Shown: one piece after another, positions 1 to 64,000 of the stretch
Layout: each line of letters opens with the position of its first letter
Numbering within the stretch: the first letter of the stretch is position 1
Origin: Ptychodera flava
Taxonomy: Eukaryota > Hemichordata > Enteropneusta > Ptychoderidae
NCBI RefSeq assembly: GCF_041260155.1
Contig: NW_027248277.1
Coordinates: 4,004,501-4,068,500 of the forward strand
Length of the DNA stretch: 64,000 bases
Reading direction: 5' to 3'
Made by a program: the position numbers and the translations under genes
Notes under the pieces: model-generated
The model's input: the letters and a program-made list of their open reading frames with translations, nothing else
The model's database searches: none
What the model was told of the DNA's origin: nothing

Positions 1-412
1 GAAATTTGGTATACAGGCTCCTACAGTTGGACTAAATATGATTGATTGAAATTATGATGAAATCTGTAATTTTATTTTATTTGCAGCAACTTTTGCCATT
101 TTTGGTCAGAATATTGGATTTCGCAAAAACACTTCTTGTCAGATAGCTTTGGTTGACATGTTCTTAGAGATGATCTTAATGTGATATGTTTAAATTATGA
201 TGACATCTTCAATTGTGTATTTTTGCAGCTATTTGGGCCATTTTTTCTGGCCAATGAGATGAGCTATCAACGATTTCCACCTTCTTTATTTACATGTGTC
301 AAAAATAGTTGTTCTTTGCATAACACAGCAAGCTATATCGGCCGCTAGGTTGCTTGTTTATCAAAATTATGGCAAAAGTCAGAAAAAATAGACTGTGGTA
401 TATTTTATACAG
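1..412. repeat. Diverged AT-rich repeat, no gene recognised
   Basis: No coding sequence is recognised here. Two stretches (about 55-150 and 190-260) share a pattern of a T-rich run, then gcaattttt-like text, then atttttggtca. The same pattern recurs in four or so copies at 54.88-55.56 kb. I read both as old members of one low-complexity repeat family. The match was made by eye. Confidence 0.4.
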
Positions 413-518
413 GTGACAAAATAGACTTTGATGCTCTAAGGGTTTCTGATCAGCAAAGGCTACTTAAGATTGTAAATGTACAGTACTTATTGCCAATCTA
501 CGGAAATTTGTCTCAAAG
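413..518 (+). CDS. Candidate short exon upstream of the TRADD-N-like exon
   Basis: An acceptor-like tttatacag precedes this segment and a donor-like AAG|GTAGTC follows it. Between them one frame is open and reads like protein (DFDALRVSDQQRLLKIVN). The difficulty is phase: the segment would end with two carried bases, while the exon at 605 needs one. It may therefore be a decayed or chance exon, or the real junction may differ. I do not recognise a domain in it. Confidence 0.25.
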
Positions 519-604
519 GTAGTCTGTTTTATAAAACCTGAAATAGAAATGGTCCATGACACATCAAAATCTACGTAACACTAATTTCTTTATATTTCTT
601 GTAG

Positions 605-1688
605 ATTCCACTGATTTTGCAGTCAAAGTTGAATTAAATAAAGAACTCTTCCAACAAAAACTTAGAGACCTTGATGAACATGAACCACCAAGTAGTGTCA
701 GGAAGGAAAAAGAGAAAGTCAACACTGCATGGGAGGAGTGCAATGGAGAATTTGAGAAAAATGCAAATAAGATGAAGAAGAATGAAGAAAGCCAGCAGAT
801 AGTACACTACAATTGTACGGAACATTTAGGTAATGTCAAAGTAAACGGTACCGAGAAGAGTTCATTAGCAATCCACCTTGACCTACCCACTGTGTATAAC
901 CTGTACAGATTAGAACACACATGTCTATCTGGTAGTTTTCCTGACTCATTTGAACCACTATTGATAACTGATAAGATGAGAGAGGAGGCTGACAAAGTTG
1001 GATTACAACTCAAGTTGAAAGCAACATATGACCAAGCCAGATTTGATGAACTGGAACTGTTCTTCATAAATAGTAAGTTTACATTGTCTAATGAGGTTCC
1101 TTATATGAGTATTGTAACTACTGGACTTGATCATACACCTGATGTTTCTGAATGTTTTATCAAATCTTTGAGGATTTGTCTAACATTTATCTCACCTTGC
1201 AAACGATAACTGAAGTACTTCCTACATTCACTTCAAATTCAGATTTGGGTTGAAATTATTTAAGTGAAACACAATCAACCACCTTTAAACTGCAGATTGT
1301 CTGAACAACTTGTAAATTGTTTTCTTTCAGGAGATGGTGGTGGACTTGAACCAGTCAAAGTCTACGATGATGTCATTGAAGGAAAGGCTGAAGAGATACA
1401 CATTGATGTAGGTTTCTTAACATTCATACACCTACCAAAAAAGTGAACACCCAATTCAATAAAGATACCATCACTGCAGCTTCAGAGAATTTGCAATATC
1501 ACACATCAGCCTTTAATTGTCAAAGACAGGCATAATAATGATATCATTAAACCAATGAAATAATTGACAAACACATAAACCCTTTTGCACTTTGACATTA
1601 ACAATTTCAGGATGAAGACACTGATCAGAAATCTGGCACTGTAGCCACAGAAAGAGTTACGGTAGTTCTAAGATTGAACAAGGACAGA
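605..1688 (+). CDS. TRADD-N-like domain exons (605-1072, 1331-1407, 1611-1688)
   Basis: Three exons join in phase. Exon 605-1072 follows ttcttgtag and ends before GTAAGT. Exon 1331-1407 follows ttctttcag. Exon 1611-1688 follows aatttcag and ends before GTAAGT. The first exon encodes a lysine- and glutamate-rich helix, then a region of about 85 residues beginning SSLAIHLDLPTVYNLYRLEH and containing LLITDKMREEADKVGL. From memory this pattern resembles the TRADD-N-like module of invertebrate death-domain-type adaptors and NLR-like proteins; the assignment is tentative. Exons 2 and 3 are acidic (EEIHID, DEDTDQ) and probably form a linker. Downstream lies a coiled-coil exon, and 59 kb away an NHL exon on the same strand. 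The true start codon is not identified, because the ATG at 556 lies in the presumed intron. Confidence 0.5.
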
Positions 1689-2371
1689 GTAAGTAACTGA
1701 AAATTAAGTTGTTTTTATTTCTTTTGCAGCCTCAGCACCTGATATTCAGATGCAAATCACATAAAATTTACATTATTATCAGTATGAATAATTGTTTACT
1801 GAGGAGTGTATGTATCACCACATATTCCACAATGCAATAGTGATCCTTTCCCACCTCTCACCCTGGACATCCACAGTACTGTTTAAGATAAAGTAGAATA
1901 GGCCTCAGGGACAGACATTATATTAATTATTTCTGATCTACCACTTGTTGTGGGCTCATTTTAACTTCTTGGAGAAGAATTTTCACAATCTTTTATTTTC
2001 TCCATAGAGTTATCACAGGGTGGTGGCTATTTAAATTTTAAATATAGGTATATGTTGGTTAATTTGTTTGTCTAGTTCCAAACTTTGCTCAGTGACCCCC
2101 TGGTTTTAATTCTTGATTTGGTAAGAGCATGGTTTAAAGTTTAATTGAGGAAAGTTTTAGCAAACCTTTAAGTTTTTCACTTTCAAGGCATGTACAATGA
2201 ATGCATTCAATGATATTGATCACAGAAAAAACTAAATTTAGTGAATATATTTGTCACTTAATAACATAATTACACTGAATTTCATATTAATTACATATAA
2301 TTAGCATCTATCCAATCATATACTGAAATGTTTAACATTGGCATGAATCTGTACATTTTTGTTGCTCTCAG

Positions 2372-3060
2372 CCCTGCAAGATAACCAGCCTGAATCCGCG
2401 ATCGAAAGGGCGACTCTAGAAACTCAACTGAAGGAGGCAAAGGAAGAGAATGCTACTTTGCAAGAGAGATGTAAGGAACTTACAAAGAAGTTAGACAGTA
2501 CTCAACAGGCATTGGTGAGGCAACGCATTGGTAACAGTGTCGAGAGAGAGAAATTAGGGTCTGAACTCAAAGAGAACCAGAAGCTGGTCAAGGAACTTCA
2601 GAATAAAGTGGATGTATTAGAATATAAATTGGTACTATCCTACCTGAAGAAAGCAGGAGACAAAGGTATGGTATCTTTGACTGTGTGTATTAGTCATTAT
2701 TTGGATATCTTTGAATCCATTATTTGCTGAGTAACTGATTGACTCTATTGGTGTCAATGAGTGCCTTCTGCTTTGTTGGTGTTGGTCAACACTTGGTTAA
2801 ATTTGCAATGGCAAAACTTTTGAAATGACAATCAGCCACCTATCATTGCAGGTATAAATTAAGTTTCCAATGACTTTACTTTCATTTTTCATCAAATAAT
2901 CAAAGAATAGCCTATAGTAAATAGTTTTGGAAATCTGAAAATGTTGGCATTTGTTGAATATCATCTCAATCTTTAACAATTGTAAGGATGTATACTCAAA
3001 TGATAACATTAAACATTTGCTGTAAAGCAATAATTATTTGCTCATGTGTAGACCCAACAG
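2372..3060 (+). CDS. Coiled-coil exon (2372-2665) plus 9-nt microexon (3052-3060)
   Basis: After tgctctcag one frame stays open to a donor at 2666. It encodes a heptad-rich helix: LETQLKEAKEENATLQERCK, then ELQNKVDVLEYKLVLSYLKK. A second acceptor (tgtgtag) and a strong donor (GTAAGTG at 3061) bracket nine bases encoding about DPT, which keeps phase 1. The NHL exon at 62166 also opens in phase 1, so the splice chain coiled coil - microexon - NHL is frame-consistent. Two weak points remain. Exon 1611-1688 ends in phase 0 while this exon, taken from 2372, needs one carried base. An acceptor at 2388/2389 would fix that, or a missed exon lies between. The microexon rests on splice signals alone. 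Confidence 0.5.
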
Positions 3061-3099
3061 GTAAGTGATGTCCGATCGTCATTGAATGTTACCGAAGGC

Positions 3100-6000
3100 A
3101 TAGTTAATCCCGGTTAAACAACGCAATTGATTTCTACCGTGGGTTCTAGCCAGGCCGTTTTTGTGCCAAGCGAGACCACACAGCCTGTTTCTGGGCAAGT
3201 TGCTTCCGGTGCTGGGGGTCCTGGACTTATGCATACTAACCAGATTGTCCAAGGACCAATCCCACAACAGAGCGAGATAGCACCAGCTGGAGCACAATTA
3301 GGTCATCCTAATTTCAACCAGGCTGCAGTAGGTGGGGTCCCTGGTTATATGTACGCTACTCAAGTGAACCAAGGACTCTTACCACAACAGGGTGGGGCAG
3401 GCCAATCATACTCTGTCCCAACCTAGGGATCAGATGGGCCATCCTAACATCAACCAATATTCTACACAGTACCAAGGTTCAATGTTTGCCCCTAATGGTC
3501 AAAATCAAGGCCCTTACCAAGGGAATTTCTAACAAACCGGCACTTTTTTAGCCATATGGAAATTATCCTCCCTTTTTCCAACCTGGCACATATTACCAGC
3601 CTCCAGGTTGGAATTACTTTAACCCAGTTGTCCCTGGACAACAGCTACCGTATCATCACCCAGTCGGGATGAATGTTACGCAGCCCGGGTTTCAACAACC
3701 GGTCCCTAACGTGGGTACAGGGCTTCCTGTTGAACACACTTGCCCAACGGGGCCTACACCAGTGCAGAACCGCTCACCTTCAAGGACTGCCTCTCGCTCG
3801 ACGCATAAGTCGGTTTCCGCTGGCAGGGAACGTCCTGGTGTTAAACGCGTACATACGTCTCCTGCGAATGTGAGTTGTCCTGGTGTCCCTTGTGACGGGA
3901 CCACCGGGTCGATGCGTACCAGGCGGCCTAGCACAGTGGGGCACCCTCCAGCGGTTAGAACTGGCTCTCAGGCGGTGCCCACTGTTGCAACAAAGAGCAA
4001 GTCTCAATCTCATGACGCTCATAGGCGTCACTCAACCCAAGCGTCAGCGATGAGGATAGTGAGGATGGCTTACCGCCCACGTCGCACTCTCGCGATATTG
4101 GCATCGACCTTGACAGTGTGTCCGTCAGCGCTCCCTCTGAGGATGGCAAATTGGACGGTCACGAGTCTGACGCAGCCGCACCCCAATCAGTTGCCAGCGA
4201 TGCTAGGTCAACTCGAGGGAAGGGGACGCAGAGGAATCACAGTCTTATGTCGGGAATACCGTTGAAAAGACATCAGACAGTTATTTCCGTCGTTGTTATG
4301 GATATATCTATAAGACATTTGGGGAGGAGTGTCCTCCACCTCCCCCGCCACCTCGGCCTGAATCTCACGTGTTATCGTATGTCAACCCAACAGAGAAACA
4401 GACAGAACCTCGTACTTTGCCTAACTCTCTCGCGCTTAAAACCGCAATAACGAAAGTTCAGAACGAGATTGCAGGGAACAATGCTAACACCCTGCCATTA
4501 CCTATTGGTAAATTACCGGCAGCGTCCAACCTCATGCGCAATAAAAGATATAAGACGCATGACTCATTATTCACAGCCGGCCTCCCTAAATTGGATGCAG
4601 ACCCGTAAGGTGGATAATCAAGCTGGCTCGTTTAAATCTGTCACGATTGACCGTGCTTTGTTACAAATAGTAGGTCAGTCTGTCAACGCGACAGTAAGGA
4701 CACTCTCTCGCTTGGACTGGCTCGTTGCTCAATTGGTACGTATTGCCGAGTCCACTGATCGCCCAGACCAATTTTCGGATTTGACTCAAGCCGTGGGAAA
4801 CACCCTCGTGCATGGACTCGAGTTTTCCGTCATGTTATGCTACATGCTACATGCTACATGCTATGCTACAGTTATTGGAGTGTGATGCGTTTCTAACTCG
4901 CTCTTCGGTCCAATTAACTGACGAGCTTAAAGCCAGGGCCCGTGTTGTGCTCTTGGATCCTAAGGCTCTATTCGCTGGCAAGCTCGCTGAATTCGCCAAA
5001 GAGGCCACAAAAGCTGTTCAGAGTAATGCTTGGCTATTTGGTCGGGACGGACGGAAGTTGGATGGCACTGGGGCTACACACCCGAAAAAGTCCTCCAAGA
5101 AGTCTAAGCCCAAGTTTTAGGCACAGTCTAAGTCATTTCGTACTCTTGACAAAGACAATAGAAATAAGACTAAGAAGCAATTTTCAACGTCAACTTTGTC
5201 GAATGCGAGCCCCAAAGGTCAGCGCTCCTGACGCCCTAATAACGCTACCGCCCATTCTGTTGCGAGACATTTTGGTGGGAGGGCGTCTTCGTCACTTTGC
5301 CACCGAGTGACAGAAAGTGACAAACGATCATTGGGTATTGTCAGTGGTCCAGATGGGTACAAACCATTTTTTTTGACCGACCCCCTTCTGGCGTGGGACC
5401 CACCGTGTTTCGCCCGTCAGACAAGCCCATACTCGGCGACTATGGCCAAAGCAGTGCAAGGGCTGATGTCAAAAAACGCGAATTGTAAACCCCTCTGTAG
5501 ACGGCCCGGGGTTTTACAACCATTTCTTCCTCGTCCCCAAAAAGACGGGGGGAAGCAATTCTCAACCTAAGATCACTAAACCGGTTTCTGCAAGTAGAAT
5601 CGTTCTCCATGGAAACCAGTCAGTCCATTCTAGCCATGGTGCAGCCCAGCGATTGGATGGTCTCCATAGACCTCACGGACGTGCACTTTCATATCGCCAT
5701 TCACAAGGACTTTTCGAAAGTACCTGCGGTTCTCAATAAACGGGATTATTTACGAGTACATAGTTCTCCATTTGGCCCAGCATCAGCACCTCGCGTGTTT
5801 AACAGAGTAGTGCTGGAGCTAATAGGGTTCATCCACCGCCAATCCATCAGAACACATCCGTATCTCGACGATTGATGTCAAAAAAGAGACGTACTCAAAT
5901 CACATCTCACCCTGGTCTGGTCAATTCTCCTCCACCTCGGGTCATCCCGAGTGTAGAGAAGTCAACTCTCACCCCTTCACGCGACATGGCGTTCATTTGG

Positions 6001-6640
6001 ATGAGGCTCATTACTCACTCAGGGATTGTTTGCCCAACACAGGAACGAGTGGACAGACTGTTAGCTGTTATCAACTCTATCCTGCCCCGTACATCTATCC
6101 CAGTCAAGCTCCTGCTGGAAGCTATCGGCATGATGGTCTCTATGCTGGCAATCATTCCCTGGGTGCGCTTCGCCTCCGACTGATTCAGCTGTATTTGTTG
6201 GCACTTTGGTGCCCCACTCGACAGCCAATTACATAAGTTATTCGTGTGAGACCAGCTCTCCGTGCCCACCTAGGGTGGTGGTTGGACACGGAGAACTTGC
6301 TGAAGGGTGTCCCCCTGCAGGTACCACCGCCCACTCAGTTTTTGTTCACGGACACCTCCACCACTGGTTTGGGAGCGCACCTGGACGAACTGACAGCATC
6401 GGGCAGTTGGTTGGACAACCAACAGGAGCGCCACATCAATTGGCTAGAACTCCAAGCGGTGTTCCTGCCGCTCAAGCGCTTTCAGCAGTCAGTAACCAAC
6501 CAGCATGTCCTGGTCAATACAGACAATGCTACAATGGTTGCCTAAATAAACAAGATGGGAGGGACCAGATCCCCAACACTGTGTTACCTGGCATGGGACT
6601 CATTCATGTGGTGCAAGGAACACAACATTGCCGACCCCCT
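3100..6640 (+). mobile_element. DIRS-like tyrosine-recombinase retroelement, fossil
   Basis: A proline/glutamine-rich, gag-like region lies at about 3.12-5.15 kb. A reverse transcriptase of the DIRS type lies at about 5.3-6.0 kb, recognised by VSIDLTDVHFHIAIH, SPFGPASAPRVF and a YLDD box. An RNase H follows at about 6.25-6.6 kb with LFTDTSTTGLGAHL and HINWLELQAV. The methyltransferase and the element's own recombinase were not seen, and I could not find terminal repeats. The copy is clearly dead, with on the order of ten reading-frame breaks, and looks old. It begins about 40 bp downstream of the donor at 3061, so it lies in the presumed host intron. Confidence 0.75.
4833..4870. repeat. Short ATGCTAC tandem repeat
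   Basis: Four to five head-to-tail copies of a 7-bp unit (atgctac) lie inside the gag-like part of the DIRS fossil. This looks like local slippage expansion. Confidence 0.8.
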
Positions 6641-7208
6641 GTGTGGAGATCGACATTATTTCTGAGGCCTTGCTTCAATGTAAAGCCAGATGACAAAGTA
6701 TGGTACTGTAATTCACCCCTGGGCGAAAATAAATTAGGCTCCATGATGAAAGATATCTCCAAAGCGGCAAATTTGTCGACAACCTACACAAATCACTGTG
6801 TCAGGGCAACTGCGTGCACTTTGCTAGATTCTGCTGGTTGAGACGAGGCACATCATGTACTTCACGGCCCATAAAAACGAAGCCAGTGTCAGATCATATA
6901 CAAACAAACTCACCTCTGATCAGAGCCATGGAATGTCTGGTATCCTATCTAAAAGCCTGGGTTACCAAACTGAACACAACGGGGTGGTAAGTGTTGAAAT
7001 ATATCGTAATTCTGCTGTCACTACAGTGGGCAGTGACGTGCACCGCCTCAAGCTCAAAACACCATCGTGCCCGTGGCATCTCGACAAACTCCTGCAGACT
7101 CTAGCATCGCCGCCATTTCAAATACCCACAACCAGAGTGCTGCATCGTTATATTCACAGTTGCACTTTTAGTGGTCCCGTAAATGTCAGTATTATACACA
7201 AAAATTGA
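6641..7208 (+). pseudogene. Crypton/DUF3504-type tyrosine recombinase C-terminal remnant
   Basis: Translated text matches the C-terminal part of the DUF3504 (Crypton-derived, ZMYM2/KIAA1958-like) recombinase fold. It shows WYCNSPLGENKLGSMMKDIS, then YTNHCVRAT (the H-x-x-R box), then about 20 residues on FTAHKNEASVRSYTNK with the catalytic-type tyrosine. The tail ends TFSGPVNVSIIHKN, a GPVN pattern common at the end of such proteins. An in-frame stop and a frame change lie near 6840-6860, so this copy cannot encode a whole protein. It starts where DIRS similarity stops, which suggests a junction between two elements rather than one protein. It could be a Crypton remnant or a broken host gene derived from one. 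Confidence 0.6.
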
Positions 7209-7656
7209 AGAAAAACACAATCTGTGCACTGCCGATCCATCTCTCGCGTTGAAGCTTATTCAAATATGGCGGCACCAAGTACGCAGGGTTACATAGATGA
7301 TGTAATTTCATTCACATGATTCAGGTTGTATTCATATGTAAATATTTTATTGAATTGACCTTTCAGAGTGTTGTACACGCGTGTTGTATTGTTGACAGTT
7401 ACGTTTGTTCTACCGTATCATTTCAAAATAAATATTCGTTTGACGATGTGATACGAAACTCACAGTTGTGCAAGTCTACGTATATTTCGAGTGTTGGATG
7501 TTTCTGGAGAAGGTTAAAATGCTTGTTCTGGGGCCCATTTCATTTAACCACTGTTTTGAAGCAAACAACGTTCTCCATAAATATTTGAATACGGCCCTCT
7601 TTTTATCTATATTAATGTCTACAAAAGTAATAACGTGAAGTTGATATAATATAATA
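7209..7656. other. No gene recognised
   Basis: Mixed-composition sequence between the recombinase remnant and a fold-back repeat. A 90-codon plus-strand ORF (7316-7588) has no recognisable motif or splice context. Confidence 0.5.
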
Positions 7657-7798
7657 GCAATAACCCCCGCTGAGGACGGGTATACCACTCGATATAGCAC
7701 AATTCACTCCATATATGCACTTGTTTACGGCTCATGCATATATGTCGTGAATTGTGCTATATCTCGTGGTATACCCGTCCTCAGCGGGGGGTTATTGC
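7657..7798. repeat. Fold-back element with 51-bp arms
   Basis: The left arm (7657-7707) and right arm (7747-7798) are reverse complements with two mismatches and one inserted G. The outer ends read gcaataaccccc and ggggggttattgc. The 39-bp spacer contains a further catatatgca/tgcatatatg pair, so nearly the whole unit can fold. It has the shape of a short fold-back MITE. The possible target duplication (taat) is too short to trust. Confidence 0.8.
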
Positions 7799-7805
7799 TT
7801 AATTA

Positions 7806-8336
7806 ATCCCTATATGCCAAAAATCAGACCTTTAGCTCTATTCGCTTGCCCAGAATTAGATATGTCCATAATTAATGAGGTAAAGCGTGTGTTGTCATAA
7901 GGTCTCCCATCCTACTAAATATAAAGGACATAGCACTTGTGGTTACTTATTTATTGACATAAACGTATATTTTAGGTAAAAGGTCATCGAGGTCACATGA
8001 CATTTGGTCAAAAAATTTCTATCCTATAGTCATCCCTATATACCAAAAATCAGACATCCAGCTCTATTGGCCTGCTCAGAATTAGATATGTGCATAATTA
8101 GTGAGGTACAGTATGTAACATAATAAGGTCTTCCATCATACCAAATATGAAGGGTGTACCACTTGTGGTTACTGAGTTATGGACAAATATGTTATTGGAA
8201 ATCAAAGGTCACCGAGGTCAAGTGACGTTTTGTCAAAAAAATTGTATTGCTAACTTATCCCTATATACCAAAAATCAGACCTCTCTCTATTGGCTTGTTC
8301 AAAATTAGATATGCACATAATTAATGAGTTACAATA
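7806..8336. repeat. 225-bp satellite, left block (about 2.4 units)
   Basis: Landmarks such as ccctata(t)accaaaaatcagac recur at about 7808, 8034 and 8259, giving a period near 225 bp. Each unit also carries a cataattaatgag(g/t)tac segment and an aggtca-rich segment. The block is interrupted at 8335-8336 (TA) by the pogo-like transposon and resumes at 31676 on the other side. Confidence 0.8.
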
Positions 8337-8881
8337 CTGTATAGCGTTTTTAATTTGCGGGGATAAAGTTTGGCGCATTTCCGTTTGGCAAACAATTGGC
8401 GACATTTTAATTTGGCTGTCGGCAAACTTGTAAGAAAAGTACTAGTTGCCCGTTTTACTGTATGCTGTAAACTCTTTTGTAGCAACAAAAAGTTTGATTG
8501 CCAGTTCAACAATGGAGCAATTTGCGGATCCACTTGCGCGCTACTTTTGCCTCTTTCACACCTTATACGTGTGAAAGAGGACGACATGCCGTCAAAGGAA
8601 AAACGTTTTGCAGCCAGAAGATGAAAGGACAGAAAGCATAAAAACGAGAATTTTCAAGCAAACAAAATCACTTGCTCTATGCTGCTGTTCGTGACACTAG
8701 TAATTGAGTCATTCCACAGTAAAGTGCAACCACTTTGTGGCAATAAGGTCAAAAATTAAATTCATTAATCTGAATCTAAAAATTGAGTGGGTGGACAGTA
8801 CTACAGGGTGTCATTTAAAAATATTTTTTTAAGATAAATAATTTCTTTGTTTAAGAAGGAGGGCAAATTGTCGAGGCAACA

Positions 8882-11029
8882 GTAACGTGTGTAACATGGA
8901 CAGACATGACATTGTGTTGTATTTGATCACATGTATGTCATTATGATCCCTGTGCCAAGTTTTAAAGAAACCCATTAGTCTACAAGAACTAGAAACACAC
9001 TTCAGAAGATATTTAATCTGAAATATTATCAGAAGAGGAGGATATCTGATGCAATGTTATGGCAACTAGCAACGTATGTAACATGGACAGACACTGGATT
9101 GGCTTTATACACAAATTTTGTGTGTTCCAATCTGAATAAATGTACTTGATTGATTTATATATGTATATGTCATGACGAAGTTAAATACCTCAGAATTATG
9201 AAGTGAATTGTTATAAATTGGCTCTGTGGGTAATCATATAGTAGAGGAGGGAAGACCCCTGTATTGTCTATGGGATAACGTAATATGTAACATTGGACAG
9301 ACATCATCAGTTCCGTCCAATTTGTTCATAAAGGATATGGGCATCTGAGGTGCATCAATAGTTGTAAAGAAAGCTTTCAGTAACTTTCTGATACAGATAG
9401 AATTGTCACACTAAAAACCAAATTAACCCCTTGACTACCTATGGCGCCGGATATATCCGGCGCCATATTGAATTACCATATACCTTGAGTGCCGAAATAT
9501 CCGGCACAGTTAAATAGGCGTATTTGCTTCGTTTTTGTCGCTAAAATCCCGTAATTTCGGCGTCGGTACGCAGTGCGACTAAGATTGATGTATTCCGACC
9601 TGGCCTGAATGTGATTGCGCCCCCGTACGTCCGACTATGGCCAAAATCCGAAAGCAAATGTCGTGACCCATGACCTCGACCCTGAAAGGTCAGGCTGATC
9701 ACAGAAGCCTTGCGCTGATTGTTTACAGTTTTCAGAAGTACGGACGATCGCGAAGATGTTTATGGTTTTTTTTTTAATAAAATGAAATGTTTATTTATTG
9801 AAAACAAATGATTTATATGTAAAGTGTTCTATTAACAGCAATATTCGTGAATGAAATAGAGGAAATACAATTTTTTACTATAAGCCAGTGAAATTTTATA
9901 GCAGCCATATTATCAATATGAATGGTCACATGACTGGTCATGTGTTTGGTCATGTGATATGTTGTTCTCTAAAATGTATTTTTAAATATTGTGATTTATT
10001 TTTTGATAAATCATAATCATTTTAGAAGCATGTTTCTGCAAGGAAGACATAAAGCAGGTGTTTACAAATATAAAATGTGTTGATTTTCAAATACAGAATC
10101 ATGTCAGATGCTGATGTTTGTGGTTCATTTACTCTGCCTTTTGTGAGAAAAATCTTAAATAGGTACATCTATAAATAAAGTAAAGGGTAGTTATTATTAC
10201 ATATATGTAAAGACAATGCCATGAAAATTGCAACTGTATTCAAATTTGCGTCATTTTATGGATTCAAAACACGTCCTGATGCTTCAAATATTCATATTCT
10301 TTGCCAACTCTGGTCACATGTGTCATGTGATCAGTCACGTGACCTGGAAATACAAAACTTATGTATGAAAAAGTGGGAAATTTCATGCTGATTCAGAAAA
10401 TATATGGTTTATTGGTACTTACTTAATTTTTACTCTAAGCAGTGTTCATGCAATGACCACACCCAAGATTTTATCAATATTTACATAAGGGGCCTGGTAT
10501 ATAGGAATACATTGGCCTTGGTAGTCAAGGGGTTAACATTATTCTATCCAGTATTTAATTAAACTACAATTATTCTCTCTAGTATTTAATTAAACTACAA
10601 TTACTTCCACGCGTGTAACACGGTAACGCATGTAACAAGGAGGACAGACATCCTGCCATTCAGGTGCTCTCAGTAATGGTGGCCATTGGATTAATTGGAT
10701 TATATTCAGTTGCTCCATAAAACATGAAATTGGGGCACCCTCAAATGACAACATTTCAGCAATGTATATCAAAAGAATTTTTTTTTAAATCTTGATTTTG
10801 GAAATGAGGTAATGCGTGTAACATGTGGACAGACGCCTCCAAAAATATTTTTAATTGCAAGAGAACCAAAGCTTCAATAAAGACAGAATAAAGAATGATA
10901 CATAGTGGATGATTTCATTGTTAGTCAAATGTATGAGTGGTCTGTTGCAGCTTACAGCCTTCACTATATTTATTGTTCTCATATTATCAATTCGCATAGA
11001 GTTGCACAGACATAGTTACACGCGTTGCC
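8882..11029. repeat. Dispersed GTAACATGGACAGACAT motif repeats
   Basis: Five direct copies of a motif of about 24 bp with core GTAACATGGACAGACAT lie at about 8882-8907, 9070-9094, 9276-9304, 10623-10651 and 10809-10835. A likely inverted copy sits at 11007-11029. Most are preceded by aacg(c/t)(g/a)t. The intervening sequence is not alike, so this is a motif series rather than a tandem array. All copies lie in the long 5' region of the pogo-like element. Confidence 0.7.
9427..10532. mobile_element. PiggyBac-like non-autonomous element (1106 bp)
   Basis: The element starts CCCCTTGACTACC and ends GGTAGTCAAGGGG, and TTAA flanks both ends (9423-9426, 10533-10536). This is the piggyBac signature of TTAA duplication and C-rich ends. 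No transposase is seen. Near the left end, 9440-9467 is a perfect 28-bp palindrome built on ggcgccggatatatccggcg. The interior is AT-rich with several cacgtg and tcatgtga sites. Confidence 0.8.
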
Positions 11030-11039
11030 AATATTTTTT

Positions 11040-11577
11040 TGCATAATATTTGGCCCTTGCCTAGTGTGTTTTATTTTCCAAGAATAAATTTAGATCGTAA
11101 CCAGACAAGGGCACCATAAAAATAAACTTCGCACATACAGAGAGTTGAAAAAAGATTTTTCTCTCGAAAGCTACCTTCATGTTATAAAAAGCCAGATCAC
11201 AGATCAGCCCTGTGCAAGTTACGCATTAGTGCACACATACTACACATAGAAACAGGTAGATATAGAAACCTTGATGTCATAGACAGAGCATGCCCAATTT
11301 GCCAAAACCAACAAGTAGAAGATGAGATACATTTCTTTTTCATTGCAAAGGATACACAGACATTAGACATGATTTTTTCAGTAAACTAAACATTTGTTAA
11401 AACGCATTCAGAGGCACACAAGACCTTGTAAGCATCTTTTCAAGGACAGATAAAGCATCACTATGTGAATTGGAAAATACATACATACATGTTTTAAACT
11501 CAGACAAGACAAAATGAAAAAGACAAAGTAAACTATTTATGAACCTTTAATATGTTGACCTCATGTATAGATATTTA

Positions 11578-11614
<37 letters not shown>

Positions 11615-11740
11615 TCTTTCATTGTTGTTTTTGCAAAACCTTTATTGTACTTTATGATCAAGATCCCAACTGGGATACGATTTCAATAAAGGCTTACTTT
11701 ACTTTACTTTACTTTACTTTACTTTACATTACTACTTTGC
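11040..11740 (+). mobile_element. LINE 3'-end fragment with TTTAC tail
   Basis: The text around 11255-11370 encodes the cysteine/histidine tail typical of LINE ORF2 C-termini: ETGRYRNLDVIDRACPICQN, then VEDEIHFFFHCKGY. This is followed by an untranslated stretch, a (TA)n run at about 11572-11613, and a terminal pentanucleotide tail of five or more ttact units (about 11693-11727). The copy is 5'-truncated with several stops. The clade is uncertain within the Jockey/CR1/L2 group. Confidence 0.65.
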
Positions 11741-12156
11741 ATTTGAAATTAATTCAAATAGTATCAATATTGTAAATATTCCTTCCTAATGTAACAGGGG
11801 TACAAAATGTCACAAAATGGTGAGCAAATAGAGGCCATATTTACAAAGATAAAAATCTACAATTTTGTTGAGCTGGACATACAACTTTAATATTATTTTT
11901 TATATATGCTCATATGTAGTACTTACTAAAAATAATATCATTCTGTGTGAATGTTGTTATCATTGAAAAAGCTAGCGCTCCAAAATTGGGAATGTCAAAT
12001 GTTGCGCTTTACTGTGGAAAGACTCATTTCCTAACGTCCTAACAGTCAATAGCACGATCAAATCTGAAGCAGTGGTTACAGAAGGGTTCGCTCCCAAAGC
12101 CAACTCAGCCAGGTCTACCAGATCCGAATGACGCCACAAACATCGAGAAGTGTAAC

Positions 12157-12338
12157 ATGACACCCGAGGCGATCGCTGCAGCGAACGCAGAAGTCGCTAC
12201 TGCCAGTAAGAAGCAAAAGTGGGGCAAATACCAGCACTATTCAGATGAAACCAGGGCAAAGATTGCGAAGTACGAGATCCACAATGGTGTCATGAACACT
12301 TTTTGAAAATTCAGTAAAGAACTTGACAACCCAATCAA
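12157..12338 (+). pseudogene. Pogo-like transposase, N-terminal part
   Basis: An ATG at 12157 opens MTPEAIAAANAEVATASKKQ and then WGKYQHYSDETRAKIAKYEI, a helix-turn-helix start typical of CENP-B/jerky-type transposases. One in-frame TGA falls in the next segment, followed by KFSKELDNPI. The frame is cut at the ATCAA target site, where the 16.3-kb element begins. It resumes at 28672 with INESTVRNMKKAY, so the insertion split one reading frame. Confidence 0.75.
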
Positions 12339-12372
12339 CAGTTCGTGTTCTCTCTTAATTTAGAGATGTATT
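12339..12372 (+). repeat. Left terminal inverted repeat of the 16.3-kb element
   Basis: 34 bp starting CAGTTCGTGTTCTCTC and ending atgtatt. It differs from the right end at one position (tagaGatg versus tagaTatg). It is preceded by the target duplication ATCAA. Confidence 0.9.
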
Positions 12373-12571
12373 ATTCGCAATCGCAGTATTGTTTGACCGT
12401 TGACCCTTTATTGCGCTTGCGTAGTAAGAGCCGGAAGTTGATCGTACCTGAATATCAGAGGTCAGAGCTAGCTACATACAATCCCGCGAAGTTTTCTGGC
12501 GGACTGTGTACATATACTCCCTTTCTGCTGATGCCGTTACAGAAAGCTTGCCGAATAGGTCCACAGTCATA
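12373..12571 (+). promoter_or_regulatory. Putative promoter/5' leader of the MADS-like gene
   Basis: About 200 bp separate the left terminal repeat from the ATG at 12572. A tgcgcttgcgta stretch at about 12412 resembles a weak NRF-1 site. At the matching position inside the right terminus a perfect tgcgcatgcgca lies at 28617-28628. No TATA box is evident. Promoter function is inferred from position only. Confidence 0.35.
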
Positions 12572-15500
12572 ATGGATCAGCCATCAACGGTAAATATACC
12601 TTTTTACAGTGATCCCGTGATAAATGAATGGAACCAACGTTTTATTTTAACTTTCCTGGGCTAGGAGCATCGAGCACAGTGCCAGTCAGTCCATTGTTCC
12701 TGTCTCTCATGTTTGCAAGCGCATTCATCAGTGCACGGCACTTGTATTTCTTTGGGTGTAAAACTCTGTCATATTTTTGTAACACGGACTGTGTGCCCCT
12801 CCCTGTCGAATATGTATGGCTTATGAATATGCTGATCGTCCACGGAGGTCCTTCAATGTTCCGCCATCGCCATGGTAAACGTTGATGATCCCATGGACGT
12901 ACCGCATTCGTACGTCCATGATGTTCCTAACTTGCCGTCTTTGTCGTAAGCTAAGCTTTCGCATTGACCATCGAGGGCCAATGTCTTCCGTAACTGACGT
13001 CAATTTAGGTTTCTAAAACTGTATATCATTTCCCTTCCCGTCAGTCTTTTGCTACACCACGGTCCCTCCACATTACACCAACGGCTCCAAAGAAAACTTG
13101 TCACAAAGAGGTTGGTAGCAACAAGACCTACGGAAGGAAGCCTATTGAAGAGCAATATTTGTCAGACGACACTAGGAGGATAAAATTTGCTCACAAGCAA
13201 AGGCAAGGGCTGCAACAAAAAGTAAGTTTAGTCAACACCGCATGTGGCCTCCATATTGCATGCTACTTTATTGTGTGGTACATGAAGACAGTGTTTTATT
13301 TAAAGGTCCCATTGTGATATATTATTATTATGATAATTTATGTAGAAAAAAACAATGTGCTGACCAAGTAATACGCACACGCTCCAGTGTGATTAAATGA
13401 ATTTAGATTGATTGCTTTCCGTTCACAGAAACAAAATTTTCTTAAAATATTTGAATTAAAAACATAGCCATGGTTTTTTCATAGCCTTTTGAAATATGTG
13501 TACTCTGAGGCTGTGTCATGTCACCTAACAGGTGAACCATATTGTATTTGGTAATAATTCGTACTCTTCCAACTTTCAGGTACGGAAATATCACATATGT
13601 ACACGACAGGATATCCTGTTGTATGTTAAAGGTAACAAAACATCCTTTGTGTATGGAATGACCCTTACGAAAATTAAAGCCTTGCGGCGAACAGTTCTGG
13701 TAAAGTCTTCATAATTGCCCGGTAAGTTTACCACAACATGTTGTGGTAAGCTTACGCATAGCTTGAGATTTTCGCATGTTGATGGATTTTGCGGCGCACA
13801 TATTGTGGTATGCTTACCACGACACTCAAGCATGTCCTGGTATGTTTGCCACAAAAGTTTAGGCTTTGCAGAATTTTTTTGCGGTATACTTGCCACAAAC
13901 AGGATTTACGGTATACATACCGCTATTGAAGCTGACCCTATGGGTAGCCCCACCCCCAGTAGCATACCCCTACCCTTCACACTTTGCCACGACCACTCAC
14001 ACTGTAGCTACTCATTCTTGTGCTAATGTATTAAAGTTTTCAGAATGTAGCCACAGGTACAAACACTCACACACATTCACAAACAAAAGAAATCTTACCA
14101 GGTTTTTCATTGAATTCCTACCTTACATTTATTGCAGATGGAAATGCTAACAAATGACTCAAAACAAAGAAATCACAAGTTCATCAACAGTTCTTTCACA
14201 GGATATCTCCCTTAATCAATGGCATCTTCATAACAAAGTGTTGGCATATCCAACGATATAGTGGGAACAGTTACTTTTGATCCAGTTGATTGTTCAGTGT
14301 CTTGGTTTACTTTCCGTAGACTACAGAAAGGGCTAAAACAAAAAAAAAGAAAAACAAGAAAAGAAACATTAATGCAATCACATATACTAGCACAGTACAG
14401 TAGACAAAATGCCAAGAGAACAATCTGCCAGTCAGTATGTAATTGCAACTGCCTTGACATACCTTTCACAATGAGTCTTGCACATATCATGAAATGGAAT
14501 CCAGGTCACTAAATTGTAAAGATATTTCAAACGGTACTTACACTTATATATTTGCCTTGGCAAGCTTGGTTACTCTTTTGGGACCAATGTGGGTTTATGA
14601 GATTGGTGATGTAAAGTTGTCATCAGCATTGCTTTTTCTCAGCATCCGTTGCCACAAAGACATGTCGTCACTTCCAGCTACAAATAAGAAAATGCAATGG
14701 AATAAAAGGAATGTAAAGGAAAAAGTCCCAGCGATTATGTTTGGTGATTTTGACTACATGTGACATGAAAACTAGTTTACTACTATATCTGTGAATCTAA
14801 ATTACTTTTAGATGGGGGGGGGACAACGCTACCAGTGATCCACAGCTACAGAAAGATAACTGAAAATATTGTATGCATGTTTTGTGTTGTAAGATTTCAT
14901 GTGGAACTTCAATGAAATATTGTAAATCAATCATTGATTTGGATTTCGCCTTACAATATGCTAGCAAAATATTTCGGGTAACGTTGAACAAATGTCAAAC
15001 TACATTAATGAAGATTTCAAAAGAAACTTAAGTGTCAAAGACAGAGACGTCCAGCATCGTCCAGCATGATCTTATAAATAGACGTATACCAAATTTCATG
15101 ACATGAAACACGTGTACAAACGATACTAGGTCAGAGTTTAAGAACTTAATTCTTACCTAACCATTCCTAAATGTATTGTTTTTTCATTGTTTTATATCGT
15201 ACATCGAGGAAAATTTGTATACATATAAGCAAAAGTTTCACCCTGGGTACAGTCCCCGAGGGACTGTGCCTTCGCCAAAGTGTCGAAGTATGTATTCCCC
15301 AGACATAGACACTATCAATACATCGGTATGAACAGATAAAGGCCACTCCTTTCACACTGTTCTGTTCACTCAACGTTCAACCTCGGGAGTTATTCAGACA
15401 ATTGGACAGTGTTACTCGAGAATTGCACAGAACAAAAACAGATAAAATTCGTCGTTACGTTGCAGAGAAGGATACTCGAAAATTTACTTACCGAAATTCA

Positions 15501-17745
15501 AACGATAGCCTTGATCCTCAGCTCGGCCAGCTCAGGGTGTTATCATGGTTATAAGAATGGTGACCATTGTTCACAAGCCGATCTCCACACGCCGATCGTG
15601 ACGACGATGACATGAAAATTAACGCGTCTTGAACATTGCCTATAGGTTGTACATTCATAGCTAGGGTATACGAAGCTGTCAAGGTGATGTCCAACGGCAA
15701 ATTTCAGTGAAATTATGTCAAAAGTCGAGTGAAAAAACAGCGACAATGCATTCAGCAATTCAAAAGGGTCGTAACTGCCTCTTCTGATATCAGATTTGCC
15801 GCTGAGATTTGACCTGTGACACGCCAATCTGACCAATCACAACGAAGTCTTCACATGATCTATGATGTCATCAGGCGTGATACTATGACTTCCGATACGA
15901 AGTCCTTGCAATCGCGATCGCTGTACACGTGCGTAACATAGCATGAATCGTAGTGGAAGTTTTGTTAGAAGTAATTCATTCAAAAGTAATTCACTGAAAA
16001 CCTACAGCTTTCGACGGACTATATCCAAGCAAAAGTGTATTGACAGTACCAGTGGCTATGACCCAACACTAAGCCCCACACTATGTAGGCCCTATTACAT
16101 AGCAGTTAGCACAGCAGTGCCAGTGGCGCCTCGGCTAACCGTGCAAACCCTTCATAGGCACTATACCAGCACTATTTTATAGTGTGCCTTCCCTGAGATA
16201 CGGAATTCAATTTCGATAAAACTGTGTTCTATACGACAGGCGTGAGATACAAAAAATCCAACATACCAGTTCAACAATTTCTTAGATTTTAGTTCGGGCG
16301 CGTTTCTCTGGAGACACGTACGTACGTGTCCACGGCAGGTTGAGTGAGATGTCAATCATTTGTACAGTGGATGGCAATACGACTAATAATTCCCTTGTCT
16401 TTCTAAGTCGGCGATATAGTAACTTATACCATACCTACCTCCATGCTTATACTGATCATATGATGGCTTCGGAAAATAATTGTCGAAAGACACAAATAGA
16501 ATGAGTGTTTTCTCCGACCGCGGTGACTGACATGCTCTGTCCGCTTATTATTAGGCCTACCAAACTGTGGCAAAGTTCCTTTCCTTCAAGGATTACGGCC
16601 GATTTTCGAGAGATTTTCGTTGCTGCCATGAAATTGATGAATTTAACGTTGAATTATCGTGCAGATCATGGGCTCAAAACGTTTCCCGATGGACAGGGAA
16701 ACATGGTTTCATTGGATATTTGTGGCTGCCTACAGTGTAGGCCTATGCATGAAACAACATTGTCACACAGAATACCCGTCTTTATTAGATCAACTTCGTC
16801 ACTTTTCTCGCCTCGATCACACCATAGGGCCTATAGCTGCTAAATCGCTCAAATTAAGCTATTTTGGCAATCCAGCGATCCCGCACCTTTACATATGTGC
16901 TATTGTTGATGTAATCTGGATTTGTAAAATCTTGTCACTGTGTATAGAAGTATCATTTGGAGAGTCAGGTACTTTTGTATGTGAATTTCCTAATTTCTTG
17001 GAAACTGATGTATTCACGTTTTAACATCCCCATTTGAAAAATCAATAAATATACTATTCTGTTATTAAATTTAGAGTGCAAACATGTATATTCTTTATTC
17101 ATGCATATGATATACGGTACATCTACAGAAGCCAGCTGGGCACACACGTTCACTTGGCTGCCCTGTAACCGTGCAGCCTTGAATTCTTACACATGATTCT
17201 GCAAGTCTGTGCTGTGTGACCATTGTATTTACGTAAAGCCTTCAATGGCAAACATACCACAAAGCAATCTGCAACTTTGTTTACTTCAGTCTTGTGGTAG
17301 ACATACCAAGAGAAAGATTGCTAATCACCACAAGTGCACCACTAGTGGTGACTATCGGCGCAGGATGGATAGAGAGTTGTGGCACACAAAAGTATGCGTG
17401 GTATGTTTACCCAGAGCTTGCAGCATATTTACCACAAAAAATCTGTTTCGTACGGGCAAGAAGGCCATTGATGACTACAAAAATGGGAATATTTTGAAAT
17501 CTGCAGGCACAATCAAGAGCATTGATGACAACTCCACTATTGTACAACCTTTAGAACCAACTCCTAACAAGGATACTACCGACGAGGCACCCCATGCGGA
17601 CATGTTTAAGCAAAGGTTTTGTCAAAAGACTTTGAAGGCAAATCTGATAAAGAGTAACTGGCCTGAAAATGACATGTTGGTTATCATGTTTATGGACATA
17701 CAGACTTCGTTTCATGTGCATCACAAGGTCAACGTGATAGGCTGA
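12572..17745 (+). CDS. MADS-box (SRF-type) protein, four exons, 195 aa
   Basis: Exons are 12572-12589, 13045-13221, 13580-13650 and 17424-17745. All junctions are GT-AG and phases match (0, 0, 2). The total is 588 nt including the stop. Residues about 36-93 align with the MADS fold. GRKPIEEQYLSDDTRRIKFA corresponds to the DNA-contacting helix (SRF GRVKIKMEFIDNKLRRYTTF), and GLQQKVRKYHICTRQDILLY followed by VKGNKTSF matches SRF GIMKK...TGTQVLLLVASETGH. The next exon continues V-IFTTKNLF, like SRF VYTFATRKL. The acidic, threonine-rich C-terminus (residues about 110-195) is unrecognised. The reading frame is intact. The gene lies inside the giant transposon and converges on the large minus-strand gene. 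It may be a DNA-binding regulator of the element or a captured host gene. The short first exon (MDQPST) is the least certain part. Confidence 0.65.
13726..13925. repeat. Cluster of GTGGTA...TACCAC palindromes, left side of intron 3
   Basis: Five related palindromic motifs occur in 200 bp. 13728-13749 is a perfect 22-bp palindrome centred on acaacatgttgt. Others are at about 13805-13820 (gtggtatgcttaccac), 13836-13857, 13881-13901 and 13909-13925. A second cluster lies at the far end of the same intron (17248-17440). They may be protein-binding sites or subterminal repeats of a guest element inside the intron. Confidence 0.7.
14215..14320 (-). CDS. Candidate terminal exon inside intron 3, minus strand
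   Basis: On the minus strand a tttctgtag acceptor is followed by an open frame, LRKVNQDTEQSTGSKVTVPT..., ending DAID and a stop. About 270 bp upstream, a second acceptor-like ttatttgtag precedes GSDDMSLWQRMLRKSNADDN and then a stop. Both could be exons of a small nested gene or chance ORFs. I recognise no family, and no start exon was found. Confidence 0.25.
15943..16182 (+). CDS. Small serine/arginine-rich ORF in intron 3, doubtful
   Basis: An ATG in a CpG-containing stretch opens MNRSGSFVRSNSFKSNSLKT and runs 79 codons. The first 45 residues look protein-like (repeated SNSFK, RRT-S), while the rest looks like random sequence. It lies midway between the two GTGGTA palindrome clusters. If a separate element occupies intron 3, this could be its first exon. 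I recognise no homologue. Confidence 0.2.
   Translation: MNRSGSFVRSNSFKSNSLKTYSFRRTISKQKCIDSTSGYDPTLSPTLCRPYYIAVSTAVPVAPRLTVQTLHRHYTSTIL
17248..17440. repeat. Cluster of GTGGTA/TACCAC motifs, right side of intron 3
   Basis: Motifs at about 17248-17265 (gcaaacataccacaaag), 17292-17310 (ttgtggtagacatacc), 17327-17353 (caccactagtggtg), 17376-17413 (gtggtatgtttaccc) and 17430-17440 match the left cluster at 13.73-13.93 kb. The cluster runs up to and past the acceptor of the last MADS exon at 17424. Confidence 0.65.
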
Positions 17746-18214
17746 TTTTCATGTTTTGTTTTTTTGTTTTATTGCAAATTGTTCCTAAAAATCTAGTTTG
17801 TAGGAAGTTTTTTTACAGACAACATTATAAGAGAGAGAAATATTTTTATTAAAATATATTTACTTCGAGAGTATTTATTTGAAGTTTCGAGAAAATGTTT
17901 CTAAAAATCTAGTTTGTAGGAAGTTTTTTGGTTCTTTTTTTGTTGTTTAAGCATTATGATATTTTGTGCACTGTGCAATAAAAGCATTTGTTCTCAGGTT
18001 CATATCAAAGACACAGCATGTCAGTATAGCAGTAGCATATCACTGATAGCTACTCGTCAGGACTGTCCATGCAGCTCCAGAAAGTACTACAAAACAAAAT
18101 GGCATCAACATCATAAGACAGAGAAATATTTATTTAAATTTATATTTACAGCGAGAGTATTTATTTGAAAAGTTTCTAACTATATTGTGATACATGTGTT
18201 GTGTTGTGAAATAC

Positions 18215-18257
18215 AATAAAGATATTTCAACATAGTAACTAGTTTGGTTTTTTTATT
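18215..18257. terminator. Facing polyadenylation signals of two convergent genes
   Basis: AATAAA on the plus strand at 18215-18220 lies 470 bp past the MADS-like stop codon. Its minus-strand counterpart (tttatt) at 18252-18257 lies 1.0 kb past the stop of the large minus-strand gene. The two units of the giant element therefore appear to meet tail to tail here. The region 18258-19292 would be the 3' UTR of the minus gene and shows no other coding sequence. Confidence 0.5.
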
Positions 18258-19292
18258 CAGATCGTCAGTCATGAAAAGCAATACATAAGTACTGGAATAA
18301 CACCACTGACTAAATTCAAGGTATCTCATCTCTTGTAGAAATATCCAAACTGCAGACCTTCAAGGCACATCACCAAATTGACATGTGTGACCCTACATCG
18401 TGGCATTTTGTTATCAGTGTATCACTTCAGCAATTCTGCTGTAGGCCATTAGACTTATTGTATTGATTTATTCCTAAAAAATCGTTACTTTTGGGACAGA
18501 CTATTTAGGGCTTTACGGAGAGAGGTATTGGTAGCCAGTGAGTGGAGTTGCCTTAGAATAGTATTGATGTGGTCTGATTTCTTACAATGGCCATACTGCA
18601 TGAAGGCAAATATGTCAGGGTATCAAAAATGTTTTCTACATCAGAGGAAAAAGCTTAAAGTATCTCATCGCCTGCCTCTTTCTACATAGGTGAAGGCCCC
18701 AGTAGATGCAGCTGTATAATTGGTTGAGATCAAAATAATTTTTGTTTTCCTTGGATACTTGAAAACTGGCCATATACATGTAAAAGAAAATAGAAATAAC
18801 AAAATGTACAACATCAAGACTGATGTATTCTAGTTCATGAAATCACATTCGATTCTTGGAAGATTGCAATATGCAGATGCATCGTGTCAAGCAGTGGCCA
18901 TTTAACCAGTGCATCACCTGTTAATTATTTACCAGGTTCAAACGTAAACACACAATCCAAATCGTAATAATGCTTTTATACATGCTTTTATACACATCCT
19001 TCGATCAAGTACAAAGACATGTTCTAATTTAAATGAATAAACTCCTTCAAATAATGCAAAAAGTCTCTTCTTTGGCTTTATCACACATTAACACAGAACA
19101 TACATGTAGGCATGTGCCTTTTTCACATAAGATTTGTGTCTATGTATCGCAACACAGCACGGGTGAAAGGCCAAAGGGAAACAATGGCTGCATTAATTTT
19201 TAGCCATTGTCCACAAACCTTTTGGAGTGTGCAAAACCCCATAATGTTATTACCATTGCTTGATATGGAAAATAGCCAAAAAGCCAAATAAC

Positions 19293-22200
19293 CTAGGCAT
19301 TACTAACTGCTGCTTCTAGTTTAGCAACTTGTTCAGCTGCCTCTACAACTAAATAGTCTTCAATTTCTCTGTAAAACTCTATTATTTGTTCCTTTCTACA
19401 TTTTCTCACCTTTTTCATTGTGTCAATAAAACCACCTTTGGAATCATCATCCATAACTTTCATAATCGATTCATCAATCATTTTAATGAGTTGACCTTTA
19501 GTTTTGTTTTCTATTGATTCACCCTTTTTCCTATCTTCAGGTGTAACATACACCTGTTCAAGTTCATGTCGAATGTCTGCTTTCTTCATTTTACCAAGGA
19601 TTATTTTATCCAGGACAGTTTCCATGTTTTTTTCACATGTTTGTGTCATGCATTTCAGTTTTTGATCTAGCTGCTTTCCATTAACACTCATATGGGCTCT
19701 TGTTGCATCACCTGGTGTTGCAAGATACCTGGAAAATAAAGCATGTTCTTAAGTATTAGAACTGCAAAATTTCATGCAAAATTGAATGCTTTTTGTGTGA
19801 CAAACCACTGGTCAATACTTGCTATGGAAATACATGTACTAGACACAAAAAAGTCTACATTTAAATCTTCATGCCTACACTCACCAATCACACTCAGGTT
19901 GTTTTGACTAATACACTGCAGCTGATACACATACAAGTGAAATAAACGTGTAAAAAATCTAAAAAATACAGCCATCTTATTTCTTTGCCTGTGCATGACA
20001 TTGTCCTTGCAGCAGTGTGTTTGACATATGATAGCCATATTACAATTACACTTGCATACAATTAGAGAGTCACCCTATAACAGAAGTTTTTTTGTTGGTC
20101 CTATCAGCTATGAAAAATCAGGACCTTTCCAGGAACATATAATGAAATATGCATAATATTATATTTAACTTGTATAACATATAACATACAAAGGAAGTCA
20201 TAAAGAAACATTTTAATAAAATTGATTCACTCAACTCCTGTTTACGTAGTTGTATCCGCCATTCAGTCACCTCTTCATCCTTCCGCAAGCGTGATGGGTT
20301 GGTTATTGACTCATAATTTGGTATATCCAGCATGTTTTCCATCTTCTTTCTCAACTGGTGGGATGAAAAATAAGCTTCTTGTCAGAATGTGTGAATAATA
20401 TCCCTGGTACCGTCAATCACACAGAACATTTGTCTGCATACTAGACTTTATCATGCCAGTATTTCAAAAATAAGTTAAAAGTCCAATACTGGGTAGCTCT
20501 TTTTTAAGCTATTTTTTCCACAGTTTTTGTTCTGTGTATTGATCTGCAATTTCTGGTTTGAATTCGCAAAGCATAATGAAATATCCAGTGTGTAGCTCAT
20601 CTACACACCCTATATGTCTACAGTCAGCAGTGTTAATAGCAGTCATTAAAAACATACAGGTTGTATTGACAAGCAAGATACTTGGTGTTTGAGCACATAA
20701 CAGGGACTTGGAAAAGATATTGATAAAGACAGCCAAAATTTACAACACATATTTCTTGTAAACTCTGTACACACACCTCAGTTAGCATATTCAAATTCCG
20801 GAATGTTCGCAACCATTCATCTGCATACATTGCACCTGCTGACCACCATTTTGAGGCTTTGTTAACTTCTTCCAGCCTGACGTTCAGATTTTCTCCACTG
20901 TACTGATCACCCGATGTGGATATACTTGCTGTAGCATCCATGAATGACCGCAATTCTTCAGGCATCATAGCTTGATCAGTCCTATGAAATTAAATTCAAT
21001 GGAGTATTCCCATTAGTAGCAAACAACAAGAATAGTGCTGGAGAAAAATGTGTGTCCAGTGGCTTTTAGCTTTTGACTCATTTGTTATTCAGTAAATATC
21101 CATTGGTCAGGGATGTTCTTAAAATGGATCATTTCTCTATTTTATAAAACAGCTTTCCACAACCAGACCTGCACAATGTCAATGTGCTGTGGATGTTAAT
21201 TATTATTAATGCGTTTGTCATTTGTGTGTGTGTGAGGCCTTAATTCATTTCATGTGTGCCAAAACAAAACTAGGGACATAGTTTTACTTGTTCTGTTACC
21301 ACTTTTGCAGTTAGGTTTCATGTCGAGGGGATTAACGCAACAGTGAATAAATTACACTGCTCCATACATCAGCGTTACCGGTTGTATAGTACCCAAGTCT
21401 AGCTATATATTTTGCTATGTGATATTTGGATGATTCACAGTTCATGTACAAAATGCAGAGCAGTGGGTATACATATTACAAGTTCACTGACTCTTACCTG
21501 TCATACAAGTCTAGAAGCTGGTATTTGGAATCTTTGGACTTGCTCCAAAATGGAGAAAATACCAGAGCAGCTGCTTTGATAATGTCTGAACGATTGAGTC
21601 TAACTCCAATTCGATAAGCAAGGATAGCACCACCATATCTGAATGTTTGTTCAAACATGTATGTGTAATTTGGGTCCTTTGCTTTGGTTGCAAAATCTAT
21701 GAAATCATTCACAGACAGTTCTTCTTTGGATGCCATTTTTACACGAACATATGGTATCAGTAATTCCCGCATGTTACCAGCAATGGCAACATTTAATAGC
21801 TGCCATGCTATGTGATGGTCTGATCCATTTTTTGCATACAACTGGGCCTTTTCTGATTGAAATCCCATTGCGTAGGCAAGGTCTGATAAGAACACTTCCC
21901 AATTCAGAGAAAAATAGTTTCTCAACATGTTCATTTCAATGTGCAGTTTTCCAGGGGAGAGTACAACCCAACCAAATTCTAGCAGTGGTTTTGGTAGTGG
22001 ACACCATGGATGCTCTCTTTGAACATGTATCTCATACTCCCGGCGGTGGCAGTCCCCGGGTTGGTGGGTACCCATGCTTGTTACCCAAGTTTGAAAAGTA
22101 CCCCCTTTCCCAGAATATTTCTGAGAAAAACACCCTCTATTTGTGGCAAATCTGGGAGAAATTAGCTGTAAAAAACATACCCTTATTTTCGAAATCTAGG

Positions 22201-25200
22201 AGGTTAGTATGTTGACTTCCAGGGTTGACCCTGGAGGTTGACTTTGTATACATGTACATACATCACAAATGTTTGTCCTCACCTGATTTTAGGTGATTTT
22301 AGATTTTAGATGGACCCTAAGTGATGGGCATGTATACGTCATATGTACATACAAACGTACGGTACTGTTTTTCATTTTCTTTGTGAGTGAGACTAGACCA
22401 GATTTAGTGTCCTAGGGAGACTATGAAAGGACTACCCCTAATCTCGGAGGTTACTCTGAAAAAGTACCCCTTTTTCTCGATTTCACGGACCTAGAATCTC
22501 CGAGATGACTGAAGAAAAACACCCCCTTTTCAGTGAATTTGGTAACGCGCATGGGTACCCACCAACCCGGGGACTGCCACCACCGGGCTCATACTCCTTT
22601 TCACTGTCTAAGGTCTCTGAGCATAATACACAGTGGTATGTATCAGTAATGATGCTACGAGCAATCATATATGGCAGTCCATCCATGGTAACCTTCATCC
22701 ACTTCCGTCTTTCAGTGAAATTTGGATCTGTTGAATCATGTGCTATGTTCCCAGCTTCACCAATGGTCTTCAAAACTTGTCTTACTGTCTTTTGAGAATT
22801 TGGGTTCACAAATATTGGTTCTGCACATGACACTTTTACCGGACCTTCTATATGCCCTGATTGGAGATGACTGTATATACCACCAGTTTCATTAGCTCTT
22901 TCAGTAACGTCAGCTTCAGCACCAGTTTCAGAAACCATTACCACAAATGATTTCATTTTACCATGATCTTCCCTTGTTGGACGAATAAGCATTGTACCCA
23001 AGTTCTGCTTACCTGAAAAATGACAAATGTCTCTCCAGTAACTGATTTCATTTTTCAGCTTAATGTGTTTGAAAAATACACCTTTTCTGTGTTGATGAGT
23101 CTGTTTTCAGCTGTCTCTGTGTGAGATAGATTTAAATCTAAAATGTTTACATCTGAGGCATACAGATTTTCCATATTTTCATTGCCATACAGCAGACAGT
23201 AGTGGATATAATACAAAACAAAAAAGACAAAGGCACAGACAGAAAAATTAACTAAATCATTACATACCACTCAGTTTTTCTGTGATATCTTTGAAATTTT
23301 CCCCGCATTGAGTGTTTGGGCATTTCCTAGCTGTTTTCTTCATCTCAGTGCTACATGCAGGGCATATCTTCACATCTTTCCTGTGTCTCATCTCTTCTAT
23401 CCTTTTATCAATGTCATCCACTATGACTCCACTTTCTTCATTACACTGTTGTCTCACCACCTCTTCTAATGCAATTTGTGTCTGTTTCTTCATCTGATGA
23501 CAAGAGGACGGAATGTATGTGCAATTGATTTGGTGTTAATGATAGTAATCTTGCTAATAATCATTGTTGACAGTAAAAGTTTAAATTGTATGCATTTATA
23601 CCATCCTGATAAACATTTGTTACATGTGGGCAAAAAGTTGTTCAACACGCTGAATTCATTTGGTATGCTACATAACCTTTAAATAACATAGCTTGAGGAC
23701 AATAGAGTACTGCCTATTCAGGAACAATTAATAATACTAGTAATAATACTACTTTTGAGACAAAATGAAATGTTTCAATCCTTTATATAATCAACCAGCT
23801 GACCCAGTACCATGGGAGAATTTCCTTCCCATTATTTACAGTCCTTATGTTTACCTTACCTCTTTCCTTACTACAGCAAATGCAGCTCTTAATCTTTCCT
23901 TGGCAAGTAGGGTTTTCATCAGATCTTCTTTGATCTCCTTGTTAATCAGGGCATTACTATGTTGCATCCAATTACTGCAAAATTTAAAAATTACAATGAA
24001 GTACAGAAAAAATGTTCTCCACAAAAGTTAAGTCTTACTTTACAAAATATGTATATAGTTGTTGTCAGGGGTAGGCATAAATAAGTGTGGGGAATGGAAA
24101 CCACACTGTTGACTCCTGAAAACCAGCAATGGATTGGAATATAATTGACAACTAGATCCTTCTCCCAACCCTGAAAAACAACAGTTGATAACTAAAATAG
24201 TGTCGTATGGCCATACAAAGGCGTTTTCAAAATGCTAACACCAAAAAACTAATGTGGGATCAAATTGTCAATGTACAGGATTTTTCCTTCCACCATTGCT
24301 CTCAATGGTCCACGGCATGCTTTCCATTCCCCATGTGCCTACCCCTGATTGTCCCTGTCAGTATCACATATTTTTCAGTGTACTAATGTCCAGGCAATAT
24401 CACCATTACAAAGTGCCAAAACCTACCTTGGTGCTAAATCCTGTTGTAGCTGCAGGCCTCTCAATCCAAATACTACATAGCAAACGCTGGTCAAGATGGA
24501 AACTCTGGGTTTTCCCCCTGCCTTCACTTCATATTGTTTTTGAACAATTTGGTCATTGTCAAAAGCGATTGCAAGGTCTCCAGCGCAGGGTAGTTTTATT
24601 GGCTGACTTGCCATTGAAGCAAGCCATCTTCGGAATGTTGTCCAGCTTCCACTTGGGCAGACCTTGCTTAAGACTGACACTAACATTGCACTTCCTGTAA
24701 TTCCATATAGCAGTAGGGTAGAGTTGACTTTTCAGATCCTCAGATTCAGATCCTCAGACCCTCAGATATCGATCTCAGACTTCAGATCCTATAACTTCAG
24801 ATGCAGATTCGAATTTACAAGCCTTTTATACCCGTATTAACAGTATGATTGCAATATCTAAAATAATATTTTGAATATGACATGTACGAGGCAGTTATGA
24901 AAACAAAAAAGTCTACATAAACGTTTTCGCTCAACAAGTTTCAACGAAGACGGGTCTGCTTCTTCCGACCCCTGAATTCTGATTTAGCCCGGGGTCACTG
25001 CCTCCAACATGGATTAATTATATTCCCTCGCCATAAATATTACGAACGATGGTAAAATACGGACTGTCGATAGCCAGCATTTACATGATCGTCGCGGTCT
25101 TGATCGTTCGATCGCGCACGGTGTGTTTCTCTGTGAGGGAACGTTCACGTGATGACATAACAAGTGGAACCATTGCACACCCTGTCTTCGACAGATGACG

Positions 25201-26158
25201 TTCTGATTCTGAGATCGAAGTTTTTAAGTTCAAGATTCAAGATAGAAATAAAATAATTTCTAAAGCCTTTTCAAATCTAAATTATATTTTATTTATCAGT
25301 ATATTACATCAAACTTTGAAAATTGTGAAATTTTAATTATGAATCTGCGTCTGAAGTTACAGGATCTGAGGTCTGAGATCTGAGGATCTGAATCTGAGGA
25401 TCTGAGGATCTGAATCTGAGGATCTGAAAAGTCAACTCTACCATAGCAGTAGTGATAACATAAAAGAGAATGGCGCTATTGATGCTTTCACCACAAGCCC
25501 ATACAGATGTTCTATAGCCATTACCTTAGCTGATGTGATTTTTTTTGACTGACTAAGACCATCAATTGCACTTTGAATTATGGGATTCCTTTTTCTGTAG
25601 TAAGTATCTGCATCAAATGCTGCACAATTAGACAAGTCCTTATATGTCTGATCGAAAGTCAAAAAGTCTTGGGCAATCGCCGAGGCCTCTGACTTGAACA
25701 CATCAAAGACAATTTTTTGTTTAATGTCAATGTCAAGACCACTTGTGTCACAGGTTTGTACATCAAGTACTGCAGTCATCGTTGTTTGTGTCTCTGCATC
25801 TTTCACGCTCACGTTACACTTCCTACACTGACAGAGATCACTGTCACTGTCAGCCAGTCTCTCAGATTTACAGTAAGAGTGATCAGGTGTTGGATGAAAG
25901 CAGAGATTACAGCTGCTACTATGGGAAAAGAAGATGGAAATAACATGATCTGTCCTACTCTGCTTAGACCGGTACTTGCTCGTTTCTTTTCGTGGTATGT
26001 TATGGTTCTCGTACATTTACCACACACGAGATATGGATGGACTTCTTCTTTGTCAGTATCAATATTTGTACACCAAATGTCATTGACCTCCTGTTTATAT
26101 TCTATAACATCTTTGGCTCTGCTAAATCTTTGATCTGAACACTGCACACTCTACACAT
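19293..26158 (-). CDS. Large zinc-finger protein with RAG1-N-like start; candidate transposase (about 1000 aa)
   Basis: Exons: 26158-25443 plus 24706-24427 (one exon split by a MITE), 23974-23860, 23493-23268, 23012-22588 plus 22030-21498 (again split), 20981-20777, 20354 to about 20231, and 19728 or 19711 to 19293. Phases match except at the last junction. The N-terminus has CRVC, then about 25 residues later NIDTDKEEVHPYLVCGKC, and then SSSCNLC. This is the order seen in the RAG1 N-terminal zinc region (CRIC...IDV...IHP..FC..C, then SCDIC). Further on are AIAFDNDQ (24549-24563), CPAC...CPNTQC, MDGLPYMIA, a C2H2 finger (C-x2-C-x12-H-x4-H) and GKLHIEMNMLR (near 21929-21946). The acidic residues in FDNDQ, MDGLP and HIEMN are candidate catalytic triad members (inference). 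The first exon needs two frame changes, near 26110 and 26010. With the two MITE interruptions, this copy is probably non-functional. It resembles uncharacterised multi-copy proteins of marine invertebrates and, at its N-terminus, N-RAG-TP of Aplysia (memory, unverified). Confidence 0.6.
22039..22587. mobile_element. 549-bp MITE with 8-bp target duplication (hAT-like) inside an exon
   Basis: 39-bp inverted ends (CCCGGTGGTGGCAGTCCC...) lie at 22039-22077 and 22549-22587 with one mismatch. The flanks are ctcatact at 22031-22038 and 22588-22595. Removing the element and one flank rejoins the C2H2 finger of the large minus-strand gene in frame (SEKEYE-IHVQREH). The 8-bp duplication fits hAT. No transposase is present. 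Confidence 0.85.
24717..25442. mobile_element. 726-bp MITE with 10-bp target duplication inside an exon
   Basis: The ends are GGTAGAGTTGACTTTTCAG and its reverse complement, followed by subterminal arrays of (g)gatctga units in inverted orientation (about 24735-24810 and 25340-25430). Exact 10-bp flanks atagcagtag lie at 24707-24716 and 25443-25452. Excision rejoins the host reading frame as SLLLYGITGSAML. A 10-bp duplication is unusual and falls within the 8-11 bp range of Mutator-like elements, but the family is not assigned. Confidence 0.85.
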
Positions 26159-26255
26159 TCCTGACAGGACTCTAATGTGGTATGAAATTTCGTCATCTAA
26201 TTCTGTAAATTTTAAAAAAGGAGCAACAAAAATTTGAATGAGAATTTTAGATCAC

Positions 26256-26261
26256 TTTATT
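26256..26261 (-). terminator. Polyadenylation signal of the HIRAN-like gene
   Basis: Minus-strand AATAAA about 365 bp past the stop codon at 26625. It lies only about 100 bp before the first coding ATG of the large zinc-finger gene, so the two minus-strand genes are tightly packed. Confidence 0.4.
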
Positions 26262-26624
26262 CATAAAATAAACAAAACACTTGAAATAAAGTACCAACAG
26301 TGCTTCAAACTTTGTGTAACTGTATACGGTCAAAACAGTAGTGAATGTCTTTTTAAATACATATCTTGAAAATAGATTAAAAAGTATGTAAGTTTTATAA
26401 TCATCTAAGCAGTCACAAACTTCACTTAGTTTTCATGCAGACTGAAGATGAAATATTTCATCTCTCAAACAATACATCAGTGACAAGAGTAAATGAAAAA
26501 GTCAAATCTTTTAAGTTGTTATAAACATTTAACATGGTAAAAATACAGAAAAATAAATATTTAAATACATAAAATATCTCTCTTTTTTCAAACAAGTGTC
26601 CAACAAACAAGTGTCCAACATATT

Positions 26625-28637
26625 TTACAATAGCTGGCCAGTACCTCCAATGGATAACAGACTTTCTTCAATAACTTTTCTGGTTTCCTCTTCCACCCCT
26701 GGCTTTACGTACACATGGTAAACACAGTCAAGCACAGCTCCTCTCCTGGACGGTCTCTTCCTGTCACAGACTTTTTGAATTTCTGGTGATGATGTGGATT
26801 TGAACTGAGGCCTACTTCACCGGTGTACTCACTTTTTGGGAAAGCAAAAAACAAGAACTAATTATAAATACTTGACCCTAACCTCAAAATATTTTTCTCT
26901 CAAGTACTCATTGGCACTCAACAATATCTGATACATTCAACATTGATTATAAAATCGGATAAAATCATAAATATTCATAATGGTTTTTCATGACGTAATT
27001 GGTTACAGATGTTGCGCTACCTAACCTAATGATCAAGGAATGAATACTGTTTTTGTTATAGACACATCACAAATTTGATGTATTTTCTTAATTGCATGCA
27101 TGTGTCATTTTCCAAGCCTGTCAGCAATAAGGAGGAACAACATCCATTGCACTATTAAAATCTTGGCTGACAGAGAAAGGGATGCCACTGATACAAAGTA
27201 TTTGTGTGCAAAAAAATGCCAGGAAGTTGCACAGTTACACGCCTATAATTTTATAATGTCATCAACATCAAAATAGAAATGCTTATTAAATATATTACCT
27301 TTTAATGTCGGTGATTTTTCCTTGTTCTTTCAACTGTCTGAAAGCTTTGCATAAATTGGCGGGGACACGGCCAACTTGTTTTCCACTGTTTGAGTGCACA
27401 GTCTGTTCTGGTCCACGCTGGTCACCTTTCCTGGTTATCTCATGGTGGAGATGTTCTGGTATTTTTTCAAGCTTGGGGAACCACACTCCCATTGCATAAG
27501 GATCATAACGATTCCCCTCTTCATCTTTGACCTCCAGCCACACTGACACATGGGGTCGTATGCGGAATGCATGATACCTGCACAATATTACATATATTAA
27601 TACATTACTGCATTGTAACACATTTATTTTTTTATAAAAATTAATATCTAACAAAAAGAAGATGGGAGCTAGGTGACATGTGACTCGCAAGTAAATAAAC
27701 AGTGGCTGTATTCAGAATACAGTGAATCGAAAGTTGCATGTACTTTGTAAAGGAAGAGAGAAAATTATCGCTCTAGTCATTCACAAACAACACTGTGCAT
27801 GGTTGAATCACTGGCACTGTCTCTCGAATCCACAGAGTGTACAAAAATTAATCATATCACCCTTGACTTAGCCTTGATGGCTATAATATAATACGACTTT
27901 AAATTAGCATCATCTTTATTTGCCCGCATCACTTAACATCGAAACCCATCTAAAATGCAATACGTACCCTCTGACAGTTGATACAATTCGTAATGGTATA
28001 CTGCCACTTGACGCAGCTGAAGGCTGTGATGAACCTGTGGAAAATTAAATGCAGTATTTTTTCACTATAAGAATTCCTTCGCGGGCTGTTCTGAAAGTCG
28101 CCATGCGTAGATCGTTAGTCTTGGTACATATAGTACGAAGCTAACGCATCGGAATTTCCCAAAACCAGAAGTAGGCCTTCATCATGGATCGAAATGTAAA
28201 AGTGTCCCCCAATGTCCGCCATGGCGCTACAGCGATAAAATCTCGTCTATGTGTCCACAAACTGTTCATCGACAATGTTGACCAATTTGGATGCAAAAAT
28301 CGGCCAAACGACGCTGTACGATGGATGGATTTGAATATAGCTGAACTAAATCATGATGTTCTGAAGGAACATCATGGCGGAAACCGTGAGAGGACCGCGG
28401 AAAGTAATGCATAAAATTTCCCACAATTTTGAACTTACCACCATCGTTGGAAGCCAAGACGTTGACTGAACGTCCTTGGTTCTTTTGCTGCCGATTTTGA
28501 CCCGAAGATGACAATCCATAGCCTTCTACGAGAGCCGAAGGCACCCGATGTGGGATGCGTAGCCTGAGAGAAATCCATGCTTCCGCGTTCACTGGGTCGC
28601 TTATGCAATATGAATGTGCGCATGCGCAGTGCTCCAA
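26625..28637 (-). CDS. HIRAN-like domain protein, four exons
   Basis: Exons are 28637-28439, 28034-27968, 27577-27299 and 26814-26625, with phases 1, 2 and 2 matching. The product would be about 240 aa: a serine/glutamine-rich N-terminus (SSSGQNRQQKNQGRS), then a domain reading WLEVKDEEGNRYDPYAMGVW ... GKQVGRVPANLCKAFRQLKE ... RRGAVLDCVYHVYVK. The DPYA, VGRVP and GAV-C-Y pattern resembles HIRAN-type DNA-binding modules (DPYAVAV...VGHVPR). The first exon begins right at the terminal inverted repeat. In the frame that splices correctly it has no ATG (28637 is TTG). An ATG at 28578 opens an adjacent frame (MDFSQATHPTSGAFGS), so a one-base shift or a non-standard start is likely. The acceptor at 26815 lacks a strong pyrimidine tract and was chosen to keep the frame. 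Confidence 0.55.
28617..28628. promoter_or_regulatory. Perfect NRF-1-type palindrome near the right terminus
   Basis: tgcgcatgcgca matches the NRF-1 consensus (YGCGCAYGCGCR) and lies 10 bp inside the right terminal repeat, at the 5' end of the HIRAN-like gene. A weaker similar stretch lies near the left terminus. A role as core promoter is inferred. Confidence 0.4.
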
Positions 28638-28671
28638 AATACATATCTAAATTAAGAGAGAACACGAACTG
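28638..28671 (-). repeat. Right terminal inverted repeat of the 16.3-kb element
   Basis: Reverse complement starts CAGTTCGTGTTCTCTC and matches the left end over 34 bp with one mismatch. It is followed by the target duplication ATCAA at 28672-28676. Confidence 0.9.
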
Positions 28672-31010
28672 ATCAACGAAAGTACCGTCCGCAACATGAA
28701 GAAAGCCTATCAGAAAGCCTTGAGAACCGATAAAGAAAACGTAAGCATTGACAAGTGACCATCTACCAAAGGGCAGCCGGTGATGTTAGGCAGCGAACTT
28801 GAAACGAAAGTACAGTCGTTCACCAGACAACTGCGACTGTGAAGGGCAGTGTGGTAAATTCAGCGATCTGCATCTCCATTGACCATGGTGTCATCTTACA
28901 CAGCAACTGAAGCCTCCTTGCTGAGTATGGTGGTCATGTCACGCTGACGTCAGACTGGGCGAAATCTTTACTTCGCCGTATGGGGTATGTTAAGAGAAAG
29001 GGCACTATAAAGCAGCGAAGCAGCACGTTGACGATTTTCCAGCCATGAAAGAGACATTTCTACAGCGAATAAAAGATGTAAAAGAAGAACACAACATTCC
29101 ACCGCAGCTTGTCATCAACTGGGATCAGACTGGTGTGGCCATCATTCCCACGGGGCAGTGGACTATATTGATTAAGAAGGTTCACGCCAAGTTGCAATCA
29201 CTGGGTTAGATGACAAGCGCCAAATCACGGCCGTCTTTTCATCATCAGCTGCTGGCGAATTTCTTCCACCACCACTACTTTACCAGGGCAAGACTGATAG
29301 ATGCTATCCGACCTACCAGTTTCCAGAGCAGTGGGACATTTTTCACACTGAATAGCACTGGTCAAATCACGATTCGATGGTGCGATACGTGGAGAAAATA
29401 GTCATCCCGTATTTCAATGCAACAAGAGAGAGACTCAGCCTACCACCAACCCAGAAAGCCCTCGCGATCTTCGATGTGTACAAGGCTCACTGCGCTGAAG
29501 ACTTCCTTAAGAAACTGGGCGACAACAACATTTCTGCCGTATTAGTGCCAGCGTGCTGAACAGATGGCCTTCAACCCATAGACCTTATTATTATTATTAT
29601 CATTATTATTATTATTATTATTAGACGTTATTTAAGCGAGATAAACTGTTGAGCCAAAGGCTATTCTCACACAGTGTCGAGATGCAAGAAGTATACAATA
29701 TGTACGTTAAAGAATATAAAAAACAGATCAGAGAAAAACAAAACATTAAGACAGCAAGAAACAGACGACAAATATAAAAACGCCAAAAATGGCTTAAGAA
29801 ATACATTTTGCCAAAACATGAGACTTACATTTCATTTTAAAAGAGTGAAGAGTAGAGCAAAATTTGACATCTGCTGGTAACTATTCCATATTTTGACACC
29901 GCTATACGTAAAACTCCTCTTAAAAATTTGAGTTCTGTGTCTTGGAATATATAATTCATTTCTGTCTACAGATCTTGTACTACGACTGTGGACGTTCTGG
30001 ACACTTCTAAAAACATTCAAATATTTAGGAGCCAAATTATTTTGGACTTTGTACATCAAGACTGATTCATTAAAAACAATCCTTTCTCTAAATGGTACCC
30101 AGTTTAAAACGTCGAATAAATTACGACTAGGAGTGCTAAACTCTGAGTCCAAAGTACTCTGGCTACAGCTTTCTGTAGTCTTTCAACACGAAGTAAAAGT
30201 TTGTTGGAACAATGACCCCATATGTTAGAACAATAGTCAAAATGGGGTAATATAAAACAATTGTAAAATATCATCTTAGCTCTCTGAGTTAAAAAGGGAC
30301 GAATACGTTTCAGATGCAGCAATTTAAAGGCTACCTTACTACAAACTGAATTTACTTGCTTTTCCCAATTTAGGGTGTCGTCAATGGTTACACCCAACAA
30401 TTTTTCATGGGTTACACAATCGAGCTGATCATTGCCACACATAACATTGATGTGATTTTTCGTTCTTGCTTTTTTCTGCGTTGTACCAATGACAATAACC
30501 TTAGTTTTCTGTGAATTAACACACATGCTATTTTTATCGCACCAGCGTGTGATCAGATTCATAATTCTGCTCAGCTTGGTTTCAATTTCGTTGATTTTGG
30601 GACTGATCACCTGAGCTGCTGTGTCATCAGCATACATATACATATCAGAATTTTCAGAAGCCAGAGGGAGGTCATTTATAAAAAGTAGGAACAACAGGGG
30701 CCCTAAAATATATCCCTGCGGTACACCTGTACTGACAGAAAGAGAATCACTCGGGGTTCCATTAAAGGACACCAACTGAGTTCTGTTTGCGAGGCATGAA
30801 GTGAAAAAGCCCATTGTCTGCTCTGAACAACCATCAAGTCTGAGTTTCTAACAAGCTCTTCAAAGATCTGATGCGGCAGGAGTTTCAGCAGTGGTACAGC
30901 AATCGTGTTTGTAGTGCTCTGACAGGCGGCAATGAAGACCCTACCACGACGATCAGCCTTCGACTCACTGAACTGAAGCTGCTTCATGCTTAAAGGCATG
31001 TTAATGCTGA
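28672..31010 (+). pseudogene. Pogo-like transposase, main part, decayed
   Basis: The frame resumes after the giant element with INESTVRNMKKAYQKALRTD. The DDE core is recognisable as NWDQTG (about 29117), the text around KRQITAVFSSSAAGEFLPPP, ALAIFDVYKAHC (about 29460) and TDGLQPID (about 29560). A LINE interrupts it at about 29.59-30.83 kb. The C-terminal part continues at about 30857 with NKLFKDLMRQEFQQWYSNRV. There are several stops and frame changes between blocks, so the protein cannot be made from this copy. All three acidic blocks are still visible (NWD, FDVYK, TDGLQPID). Confidence 0.75.
29587..30835 (-). mobile_element. CR1/L2-like LINE, 5'-truncated
   Basis: Minus-strand reverse transcriptase with GVPQGYILGPLLFLLFINDL (about 30.7 kb) and MYADDTA (about 30.63 kb), then the thumb region GVTIDDTLNWEKQV. 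The C-terminal tail RSTRSVDRNELYIPRHRTQI followed by KRSFTYSGVKIWN is typical of Rex/CR1/L2-type elements. One frame change lies near 30150. The 3' end is a (TTA)n microsatellite at 29587-29622 (ATT-type tail on the plus strand). Only about the last 1.25 kb is present, so it is a dead 5'-truncated copy inserted in the pogo-like transposase. Confidence 0.8.
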
Positions 31011-31675
31011 ACAGCGAGTTGCAGAACGAAGAGAGACTCTTGTTGACGGTTTTTGAGAAACAGGTATTTTGGACTGTTTTTATTAAATACCCTGTACTGT
31101 ACTGTACTAGCAGTAATAAATGAACGGTACAAACAATCGGTAAATTTGTAATTTGAAGCTATGTATTTTTAGTGTGTGCGGCAACTTGATCATTTTCAGT
31201 GAAACAGTGATACTTTCTTTTTTCTGTAAAGCTTGAATTTTAAATGTACCACTTCGAGATATTTTGACTTTTGCGATTTGATATTCAATGTTTCTTCATT
31301 TTCTCAGTAAAGGCCAGTTCCTGATCCTGTCACGATGTGTCGGCTGTCAATACTTGATGTCTGTAGGCCTATTTTTGTCACAATTTATTACATGTACTAG
31401 TAAAACAGCTGAAATGCAAATTTAATGTTTGAAATAAAACACAAGAATGAAGTTGTCAACGAACTTTATTGACGTTTTCATTTCTGTTGTTGTGTCTGAT
31501 ATGCTCTGCATCCTGGTGTGGCTGGACATAGTGCGTGAGTGTTGACCTTTGTTTGACCGTGAGACCCTCATTTGCATAAATGGGACATTTATTGACGGTG
31601 TTTTAAATTCATGCATTTTCTGTTTTTGCGTAATGCGCCAAAATTAAACCCCGCCAAAAATTTTCCCCTCTACAG

Positions 31676-32215
31676 TATGTGGCGTCATAAGGTGTCCCAT
31701 CATACCATATATGAAGGGTGTACAACTTGTGGTTACTGAGTTATGGACAAATATGTATATTTGAGGTCAAAGGTCACCAAGGTCACGTGACATTTTGTCA
31801 AAAAATTGTACTTGCTAAGTTATCCCTATGTACCAAAAATCAGACCTCTAGCTCTATTGGCTTGCTCAAAATTAGATATGCACATAATTAGTGAGGTACA
31901 ATATGTGGCGTCATAAGGTGTCCCATCATACCATACATGAAGGCTGTAGCACTTTGGTTACTGAGTTATGGACAAGTATGTATACTTGAGGTCAAAGGTC
32001 ACCAAGGTCACGTGACATTTTGTCAAAAAATTGTATTGCTAAGTTATCCCTATGTACCAAAAATCAGACCTCTAGCTCTATTGGCTCGCTCATGCAAAAT
32101 TAGATATGTTCATAATTAATGCGGTACACGGTCACCTGACATTTTGTCAAAATATCTGAGATATCTGCGTGAACGGAGGGACATGACCCAGTCTATAAGC
32201 CCCCTCGACTTCATC
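31676..32215. repeat. 225-bp satellite, right block (about 2.3 units)
   Basis: Continues the left block with a period near 224 bp (ccctatgtacc at 31824 and 32048). Each unit contains AGGTCA-a-AGGTCA (first at 31764-31776), a direct repeat spaced by one base, then cca-AGGTCA-CGTGAC. It ends with gtgaacggagggacatgaccc and agccccctcgacttc. Confidence 0.8.
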
Positions 32216-32439
32216 GTTGGGGACTAAAAACTGAATATGAATATGATGAGAAACTAAATTTTTATTTTACTTGGCCTTATATATGGAACTCTATGGAGAG
32301 CTGACTTGTACATGGCAGTCAATGGAGGTGTAAAATAAAAAGCTCTCTAATACGGCCAAATTTGATCGCATTGTGAAACAAATCGAAGTGCATCTGTATG
32401 GGGTAGGGTACTATCCTTGTGCAAAGTTTGAACACTCTT

Positions 32440-32660
32440 TTTAGGGAGTGGAGATTAAGCCGAGTGCTTCTGTCTGTGGCCTCTCAGCTAGGCGACTGAT
32501 GCCATATGTTGTGGGTTCGAATCCAATTGATAACTAGCCGTATTTGAAAGAAATTGACCAGGGCATGTCTGAGATATCTGCGGGAACGGACGCATGTACG
32601 GACGCACGCACGCACGGGCACGGACATGACCAAACCTAAGACGAAAGTGATGTAACAGGT
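32440..32660. repeat. Possible tRNA-derived SINE fragment
   Basis: The stretch tggcctctcagctaggcgac and, 30 bp on, gtgggttcgaatccaattg resemble tRNA A-box and B-box promoters. A cgcacgcacgca-rich tail and a copy of the satellite end (ctgagatatctgcg) follow. It does not fold as a complete tRNA by eye. It could be a SINE head or a chance match. Confidence 0.3.
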
Positions 32661-33194
32661 GATGATCTGTACGCAGGTCATTGTGTACACTCGTTCCGCG
32701 CTCAGCCGTTCAACGGTTCACGGAGCTATGCCGCACTGCGACTGTGTACTGGAGGTAGTAAGTTCTTATTCAACGTTAAAAAATGACTTTGACTCTCATT
32801 TTTTGTATGCCTGAGCCCAAATTTTATTTGGTTCATGGCGCCCCTCACTTCAAGCCCTCACATTCACTCGCACTTTGATTATGCTGGCCCTCACTTTGGC
32901 GCCACACTCGTCGATTTCCAGCAACCCTTACATACCTCAAATAGTGACATTATATCCTTTTGAAAAAGAATGCCTGTACAGCAATCCTGCTTTATTTGGT
33001 TATTTATATATCCCTTTGAACCTTCAACTCCTTGTAACTTATGTTATATTTAGATTTACAGGATACAAGAGGGTAAAAGTGACATAAAATCAATTTTGTC
33101 ACATCAGGCAATTTGTTCTCTGATTTATAAGAATAAGTAACTCCTAAAATATTTTGTCATTAAGTCATCAGTGTAACAAACACTTAGGCAAAAA

Positions 33195-34250
33195 AAGGCC
33201 GACTCTATTGACACCCGGGTGTCAATAGCCATATACAGCTTCTCCTGGCTATTGACACCCGGGTGTCAATAGCCAACCGGCCCTCTATTTGGCTATTGAC
33301 ACCCCTCCCGTTTTTTTTGCCAGTCGGCCTCCAAATTCAACCAAACTTAGCTTAGTTATTCTAAACAACAAATGTTCTCAATAGAAATCCAAACAAAAAT
33401 TCTTCAAAAAAGCTTCTTTCGTCGTCATTTTGCGGTCCCATAGTGCTACTGCAGACGGCCTATACCAATGGGTGTCAATAGCCAATCGGCACTCTATTTG
33501 GCTATTGACACCCCTCCCGTTTTTTCGCCAGTCGACCTCCAAATTCAACCAAACTTAGCTTAGTTATTCTAAACAACATATATTCTCAATAGAAATCCAA
33601 AAAAATTTCTTCGAAAAAGCTTCTTTCGTCGTCATTTTGCGGTCCCATAGTGCTACTGCAGGCGGCCTATACCAATGGGTGTCAATAGCCAACCGGCCCT
33701 CTATTTGGCTATTGACACCCCTCCCGTTTTTTCGCCAGTCGGCCTCCAAATTCAACCAAACTTAGCTTAGTTATTCTAAACAACATATATTCTCAATAGA
33801 AATCCAAAAACATTCCTTCAAAAAAGCTTCTTTCGTCGTCATTTTGCGGTCCCATAGTGCTACTGCAGGCGGCCTATACCAATGGGTGTCAATAGCCAAC
33901 CGGCCCTCTATTTGGCTATTGACACCCCTCCCGTTTTTTCGCCAGTCGGCCTCCAAATTCAACCAAACTTAGCTTAGTTATTCTAAACAACATATATTCT
34001 CAATAGAAATCCAAAAAAATTTCTTCGAAAAAGCTTCTTTCATCGTCATTTTGCGGTCCCATAGTGCTACTGCAGGCGGCCTATACCAATGGGTGTCAAT
34101 AGCCAACCGGCACTCTATTTGGCTATTGACACCCCTCCTGTTTTCCCAGTCGGCCTCCAAATTCAACCAAACTTAGCTTAGTTATTCTAAACAACATATA
34201 TTCTCAATAGAAATCCAAAAAATTTCTTTGTAAAAGCTTCTTTCGTCGTC
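33195..34250. repeat. 207-bp satellite with embedded inverted repeats (about five units)
   Basis: Units recur every 207 bp, for example identical minus-strand ORFs ending 33755, 33962 and 34166. Each unit carries ggctattgacacccctcccg, a long conserved body (caaacttagcttagttattc) and gggtgtcaatagcc, so adjacent units can pair as hairpins. At the left end ggctattgacacccgggtg forms a compact palindrome, used twice at 33205-33275. The ORFs (MNLEADWRKNGRGVNSQIEG) are satellite by-products, not genes. Confidence 0.85.
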
Positions 34251-34254
34251 AACC

Positions 34255-35344
34255 TTTTTCTGCTCATGAGGAAATGAAAGAAAACCAAAATATAATACGA
34301 CGATAGTGCATAACACAGTGCTGTGTAAAACAGAACTGTAAACAAAATAACTGACACTATTATTTTATTCAGAACTGTACACATATGTCACTGTTCTATA
34401 TATAAAGCTGACAAAACTGTCAGGGCATTGCTGCATTAAAAGTCAACACGCACAACTGTTGCTGTACAAAAATACTAAAGCAACACTGCTGTGCATTTAT
34501 CTCTGCATGCATTCCTATGTCGTTTTCATGTTCTTTGCGCATTCTTGTTAGTTGAACAGAGAAAAAAAAATGAGGAGCAAAAAACCTGCATCACCACACA
34601 ATTTTTGCAATATGTCTAGGATGAGAAACAATCTTATATTTGTAACAATTTATGCTAAGGCCAAACAAAAAAAATATGTGCTGTTCCGATTACCCGACCT
34701 ACCCCAAATTTAACCCCCCGACCCTAGACTTTTTAGAGCCTCGTAAACCCGGAAGTAAAAATAATGATCTGAAAAAAACGTGAAACGCATGAAATCACGC
34801 GAGAACTATGACAAATCGCGCGATTCACGCGAGAACTAATACGTCATTCTTATAGAAGTGATGCCAGATGCTCATGAAAACTTGCGACATGACACTGACA
34901 GTTGTTGCACACTGAACGGTTTCCAGCTTTCAAACTGCTGTATCTCAAAAGTGTTAGGTCTAATTCAATAAAATTTTCGATACATAAAATTCCAATTCAA
35001 CTGCTCGTTCTACCATGGGATTTTTTTTGAAAATAAGAAAAAAAATATCGTGTCATTTTAAAGCTCAAAATCAAGCACTATTTTTCACCAGCACATTTCT
35101 CAGGACACTACTTCCTATGTTAGAATGGAATGGCTCGTTACAGTATGTTGTTCAGTGCCTAAACGGCGTTTTGTAGGTAGGTTTTCGCTAAAATGCAGGG
35201 AAAATTTTCAGTAATCGGAGTTAGTATACCAAACAGCAACAGTTATATTAAATTTGTGGAAAGTTTGAAGCATTTTCATGGCCGTTTTTTGATGTAATCT
35301 TTCATTTACATTCTTGTTGTCATTTTCGAACAGCGCCATGCACA
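34255..35344. other. No gene recognised
   Basis: AT-rich, unstructured sequence. A g-poor stretch at about 34680-34750 (ccgacctaccccaaa) and CpG-rich text at 34790-34850 have no recognised function. Confidence 0.5.
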
Positions 35345-35489
35345 GCGCGGCCTAGCTCTGATATCGCAGCGGTACTTGTGGCGTGTATCAAACGCGCTCG
35401 GGTCATTGGGACTGTGGCTATGACCCAAATGACCCGAGCGAGTTCGATATACGCCACAAGTACCGCGGCGATATCACAGCTAAGCGCGG
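35345..35489. repeat. Fold-back repeat with 66-bp arms
   Basis: Arms 35345-35410 and 35424-35489 are inverted copies with roughly eight mismatches (ends gcgcggcctagc and gctaagcgcgg) and a 13-bp loop. They share ggtacttgtggcg and cgctcgggtcat segments. No clear target duplication was found. Confidence 0.75.
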
Positions 35490-36099
35490 CCATATTAAGC
35501 AGGCCAAGTGAAAACCCTGAAGTGTTTTGTGATAGTGAATCGAGCAAAATTTGGTCAATTTTACTTTTTATAGTCATTCTATCATTAAAATATAAACCTG
35601 TACACCAAAAACTGTGTGTTAAGGTACGTTCTGAGTAGTTACAAAATCTGTGTGTTCAGAATTTACTGTAAATTTTGACGTACGTACTTACTTCGTTGAA
35701 CAGCCCTTAACTGCCAATGCTACAATCGGCAAAGTGAAAAACCCAGGCCTAGTTGGGTCTAGTCGGGCCTAGCCGGACCCTCTAGGTTGGCGATCTAAAA
35801 TTTAGCTCGAATTCAAACACGCGGAAAGTTCCCGCAGAGACTGAGTTTCGCAAAGCTACATTGTGCCTCAGCTGGCCCTGTCGCGACGCCAAGGATCGCT
35901 CCCAAAATCAAGCATTTTGCGTACCCTCGATTGATGATTACTTTTTTGCCACCGAACACAGAATATAGTTTGTGCAGGTTTGATTTTGCTTTTTGCTATT
36001 ATTTGTTTTATTGAAATTTGTGCCGATGAAATAGCCACTTGTAATTTGCATCGATCGCAGCCTGCCATATGTAATGATCTTATTTTATTTGTTTTTGGG
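35490..36099. other. No gene recognised
   Basis: Contains short ggcctag/ctagtcggg-rich text at about 35745-35790 and no reading frame with recognisable motifs. Confidence 0.45.
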
Positions 36100-38880
36100 A
36101 CGAGTTAATTAATTTGGAAGGCCTTGGTTTCCACTGGCCATGGGTAAGTGGGGAGACAGAACTCTTAATGTAATCTTGGATCTGTCATGATTCCCTCCGC
36201 CGATACTTTGTGTCCCAAGTAAATAACACTCAGCTTGAACAAACGACTCTTCTTTGCATTTAACTTTAGACCTGCCTTCCTCAGTCTTCAAATACACACC
36301 TAGCTGCTCTAAGGACTCGTCCACTGCCCTACCAAACACAACGATATCATCTAAATACTACAACAGTATATTCCACTATAAACCTGACATGACTCTCTGA
36401 ATTAGATGCTAAAATGTAACAGAGGCATTTGTCAAACCAAAGGGCATTACATTCCACTGAAAAAGACCCTCTGCTGCAACAAATGCACATTTTTGTTTTG
36501 CGTCTTTGAAGTACTCTATTTGCCAATAACCACTGGCTAAATCTAACGTTCTAAACCACCTATCTCCTCCAAGCATATTTAATGAATCATCTATCCTTGG
36601 TATTGGATAAGCGTCCTTGACCGTACAGGTGTTCAAACGCCTATAGTCAACACAGAATCTTGTGGACCCGTCCCGTTTTTTCACAAGTACCACCGGTGCA
36701 CTCCAGGGGGAATTAGATCGCTCAATTAAACCCTTATTTAACATCTCATCAATTTGCTTTCTGGATTCATCCTGTTGTTGGAATGGGAATCGCCTTGGTG
36801 GAATGCGTATAGGTTTGGCACCCCCTGTATCAATGCGATGTTTCACATTATCAGCCCTACCAAGATCACCATCTCCCTCCGAGATTACATCCTAGTACTT
36901 GACTAAGAATCAACTACCTTACGACTATCAGACTTGTCGAGATGTTCACTCGCATCTTTCCAGAGATCCAATAAATGTGTCGGCAAAGATTGCCTTTCCT
37001 TCATCTTATCAGACACTTCACATTCATTTGAATAAATACCCTCTGAATTCTCTTCACCCACTGTACTTACAATATCATCGATTTCCAGCGACCGGATCAC
37101 CCCAATAGTGCTACCTGCCTTTACTTCTACTGGTTTACTTGTGGCATTTAAAACCCCTATAGGCATATTCCGTTTGGCTGAGGTTACCATCAACCTAGCA
37201 ACCAATATACCCTTACCTGCTATCACATTTTTCTTTGTGGGTTCGACAATACACCAATCGTCTTCTTTTGCTGCTTTCTTTGTCCTGGCCATGACTATAT
37301 GCTCACTACCCCCTGGTATTATAACCGGTCGTTTCACTTGTGTGACGGCGCAAAATGACGGTACTCGTTTTTCAACACACTGAACAATCTCTCCATCAAT
37401 GCTAACTTCCTTTCTTTCCCAAAAATGTTACAATTTGCACCTTCAATGAAATCCATGCCTAAAATTCCTGCACTTCTTATGTCAGCTACTTAAACTGGGA
37501 TAACTATTCGCTTGCTGCCTACCGTGACAACAAAGTGTGTTTCACCTTCAATTTGTATGGGGCTACCATTGGCCTGCGCTACGTTTGAAGTACTTGACTT
37601 CAAAACAGGGCGGTCTTTCTCTGGGATTTTTAAGTAATGATCGACAGAAACAATACTACAATGTGCCTCTGTATCTAAGCAAAAACACCCCTTAATTCCA
37701 TAGGTTTTTATGTCTATATGCAATGACTTTGGTGTTGCAGAAACCACAATCGTTCCGCTCGCCTCAGTCAGAATGGGTATAGTCTCACTTATGCCTGTGT
37801 TTGTAGGCCTTCCTGATTTGCCAGCCCACTTGCGGCCCCTGAAGTAAGCTGATCCATGTCCTTGGTTTCCTTGCTGATGGACAGTTCTTTGTCATATGGC
37901 CTAGCCCATCACACTTGTAACAAGAGAAACGATGCTCTCCTGTCACTCTTTCTGTACATTCTTTCTACTGGTACAGCATGTCCTCACATGACCTTTCCCG
38001 CCACAATTAAAACACACTGTACTCTCACTAACTGTTTGACTTGCCTTGATGTTGGGTTTCAAATTGCCTTTTAACTCATTGAGATGTTTGCTGAGGACAC
38101 TTTCAAAAAAACAATGATCTCTGTCAGATTGTTTCGACTATCAGTGTCAGCATCCTCTTTATCACAATTTCTCACAAATTTCTTGGCGTGCTCATCTTTC
38201 TTGCCAACCTCGTATTTTAGCACATTATTCTCCTCCTCGACAGCCACTGCTATAGCATCTTCCATAGTTTTTGGCTGAACCCTATGCAGCGCATCTCTGA
38301 TTGCCCTATTTTCGATTGCATTGTCGAATTTCTCCTGCGCAATCCTATCGATGACGTCAGCAGAGAAATCAGCATATGCTAGCCTACATAGTCTGCGTAT
38401 GGCGTATCCAAAATCTGTAAGGGATTCATTCGGCTTACGCCTGCGTGTTTGTAACTCAGACTTATGAGTAGCTGCAAGCTTGCTAGTTCCAAACCTCTTT
38501 TCAAGAAGTTCATACATACGTTTAAAGCTAGCTGGGCCCACTCTACGTTCATCAATCACAGTTTTTTTCACCCTATCTTTCAGGTGAATGAGCAGCTGCA
38601 TGGCCATCACCTGATCTGACCATCCATTTATGGTGGCCATTTCTACAAAATAAATTTAGAATCCTCCCATGGGGTGCTACCATCATACCTATCAAGCACT
38701 AACTGTAGCTGGGTGGAAACCGTATTGCCACTGTTTGCCCGTGTTTTCTGTTCGGGGACACTTTGGTTAGTGCCTATGGCAGTTTCATCAACTTTGACTG
38801 TGTCAGTAGTGGCCTGTGATGCGTTAGTATGAACAGTTACATTCTCTGGTCGACTGTTATCTGTAGGTGCCTGTATTGTG
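36100..38880 (-). mobile_element. Gypsy-type LTR retrotransposon fossil A
   Basis: Minus-strand parts in order: gag (about 38.7-38.05 kb, SLTDFGYAIRRLCRLAYADF), a probable zinc-knuckle region (about 37.9 kb), aspartic-protease-like region (about 37.76-37.49 kb), linker, and reverse transcriptase (36.85-36.41 kb, LVKKRDGSTRFCVDYRRLNT and FRTLDLASGYWQ). RNase H, integrase and LTRs were not recognised. It is broken, with roughly six to ten breaks, and moderately old. Its 5' side abuts fossil B within the latter's RNase H region, so the two are joined or nested. Confidence 0.8.
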
Positions 38881-41800
38881 GGTGAGTGATAAGTAATTAT
38901 TGTTATGTGATTAGATCTAACATGATGATCGCAACTTCGTATAGCATGTATTACGGCAAGAGCTTCTAATTCTGTGACAGTGTAATTTCGTTCGTGACAA
39001 TTCAAACTTCGTCCCCCATACATAATCAGTCGTTCTTTATCATCCTGCATTTGTGCCAAAACAAAGCCTAAAGCGTAAGTAGAACTGTCAGTGTAAATAA
39101 TAAAATCCTTGGACAAGTCCGGAAAACCCAAAATAGGGCCTCGCATAATAATTGTTTAATTCTATTACAGGCTTCTTCTCATCTATCTGTCCAAAGAAAT
39201 CGACATTTCTTCCCTAGCAATTTCTGTAATGGCCTCGCTATTTTCGAGAAATCCTTAACAAATTTGCAATAATAGTTAGCCCAATCATAAGAATGATTTC
39301 AACTGGGTTGCTGTTACTGGTCTGGGGTATTCTTTTACAGCAGCAACTTTAGTTTCATCAGTAGCAATTCCATCTTAGAAATTATGTGTCCCAGGAATTT
39401 CACAATTCTACGAACAAATTGACATTTACTGGGCTTCAGTTTTAGTCCCGCCTGTTTCAACCGTTCATGAATAATATTCAGGTGAGCTAAGTGATCTTCG
39501 AAAGTATTACTATAAATAATGATATCATCAGTATAACAAGATATTACGTAAAACAAATTGCATAGTTTGCTGAAAGCAACTTGGTGAATTCCTCAAATCC
39601 TGTGCCAGCCGCCGATATTGACACAACCCCTGATGTGTAACAAATGCAGTCTTAGGTGGACTTTCTTCATCTAACTCTAATTGGAAGAATCCTGATTGTA
39701 AGTCCAGTGTTGAAAAATACTGCGGTTTATTCCTACCAAGCATTTCTAGGGACTCATCGGTTCTTGGCAATGGAAATGAATCAGGCTCTGTTATATTATT
39801 CAAAAATCTAAAGTCTGTACAAAATCTCAAAGTTTGATCTGGCTTTTTACAAGAACTGCAGGACTAGCGAAGGGTGACACCGAAGGTTCGATTACACCTT
39901 GTCTCTGTAAATCATCAACCTGTCTCTTTATTTCCTCCCTCTTCTCGGGGTTACCCTATACGGTGCTCTACGAAATGGAATCGCCCCATCGTTTAACTTA
40001 ATTTGGTGTTTAATTAAATCACAATGGCCTAATTAAACTGAAGAATCCACAAAGGCATCAATATGTTGTAACAATACCTGCTGTAATTGACTCTTTTCTT
40101 TGTTATTCAAATCAAGCTCATTAATCTTTAGTTGCTCAATCAAATAGTTTTCTTGTTCAACTTTAGGACTGTAATTTGGAATTTGAGTACCCGACAATTC
40201 AGATAAATTTAAAATATGACAATCATTCGATAGAGGAGAAAATGCACCTACGGTTGTATTTCGCCTAATTTTAACTTCAGAATCTAAAGTATTAGCTATT
40301 CTCATCGGTATTATTTTACGGTTAGAATGTACTAAACCCCTTGCTACTAAGATACCAGGCGTTACCCGTGATTTCCTTTGATTAGTACAGCCAACAATAC
40401 CCTCTGGATAATTATACGGCACTCTAACTGGAGCGATAAATTCACATTTTGGTGGCACTGTTATATCCTTAGCTACTCTTAAAGTTACCTCACCTCGCAA
40501 TTGTATCCTCCGATAACTGAAATCAATTACTACTTGATATCGTTTCAAGAAATCCATACCCAATATCAATTTCGTTGTAAACCATTAACAATATAAATAC
40601 GCAACTTGATATATTTATCAGCAATAAACGCTGGTACCTTCAATACCCAATTACGTCTAATTTTTCATTCCCCGCTGTTAAAATTTTAGACAACTCCGAT
40701 TTCTGAAATTTAACTTTATGTAATTCAGGAATCAAATTAAATAATTCCTCTGACCAAACGGTCAAATGAGCCCCTGTGTCAATCAACCCCTGCACTTTTC
40801 GTTCATGGATAGACACTGAAATAATATTATTATCAATTAATTCGTCATTCGAAGAATCCAAAATTTTTACAGTGTCTTGTTTTCCGTAATTATTCCCATA
40901 TTGTTGAGCCTTAAATAATATTTTGTCACCATTCTTTTTGCCCTTGCCGTAATGTGGCTCTCTTAAAAAATTACGACTCGGCCTTAGGCGTTTAAATTAG
41001 GCCTTTGATTGACACGTGAATTCCAAAAATTTCGTGCTATATGACCTATACGGCCGCATGAATAAGAGTTCGTTCATCAACTCTTTGAGTTCGTATTGTT
41101 CGACAATTAGCTGCGCTATGGCCAATTCTAAAACATCGTGTGCACTGTACCTTTGCATCCTGAACTGTTCTTCCTCCGTAGAATGATGGGGGCCTTCGAA
41201 TAGCGTCTTTGCCTTGTTTTCCTGTTTCTTTTAGAGTTCTCAGTTCCTTGTTCATGGCGACCATCTGCTCCGTCAAAGTCGCTATATTGTCCCTCAAAGC
41301 TCGATTACTTGCCTCCATAGCCTCGTTGTTATCAGGTGTAATTCTGAAAACCACTTCTGCCGTCTTTGCATGGTGGTAAGCAGAAGTATAATCCTGTGGG
41401 GACCTACTTACAACAAAGGATTTAATCGGCGGCAGGAGCCCATTGATAAAAAACGAAAGCAGTTCTTTTTCATTTCGGCTAGCCTTCTCTCTGAGTTCTT
41501 TAAACAAAATTGCGTACTGCTCCACGGTCTGGCCCACTTGTTGCCGATGGTTGTGTAACATTTGATCGTGGGCCACAAAGGTCCTGTCTTCCCAAACCAC
41601 TCAATGAACATTTTCTCAAATACCTTCAGGTCTTGGCGAGTGTCCCCTTCTTTTGGTTGGTTTTGAAATCATCTTTCTGCCTCCCCCGCCAGATATAAGC
41701 TAACGCCTCTTACCTGACGTTCTTGGTTCCATTTCTTGAAGTCGGCGAAGTCTTTGTATCGCCGCCACCACCGATGAGCGTTTTCATTCTTGCGGCCAGA

Positions 41801-42490
41801 AAAATTTCCCAGCCGATACCATTGGTGCCAGTTTCGTCCTTGACCTCCTCGTTGAGTTGTCTCAATTTTTCTAAAACGGTCAAAGTGGACTCCAACTGGA
41901 GGTCCACTTTCCTTTGCCACTCTTGGTCTGCGTTTTGCTGAGATGATCCTGCCAGGTAATAGTCGGGAACCTCTTCTAATTGCAGTTCTGGCATGTCGTC
42001 CTCGACGACAGGCACTTCAGGATGGTCGTACACTTGTTCTTCAGCCATTGGATTATATCTCTATCCACTTCTCGTTGTCATGCAAGTTTCTACGGTGCTT
42101 GTGTAGTGCCTGGTCGTTCTCCACTACGTGTTGCCGGCTATTTAACGGTTGAAGACTTCAGCTGGGAAATTAACTCGCTGAGAGGTAACACAAGATGCTA
42201 CTACACAGAGACGTCGTAAGTTGAAGTGGACGATGTTTATTGCAAACGCTGTCAGCTTGACCGACCAGAAAGTCATCATGCTCTTACATCTCAAAACTTC
42301 TCATTAAATAGACAATTTTTCAGGGCGTAACCTGAACATGTAAAATACATTACAGGAAGTAACTGTACATTGGCTAAAAAGTATTAAAGACACTTGATTG
42401 GGTAAAAGATAAAAATCCAAGTACTTGATTGGAGGAAGTTTCTAAAATATTCAGAATTATTCTGCTGAGTTGGCATCCCAACTAACGCTT
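38881..42490 (-). mobile_element. Gypsy-type LTR retrotransposon fossil B with probable 5' LTR
   Basis: Minus-strand parts in order: a probable LTR (about 42.49-42.14 kb, with a minus-strand AATAAA near 42240), gag with zinc knuckle (about 42.05-41.05 kb, CTRCFRIGHSAANC), protease (about 40.87-40.0 kb, GLIDTGAHLTVW), reverse transcriptase (about 39.86-39.34 kb, STLDLQSGFFQLELDEES and CYTDDIIIYSN) and RNase H (about 39.15-38.9 kb, YTDSSTYALGFVLAQ). It is broken, with roughly eight breaks. The integrase is absent. The LTR boundary is approximate because no second LTR was found. Confidence 0.75.
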
Positions 42491-42564
42491 TTTTAGCGAC
42501 GAAGTTACGTAACTGAGGAAGCTTATAGAGTTGGGAGAGGCAAAATTGACGTCATTTCCGTCAA

Positions 42565-42676
42565 CAACTTCCGTAAAACTATTTTGTCACACCACTGATC
42601 ACAACTTCCGTAAAACTATTTTGTCACACCACGTGATCACAATTTCCGTAAAACTATTTTGTCACACCATGTGATC
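42565..42676. repeat. Tandem repeat, about 42-bp unit, three copies
   Basis: The text acttccgtaaaactattttg followed by tcacaccac(g)tgatcaca occurs three times head to tail with one or two differences. Confidence 0.85.
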
Positions 42677-42679
42677 AGT

Positions 42680-44589
42680 GTTATCTAATGACTATAGCAT
42701 ACCATTCACGCTGCACACATACTACCAGTGAAAACACCAGATCGTGTTGAATTGACATTATAATTGAACTTAGAGCATACGTGTGAGTGTATTGGCTTAC
42801 ATGAAAAATGCGATAGACATTGATGTATTTACATTAGAACGTCCATGCTCGATCAAATTGTTTTTGTTCTGTCAGTGTAAATTACGAGATTTGTGGATGT
42901 TGACGGACATCTTGCGTGCGTTTGGTCTGACAAAGTGACATGCATGTCGTTTCGATCTCCTTTTTACCGTGCAGGGGAGAATGAATTACGTTCCTCATCG
43001 GTTTCAAATGTGTCAACAAGTTTTGAATGGATTTACGATTTCGTTTGTAAATTACGAGCGAAAATTTCAGCTTCCCATTTCATCGGCGCGACCGTGCAAG
43101 AAACCTCAGTCTCCTACTACCTCCATGATCACATGTTGTACCACACGAACATGAAAGGCCGGCCTCTGAAACACTCAGTGTGTAAGCGTGTGGAAATTTG
43201 CGTAGTGTTTTTTCTCATTTAATTTGGCAAATTATCAGCAAAAACCTCAATAATTCAAGGTAACCCTTTCTTCTCAATCGCTTCCTGGAGTTTCAAAGTC
43301 ATACCAACGAAAATGAGTGAAAAATTACGATGCAAAAATCATGAATCGCCGAGAGCAATAAGCGTAAGAGTATAGTATATAGAAATAGTCCCCTAAGGCA
43401 TGGAAAGTGTCGAAGTAGCAAACTCTCAGTTGAAACGTCACGAAAAGGCTGGAAAATTCAACATGTCCACGGCCGGCCATACACTGTAAATAACAGACAT
43501 CCACTGATCGAAGTTTAACTTACATAAACTCTAAGTGTCTAACGCAGGCAATGTTCTTCAATCATTACAGTTGTTCTCCTAAACCTCTTCTGTGTTCCCT
43601 TCATCGTCGACTGAGAGAAGTAATCGACGATTTCTCCCAAAAACCGTGGCTTAATGGAGTGAATGATTATCCAGACTCACATATTCCAACACTGGAATTC
43701 AAAATGGCAACCTTGGCAAAATTGGCCAATCAGAAGTCTTGTTTTACAACATGTGATGTTGTAAGGTCAAAGTTCGAATACATGATGATCTGTTTGACCT
43801 GTGACCTCCTGGCTGCTGCCGCTGCCTTTTCAAACATTAGTTTTGCGAGAATGGGAGAGTATATTACTTTTATGCCAACTTTTATACACTATAAATCAGT
43901 CAGTGTACCTCTATGGCCTTCCGACATGTATGATTATGCAAGTAATGATCGTGAGTAGTCAGATTTTAAGCCAATTACCTTTCTAAATGTGTTTGCATGT
44001 ATCAACGTACAGTACAGGACAGTAACACTTTCTGATCGACACATGACTGAGGCAATGGCCTTATTTAGTGCTCGGTGCTACACGGCAACACAGAAAAACC
44101 TTGAACAGGGCCCATGGGCTACATTGCAGCTATTCAGTGGTATGACTTGTAAACCAAACAAAAAATTGTAGTTTCTTTTCCTGAAATTCAACACGGCTTT
44201 TTTGAAACTCATCATTTAAAAACATTAATGTCCAGAGAAATAACCTTCATGCATTGATGTTTTTCAGTACATTTATTTCATATTCCAAGGTAATGGTTTG
44301 ATAAATTTGTGCATTCCACAAATTGTCCTGTCTAATTTTTTTTTCAAAACAGTATTTCTCAAATCATTAATCCTTTGACTTTTCTTTTTCTTAAGGATTA
44401 TGTGGTAATTTACAGTACATACCACCTATAACTTACTTCGATTTTGTTTGTTTATTGAGTGATTATGATATTTGGTATCCTGTTGTCTTCATCGTTGGAC
44501 ACATGTGTTAAATTCTGCCTGAAAATATTCTTTATGATTTGTTGAAGAGAATTTTGCAATATTACAATTTAACCAAAATAAAAATTTAA
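42680..44589. other. No gene supported
   Basis: The longest frame is a 135-codon plus-strand ORF at 43551-43958 (contains DLLAAAAAFSNISFARMGEY). It has no recognised domain, no splice context and ordinary composition, so I do not call it a gene. Confidence 0.45.
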
Positions 44590-44880
44590 AACATGGTCAT
44601 CAAGAAAATTGGTCATTCTAGGACGATGGTCAACCATTGTCATTGATAACGATGGTCAGAAATATAATCAGTCATCAAATAACATGGTTGACCATGGTTG
44701 CCGACAATCATGAACAGATCAGCGATGATAGACCGTGGTCAACTGTGATAGACCAAGGTATTTGACTGCTTACTGTGGTCTCATATCATAGCCAACCATG
44801 GTAGTTCATGGTCAAACATCAAAAACAATCAAATACCCTGTTGATCATGGTACATCACAGTTGACATTTCGCCGGGGTAT
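44590..44880. repeat. Cluster of ATGGTCAACCATGG-like palindromes
   Basis: About ten variants of atggt(c/t)(a/g)accatgg and gtcaac(c/t)(a/g)tggt on both strands fill 290 bp, for example catggttgaccatggttg near 44690 and ccatggtagttcatggtc near 44800. The units are diverged and unevenly spaced. Confidence 0.65.
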
Positions 44881-45203
44881 CTTCAGAGGAAAAAAATTAG
44901 AAATATCGGAGTGTCATAGTAGCTAGTACTCCATTTTATCAGAATAGGTGGACTAATGGATAGACCTCTGGACAGAGTGTACTGATGATTGCAGCTGTAA
45001 TTTAAGGTATAAAAGTGACTTCAGTTTTGTAGCTTTTTTTACACAATTCAGAGAGCTAATATTGTATGCATTAGTTTACATTTGTAAGAACACCACGGAT
45101 ACCATCATTTTGTCAGGGTGTAACTAACATACAAGAAAGAAGTCACTTTGACACCTTCCACTATAGCTGTAATGAACACACTGACTGCAGGAAAATAATT
45201 AGA

Positions 45204-45354
45204 GGTTATTACCCAATATCGCCTGTTCCTGTGTCGTATCAGCATGAGTGTCATTTGTGCTGAGTCAGACACGAGACGAAGTCGAGTGTCTGACACAGCA
45301 CAAGTGACACGAATGCTGATCGACACATGGAACAGGCGATATTGGGTAATAACC
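45204..45354. repeat. Fold-back repeat with about 69-bp arms
   Basis: Arms 45204-45272 and 45286-45354 are inverted copies (outer ends ggttattacccaatatcgcc and its complement) with a 13-bp loop (gagacgaagtc). They pair along nearly their whole length with a handful of mismatches. Confidence 0.8.
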
Positions 45355-45899
45355 GATTTATCATATACCCATGCCCATAATTTTAGGGAATTTTTACTAA
45401 TAGAACGAAAAACCTTTAATTTTGAGGCTTTACTTTATTACGCCTTGCGAATAAATATCAGAATGTTTATGTGAACAGGCTTCATTCATAAAGTATACGA
45501 CAAAGATGTCAACATCACGCGCGACATCGCTGCAAGTCGTCCATATCTCTATGAAACCCAAGAAGAAAGACACCGGGATACAAAAATCGTCATACAGAAG
45601 GAACATTTTACAACTGTAACCGATCACAAACTGCTCAGCTTTAAATCTATCCTGATTTCGATCGTCGTACGGCACGGAGCTCGCGCGGAGAGGGGACGCC
45701 TTTTTGTTAGTTTACCTTTAGAGTTGCCATGTCAACAGTCCTCGCGCGCGTGACATTGCTGTCACGCCACGCGCTCACTACCCGTTCGGTGGAGACCATG
45801 CACAGTGCCGGCGCCGTGCGAACGGCAGAATATTTAAATAATAAAAATTTTTATTTTTCTATACCGTAAATCCATAAAATGCTCTAAACGGTTCACAAA

Positions 45900-46640
45900 T
45901 GTAAAAAAATAAACAAACCTTTGATACTAAAAAACATGCAGACACAGGAAAATGTATAAAATCTTAAAAAGACAAATAATTAAAAGCTTTGCGAAAAAGA
46001 TGCGTTTTCAGACGTTTCTTAAAACAATCAACGGTATTGCACATTCTAATATCAGCCGGTAAATCGTTCAATAAACGCGGAGCGACATGGCTGAAGGCCT
46101 GTTTGTAAATGAAAGAAGACCTCGTGAATGGAACCTCAAGCAATCTGAAGAACGCAGACAGCGCGAAGTACTCCTCGTTGGTAAAAGACCAATCATATAG
46201 ATAGGCCCAAGACCATGAGGTGCCTTAAAAACCAATAGTAAGACTTTGAACTCAATCCTACGCTCGATTGGGAGCCAGTAAAGTTATCTTAAAACTGGAG
46301 ACATGTGATCATACTTGAAGCAGCCAGACAATAGGCGCTATTTTGAACTAGCTGTAATTTCCATCGTAAACATAAGGGAAGCCCAAGAAAACAATACATT
46401 GCAATAGTCCAACTTAGAAAAAATGAAAGGATCAATGCCCTTACAAAACTGAACTGCCTATTAGCCAGTCCACATTTCTGTGTGGAACAGTTTGAATGGT
46501 TATTTGAGGAAAAATAGGCAGTCCATAGCAGTCCAACCGCCACATGCCAGTATTGGAAATATGACATGTTAAAATTTGAACATTCATCACTAGCTATGCA
46601 TGTGAAATCAGACTCAGCCATGTGAAGTAACCATTCATTA
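45900..46640 (-). mobile_element. CR1/L2-like LINE 3' fragment
   Basis: Minus-strand text in changing frames encodes LQLVQNSAYCLAASSMITC, then KAPHGLGPIY, then LLPTRSTSRCLRSSDCLRFH, MSLRVY and a terminal KR-F-A helix. This matches the C-terminal tail of L2/Rex-type ORF2. Several stops are present, and only the extreme 3' coding part survives. Confidence 0.6.
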
Positions 46641-47706
46641 CCAGTCCTACTGAATTCATGACAGAAGGGAAGATTGTCAATGGATTGAATGGTAGCTTAC
46701 ACATGTGGTAGTAAAAATTTAGACATGCATTAATAATCTGCAAGGACTGACTTGTTGTCAATTCTCAAGTCAATCTCATTCCCTATGGTCTATTTAATTT
46801 AAATAAATTAGGCGGCACCCATGTGTAGCGTTGTTTTACTTGGGTTAAGTTTTTCAGGTGAAATTACTCATGTTTGCACTATAGAAATACTAAATGGGTC
46901 ACATGCACGGTTACCAGTTAAATTGTTCTCAGACTTTAATATTTAGTGGATACAGAAGCAGTGGTTTGCAGTTTTTAAAGTGACAGCTGGTATATAGCTG
47001 TAAGTTATTTATTTTGTTCATTTTGTGTTGTGTATTAACTTCTCTTACTTTATTATTCACAAATTTAAGTTGAATTAGCTCGTTCATATTATCAATACAA
47101 CCAACATACACTTTGGGTGCATGTTATTATAAAAGTTCACTGTTATTGTTTTCAATTGAAGTTAAGTCCAGACTAAAATGTGATTACAAACAATATAACA
47201 ATGCTGACTGTACATAATACAGGTTCTGAACACTGGACATTTGAACATGCTTTAGAAAATCGAATAACATAAGCAATACTGGCTTACATGATTTAAAAGA
47301 GAGAAAAAACTGTAGTCAATATAAGAACAAAATTTCTGCCAAAATTATGAAGTTACAGACTATCCCTTGAATATGGTTAGAATTGGTTTAATTCATCTCC
47401 ATTAAAAAAAGGAGACCAGGGATTTTCAGTATAAACCAATGAATATGACAAGAGGGAAGTCACTGCAAACATCTACGAGCAGCCTCTAAATAAAATCAGC
47501 ACAGATCATTTAAAGATCGTTTATTTTTATTTTCAAAATGTGAAATAATTAACACATGTTCACCGCTAAATATCCAATATGATCGGAACCTGCATTCTAT
47601 TGAAAGGTACGCACATTTTCAGACGTAATATGGTTGGATCAGTCATTAAATATTTCTCATACGGTCCACGTTTTCGCGTACGTCCGTGAGCAACTGGCTA
47701 TGCAGT
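46641..47706. other. No gene recognised
   Basis: AT-rich sequence with no motif-bearing frames or repeats seen. Confidence 0.5.
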
Positions 47707-47714
47707 CATGTATT

Positions 47715-47809
47715 TAGCCCTACGTACGATGCTGTGTGTTCCGCTACAGCTAATAGCCCCGCTCGGGCTATTAGCTGTAGCGGAACACACAGCATCGTAC
47801 GCAGGGCTA
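47715..47809. mobile_element. 95-bp fold-back MITE with 9-bp target duplication
   Basis: Arms 47716-47759 and 47765-47808 pair over 44 bp with a single mismatch around a 5-bp loop. The ends are TAGCCCTACG and CGCAGGGCTA. Exact flanks tcatgtatt lie at 47706-47714 and 47810-47818. This is a minimal mobile hairpin, and the near-perfect stem suggests recent insertion or maintenance of pairing. Confidence 0.85.
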
Positions 47810-47819
47810 TCATGTATTG

Positions 47820-50089
47820 TACGTCATATCATGCCACAACGACGAACACACTTGCGATGGTTCTGCATCTGCCATTGTAAAACTTTCGCGACTACAACTT
47901 ACATAAAACTTAATGGAGACGCAGTACGGGTACTGTTTTATTCCCCAACAGTACAAAAATCGAGCCGGATGGACTAACGGTTCTGACGATACACGGTACG
48001 ATGTCGTGACTTGGAGGGACCATGGTTTCCAAAACGCAAAACGGAGTGCCGGGACGCAAGAGGGTACTGCCTGAAAGGTCCCGTAAATGAGTATGCTGGA
48101 ATTTAACAAGGCAGATCAGTATTGCAACGGTGTTCACTTAGTGTGTCTGACTTCCGTATTTTAACTGATCTCTTCATATTAAGTCATTTTTTGTTTATTA
48201 TAAATATCTAAAAGAACAGTTTACGCGTACACAAAATGTCAAAATTTTGCGACGATCACGACCCTTGACCTTTTGACTTATCGGATATCACATTGCATCT
48301 CTCAAATGAGACTGCGCAGAGTTTTTTGAAGTAACGGCTAACAGTTCAGAGCTTCAACTGAATCTTACGAATTATGGCTGATTTCTCGGTCATTTCTACC
48401 CCCAGCGACGATACATTTTTAGTCAAAACAGCAAGTGAGTTATGTCTAAGGGGTAATGTTTCAGTAGGCATGAAGGTAAAGTGTATTTCCCCCGCGACAG
48501 TGTTGGACCGTGGTTGGATGCAGTGACCAAGACAGCAAGAGCAAGTCGCCGGTTGACGATAATTTTCCATTCATCCGGTAAGTATTTGAAATGCATATTT
48601 ATAAAATACTCTTATAAAGCTCAAGAGGTAGAAATTTTGATTCCGAATACCTTTTACCTCAAGGAGGTAACACCAACACGTAGCGCCACGAATCGAACAC
48701 ATTTCTATAGTATGTGTGACTTCAGACTATGGACAAAATGGTGGTGCATTGACTTCACTGTGCACTTGCTGGCGATCGTGAAGATGTGAGCCTCACCCAT
48801 ACTCGAAGTCAATCAGATAATGAGTTGTGCCTGTTTTTATTCACATTGCAAAATTGGCTCAATAAGCATTTTCAGATGAATTTCTCGCTCGCTTTCAATT
48901 TCCGGGGTATGCAAAAAATTAGGCGAAATGAAAATATTAAAAAAAAACTAGATCGTAGGATGAACATGGCTTTGTAAACTTATGATTGTTTGTCCACTAT
49001 GGCACTAAGTCTTACTTGCAATTTTCTACTTCTTTTATACATGGTTACTGTTAAAATGTATTTTTAATATGATATTGCCAGGTATGAAGCCTTTTATTGA
49101 AAGACAAAAAATATTCAGAAATTTGATGCGTCTTCATTTTCAAAGGACAGCAGCTGTAATTTTTAATGAGTTCAATAACTTGTTTGCTACATGTATTACA
49201 GACAGTACGTAACGTACTTTCTTGTATTGATTCAAATTAGGATGTAATGATGTGACGAGTCTGTAATGAGTACATAAATTAATCAGACCAGTAGCTGTGG
49301 CAACTAGTCAAGTCAATACAACGTACACAAGCCCAATACATTTCTAGATATGTTACACTAGATATGTTTAAGTTACCCACATGTAATAAATTCTTCGATG
49401 TGTTTACGTAACAAATCACACTCATGTTCTAAAACTATATTGTAAATTTGTTGTCTTAGTAAATGTTGCTAAGTTCATTCTCTTCTTTCTCTTTCATTTC
49501 AGTGTGCATGTCAGCCAAGGCCCAAGAGAAATTCGGCAAATATAATCATGACTTACCTAAAGAAGTCTTCGATGTCAAATTTCAAAACAAATAGGACATG
49601 AAAGACGAGACCTATTGGCCAGAGCTAAATGAACTCTTTTAAAGACTTATCTTGGACTAAATCACTTTTCACTTTGTCTGTGGAATTTGTTGAAGCCAAA
49701 AATTTATTAAATTTGTCATCAGACTTACAGGTATATTTTGTCCTTTTATTTTGAATGTTTGGAAAGGTGAGTCTGCTTGTGTTTGCTGTGTTCAGGTGAG
49801 TCTGAGTTGCTTTTAACTCTGTTTGGCCTGGCTTAGTTTTAGGCCAACTATAGTTAAATTACATCTCCAACAATTATTTCACATTCACTAAAAGGTCCTG
49901 TGTAAAGTACTTAATTTCACTGGAATTAGCTTTCACTTATTTCTTTTTTGCTTACACCTTCCAAAGATGCAAATGAACTGTGTTAACCAAAATAATCACA
50001 CAGCAACATAAGTAAAATTAAAATCCAGTGTCAAATTAGTACTTTTCATGGTGCTCTTTTTCTGTCAGAATGATTCTGTCATTCATATG
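47820..50089. other. Mostly non-coding; one exon-like remnant at 49501-49641
   Basis: After ctttcatttcag at 49500, one frame reads MSAKAQEKFGKYNHDLPKEV...FQNK, a stop, then DMKDETYWPELNELF and a stop. It looks like a coding remnant with one in-frame stop, but I recognise no family. The rest, including the 48481-48789 frame, shows no supported gene. Confidence 0.35.
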
Positions 50090-50235
50090 TGCATTCAAAA
50101 TAACCATTCAAAATGACCATTCGTTCACATACATGTGAATGGTTCAAAATGACCATTCGTTATTCAAAATAACCATTCATTCACATGTTATAACCATTCG
50201 TTCACATGTATGTGAGTGGCTAGCTCATTTAAATA
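50090..50235. repeat. Short repeats of ATTCGTTCACATG units
   Basis: Six or so variants of (a)accattcgttcacatg(t), with palindromic cattcacatgtatgtgaatg-like pairs, lie in 145 bp directly beside the 3' side of the neighbouring LINE. Confidence 0.65.
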
Positions 50236-50334
50236 TTTCGGCCTATACACATGCTTCTGAAATGACTGTGGACTGGCTAACTGCCTATTCCCTATGCACA
50301 TACATTTAGCCATGCCAATTAGCCATGTGAATGC

Positions 50335-52350
50335 TAATTTCACATGCTACTGACAGGCATTCCTGTTCTATAAGGGAGAGTCTTTCAAGTGACAAACATG
50401 GGAGAAATTTACAGATGCGAGCTATATTCCGTAAATGGAAGTATGCACTCCTGCATGTGAATGTCACATGCCGCTCCATCGTCAATTGGCTATCGAGAAG
50501 AACACCAAGGATTTTGACAACTGGCGCCGAATTCACGAGGGAGCCGCCTATTGCAACATCCACAGGCCCGAGACGGGAGAGGGAATGCCTCGTTCCAAAG
50601 CAGATGACCTCCGTCTTACTGTCATTCATCTTCAAACGGTGACTCAACATCCAACACTACACACCCCTGATACAATCAGAAATCTGAGCAATGGCGGATG
50701 CAGAGTCATCAACCTCAAACGAGATGTAAATCCCCGTATCATCCGCATACAATTGATGTGAAACACCGCGATCAGTGAGCAATTCAGCTAATGATGATGT
50801 GTATAATGTAAATAAAATGGGACCGAGTACACTTCCCTGGGGGACCCCACATTCCAATTTTTTGGTGGCAGACACAGCACCATTGAGAATTACACATTGA
50901 TCACGGTTCGAGAGATTGGAAGAAAACCAGTAATGCCAATTGAACGAAGTTTGTGTAACAAAAGATCATGACTAACAGTATCGAAGGCTGCCGATAAATC
51001 AAGCATGACAAGCAAAACAACTTTCTGTTGACCAATAGCACAAGCGATATCATTATGTAAGCGGAGTAGAGCGGTCTCAGTACTATGATATTTTCTGTAC
51101 GCAGATTGACGAGGGTACATGTAAATTATTGACATTTAGATGGCTCTGTAATCGGGCCGCAACGACTTTCTCTGTAATCTTTGATATCAATGATAAATTT
51201 GACACCGGTCGATAATTGTTTAAAATATCCTGATCCAATGATGCTTTCTTCAGAATTGGAGTGACCATTGCCAGTTTCAGACGATCAGGAAATTTTCCTG
51301 TCGACAATGAAAGATTGATTATTTTGAGAAAAATAGGGAGCAGTGAAGAAATACAGGCTTTGACCAATTTAGTTTGCAATGGATCCATAAAACTCGACTT
51401 GTTTGGGCAGTTCATCACAATGCGACGCACCTCATCAGCCGTAGCAGGTTCAAAGTCGCCCCATTTAATGTCCAGATCAAAGCCATGGCTCTCGGAGGCA
51501 GTGATAATGTCAGTGTCAATAGCCGGGAATCCAAGCTGAATTTTCTTGATTTTATCCGAGAAGAATTTGGCAAAGCCTCAACCTTCTCAGACGGGGTTGT
51601 ACAACCCGAGTGTCCGACCCTAATACATTCAATACGGCGCGAAACAGACGTCTCGAATCAGAGGTACTGTCCTCAATCATGCCCGTGTAGAAGTTCGTTT
51701 TTGCATCATCAATCATCGAATTCACATTATCACGCTGATTCACAAACATCTGACGGTGTACCATAAGTCCAGAATCTCTCCACAATTTTTCATATCGTCT
51801 CCGTACTTGCTTCGCAGCCCTGATGTCATCATTATACCATGGCGCCTCAATTTTTTTATTGATAACACGGGTCTTCACTGGGGCATGTTTGTCAACAATG
51901 CTCTTCATGGACGTTGTGTATTCAGACACAAGGTGATTAAGGTCATCAATTGATGCTGTCTCCGAGACAAATCGATCGATGTCGGCTGACAGGTTATCAA
52001 GTTTTATTTTCCGAATCTGACGATACGATATTTCTTTCCACTTGCTCTGGTTGGTCTTGATAAATTGATGACGCAAAATACTGGATAGTGATCGGGAAAA
52101 CACATGTCTATTGGTAAAACATTTGCCAACAGGTCAGCATCAATAGAGTGAGCAATGATCACGTCCAGTGTATGGCCTTTGCGATGTGTTGCGCCATTGA
52201 CCAGCTGGACGAGGTCGAATGAATTAAGTAGATCCAGGAAACGCTTACCCTCTGAGGACGATGGGTCATCCAGGTGAATATTCAAATCACCGCATAGAAT
52301 GAATCGGTTGAACTGGATTTCATGAATATTTGCTAGAACTTGACCAAAAA
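50335..52350 (-). mobile_element. CR1/L2-like LINE with endonuclease and RT, truncated at both ends
   Basis: Minus-strand parts in order: end of the AP-type endonuclease (about 52.35-52.0 kb, FILCGDLNIHLDD, HTLDVIIAHS and FPDHYPVFC), a linker helix region (51.9-51.6 kb), then reverse transcriptase with NNYRPVSNLSLISKITEKVV (about 51.2 kb), MLDLSAAFDTVSHDLLLHKL (about 50.98 kb), ECGVPQGSVLGPILFTLYTS (about 50.83 kb) and LYADDTGIYISF. Four or five frame changes break it. The 5' endonuclease part and the 3' tail are missing. Confidence 0.85.
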
Positions 52351-54590
52351 AATACCATGGGAAAACATTTCAAGACTCAACGTGATATTTCCGTATTTTG
52401 CAACCAGAAATAGGCCTACCCGTGTTCCTCGAAGCCCTTCAAGTTTTTACGTCGGCGACATCGCTTCGCAGGCGGGGAGCGGCAGCCATTTTGTTGTTTA
52501 CGTTGTTTACCAACAATTTGCTAATGTAGTTCGGGAAAACTCTAAAACTGATGACGTTCATCGTGCATATCTCGACGTTTACCGTGAAATATCACGGCTG
52601 ATATTTTACGTTGAACGTCACTAGGATGTAGCAATATGGGCATATGATAATTATTATTAAATGTATCAATTCTGATTACATGGGAACACAGTCTAATTGA
52701 TACTATCATATGTTAAATTTTATAAATATCTGCCTTGATCAAGTAATCCTGTCTCTGTTTAATCAGTTGTAGGAAGAATTTTGTACAAACCCATTTTATC
52801 AGAATTGATGCATTCTGGGACAGACCTGAGGTCAGAGTGCACATTTCATAAAATAAATGGACATTTCATGGTTTATCAAAATTTCATGACACATCACTTA
52901 ATTTTTCAGCAATAGCATGTGATTCAGTTTCCCTTTCACTACAGATTTGAAAATAAAACAGAGTAACTTTCTTGAGAGAGGGAGACATTTTACTGTGAGG
53001 TGACTTCACAGCAATTTTAAAGTTAACGATAGGAATGCTGGAATTATGGAGCATTTACCACCATGATAAAAACACCCAAATTGACGATGTGAGGGTCTGT
53101 GAATTTAACAGAGACAGTTAAAGAGTTGAATCTGAGGGAATTGTCATGTTTGTATCATGTGTTCTGTTACACTTCAAAACACAAGCTGTTACAATTTACT
53201 CTGCTATAAACCCTGTGTTGAAGGATGTGAACAGTCAATCACTGCCCAACGTAGTTCACATTGAACCTGTGTTAAATTCAAACACTACTACTAGCACAAG
53301 TGACCGAACTAGGACAGTGTTTGTCAAACTCTCACTCTGAACTTTGACCTCATTGCATGCACTGCAGTGTTCACACTTTGACATATACTTTCACCATTTC
53401 ATTCAATGGTTGTTGGTAAAATAAAAGAAAACTGCATGTTAAAATTTAGCGATCTACGCTACTAAAACAAAGAATGGCTCAACCTTTACATATGACGTGA
53501 ATGTGTTGATTTGTAAAATACTGAAATTGAGAAAATTCAAGGGTTTGTACTGTCTTTACTCAGTGGATTAATAGATCTAGGAAGAGTCAGTGGCAGACAT
53601 TTTGTTATGTTTTGAAAACATAGCCTAGGAAGACTCAAAAACTGATGACATTCAGTGTGCATGCCACAAAGTTTAACATAAAATATAGCTAATATTTTAT
53701 GGTAAATTTCACCAAAGTGGAGAGATATTGGCACGGATATATGGTTTGGTAAATAAACTAGGTCAGTCCAACTACAGCAATAGGCACTCTACGATGTTAT
53801 ATCAGAGGCCAAGGCTTGAAGTAAACGTCAATGGGTTTGATAGGAAGGCAAGACTCTGGTTACAAGTGGCAGATAAAACCATTTATTCAACGTTTGGTCC
53901 TTCAAAGGGACCTAAACAAATGCCGCCATACTCGATCATTTCTCCGCCGTAATTTGTAAGGATCGTGTGATCGCCATTTTGAATCTCGCTGCAGATTCCC
54001 CAGTTCTCTCTATGGGCAGATCGTCCATGTAGCCGACACGAACACGAAGTGTCTGTTACCGGCTACCAAAAACTATGAAAAATAGTAAAGAATGAGCTAC
54101 AAAATCACTATCAGTTTTAAGTTGCAGGTAGAATAAATCTGTGCCTTTGTATAAAATACTATAAAAATAGTAGAAAGTGAGCAACCAGTTGAAAGTTTAG
54201 TAGAGGAGACCTTAACCGCATATCATTTGCATCTCATTGTCGGCTACATGGACTGTGTGCCTCTCTATGGACCGTTGCAGGGCTGTGGTGGAGGCCGTAT
54301 AACGCCTGGAACACACAGACCTGTATGCAGGGCTAACATACAACATGCAGCACTGCTACGCTGGCATGCCCAAGTACAACTTCGAAGTCAGCGGAAAAGA
54401 AAATTGCATTGTGACTGCAGCTCATCCGCCGAGTTGCGAGATAAGACAAGTTAATTATGAAAAAATGAGGAAACTGCATTGGAATGTTTTGTTAAATTTC
54501 AATGGTTAGTGTGTGACAATGAGAAGAATAAGTTTTTATCTCCCTCATATGCATATGTATATATGCGAATGGGAGGTATTCTTATAAGGT
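52351..54590. other. Non-coding, with an old duplicated segment
   Basis: About 52480-52625 and 53560-53740 share cattttgttg/t, aaaactgatgac(g/a)ttca and (g)atattttacg/tg-like text in the same order, so they are diverged copies of one repeat. I saw no convincing gene. Confidence 0.4.
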
Positions 54591-54601
54591 GGCAAAATGT
54601 C

Positions 54602-54705
54602 GTCTGTATGTATGTATGTCTGTATGTATGTATGTATGTATGTATGTATGTATGTATGTATGTATGTATGTATGTATGTATGTACCGGTATGTATGTATG
54701 TCCGT
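54602..54705. repeat. (GTAT)n microsatellite
   Basis: About 25 near-perfect tetranucleotide units. The tyrosine/valine/cysteine-repeat ORFs across it are artefacts. Confidence 0.95.
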
Positions 54706-54879
54706 CCACATCAAAACACCTAAACTGCAGCACCTACTGTCTTAGTATTTGGTGGACAGGTGCACCTAGGGTGGAGATGTGTATTTGTTCAAATAACATG
54801 TCAGTGCCAAAAATATGCAAATGAGGGGAAAAAAGAAAACTTGTGCAAATGGCTAAAACTAAGTAAGAATTTGTCAGAT

Positions 54880-55560
54880 TTGGTTGAAACTTAGTTTGCA
54901 GATTCATTTAGGTATTCTAAATTATGTGTGCAAAAATTGGGGTGAAGTTAGCATGTTTGTATTTTCAGGCTATTTTTTCCGTTTTTAGTCAAAAAATCTT
55001 TTTCTCTGAAATCGCTCGTCTGATTGCTCTGAAAGTTAATATCCATGTTCCTCAGGATGACCTCAGTCATGCTTGTACAAACTGTATTGATATTGTCATA
55101 TTTATAATTTTTGGGCAATTTTCCCAATTTTGATTAAAAAAAAGTTATCCAAAATCTACTGATTTGATAGCTTTGATATTTATATACAGGTACCTAAGAT
55201 TAATCTTGATATGATGTACTGAAGTTATGTTGAAACTGGCAATTTTTTAATTTTGGGGCAATTTTGCTTTTTTTGGTCAAAAATATTTCTCCTAAAACTA
55301 CTGATTTGGTAGCTTTGATATCTAGTGTACAGGTTCCTAGGGTTTATGTTATTAAAATTAGGATGAAATCTGCAATTTTGTATTTGATTGAGGGCAATTT
55401 TTCTCATTTTTGGTCAAAAAAATTGTTTCTCAAAATTCACCAGTCTGTTTGCTTTGATATTTAGTGAACAGGTTCTTAGGGGTTTTGTTAATATGATATT
55501 GAAATTAGGTTGAAATCCGGAATTTGGAATTTTTGGGGCAACTTTGCTAAACTGTCAATT
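54880..55560. repeat. Diverged tandem repeat, about 150-185-bp unit
   Basis: Four units share ctgatttggtagctttgatat, tacaggttcctagg, gttgaaatctgcaatttt and ggcaattttgc...tttttggtcaaaaa in the same order. The same family is recognisable at 1-300. Transposon origin is not shown. Confidence 0.7.
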
Positions 55561-55639
55561 TTGCTGGGATATCTTTCATTTGTACTTTTAAGATTTTCGG
55601 GATAATTTCATATCTACTGGAACTAAGCGTATATAATGT

Positions 55640-57460
55640 GGGGAGTCCCGTGACCATGTACGACTAGGCAAGTGCGTTAACCCCTCAGCTCTCCAAATCT
55701 GCCACAGTTTTCAGCTCATCTCAGAAAGTCTGCGTACAATACTCAATCATAACCTCCGTAAATACCCAGTCACCCTGCAGACCGAAAATGCCGAATATTC
55801 AACCACCCTCAGGCAGCAATATGAAGCAAAGAAGCATCACAGCGTTCACTAGACTGATTCAGACCAACCGGACACCTACAGCTTCACAAACACAAGGCCA
55901 GCAACGAGGACGAACCTTTTCCAGATAAATCACCATGAAAATGCTCTACAGAAGCCTGGAAAGTTTGCGAGCAGATGTCACCATGATCAAAACCAAACTC
56001 TTGGTATTATCAGATATCAAAGATCGAGTAACAAAACTCGAGGAGAGGCAAAACGACTTCGACAAATCGTGTGAATATGGTGCTACCAAAGCCGACGACA
56101 ATGAAATAGGATCGACTTCCTCGAACAGAAAGTCTGTCAACTTACAGAAAACTTAAAAAACTCAGGAGGAAAGTACTCGAGCACAATGTCGACTAAGAAA
56201 ATGCTCCCTCCACTTCTACGGTGTAAAGGAAAAAAGAAACCAAAAGTCAATGGAGGATGCCCGACAATTGCTAATGGACAAGTTCCAAGTAAGTGATCAC
56301 GGAATAGAAAAAGCCTTCCGAGCCCCAGTATGAGGGAGCATCACCAACAATCGGTCACGACCTATCATTATGAAATTCACTCTACTGGCGAAAAGTCAAC
56401 AGATATTACGCAAAGCCAAGCAAGCCCTAGTTGGAACAGAAATCTACATCAAACAAGACCTTCTCCCCGCAGATTACAAGGAAAAATGCCTGTACCACAA
56501 GATCATGGCGCAAGCTTACAAGGACGGAAAGAAACCAATCTGCCGGAATGGAATGCTGTACATCGACGGAGTCAAGTACTCAGGACCCCCACCAACACTC
56601 GATGTGGTTTAAGAACTGCGCCTCAGACCACCCATGCGACTGCATGAACATTAGACCAGCAGATTGGAGAGCTACACTGCCACATCATCTTCACTCAAGT
56701 CATGCGACAATAACTATCTTTAACTATTGTCAGGACTTTTTTTATTAGATTTAGTAGGAACTGTTTTTTCTCTTTTGTCCTTTTCTTATCCTTTTTCACA
56801 ATTCTATCCAAAATAAGGTAAAACCAACAGAATGGAAGTAAGTGTGCTTTTAAGAATTAAATCCAATTAATGAACGCTATTATAAAGAGAATATCACTTT
56901 ACTGGACCATGGTCTCCTACATATAGCCTACCATTTAAGGTAGCCATGGACACAAAAACATGTGAATTCCAGTTCAAACTTCTTCATCATATTCTGTACA
57001 AAAACTACGTTTATCTAGAAGAGGCATGGACCAATCACCGCTCTGTTCGTTCTGCAAAAACAGCAACGAGACACTAGATCATCTTTTCTACACCTGTAAA
57101 TTGACTTAGACCTTCTGGATTGAGTTTCACACATTTTTGAGGAAAATGGTCAGTTTGTTCACGAGACATAACTTAAATGAAGTGCTCTTTGGTGTTGATG
57201 GTTACTCTGACATTCATAATCACTTGCTACTGTTAGCCAAAAGACATATGTATGCCATGAAAATAAAACAGAGTAAATCACACTTTGCAGCTTTTATGTC
57301 GCAAGTGCAATTCAACTACCAGCTAGAGTATGAAATCGCTATGGAAAAAGACAAATTAGAGAGACATTGCAGCAAATGGATTTCAATTTTACACGAAATT
57401 GTAGATAACTTAGCACTGTACTTAATTTAAATTTAAGTTACTGTTACTAAAGAAAATGTT
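55640..57460 (+). mobile_element. L1/Tx1-like LINE copy with large internal deletion
   Basis: About 55.93-56.61 kb encodes an L1-type ORF1: a coiled coil (LSDIKDRVTKLEERQNDFDK), then the RRM/C-terminal part RPIIMKFTLLAKSQQILRKA with GTEIYIKQDLLPADYKEKCL and NGMLYIDGVKYSG. From about 56.96 kb the text is the ORF2 C-terminus (KTCEFQFKLLHHILYKNYVY; LDHLFYTCK; then the frame 57137-57430). Endonuclease and RT are absent, so nearly all of ORF2 is deleted. Several frame changes are present. The shape recalls half-L1 (HAL1-type) derivatives. Confidence 0.7.
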
Positions 57461-59400
57461 ACCAATAAAACAACTTAAATACAAAGAAAAGTATATAATG
57501 TGGTGATTTAGTAAGCATTTGATATGGTAAACTGTATTTGGTGTCGAAATAAGGTAAAAAAATCATTAGAAAACATAGATGAGGTGATTTTAGAAAGTTT
57601 GGTTTCCAACAAATATATTCAACAATTTTTTCAATGTTTAAGAGTGAGGGAGGGGGTTCCTGGCAGAATTCGAAAAGAAAGAATTCTAGACAAATGTCTA
57701 TAAAAAATCCGCCAGAGAAGGTTTGAGAAAAAGAAAAGGTGGGAGAGTGGGGAAAAAAAGATGTACAATGCGTCAGATAAAGAAAGATAATGTACCTCAT
57801 CAATCTTCCAGACACCCCCCCTCCCTCTATCAATTGGTCCCCCCTCGATGAATTTTTTTGCAGGCAATTAACCATGCAGTGTATTTTAGTTTAAAATGTC
57901 AAGTGAGGTAAGGATTTGAAAGGAATAGTCAAGCTAACCACAGTTACATTTTTTAACGTTATCTCTTGTGTCATCATCCTTGTGTAATTGGTTAAGTTTG
58001 TACATGGAAGTTGTTCCAGATATGGATGCACAGCTGTTCTGGAGGAAAACAATGTTTACTTTACCTGTAAGGTTTCTGAGTTAATGATTGTATGTTGAAA
58101 TCTCTCCATGCATCTGCTGTATGGGCAAAATGTAAACATTGATTGCATGTTATGTATTTCAGTCTATGTCAAATATTGTAAATGAAAAATCAAGAACAGT
58201 TTGCTGTGTGCTTGCAAAAGATAACATATTTGTCAATAGATAAACTGCCTTGCAGATTGATTGTCTTAAAAGTTATCACAGAAGTAGAAAAGGAAAAGAA
58301 AATGTAATCAAATTGCTATAACATGTTCATCCTCAGTGCCTGAAGTCCTATACTTAAATATTTTATCATTATTTTCAGTTGTTTGTTATATCTTTATCAC
58401 TCTCCATGGGCCAAGGCACACTTGGGGCCAATGTCATCACTCTGTGCCAGTCTGTGTATGTCAGTCTGTCTGTATTTATGTCCATGTTTCATACAATTGT
58501 TGGCTTGTTTTGATGACTATGTGGGAGCAAACTGTAATATTGTCACTATTATTTCTGTATCACATAATGAAGTGTCAGGCGGCCAGACAGGACAATATAT
58601 TTACATCCAGTAGGCGATGAGACATTCAAAAGAAGGCCAATTTCACGAAACCTGAGAAAACATCAGGACTTGCCATGAATACACCGCAAGCAGCCGCTGA
58701 TATGAGTCAGTTCAATTTGATAAAAAACATCCGTGAGAAATAAACGTAAGACAGAAAACGTTGACACACTGTTGAGAATAGCTAGTGAAGGGCCCATCCA
58801 TAGAGCAGATTTATTTTGGACTACCAATAGAAACAGGAATCTGTTTACACCTAGTGTACAACATGTAATTACCAGTAAACTTTCTCAAAGTGAACAATTG
58901 GTACAGAAATTAAACTCTGTGATTGGAGAACTAAAAGGCAGAGGCAATGGATCTTTCAAAGAGAATATCTTGAAGTTACCCTGTAAATGATGCAATACTT
59001 GTGATACAGAAGTTGCATAAGTGTGAAGCACCCAGGAAATAAGGGTTTTTTGAATGTTACAAGTAATAAAGAAAGCAGTTTGTTCTGTAAAAGTTGTTCT
59101 TAACTTGTTTTGCCATTTTTTGTTCCAGTACTGTAGCAACTGATAGGACCTTGCCTGAGTATATTATTGTGAATATGACTGTCACTAAATATTCAACTGT
59201 CAGTTGTCCAAAATCACAAATGCCGAATACATGTAAATTTGGATGGCTAGTTCTGGCTAATCAATTTTTGTCTCAATTAGCCAGAATGGCGAACAGATAA
59301 TTTTAGCCACGATGAAACACTGTTTAAGCTCAGTGTGCCAAACTGTGACACCTCATTAGATGAGCAAATTATTAATTACATGACATGAAAATGTGAAATG
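57461..59400. other. No assigned gene; one protein-like frame at 58733-58990
   Basis: A plus-strand frame reading ENVDTLLRIASEGPIHRADL ... QLVQKLNSVIGELKGRG looks like a piece of a real protein. It has stops just upstream and no recognised domain. It could be a remnant of another transposon protein. Confidence 0.3.
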
Positions 59401-59419
59401 ACTTTCAATATTGTTTTAA

Positions 59420-60500
59420 TCTGGTGTCACCAATGTACATAGCATGTTTCACCAACTTTGATCAATCCTGGTATATATCCCTTATTAGGATACTTCATTC
59501 AAAATGCAAACTAGGAATTTGCTGAAAAAAATGCTAAATGACAGTGACTTGTTTTGTATCTTAGTATCTTCAATATCCGAGCAAATTTAGTCCACTTTGG
59601 TCAAGTCAATCGAGATATATATCCACATATCCATAGTTAGAAAAGTTCATTAAATATGCAAATTAAGAATTGCCTAAAGTAAAAAGGCTAAATAACTATC
59701 AATTATGTGGTATCACAGTATGTACATAGCATGGTTCGTCAACTCTGGTCACATCAATTCCTTAAGTTTGTTACGTGACAAAAAACGAACAAAAGGTGAA
59801 CTCAGCAGTTTCCGTATAAAACAAAATTTATTACGAAAATAAAACTAATTGCTAGGTCAGGGATAGAATACAGACTGTAAAAGTGTACAGACTACTTATC
59901 TCAGCTGGGACAGCAAAGCTCTAGTCTCAGAGTTGTAACAGTCAGTCGGATGAATGAACAGTCTTTTGGCTTGCAGGCTTGAAGTTGCACAAAGTCCACA
60001 GTATAAATCCAGCGTGGCAGTGAAGGTCTTAAAAAGTCTTGAAATTAATACTGCTGGAGTTTCCAAAGACTTGAAGTAACACACAAGAGACACGATCCCA
60101 AAATGTCTGACTGCTAGCTGTGCACGTCCCTATTTATACCCATGTGCTTACATAAGGGCATATAAGAACAATCTAGAACTTTTATTGACATGCTAATTAC
60201 TGTTCTAAAATTATCTCTCTTGCAAAACTCAGAAGATTTCCAGATTATTCCAAACACGACTAATTGAATTCAAGGTTGTGAGGTCATTAAGGGCAGTGAC
60301 CTTGAGAATGTTCTAGACTAATTGAACTCAGGTCATGATGAGTGTGGGGGGAAAATGACCTACATAACAAGTTATAAATATATCCCTAATTAGGAAAGTT
60401 CATTAAATATGCTAATTAGGAACTGGGCGGTGTAAAAATGCTTAATAGTTGTGCAAGCAGTTTCCTGACTATACACGCACAGATTCATAATATACTATGC
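59420..60500. repeat. Diverged tandem repeat, about 180-200-bp unit
   Basis: The text (a)ttaggaaagttcattaaatatgc(t/a)aattaggaa with tgtacatagcatg(g/t)ttc(g/a)(t/c)caac recurs at about 59.45, 59.65 and 60.38 kb. A solo LTR splits the array at 59768/60370. Confidence 0.6.
59769..60369 (-). mobile_element. Solo LTR (retroelement fossil), 601 bp
   Basis: The sequence runs TGTTACGTGAC to CTACATAACA and is flanked by AGTT at 59765-59768 and 60370-60373. On the minus strand it holds a TATA-like ggtataaataggg near 60135 and an AATAAA near 59830, the order expected of an LTR. No internal region is present, consistent with recombination between two LTRs. It looks fairly young. The family is not assigned. 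Confidence 0.7.
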
Positions 60501-60619
60501 GAGTAACTGGAAGAGTACCTGAATTAATTCAGTCAGACACACAGACTGACATCACTGCAACAAAAGCTCATGTGTGTGAACTTGTGAGCTAAACGAGAAA
60601 TTTTTGGTTACAATCATCA

Positions 60620-61965
60620 AACTGTTACTATGGATACCAGTCATGTATTCAATCATTGTATTGATTCATTGTATTAATTCAAATTTTCATTTTATTTTGA
60701 ACTAGAGAAAGGTTTCAAGGAAACTAGAAATTAAAAAACATAGAATGAACACTGTTGCTATGGTTACCATTAGCACACAAGTGTCTTAATATATTGGCAT
60801 ATGATTACAAAGCTTACTTCAGTATTTCACATTTTGTAAAAGAATTTTTATGATATTATGACCTCTAAATAAGTTATGAAGAAAAGCAATATTTACATTG
60901 CCATGGTTACTTGTTGGCATTATTGTACAATTGTATCTATGTATAGAACAAAGTCATTGTCAAAATGACTGCAAATTCCAACAAACAAATCACTCAAACT
61001 TAGCAACATATTCATTCACACTTAGAAACCTCCGGTAAAATACAACAGAATTTCCACTGTGTGTCTACAATTTCAAACATTATCAACAAAATTGGAATTT
61101 TGAGCAATAATAATAGAACGCTGCCATCGATACCCGACATACATTCTATTAGTCTTTCAATTCATTACAAATCATTGGAAAGTTACGTACAGTCTGATAA
61201 TATTCCTGGAGAATTTATATTTTTATTGCACAACATATTATCAGGAAAAGATAATTTTCAGCAAATTGAATAATTTTTTTTGCCATGGTGACTAATAATG
61301 CTCAAGTATAGCAATGTATTCATTGAAAATAAGCAAGTGTGTATTAGTCCTTGAACGTTTGTGAAAAAATTTTCAGGGTAATACAACAACAGATAATAAT
61401 GAAGAATAGCTAATTATTTACATTTACATTGCCATGGTTACTTGCTATGCATACATGTACTAATACATTGATACATAATAAAAAAGCTTATGTCAGTCTA
61501 GAAACTTTTGCGAAAAAATTTTCAATCTATTCCATGAAATACAAAACTTACAGAAAAATCTATATTTTTAGCCATTGTCATCATAAAATGTTGCTATGGT
61601 TACAGTAATTAGTGAATGAATTCATATTTTCGTTTACGACAGTTACATCTTAAAAATCATGAAATGTTCTCGATGTAAAAAATTTAATTTAGCATGACAA
61701 CTTAAAATTTATGACAAAATACACTTGTACAAAATACACAATGTACTGTAAATGTTGCCATGGCTACAGTGATTAGTTATAGTGAATTACTTTATGTTTT
61801 GGTTCACGATAGTTACATCTTAAAAAAATAATGAAATGTACTAAATGAGAAGAATTTTGAATTTAGCATAACAAGTTAACATTTATGACAAAATACACTT
61901 GTACAAAATACACAATATACTTATTTTGCCCATTTCTGCTGTAAATGTTGCTACGGTAAATTTGC
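60620..61965. repeat. Array with eight X-box-like GTTGCCATGGTTAC motifs
   Basis: Motifs close to GTTGC(c/t)ATGGTTAC lie at 60624, 60754, 60897, 61281, 61429, 61590, 61754 and 61947. Intervals are often 140-190 bp, and the copies from 61590 on are embedded in a tandem unit of about 165-190 bp (shared catttatgacaaaatacact and ttacatcttaaaaa). The motif resembles the RFX X-box. It sits 200 bp to 1.5 kb upstream of the NHL exon. Confidence 0.7.
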
Positions 61966-62165
61966 AAAATGACAAATAACTAAGGGAATTTGCAAAAAAT
62001 AATACAAATTATACTGAAAGGAATTTATGTGAGTTTTCAAAAAATTCTTTGGCAGTGAAAACTTTATGTGAAGTAAATTATGTTTCTTTTTTACAGCAGA
62101 ACAAAAAGTAAGCTTTGCAACAATGTACATAATAATATTCACAAATTTGACCTTTGACCTTTCAG

Positions 62166-63003
62166 GTGACTGGTCAGTGACATTGGTCAATGGTCAACAT
62201 CAAGACAAAGGCCAAAAGCTCCGTGGACCGAGAGGTTTAGCCTTCCACCATGATAAACTTGTAGTGTGTGATACCGGTAACAATATTGTACAGATATTGA
62301 ACAAAGATTATACCTGTGACAAAGTCCTTGGAAGCTTTGATGGTCAGTTTACAAAGCCATTCCGGCCACTGAGTGTAGCCATCTCACGTCTCAACCACTA
62401 TTTCATACTTGATGATGAAAATAAACAAATAGTTGTTTTTGATGTAAATGGTAAAGTTATCCAAATAATTACTCTACCTAAAAACACTGAAAGAGTCTGG
62501 GACATAGCTCTGATGGATGACTTTGTTTTGTCACTTTGCGTTTGACCTCTCCGGACACCAGGGTGAGACCTGAGGACAGAGGTGATAGACTGGTCAAGTA
62601 CACTCAAGGTGGAGATTATCTTAAAGAAGTCAATGGTCAAATTAGTGGCCAAGGACAATTCCACTGGCCGTTATCTGTGGTTGTAAACAGCAACAATATC
62701 ATCATGGTTTATGACAGTGGCAATCGATGCATCAAGTGTTTTGACAGCGATTTGAATTATTTATATCGATTCGGACAAAGTCAGCTATCAGGGATCATTG
62801 TGGGAGACATTGCTGTGGATGAAGATGATAATGTTTATGTTTGTGACGTTGGATATAAGATCCTAAGATATCGATGTGATGGAAAGTTTATCTGTAATCT
62901 ATTCAAATATGATGTAAATGGACCCAGGTACATTGCAGTCATGGGTGATAAAATTGGTGTTGTGGAGGAGGACAGTCACCAAATCAAAGTATTTTCCAAG
63001 TAG
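62166..63003 (+). CDS. NHL-repeat beta-propeller, terminal exon with one frame break
   Basis: After acctttcag one frame encodes GDWSVTLVNGQHQDKGQKLR and then NHL-type blades: GPRGLAFHHDKLVVCDTGNN; RPLSVAISRLNHYFILDDEN; DRLVKYTQGGDYLKEV; WPLSVVVNSNNIIMVYDSGN; VGDIAVDEDDNVYVCDVGYK; and PRYIAVMGDKIGVVEEDSHQ, ending KVFSK and a stop at 63001-63003. Six blades suggest one complete propeller, as at the end of TRIM-NHL-type and related scaffold proteins. Between about 62525 and 62575 the frame must shift (a stop is met at 62543), and no intron of workable size fits. This is either decay or a sequencing error. The exon opens in phase 1, as the coiled-coil exon and microexon at 2372-3060 require. Confidence 0.75.
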
Positions 63004-64000
63004 ATAAAATACACCAACATGAAGTGTATGTCTACATGACATCAAAATGTCAAAATTTGGAGGAATTTTTTGAAAAGAATAATTTTGTGAGCATTGAAGT
63101 TTTGAACGCATTACCTATCTGACGTATAGATTGATATATGGCGGGTGCCACATGTGGGGCAGGATGCGCTTACTATTTTCGAAACACCTGACATCACTTC
63201 TTGGTCTTCTGGCCAGAGGTCCATATATCTTTCTTTCATGAATATGACTTTGTTTGTGTACCGTCTATTTACTGTCTGTTCTGTGCTGTTTTGTGTCTAT
63301 GTTTACAACTATTGTCTTGCGAATTCCGACCTACTGTCATTGGATTATGGATTGGTATGATTGCGATTATTTTATTATTGACTTGACTGCATTGTTGACA
63401 AGGATGTCATGGCAACAAGTTGATTGCAAGGTTATTTTTACAAATTTAGAAATATGGTTGTTGTCAAAAATTGTGATTTTGTCAGTCAATTCATCTCAGG
63501 GATGTCAGAAATCCAAAACGAAGATGTTTTGTGAATTTATCATCAACAATTTTGACCAATTTTGTCATGGAGGTATTTGACTGCCGTTGTACACGGTATA
63601 CCCCAATGACAACATTGGTCAAAAATGTTTTGTTGATATTTAAATATTGGCGTTATTTTTCATTTTGAAATTGAAATTTTGAATCGGACAATCTCAGAGA
63701 TGCAGTCGCTCACTTCTTTTATATTCCGATGAAACATTCTTTCACATTTTGTGAAATTTTCGCCGAAATTGTGGTCAACTTGTACAAGGGGATGTCTTCA
63801 GGCAACAGAACAGATACACCTTCCATCACATCGCCGTAAAATATCGGGCGGAATATCAATTGTGTGTGCAAAATAAGATGAGATAAAATACCTGCATATC
63901 TGATGATGTAAATTTTGTTCAAATCTGTCGATATTTCCATCCGATGGAGAAGATTACTCCGATTTAGGGATGGACCATTAGACCTTGGGAGGGGGGGTGG
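63004..64000. other. Probable 3' UTR and downstream sequence
   Basis: No canonical AATAAA was found soon after the NHL stop. ORFs of 60-108 codons here show no motifs. A g-rich run (gggaggggggg) lies at the very end of the window. Confidence 0.4.

Follow-up and report, generated by a model that had tools for sequence, protein, structure and literature searches.

In the window, the 64,000-nucleotide stretch of Ptychodera flava DNA analysed here, a 16-kb transposon is inserted cleanly inside an older pogo-like element (Table 1). The total length of the transposon is 16,333 bp, its 34-bp terminal inverted repeats (TIRs) match at 33 of 34 positions, and its tips read CAG...CTG, a form of the CA..TG type. 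Even when up to 12 mismatches out of 34 are allowed, the window contains no TIR-like site beyond these two. Removal of the element together with one ATCAA yields KFSKELDNPIN/ESTVRNMKKAYQKALRTD in a single frame, which runs leftward through 11 open codons to a TGA. The matching TIRs, the 5-bp ATCAA target site duplication (TSD) on both sides and the rejoined frame verify the discrete insertion proposed in the preliminary description. The length given there also holds, but at least two later insertions lie inside; without these two and their duplicated 9 and 8 bp, about 15.0 kb remains. As for the interrupted frame, its rejoining is confirmed, while its pogo identity is suggested by a weak Pfam DDE_1 match on one right-flank piece (E 0.047), with no Pfam family on either the junction peptide or the longer left-flank-plus-junction peptide. 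The interrupted pogo relative is itself decayed.

Table 1. Positions and strands of the features described, numbered from the first letter of the window
Feature	Position	Strand	Remarks
Left ATCAA target site duplication	12334..12338	.	
Left terminal inverted repeat	12339..12372	+	tip CAG
Palindrome cluster 1	13721..13921	.	GGTA-N4-TACC-like sites at 13721, 13745, 13807, 13839, 13883, 13910
Palindrome cluster 2	17247..17433	.	sites at 17247, 17296, 17400, 17422
Last exon, with stop	19293..19728	-	join to exon 9 out of phase
Exon 9	20271..20354	-	3' border uncertain
Exon 8	20777..20981	-	
Exon 7, second segment	21498..22030	-	IHVQREH and LHIEMN
Nested MITE-like insertion 2	22039..22587	.	549 bp, 8-bp TSD AGTATGAG
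Exon 7, first segment	22588..23012	-	MDGLPY and CVLC
Exon 6	23268..23493	-	Cys-rich (CPAC...CPNTQC)
Exon 5	23860..23974	-	
Exon 4, second segment	24427..24706	-	first proposed catalytic D (FDND)
Nested MITE-like insertion 1	24716..25442	.	727 bp, 9-bp TSD TACTGCTAT
Exon 4, first segment	25443..26202	-	RAG1-N/Chapa-like zinc module; two frame breaks
Exon 3	26645..26811	-	end of HIRAN-like part; weak donor; alternative stop at 26625
Exon 2	27299..27577	-	HIRAN-like part; HIRAN E 0.019 on ORF, below cut-off
Exon 1, proposed, with ATG	28439..28578	-	GT donor; phase fits exon 2
Right terminal inverted repeat	28638..28671	-	1 mismatch to left copy
Right ATCAA target site duplication	28672..28676	.	

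The left ~7 kb of the element contains no recognisable genes and carries two clusters of the palindrome GGTA-N4-TACC, which occurs nowhere else in the window. The MADS-like gene proposed earlier is not recovered, as no MADS domain is found in the ORFs scanned (some short ORFs fell outside the scan). Two further candidates were rejected. Specifically, a 182-aa plus-strand ORF (17197-17745) is equalled in length in 8 of 400 simulated sequences and matches no relevant family, and for a nested element with TIRs of its own enclosing the palindrome clusters, the best candidate is no better than four control regions. Among the ORFs scanned, none encodes a Polinton/Maverick DNA polymerase B, integrase or capsid protein, and no single ORF matches a kelch/RAG2L gene, which could escape such a scan if finely spliced. 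The window gives neither Rfam matches at gathering score nor tRNAs.

The coding unit and its parts

The right half of the element is occupied by one coding unit on the minus strand, which extends from 28578 to 19293 and comprises about 10 exons. GT-AG borders are present along the exon chain and eight of nine splice joins are in phase; the joins were picked by eye, and that between exons 3 and 4 was made partly by hand. The encoded protein is composed of a weakly supported HIRAN-like part, a RAG1-N/'Chapa'-like zinc module, and a core in which D, C(2)C, H(4)H and LHIEMN follow one another. Elsewhere in the element no segment exceeds the coding threshold, and the HIRAN-like and RAG1-N-like exons, previously assigned to separate genes among three, instead fit one phase-consistent gene with the transposase-like core. 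Both nested insertions sit in exons (exon 4 and exon 7), and one of them separates CVLC from IHVQREH, with the reading frame continuing beyond it. With two frame breaks and two nested exon insertions, this copy of the element is, as judged from its sequence, dead.

The RAG1-N alignment of the zinc module spans all three Cys motifs, and its score is reached by 1 of 2000 shuffles with BLOSUM45 and by 11 of 2000 with BLOSUM62. On the joined peptide, which contains two frame joins, Pfam PF12560 gives an E of 0.0015 (18.6 of 23.3 bits, below the cut-off); unjoined ORFs give no PF12560 match, and the best of them comes 6th among the 1586 ORFs of the window (E 3.5). The RAG1-N likeness noted earlier is moderately supported. 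For the HIRAN-like part, the candidate exons exist, but the likeness itself is weakly supported: the profile match lies below the cut-off and at noise level (E 0.019-0.15), the score of the comparison with HLTF is reached by 79 and 212 of 2000 shuffles, and a PDB search with this part gives no match. The sequence probably encodes a HIRAN-like domain ahead of the zinc module.

In the core, the order D-C2C-H4H-LHIE.N is found in none of 20000 shuffles, with motifs that were chosen post hoc and catalytic residues that are proposed. The spacing from C2C to H4H is only 12 residues, and the same stretch could be taken for a C2H2 finger of the usual kind (zf-C2H2_12, E 0.015; zf-C2H2_4, E 0.074). Comparison with the RAG1 core is not significant (score reached by 79 of 300 shuffles). 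In comparisons with decoys, the score is reached by 13 of 60 for a tnp2 fragment and by 0 of 60 for RAG1, but the latter over just 9 columns. Pfam searches with core peptides do not return Transposase_21, RAG1-core or any other transposase family, and PDB searches with peptides of the element give no relevant match. A likeness to DUF6589 (Pfam PF20231) over the LHIEMN region is seen in single pieces (E 0.017-0.025, below the cut-off and at noise level), and disappears in the longer joined core and in a 101-aa piece. A search for relatives in viral contigs, which included a TIR pattern, and in prokaryote genomes gave pattern matches (2, 3, 15, 0 and 5 stretches), none of which was confirmed. 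A match to a Staphylococcus jumbo phage (3 records, E 2e-3 to 5e-3) was taken as chance, because the phage protein examined lacks the Cys/His motifs in the matching stretch and belongs to no relevant family; the phage record contains no DUF6589 match.

Interpretation and proposed mechanism

On balance, we favour the reading that the element is a decayed large cut-and-paste transposon, in which the one recognisable gene would encode a DDE transposase of the CACTA-Mirage-Chapaev-Transib/RAG1 (CMCT) kind, with a RAG1-N/Chapa-like module and probably a HIRAN-like front. The reading is preferred because the motif order D, C2C, H4H, LHIE.N, the CA..TG tips and the 5-bp TSD fit the clade as characterised in the relevant section of PMC12730594. 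The element probably represents a CMCT-type lineage that is unplaced in any named superfamily, and seems to be an atypical representative of a wide group already known. The same agreement of ends, TSD and motif order does not bear out the new kind of giant transposon, devoid of hallmark genes, that the preliminary description envisaged.

The element could belong to a family that has been catalogued before, such as one of Chapaev or EnSpm type listed for the host in Repbase, in which case the workings would be the same and only the copy new. We regard this as a possibility, on the doubtful side: Chapa domains are known in Chapaev, Chapaev3, TransibSU and RAG1 (PMC4411706, in its account of these domains) and the ends and TSD fit CMCT, but the combination occurs in no title found in the open-access literature, an absence that weighs little, and the passages of PMC4411706 on Chapa-bearing elements do not mention a HIRAN part. 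It is rather unlikely that the protein belongs to another undescribed DDE or non-DDE group and that its CMCT-like motif order is a coincidence of a C2H2 finger and nearby residues; the lack of a significant match to any known core, the zinc-finger matches and the post hoc nature of the motif shuffle test are consistent with such a coincidence, whereas five ordered motifs, the CA..TG tips, the 5-bp TSD and the RAG1-N-like module argue against it.

A new giant transposon kind in which a MADS-like, a HIRAN-like and a RAG1-N-like gene are each spliced separately and no hallmark gene is present is improbable, given that the MADS domain is absent from the ORFs scanned, that coding segments above threshold are confined to one gene, and that the ends, the TSD and the motifs agree with how the CMCT clade is described. 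In its favour, HIRAN-like and RAG1-N-like exons do exist, and a separate HIRAN gene is possible, as exon 3 can be read to its alternative stop with an AATAAA beyond it, ahead of the next exon. About as improbable, in our view, is a non-autonomous TIR element that captured a host gene (a HIRAN/RAG1-N/zinc protein) and was moved by an unrelated transposase. The ~7 kb without recognisable genes and the unproven homology of the core would suit such an element, but the order of the core motifs speaks against it, as does the description of RAG1-N/Chapa domains in transposases and RAG1 (PMC4411706, same account).

The ends with their TSD, the target frame that closes up again, the chain of exons with its frame breaks and nested insertions, and the palindrome clusters are read directly from the DNA; how the element would have moved and been expressed is suggested by the CMCT-type reading. 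The transposase would pair the 34-bp ends, cut at the CAG/CTG tips, and join the cut ends to a target opened with a 5-bp stagger. HIRAN of HLTF holds free 3' DNA ends, and the HIRAN-like part, if real, may do the same. The GGTA-N4-TACC clusters, for which the TnpA sites of Spm offer a comparison, would be bound by a dimeric protein that the element encodes, in synapsis or self-repression. The gene, read leftward, would have its transcription start next to the right TIR. The present copy cannot make the protein and would depend on an intact copy elsewhere.

More tentatively, the element may represent an animal transposon lineage of its own, whose compact CMCT core is preceded in the same protein by a HIRAN domain that binds 3' ends and by the zinc module of the RAG1 N-terminus, and whose interior carries palindrome arrays for its own dimeric protein. 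If so, transposons other than Transib/RAGL and Chapaev also carried the RAG1 front end about; the parts of PMC4411706 and PMC8355894 that deal with the RAG1 N-terminal region treat its origin as an open issue in the evolutionary history of antibody gene rearrangement. An element that combines a RAG1-N-like module with almost perfect ends and a TSD of 5 bp, and whose tips are not those of RAGL/Transib, is a defined search target in animal genomes. A transposase domain that binds 3' ends would, if confirmed, be a new part open to testing.

Comparison with known systems

The CMCT clade comprises EnSpm/CACTA, Mirage, Chapaev, Transib, Plavaka, ESTA and Lanisha, and is described in section 3.1.6 of PMC12730594 as having 5'-CA..TG-3' tips in most lineages, TSDs of 2-5 bp, and a C(2)C followed by an H(3-4)H in the interval from the second catalytic D to the last E. 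The element shares the CA..TG tips and a TSD within this range. It also has candidate C(2)C and H(4)H motifs, placed after a D and before a [LM]H.[ED].N stretch, and its core motifs follow the order reported for the transposases of CACTA, Chapaev, Transib and RAG1. It differs in that its core matches none of the known cores significantly in sequence, that C2C and H4H are only 12 residues apart, and that a HIRAN-like part is absent from the clade description in that section.

With RAGL and Transib, the element shares the 5-bp TSD and RAG1-N-like Cys motifs in C1-C3 order (PMC7204232 and PMC4411706, in their passages on these features), whereas its tip is CAG and RAGL/Transib TIRs are described in PMC7204232 as beginning with CAC. 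Furthermore, its core has no demonstrable RAG1 homology, and no convergent RAG2-like kelch gene is found in the ORFs scanned. The CAG tips, together with the absence of a kelch gene from the ORFs scanned, speak against RAGL/Transib.

Chapaev has a TSD of 4 bp, in contrast to the 5 bp of the element, in a comparison made by description alone. Consistent with the account of Chapaev in PMC4411706, the element carries a putative Chapa/RAG1-N-like zinc module ahead of a transposase-like core. N-RAG-TP of Aplysia, described in the relevant part of PMC8355894, is likewise a transposon with RAG1-N-like sequence, but it is composed entirely of such sequence, whereas in the element the RAG1-N-like module heads a longer protein.

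Ends of the element and its target site

In the element, a 16,333-bp insertion, the 34-bp left terminal inverted repeat (TIR) differs from the reverse complement of the right TIR at one position, and ATCAA flanks the element on either side, in agreement with the repeats and duplication reported in the preliminary description. The bases immediately outside the TIRs are unpaired, so CAG forms the tip of the TIR. No third TIR-like site (≤12 mismatches) is present in the 64-kb window.

Removal of the element and one ATCAA rebuilds an empty site, which reads KFSKELDNPIN up to the junction and ESTVRNMKKAYQKALRTD beyond it in a single frame. The in-frame repair described previously stands insofar as the flanks share this frame, but a TGA lies 11 codons leftward and the right flank contains more breaks. 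The interrupted frame, probably of pogo type, has one right-flank piece matching DDE_1 in Pfam (E 0.047); no Pfam family is found on the junction peptide, on another flank piece, or on a 117-aa peptide comprising the left flank and the junction. A match of one right-flank piece to UvrC_RNaseH_dom (E 0.005) is taken as chance.

A minus-strand gene and its decay

The minus strand carries a chain of about ten exons with GT-AG borders, extending from an ATG at 28578 to 19293 and comprising 12 segments, two of the exons being divided by nested insertions. Splice phases are consistent at eight of the nine joins (1-2 to 8-9), while the final join is out of phase. Because the joins were located by eye (3-4 partly by hand from open reading frames, ORFs), the phase fit supports, but does not prove, one gene in place of the three spliced genes initially proposed. 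The exon 3-4 donor is weak, and an alternative reading of exon 3 reaches a stop at 26625 with AATAAA ahead of exon 4, making a separate HIRAN gene possible; our guess leans towards fusion of the HIRAN part into the long gene. In a codon-usage scan, which was trained on these exons and is biased towards that gene's own usage, eight segments exceed the threshold, every one of them in the minus-strand gene; the left 7 kb contributes none, and reversing the left half gives a single segment, at 12.3.

Exon 4 contains two frame changes, arising from either decay or assembly errors. Two coding exons are each interrupted by a MITE-like insertion, past which reading resumes in frame. Both insertions have long inverted repeats and are mutually different elements, with no further copies of either in the window. 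The element minus both insertions and their duplicated bases measures ~15.0 kb. This copy of the element is dead.

The motif TGCGCATGCGCA, found once in the window, lies 43 bp inward from the right end and 39 bp ahead of the proposed ATG. Its sequence is identical to the NRF1 consensus, and it could act as promoter for the transposase-like gene.

Features of the element and of the surrounding window
Feature	Position	Strand	Details
182-aa open frame	17197-17745	+	longest in left half
Palindrome cluster	13721-13921		~200 bp; GGTA-N4-TACC-like sites
Palindrome cluster	17247-17433		~200 bp; GGTA-N4-TACC-like sites
MITE-like insertion	22039-22587		8-bp TSD AGTATGAG
MITE-like insertion	24716-25442		9-bp TSD TACTGCTAT
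TGCGCATGCGCA	28617-28628		
DUF3504 match	6134-6838	+	E 1.4e-4, below cut-off; possibly a tyrosine-recombinase element piece
Reverse transcriptase	30107-30847	-	RVT_1 E 1.2e-12
Tandem array	33261-34251		4.8 copies x 207 bp, 96% matches
Reverse transcriptase	36412-36891	-	RVT_1 E 8e-13
Reverse transcriptase	51086-51577	-	RVT_1 E 0.009, below cut-off
NHL repeats	62075-63000	+	E 3.4e-7 and 4.6e-8, both above cut-off; probable host-gene segment

Palindromes in the left half

Pfam searches of 25 of the left-half ORFs found no MADS, kelch, polymerase or integrase; the MADS-like gene of the preliminary description is not recovered among them, and its statement that Polinton-type hallmarks are absent is borne out for polymerase and integrase within this set. 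The longest open frame matches no relevant Pfam family, and 8 of 400 simulated sequences hold a frame of equal length.

The gapped palindrome GG[TC]A-N4-T[AG]CC occurs nine times in the window, every time within the left 7 kb, for which 300 simulations gave a mean of 0.28 and a maximum of 3. When exact 4-4-4 gapped palindromes in that stretch are counted, GGTA leads with six and the runner-up has two. A matrix built on these nine sites picks up two more, 13745 and 17422, and ten sites score 15.6-28.5, against a reversed-window maximum of 12.4. Site 12589 scores 12.7, no better than this control; the remaining ten fall into two ~200-bp clusters. The flanks often extend to TTGT on the outer left or ACAA on the outer right. 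The clusters may belong to a nested element, but a search for its ends around the palindromes found nothing better than controls. We read the palindromes as putative sites of an element-coded dimer.

Comparison with RAG1 and related transposases

In the RAG1-N/Chapa comparison, the three motifs CRVC, VHPYLVCGKC and PHSSSCNLC are collinear with CRIC, IHPTEFCHNC and PHTPSCDIC of RAG1, in an alignment whose score is matched by 1 of 2000 shuffles (BLOSUM45) or 11 of 2000 (BLOSUM62). PF12560 matches a 120-aa peptide (E 0.0015) and a longer one (E 0.0068), both below cut-off. Several results count against the resemblance: the RAG1-N-like peptide contains two frame joins; PF12560 has no match on the unjoined ORFs, the best of which ranks sixth of 1586 window ORFs by phmmer (E 3.5) and is absent from the BLASTP list; and a PDB search with the 120-aa peptide did not find RAG1.

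Since 3 of 20 arbitrary ORFs reached E 0.027-0.055 in Pfam, values around E 0.02 lie close to the noise. The HIRAN profile, with E 0.019, 0.15 and 0.076 on three queries, is at about this level or worse. On visual inspection, EEGNRYDPYAMGV and GKQVGRVP agree with the HLTF domain; 79 of 2000 (BLOSUM45) and 212 of 2000 (BLOSUM62) shuffles reach the score against HLTF, and a PDB search with the HIRAN-like part gave no match. DUF6589, a family considered a priori, gives E 0.025 and 0.017 and is not listed for the longer core peptide or a 101-aa piece.

The core, the transposase-like downstream part of the gene, contains IAFDNDQI, MDGLPY, CVLC, IHVQREH and LHIEMN in order. For the CACTA-Mirage-Chapaev-Transib/RAG1 (CMCT) clade, PMC12730594 describes C(2)C and H(3-4)H motifs that lie between the second catalytic D and the last E. 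In a post hoc test, the full order appears in none of 20000 shuffles and its first three parts in 15 of 20000. Stretches comparable to LHIEMN are LHCDIGN in RAG1 and MHIEKN in EnSpm, the latter in a tnp2 fragment outside its Pfam match. Sequence comparison does not establish homology: the score of the core against the RAG1 core is reached by 79 of 300 shuffles. With hhalign, 13 of 60 decoys do as well as the core against the tnp2 fragment, and none of 60 against RAG1, over 9 columns only. A C2H2-finger profile (zf-C2H2_12, E 0.015) likewise scores on the C2C-H4H region.

Comparison was made with PMC8355894, PMC4411706, PMC7204232 and PMC12730594. Literature searches covered DUF6589 (none found), N-RAG-TP, HIRAN with transposons, RAG1 with Aplysia, Lanisha, Chapaev with RAG1 or TSD, and RAG1/Transib/CACTA; the titles and abstract openings of the matches listed do not report a combination of HIRAN, RAG1-N and a CMCT-like core, and we make no claim that the element is uncatalogued. 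Because sequence does not establish core homology and the C2C-H4H motifs can be read as a C2H2 finger, we say that the element works like a CMCT transposon and do not regard its membership of any named superfamily as proven.
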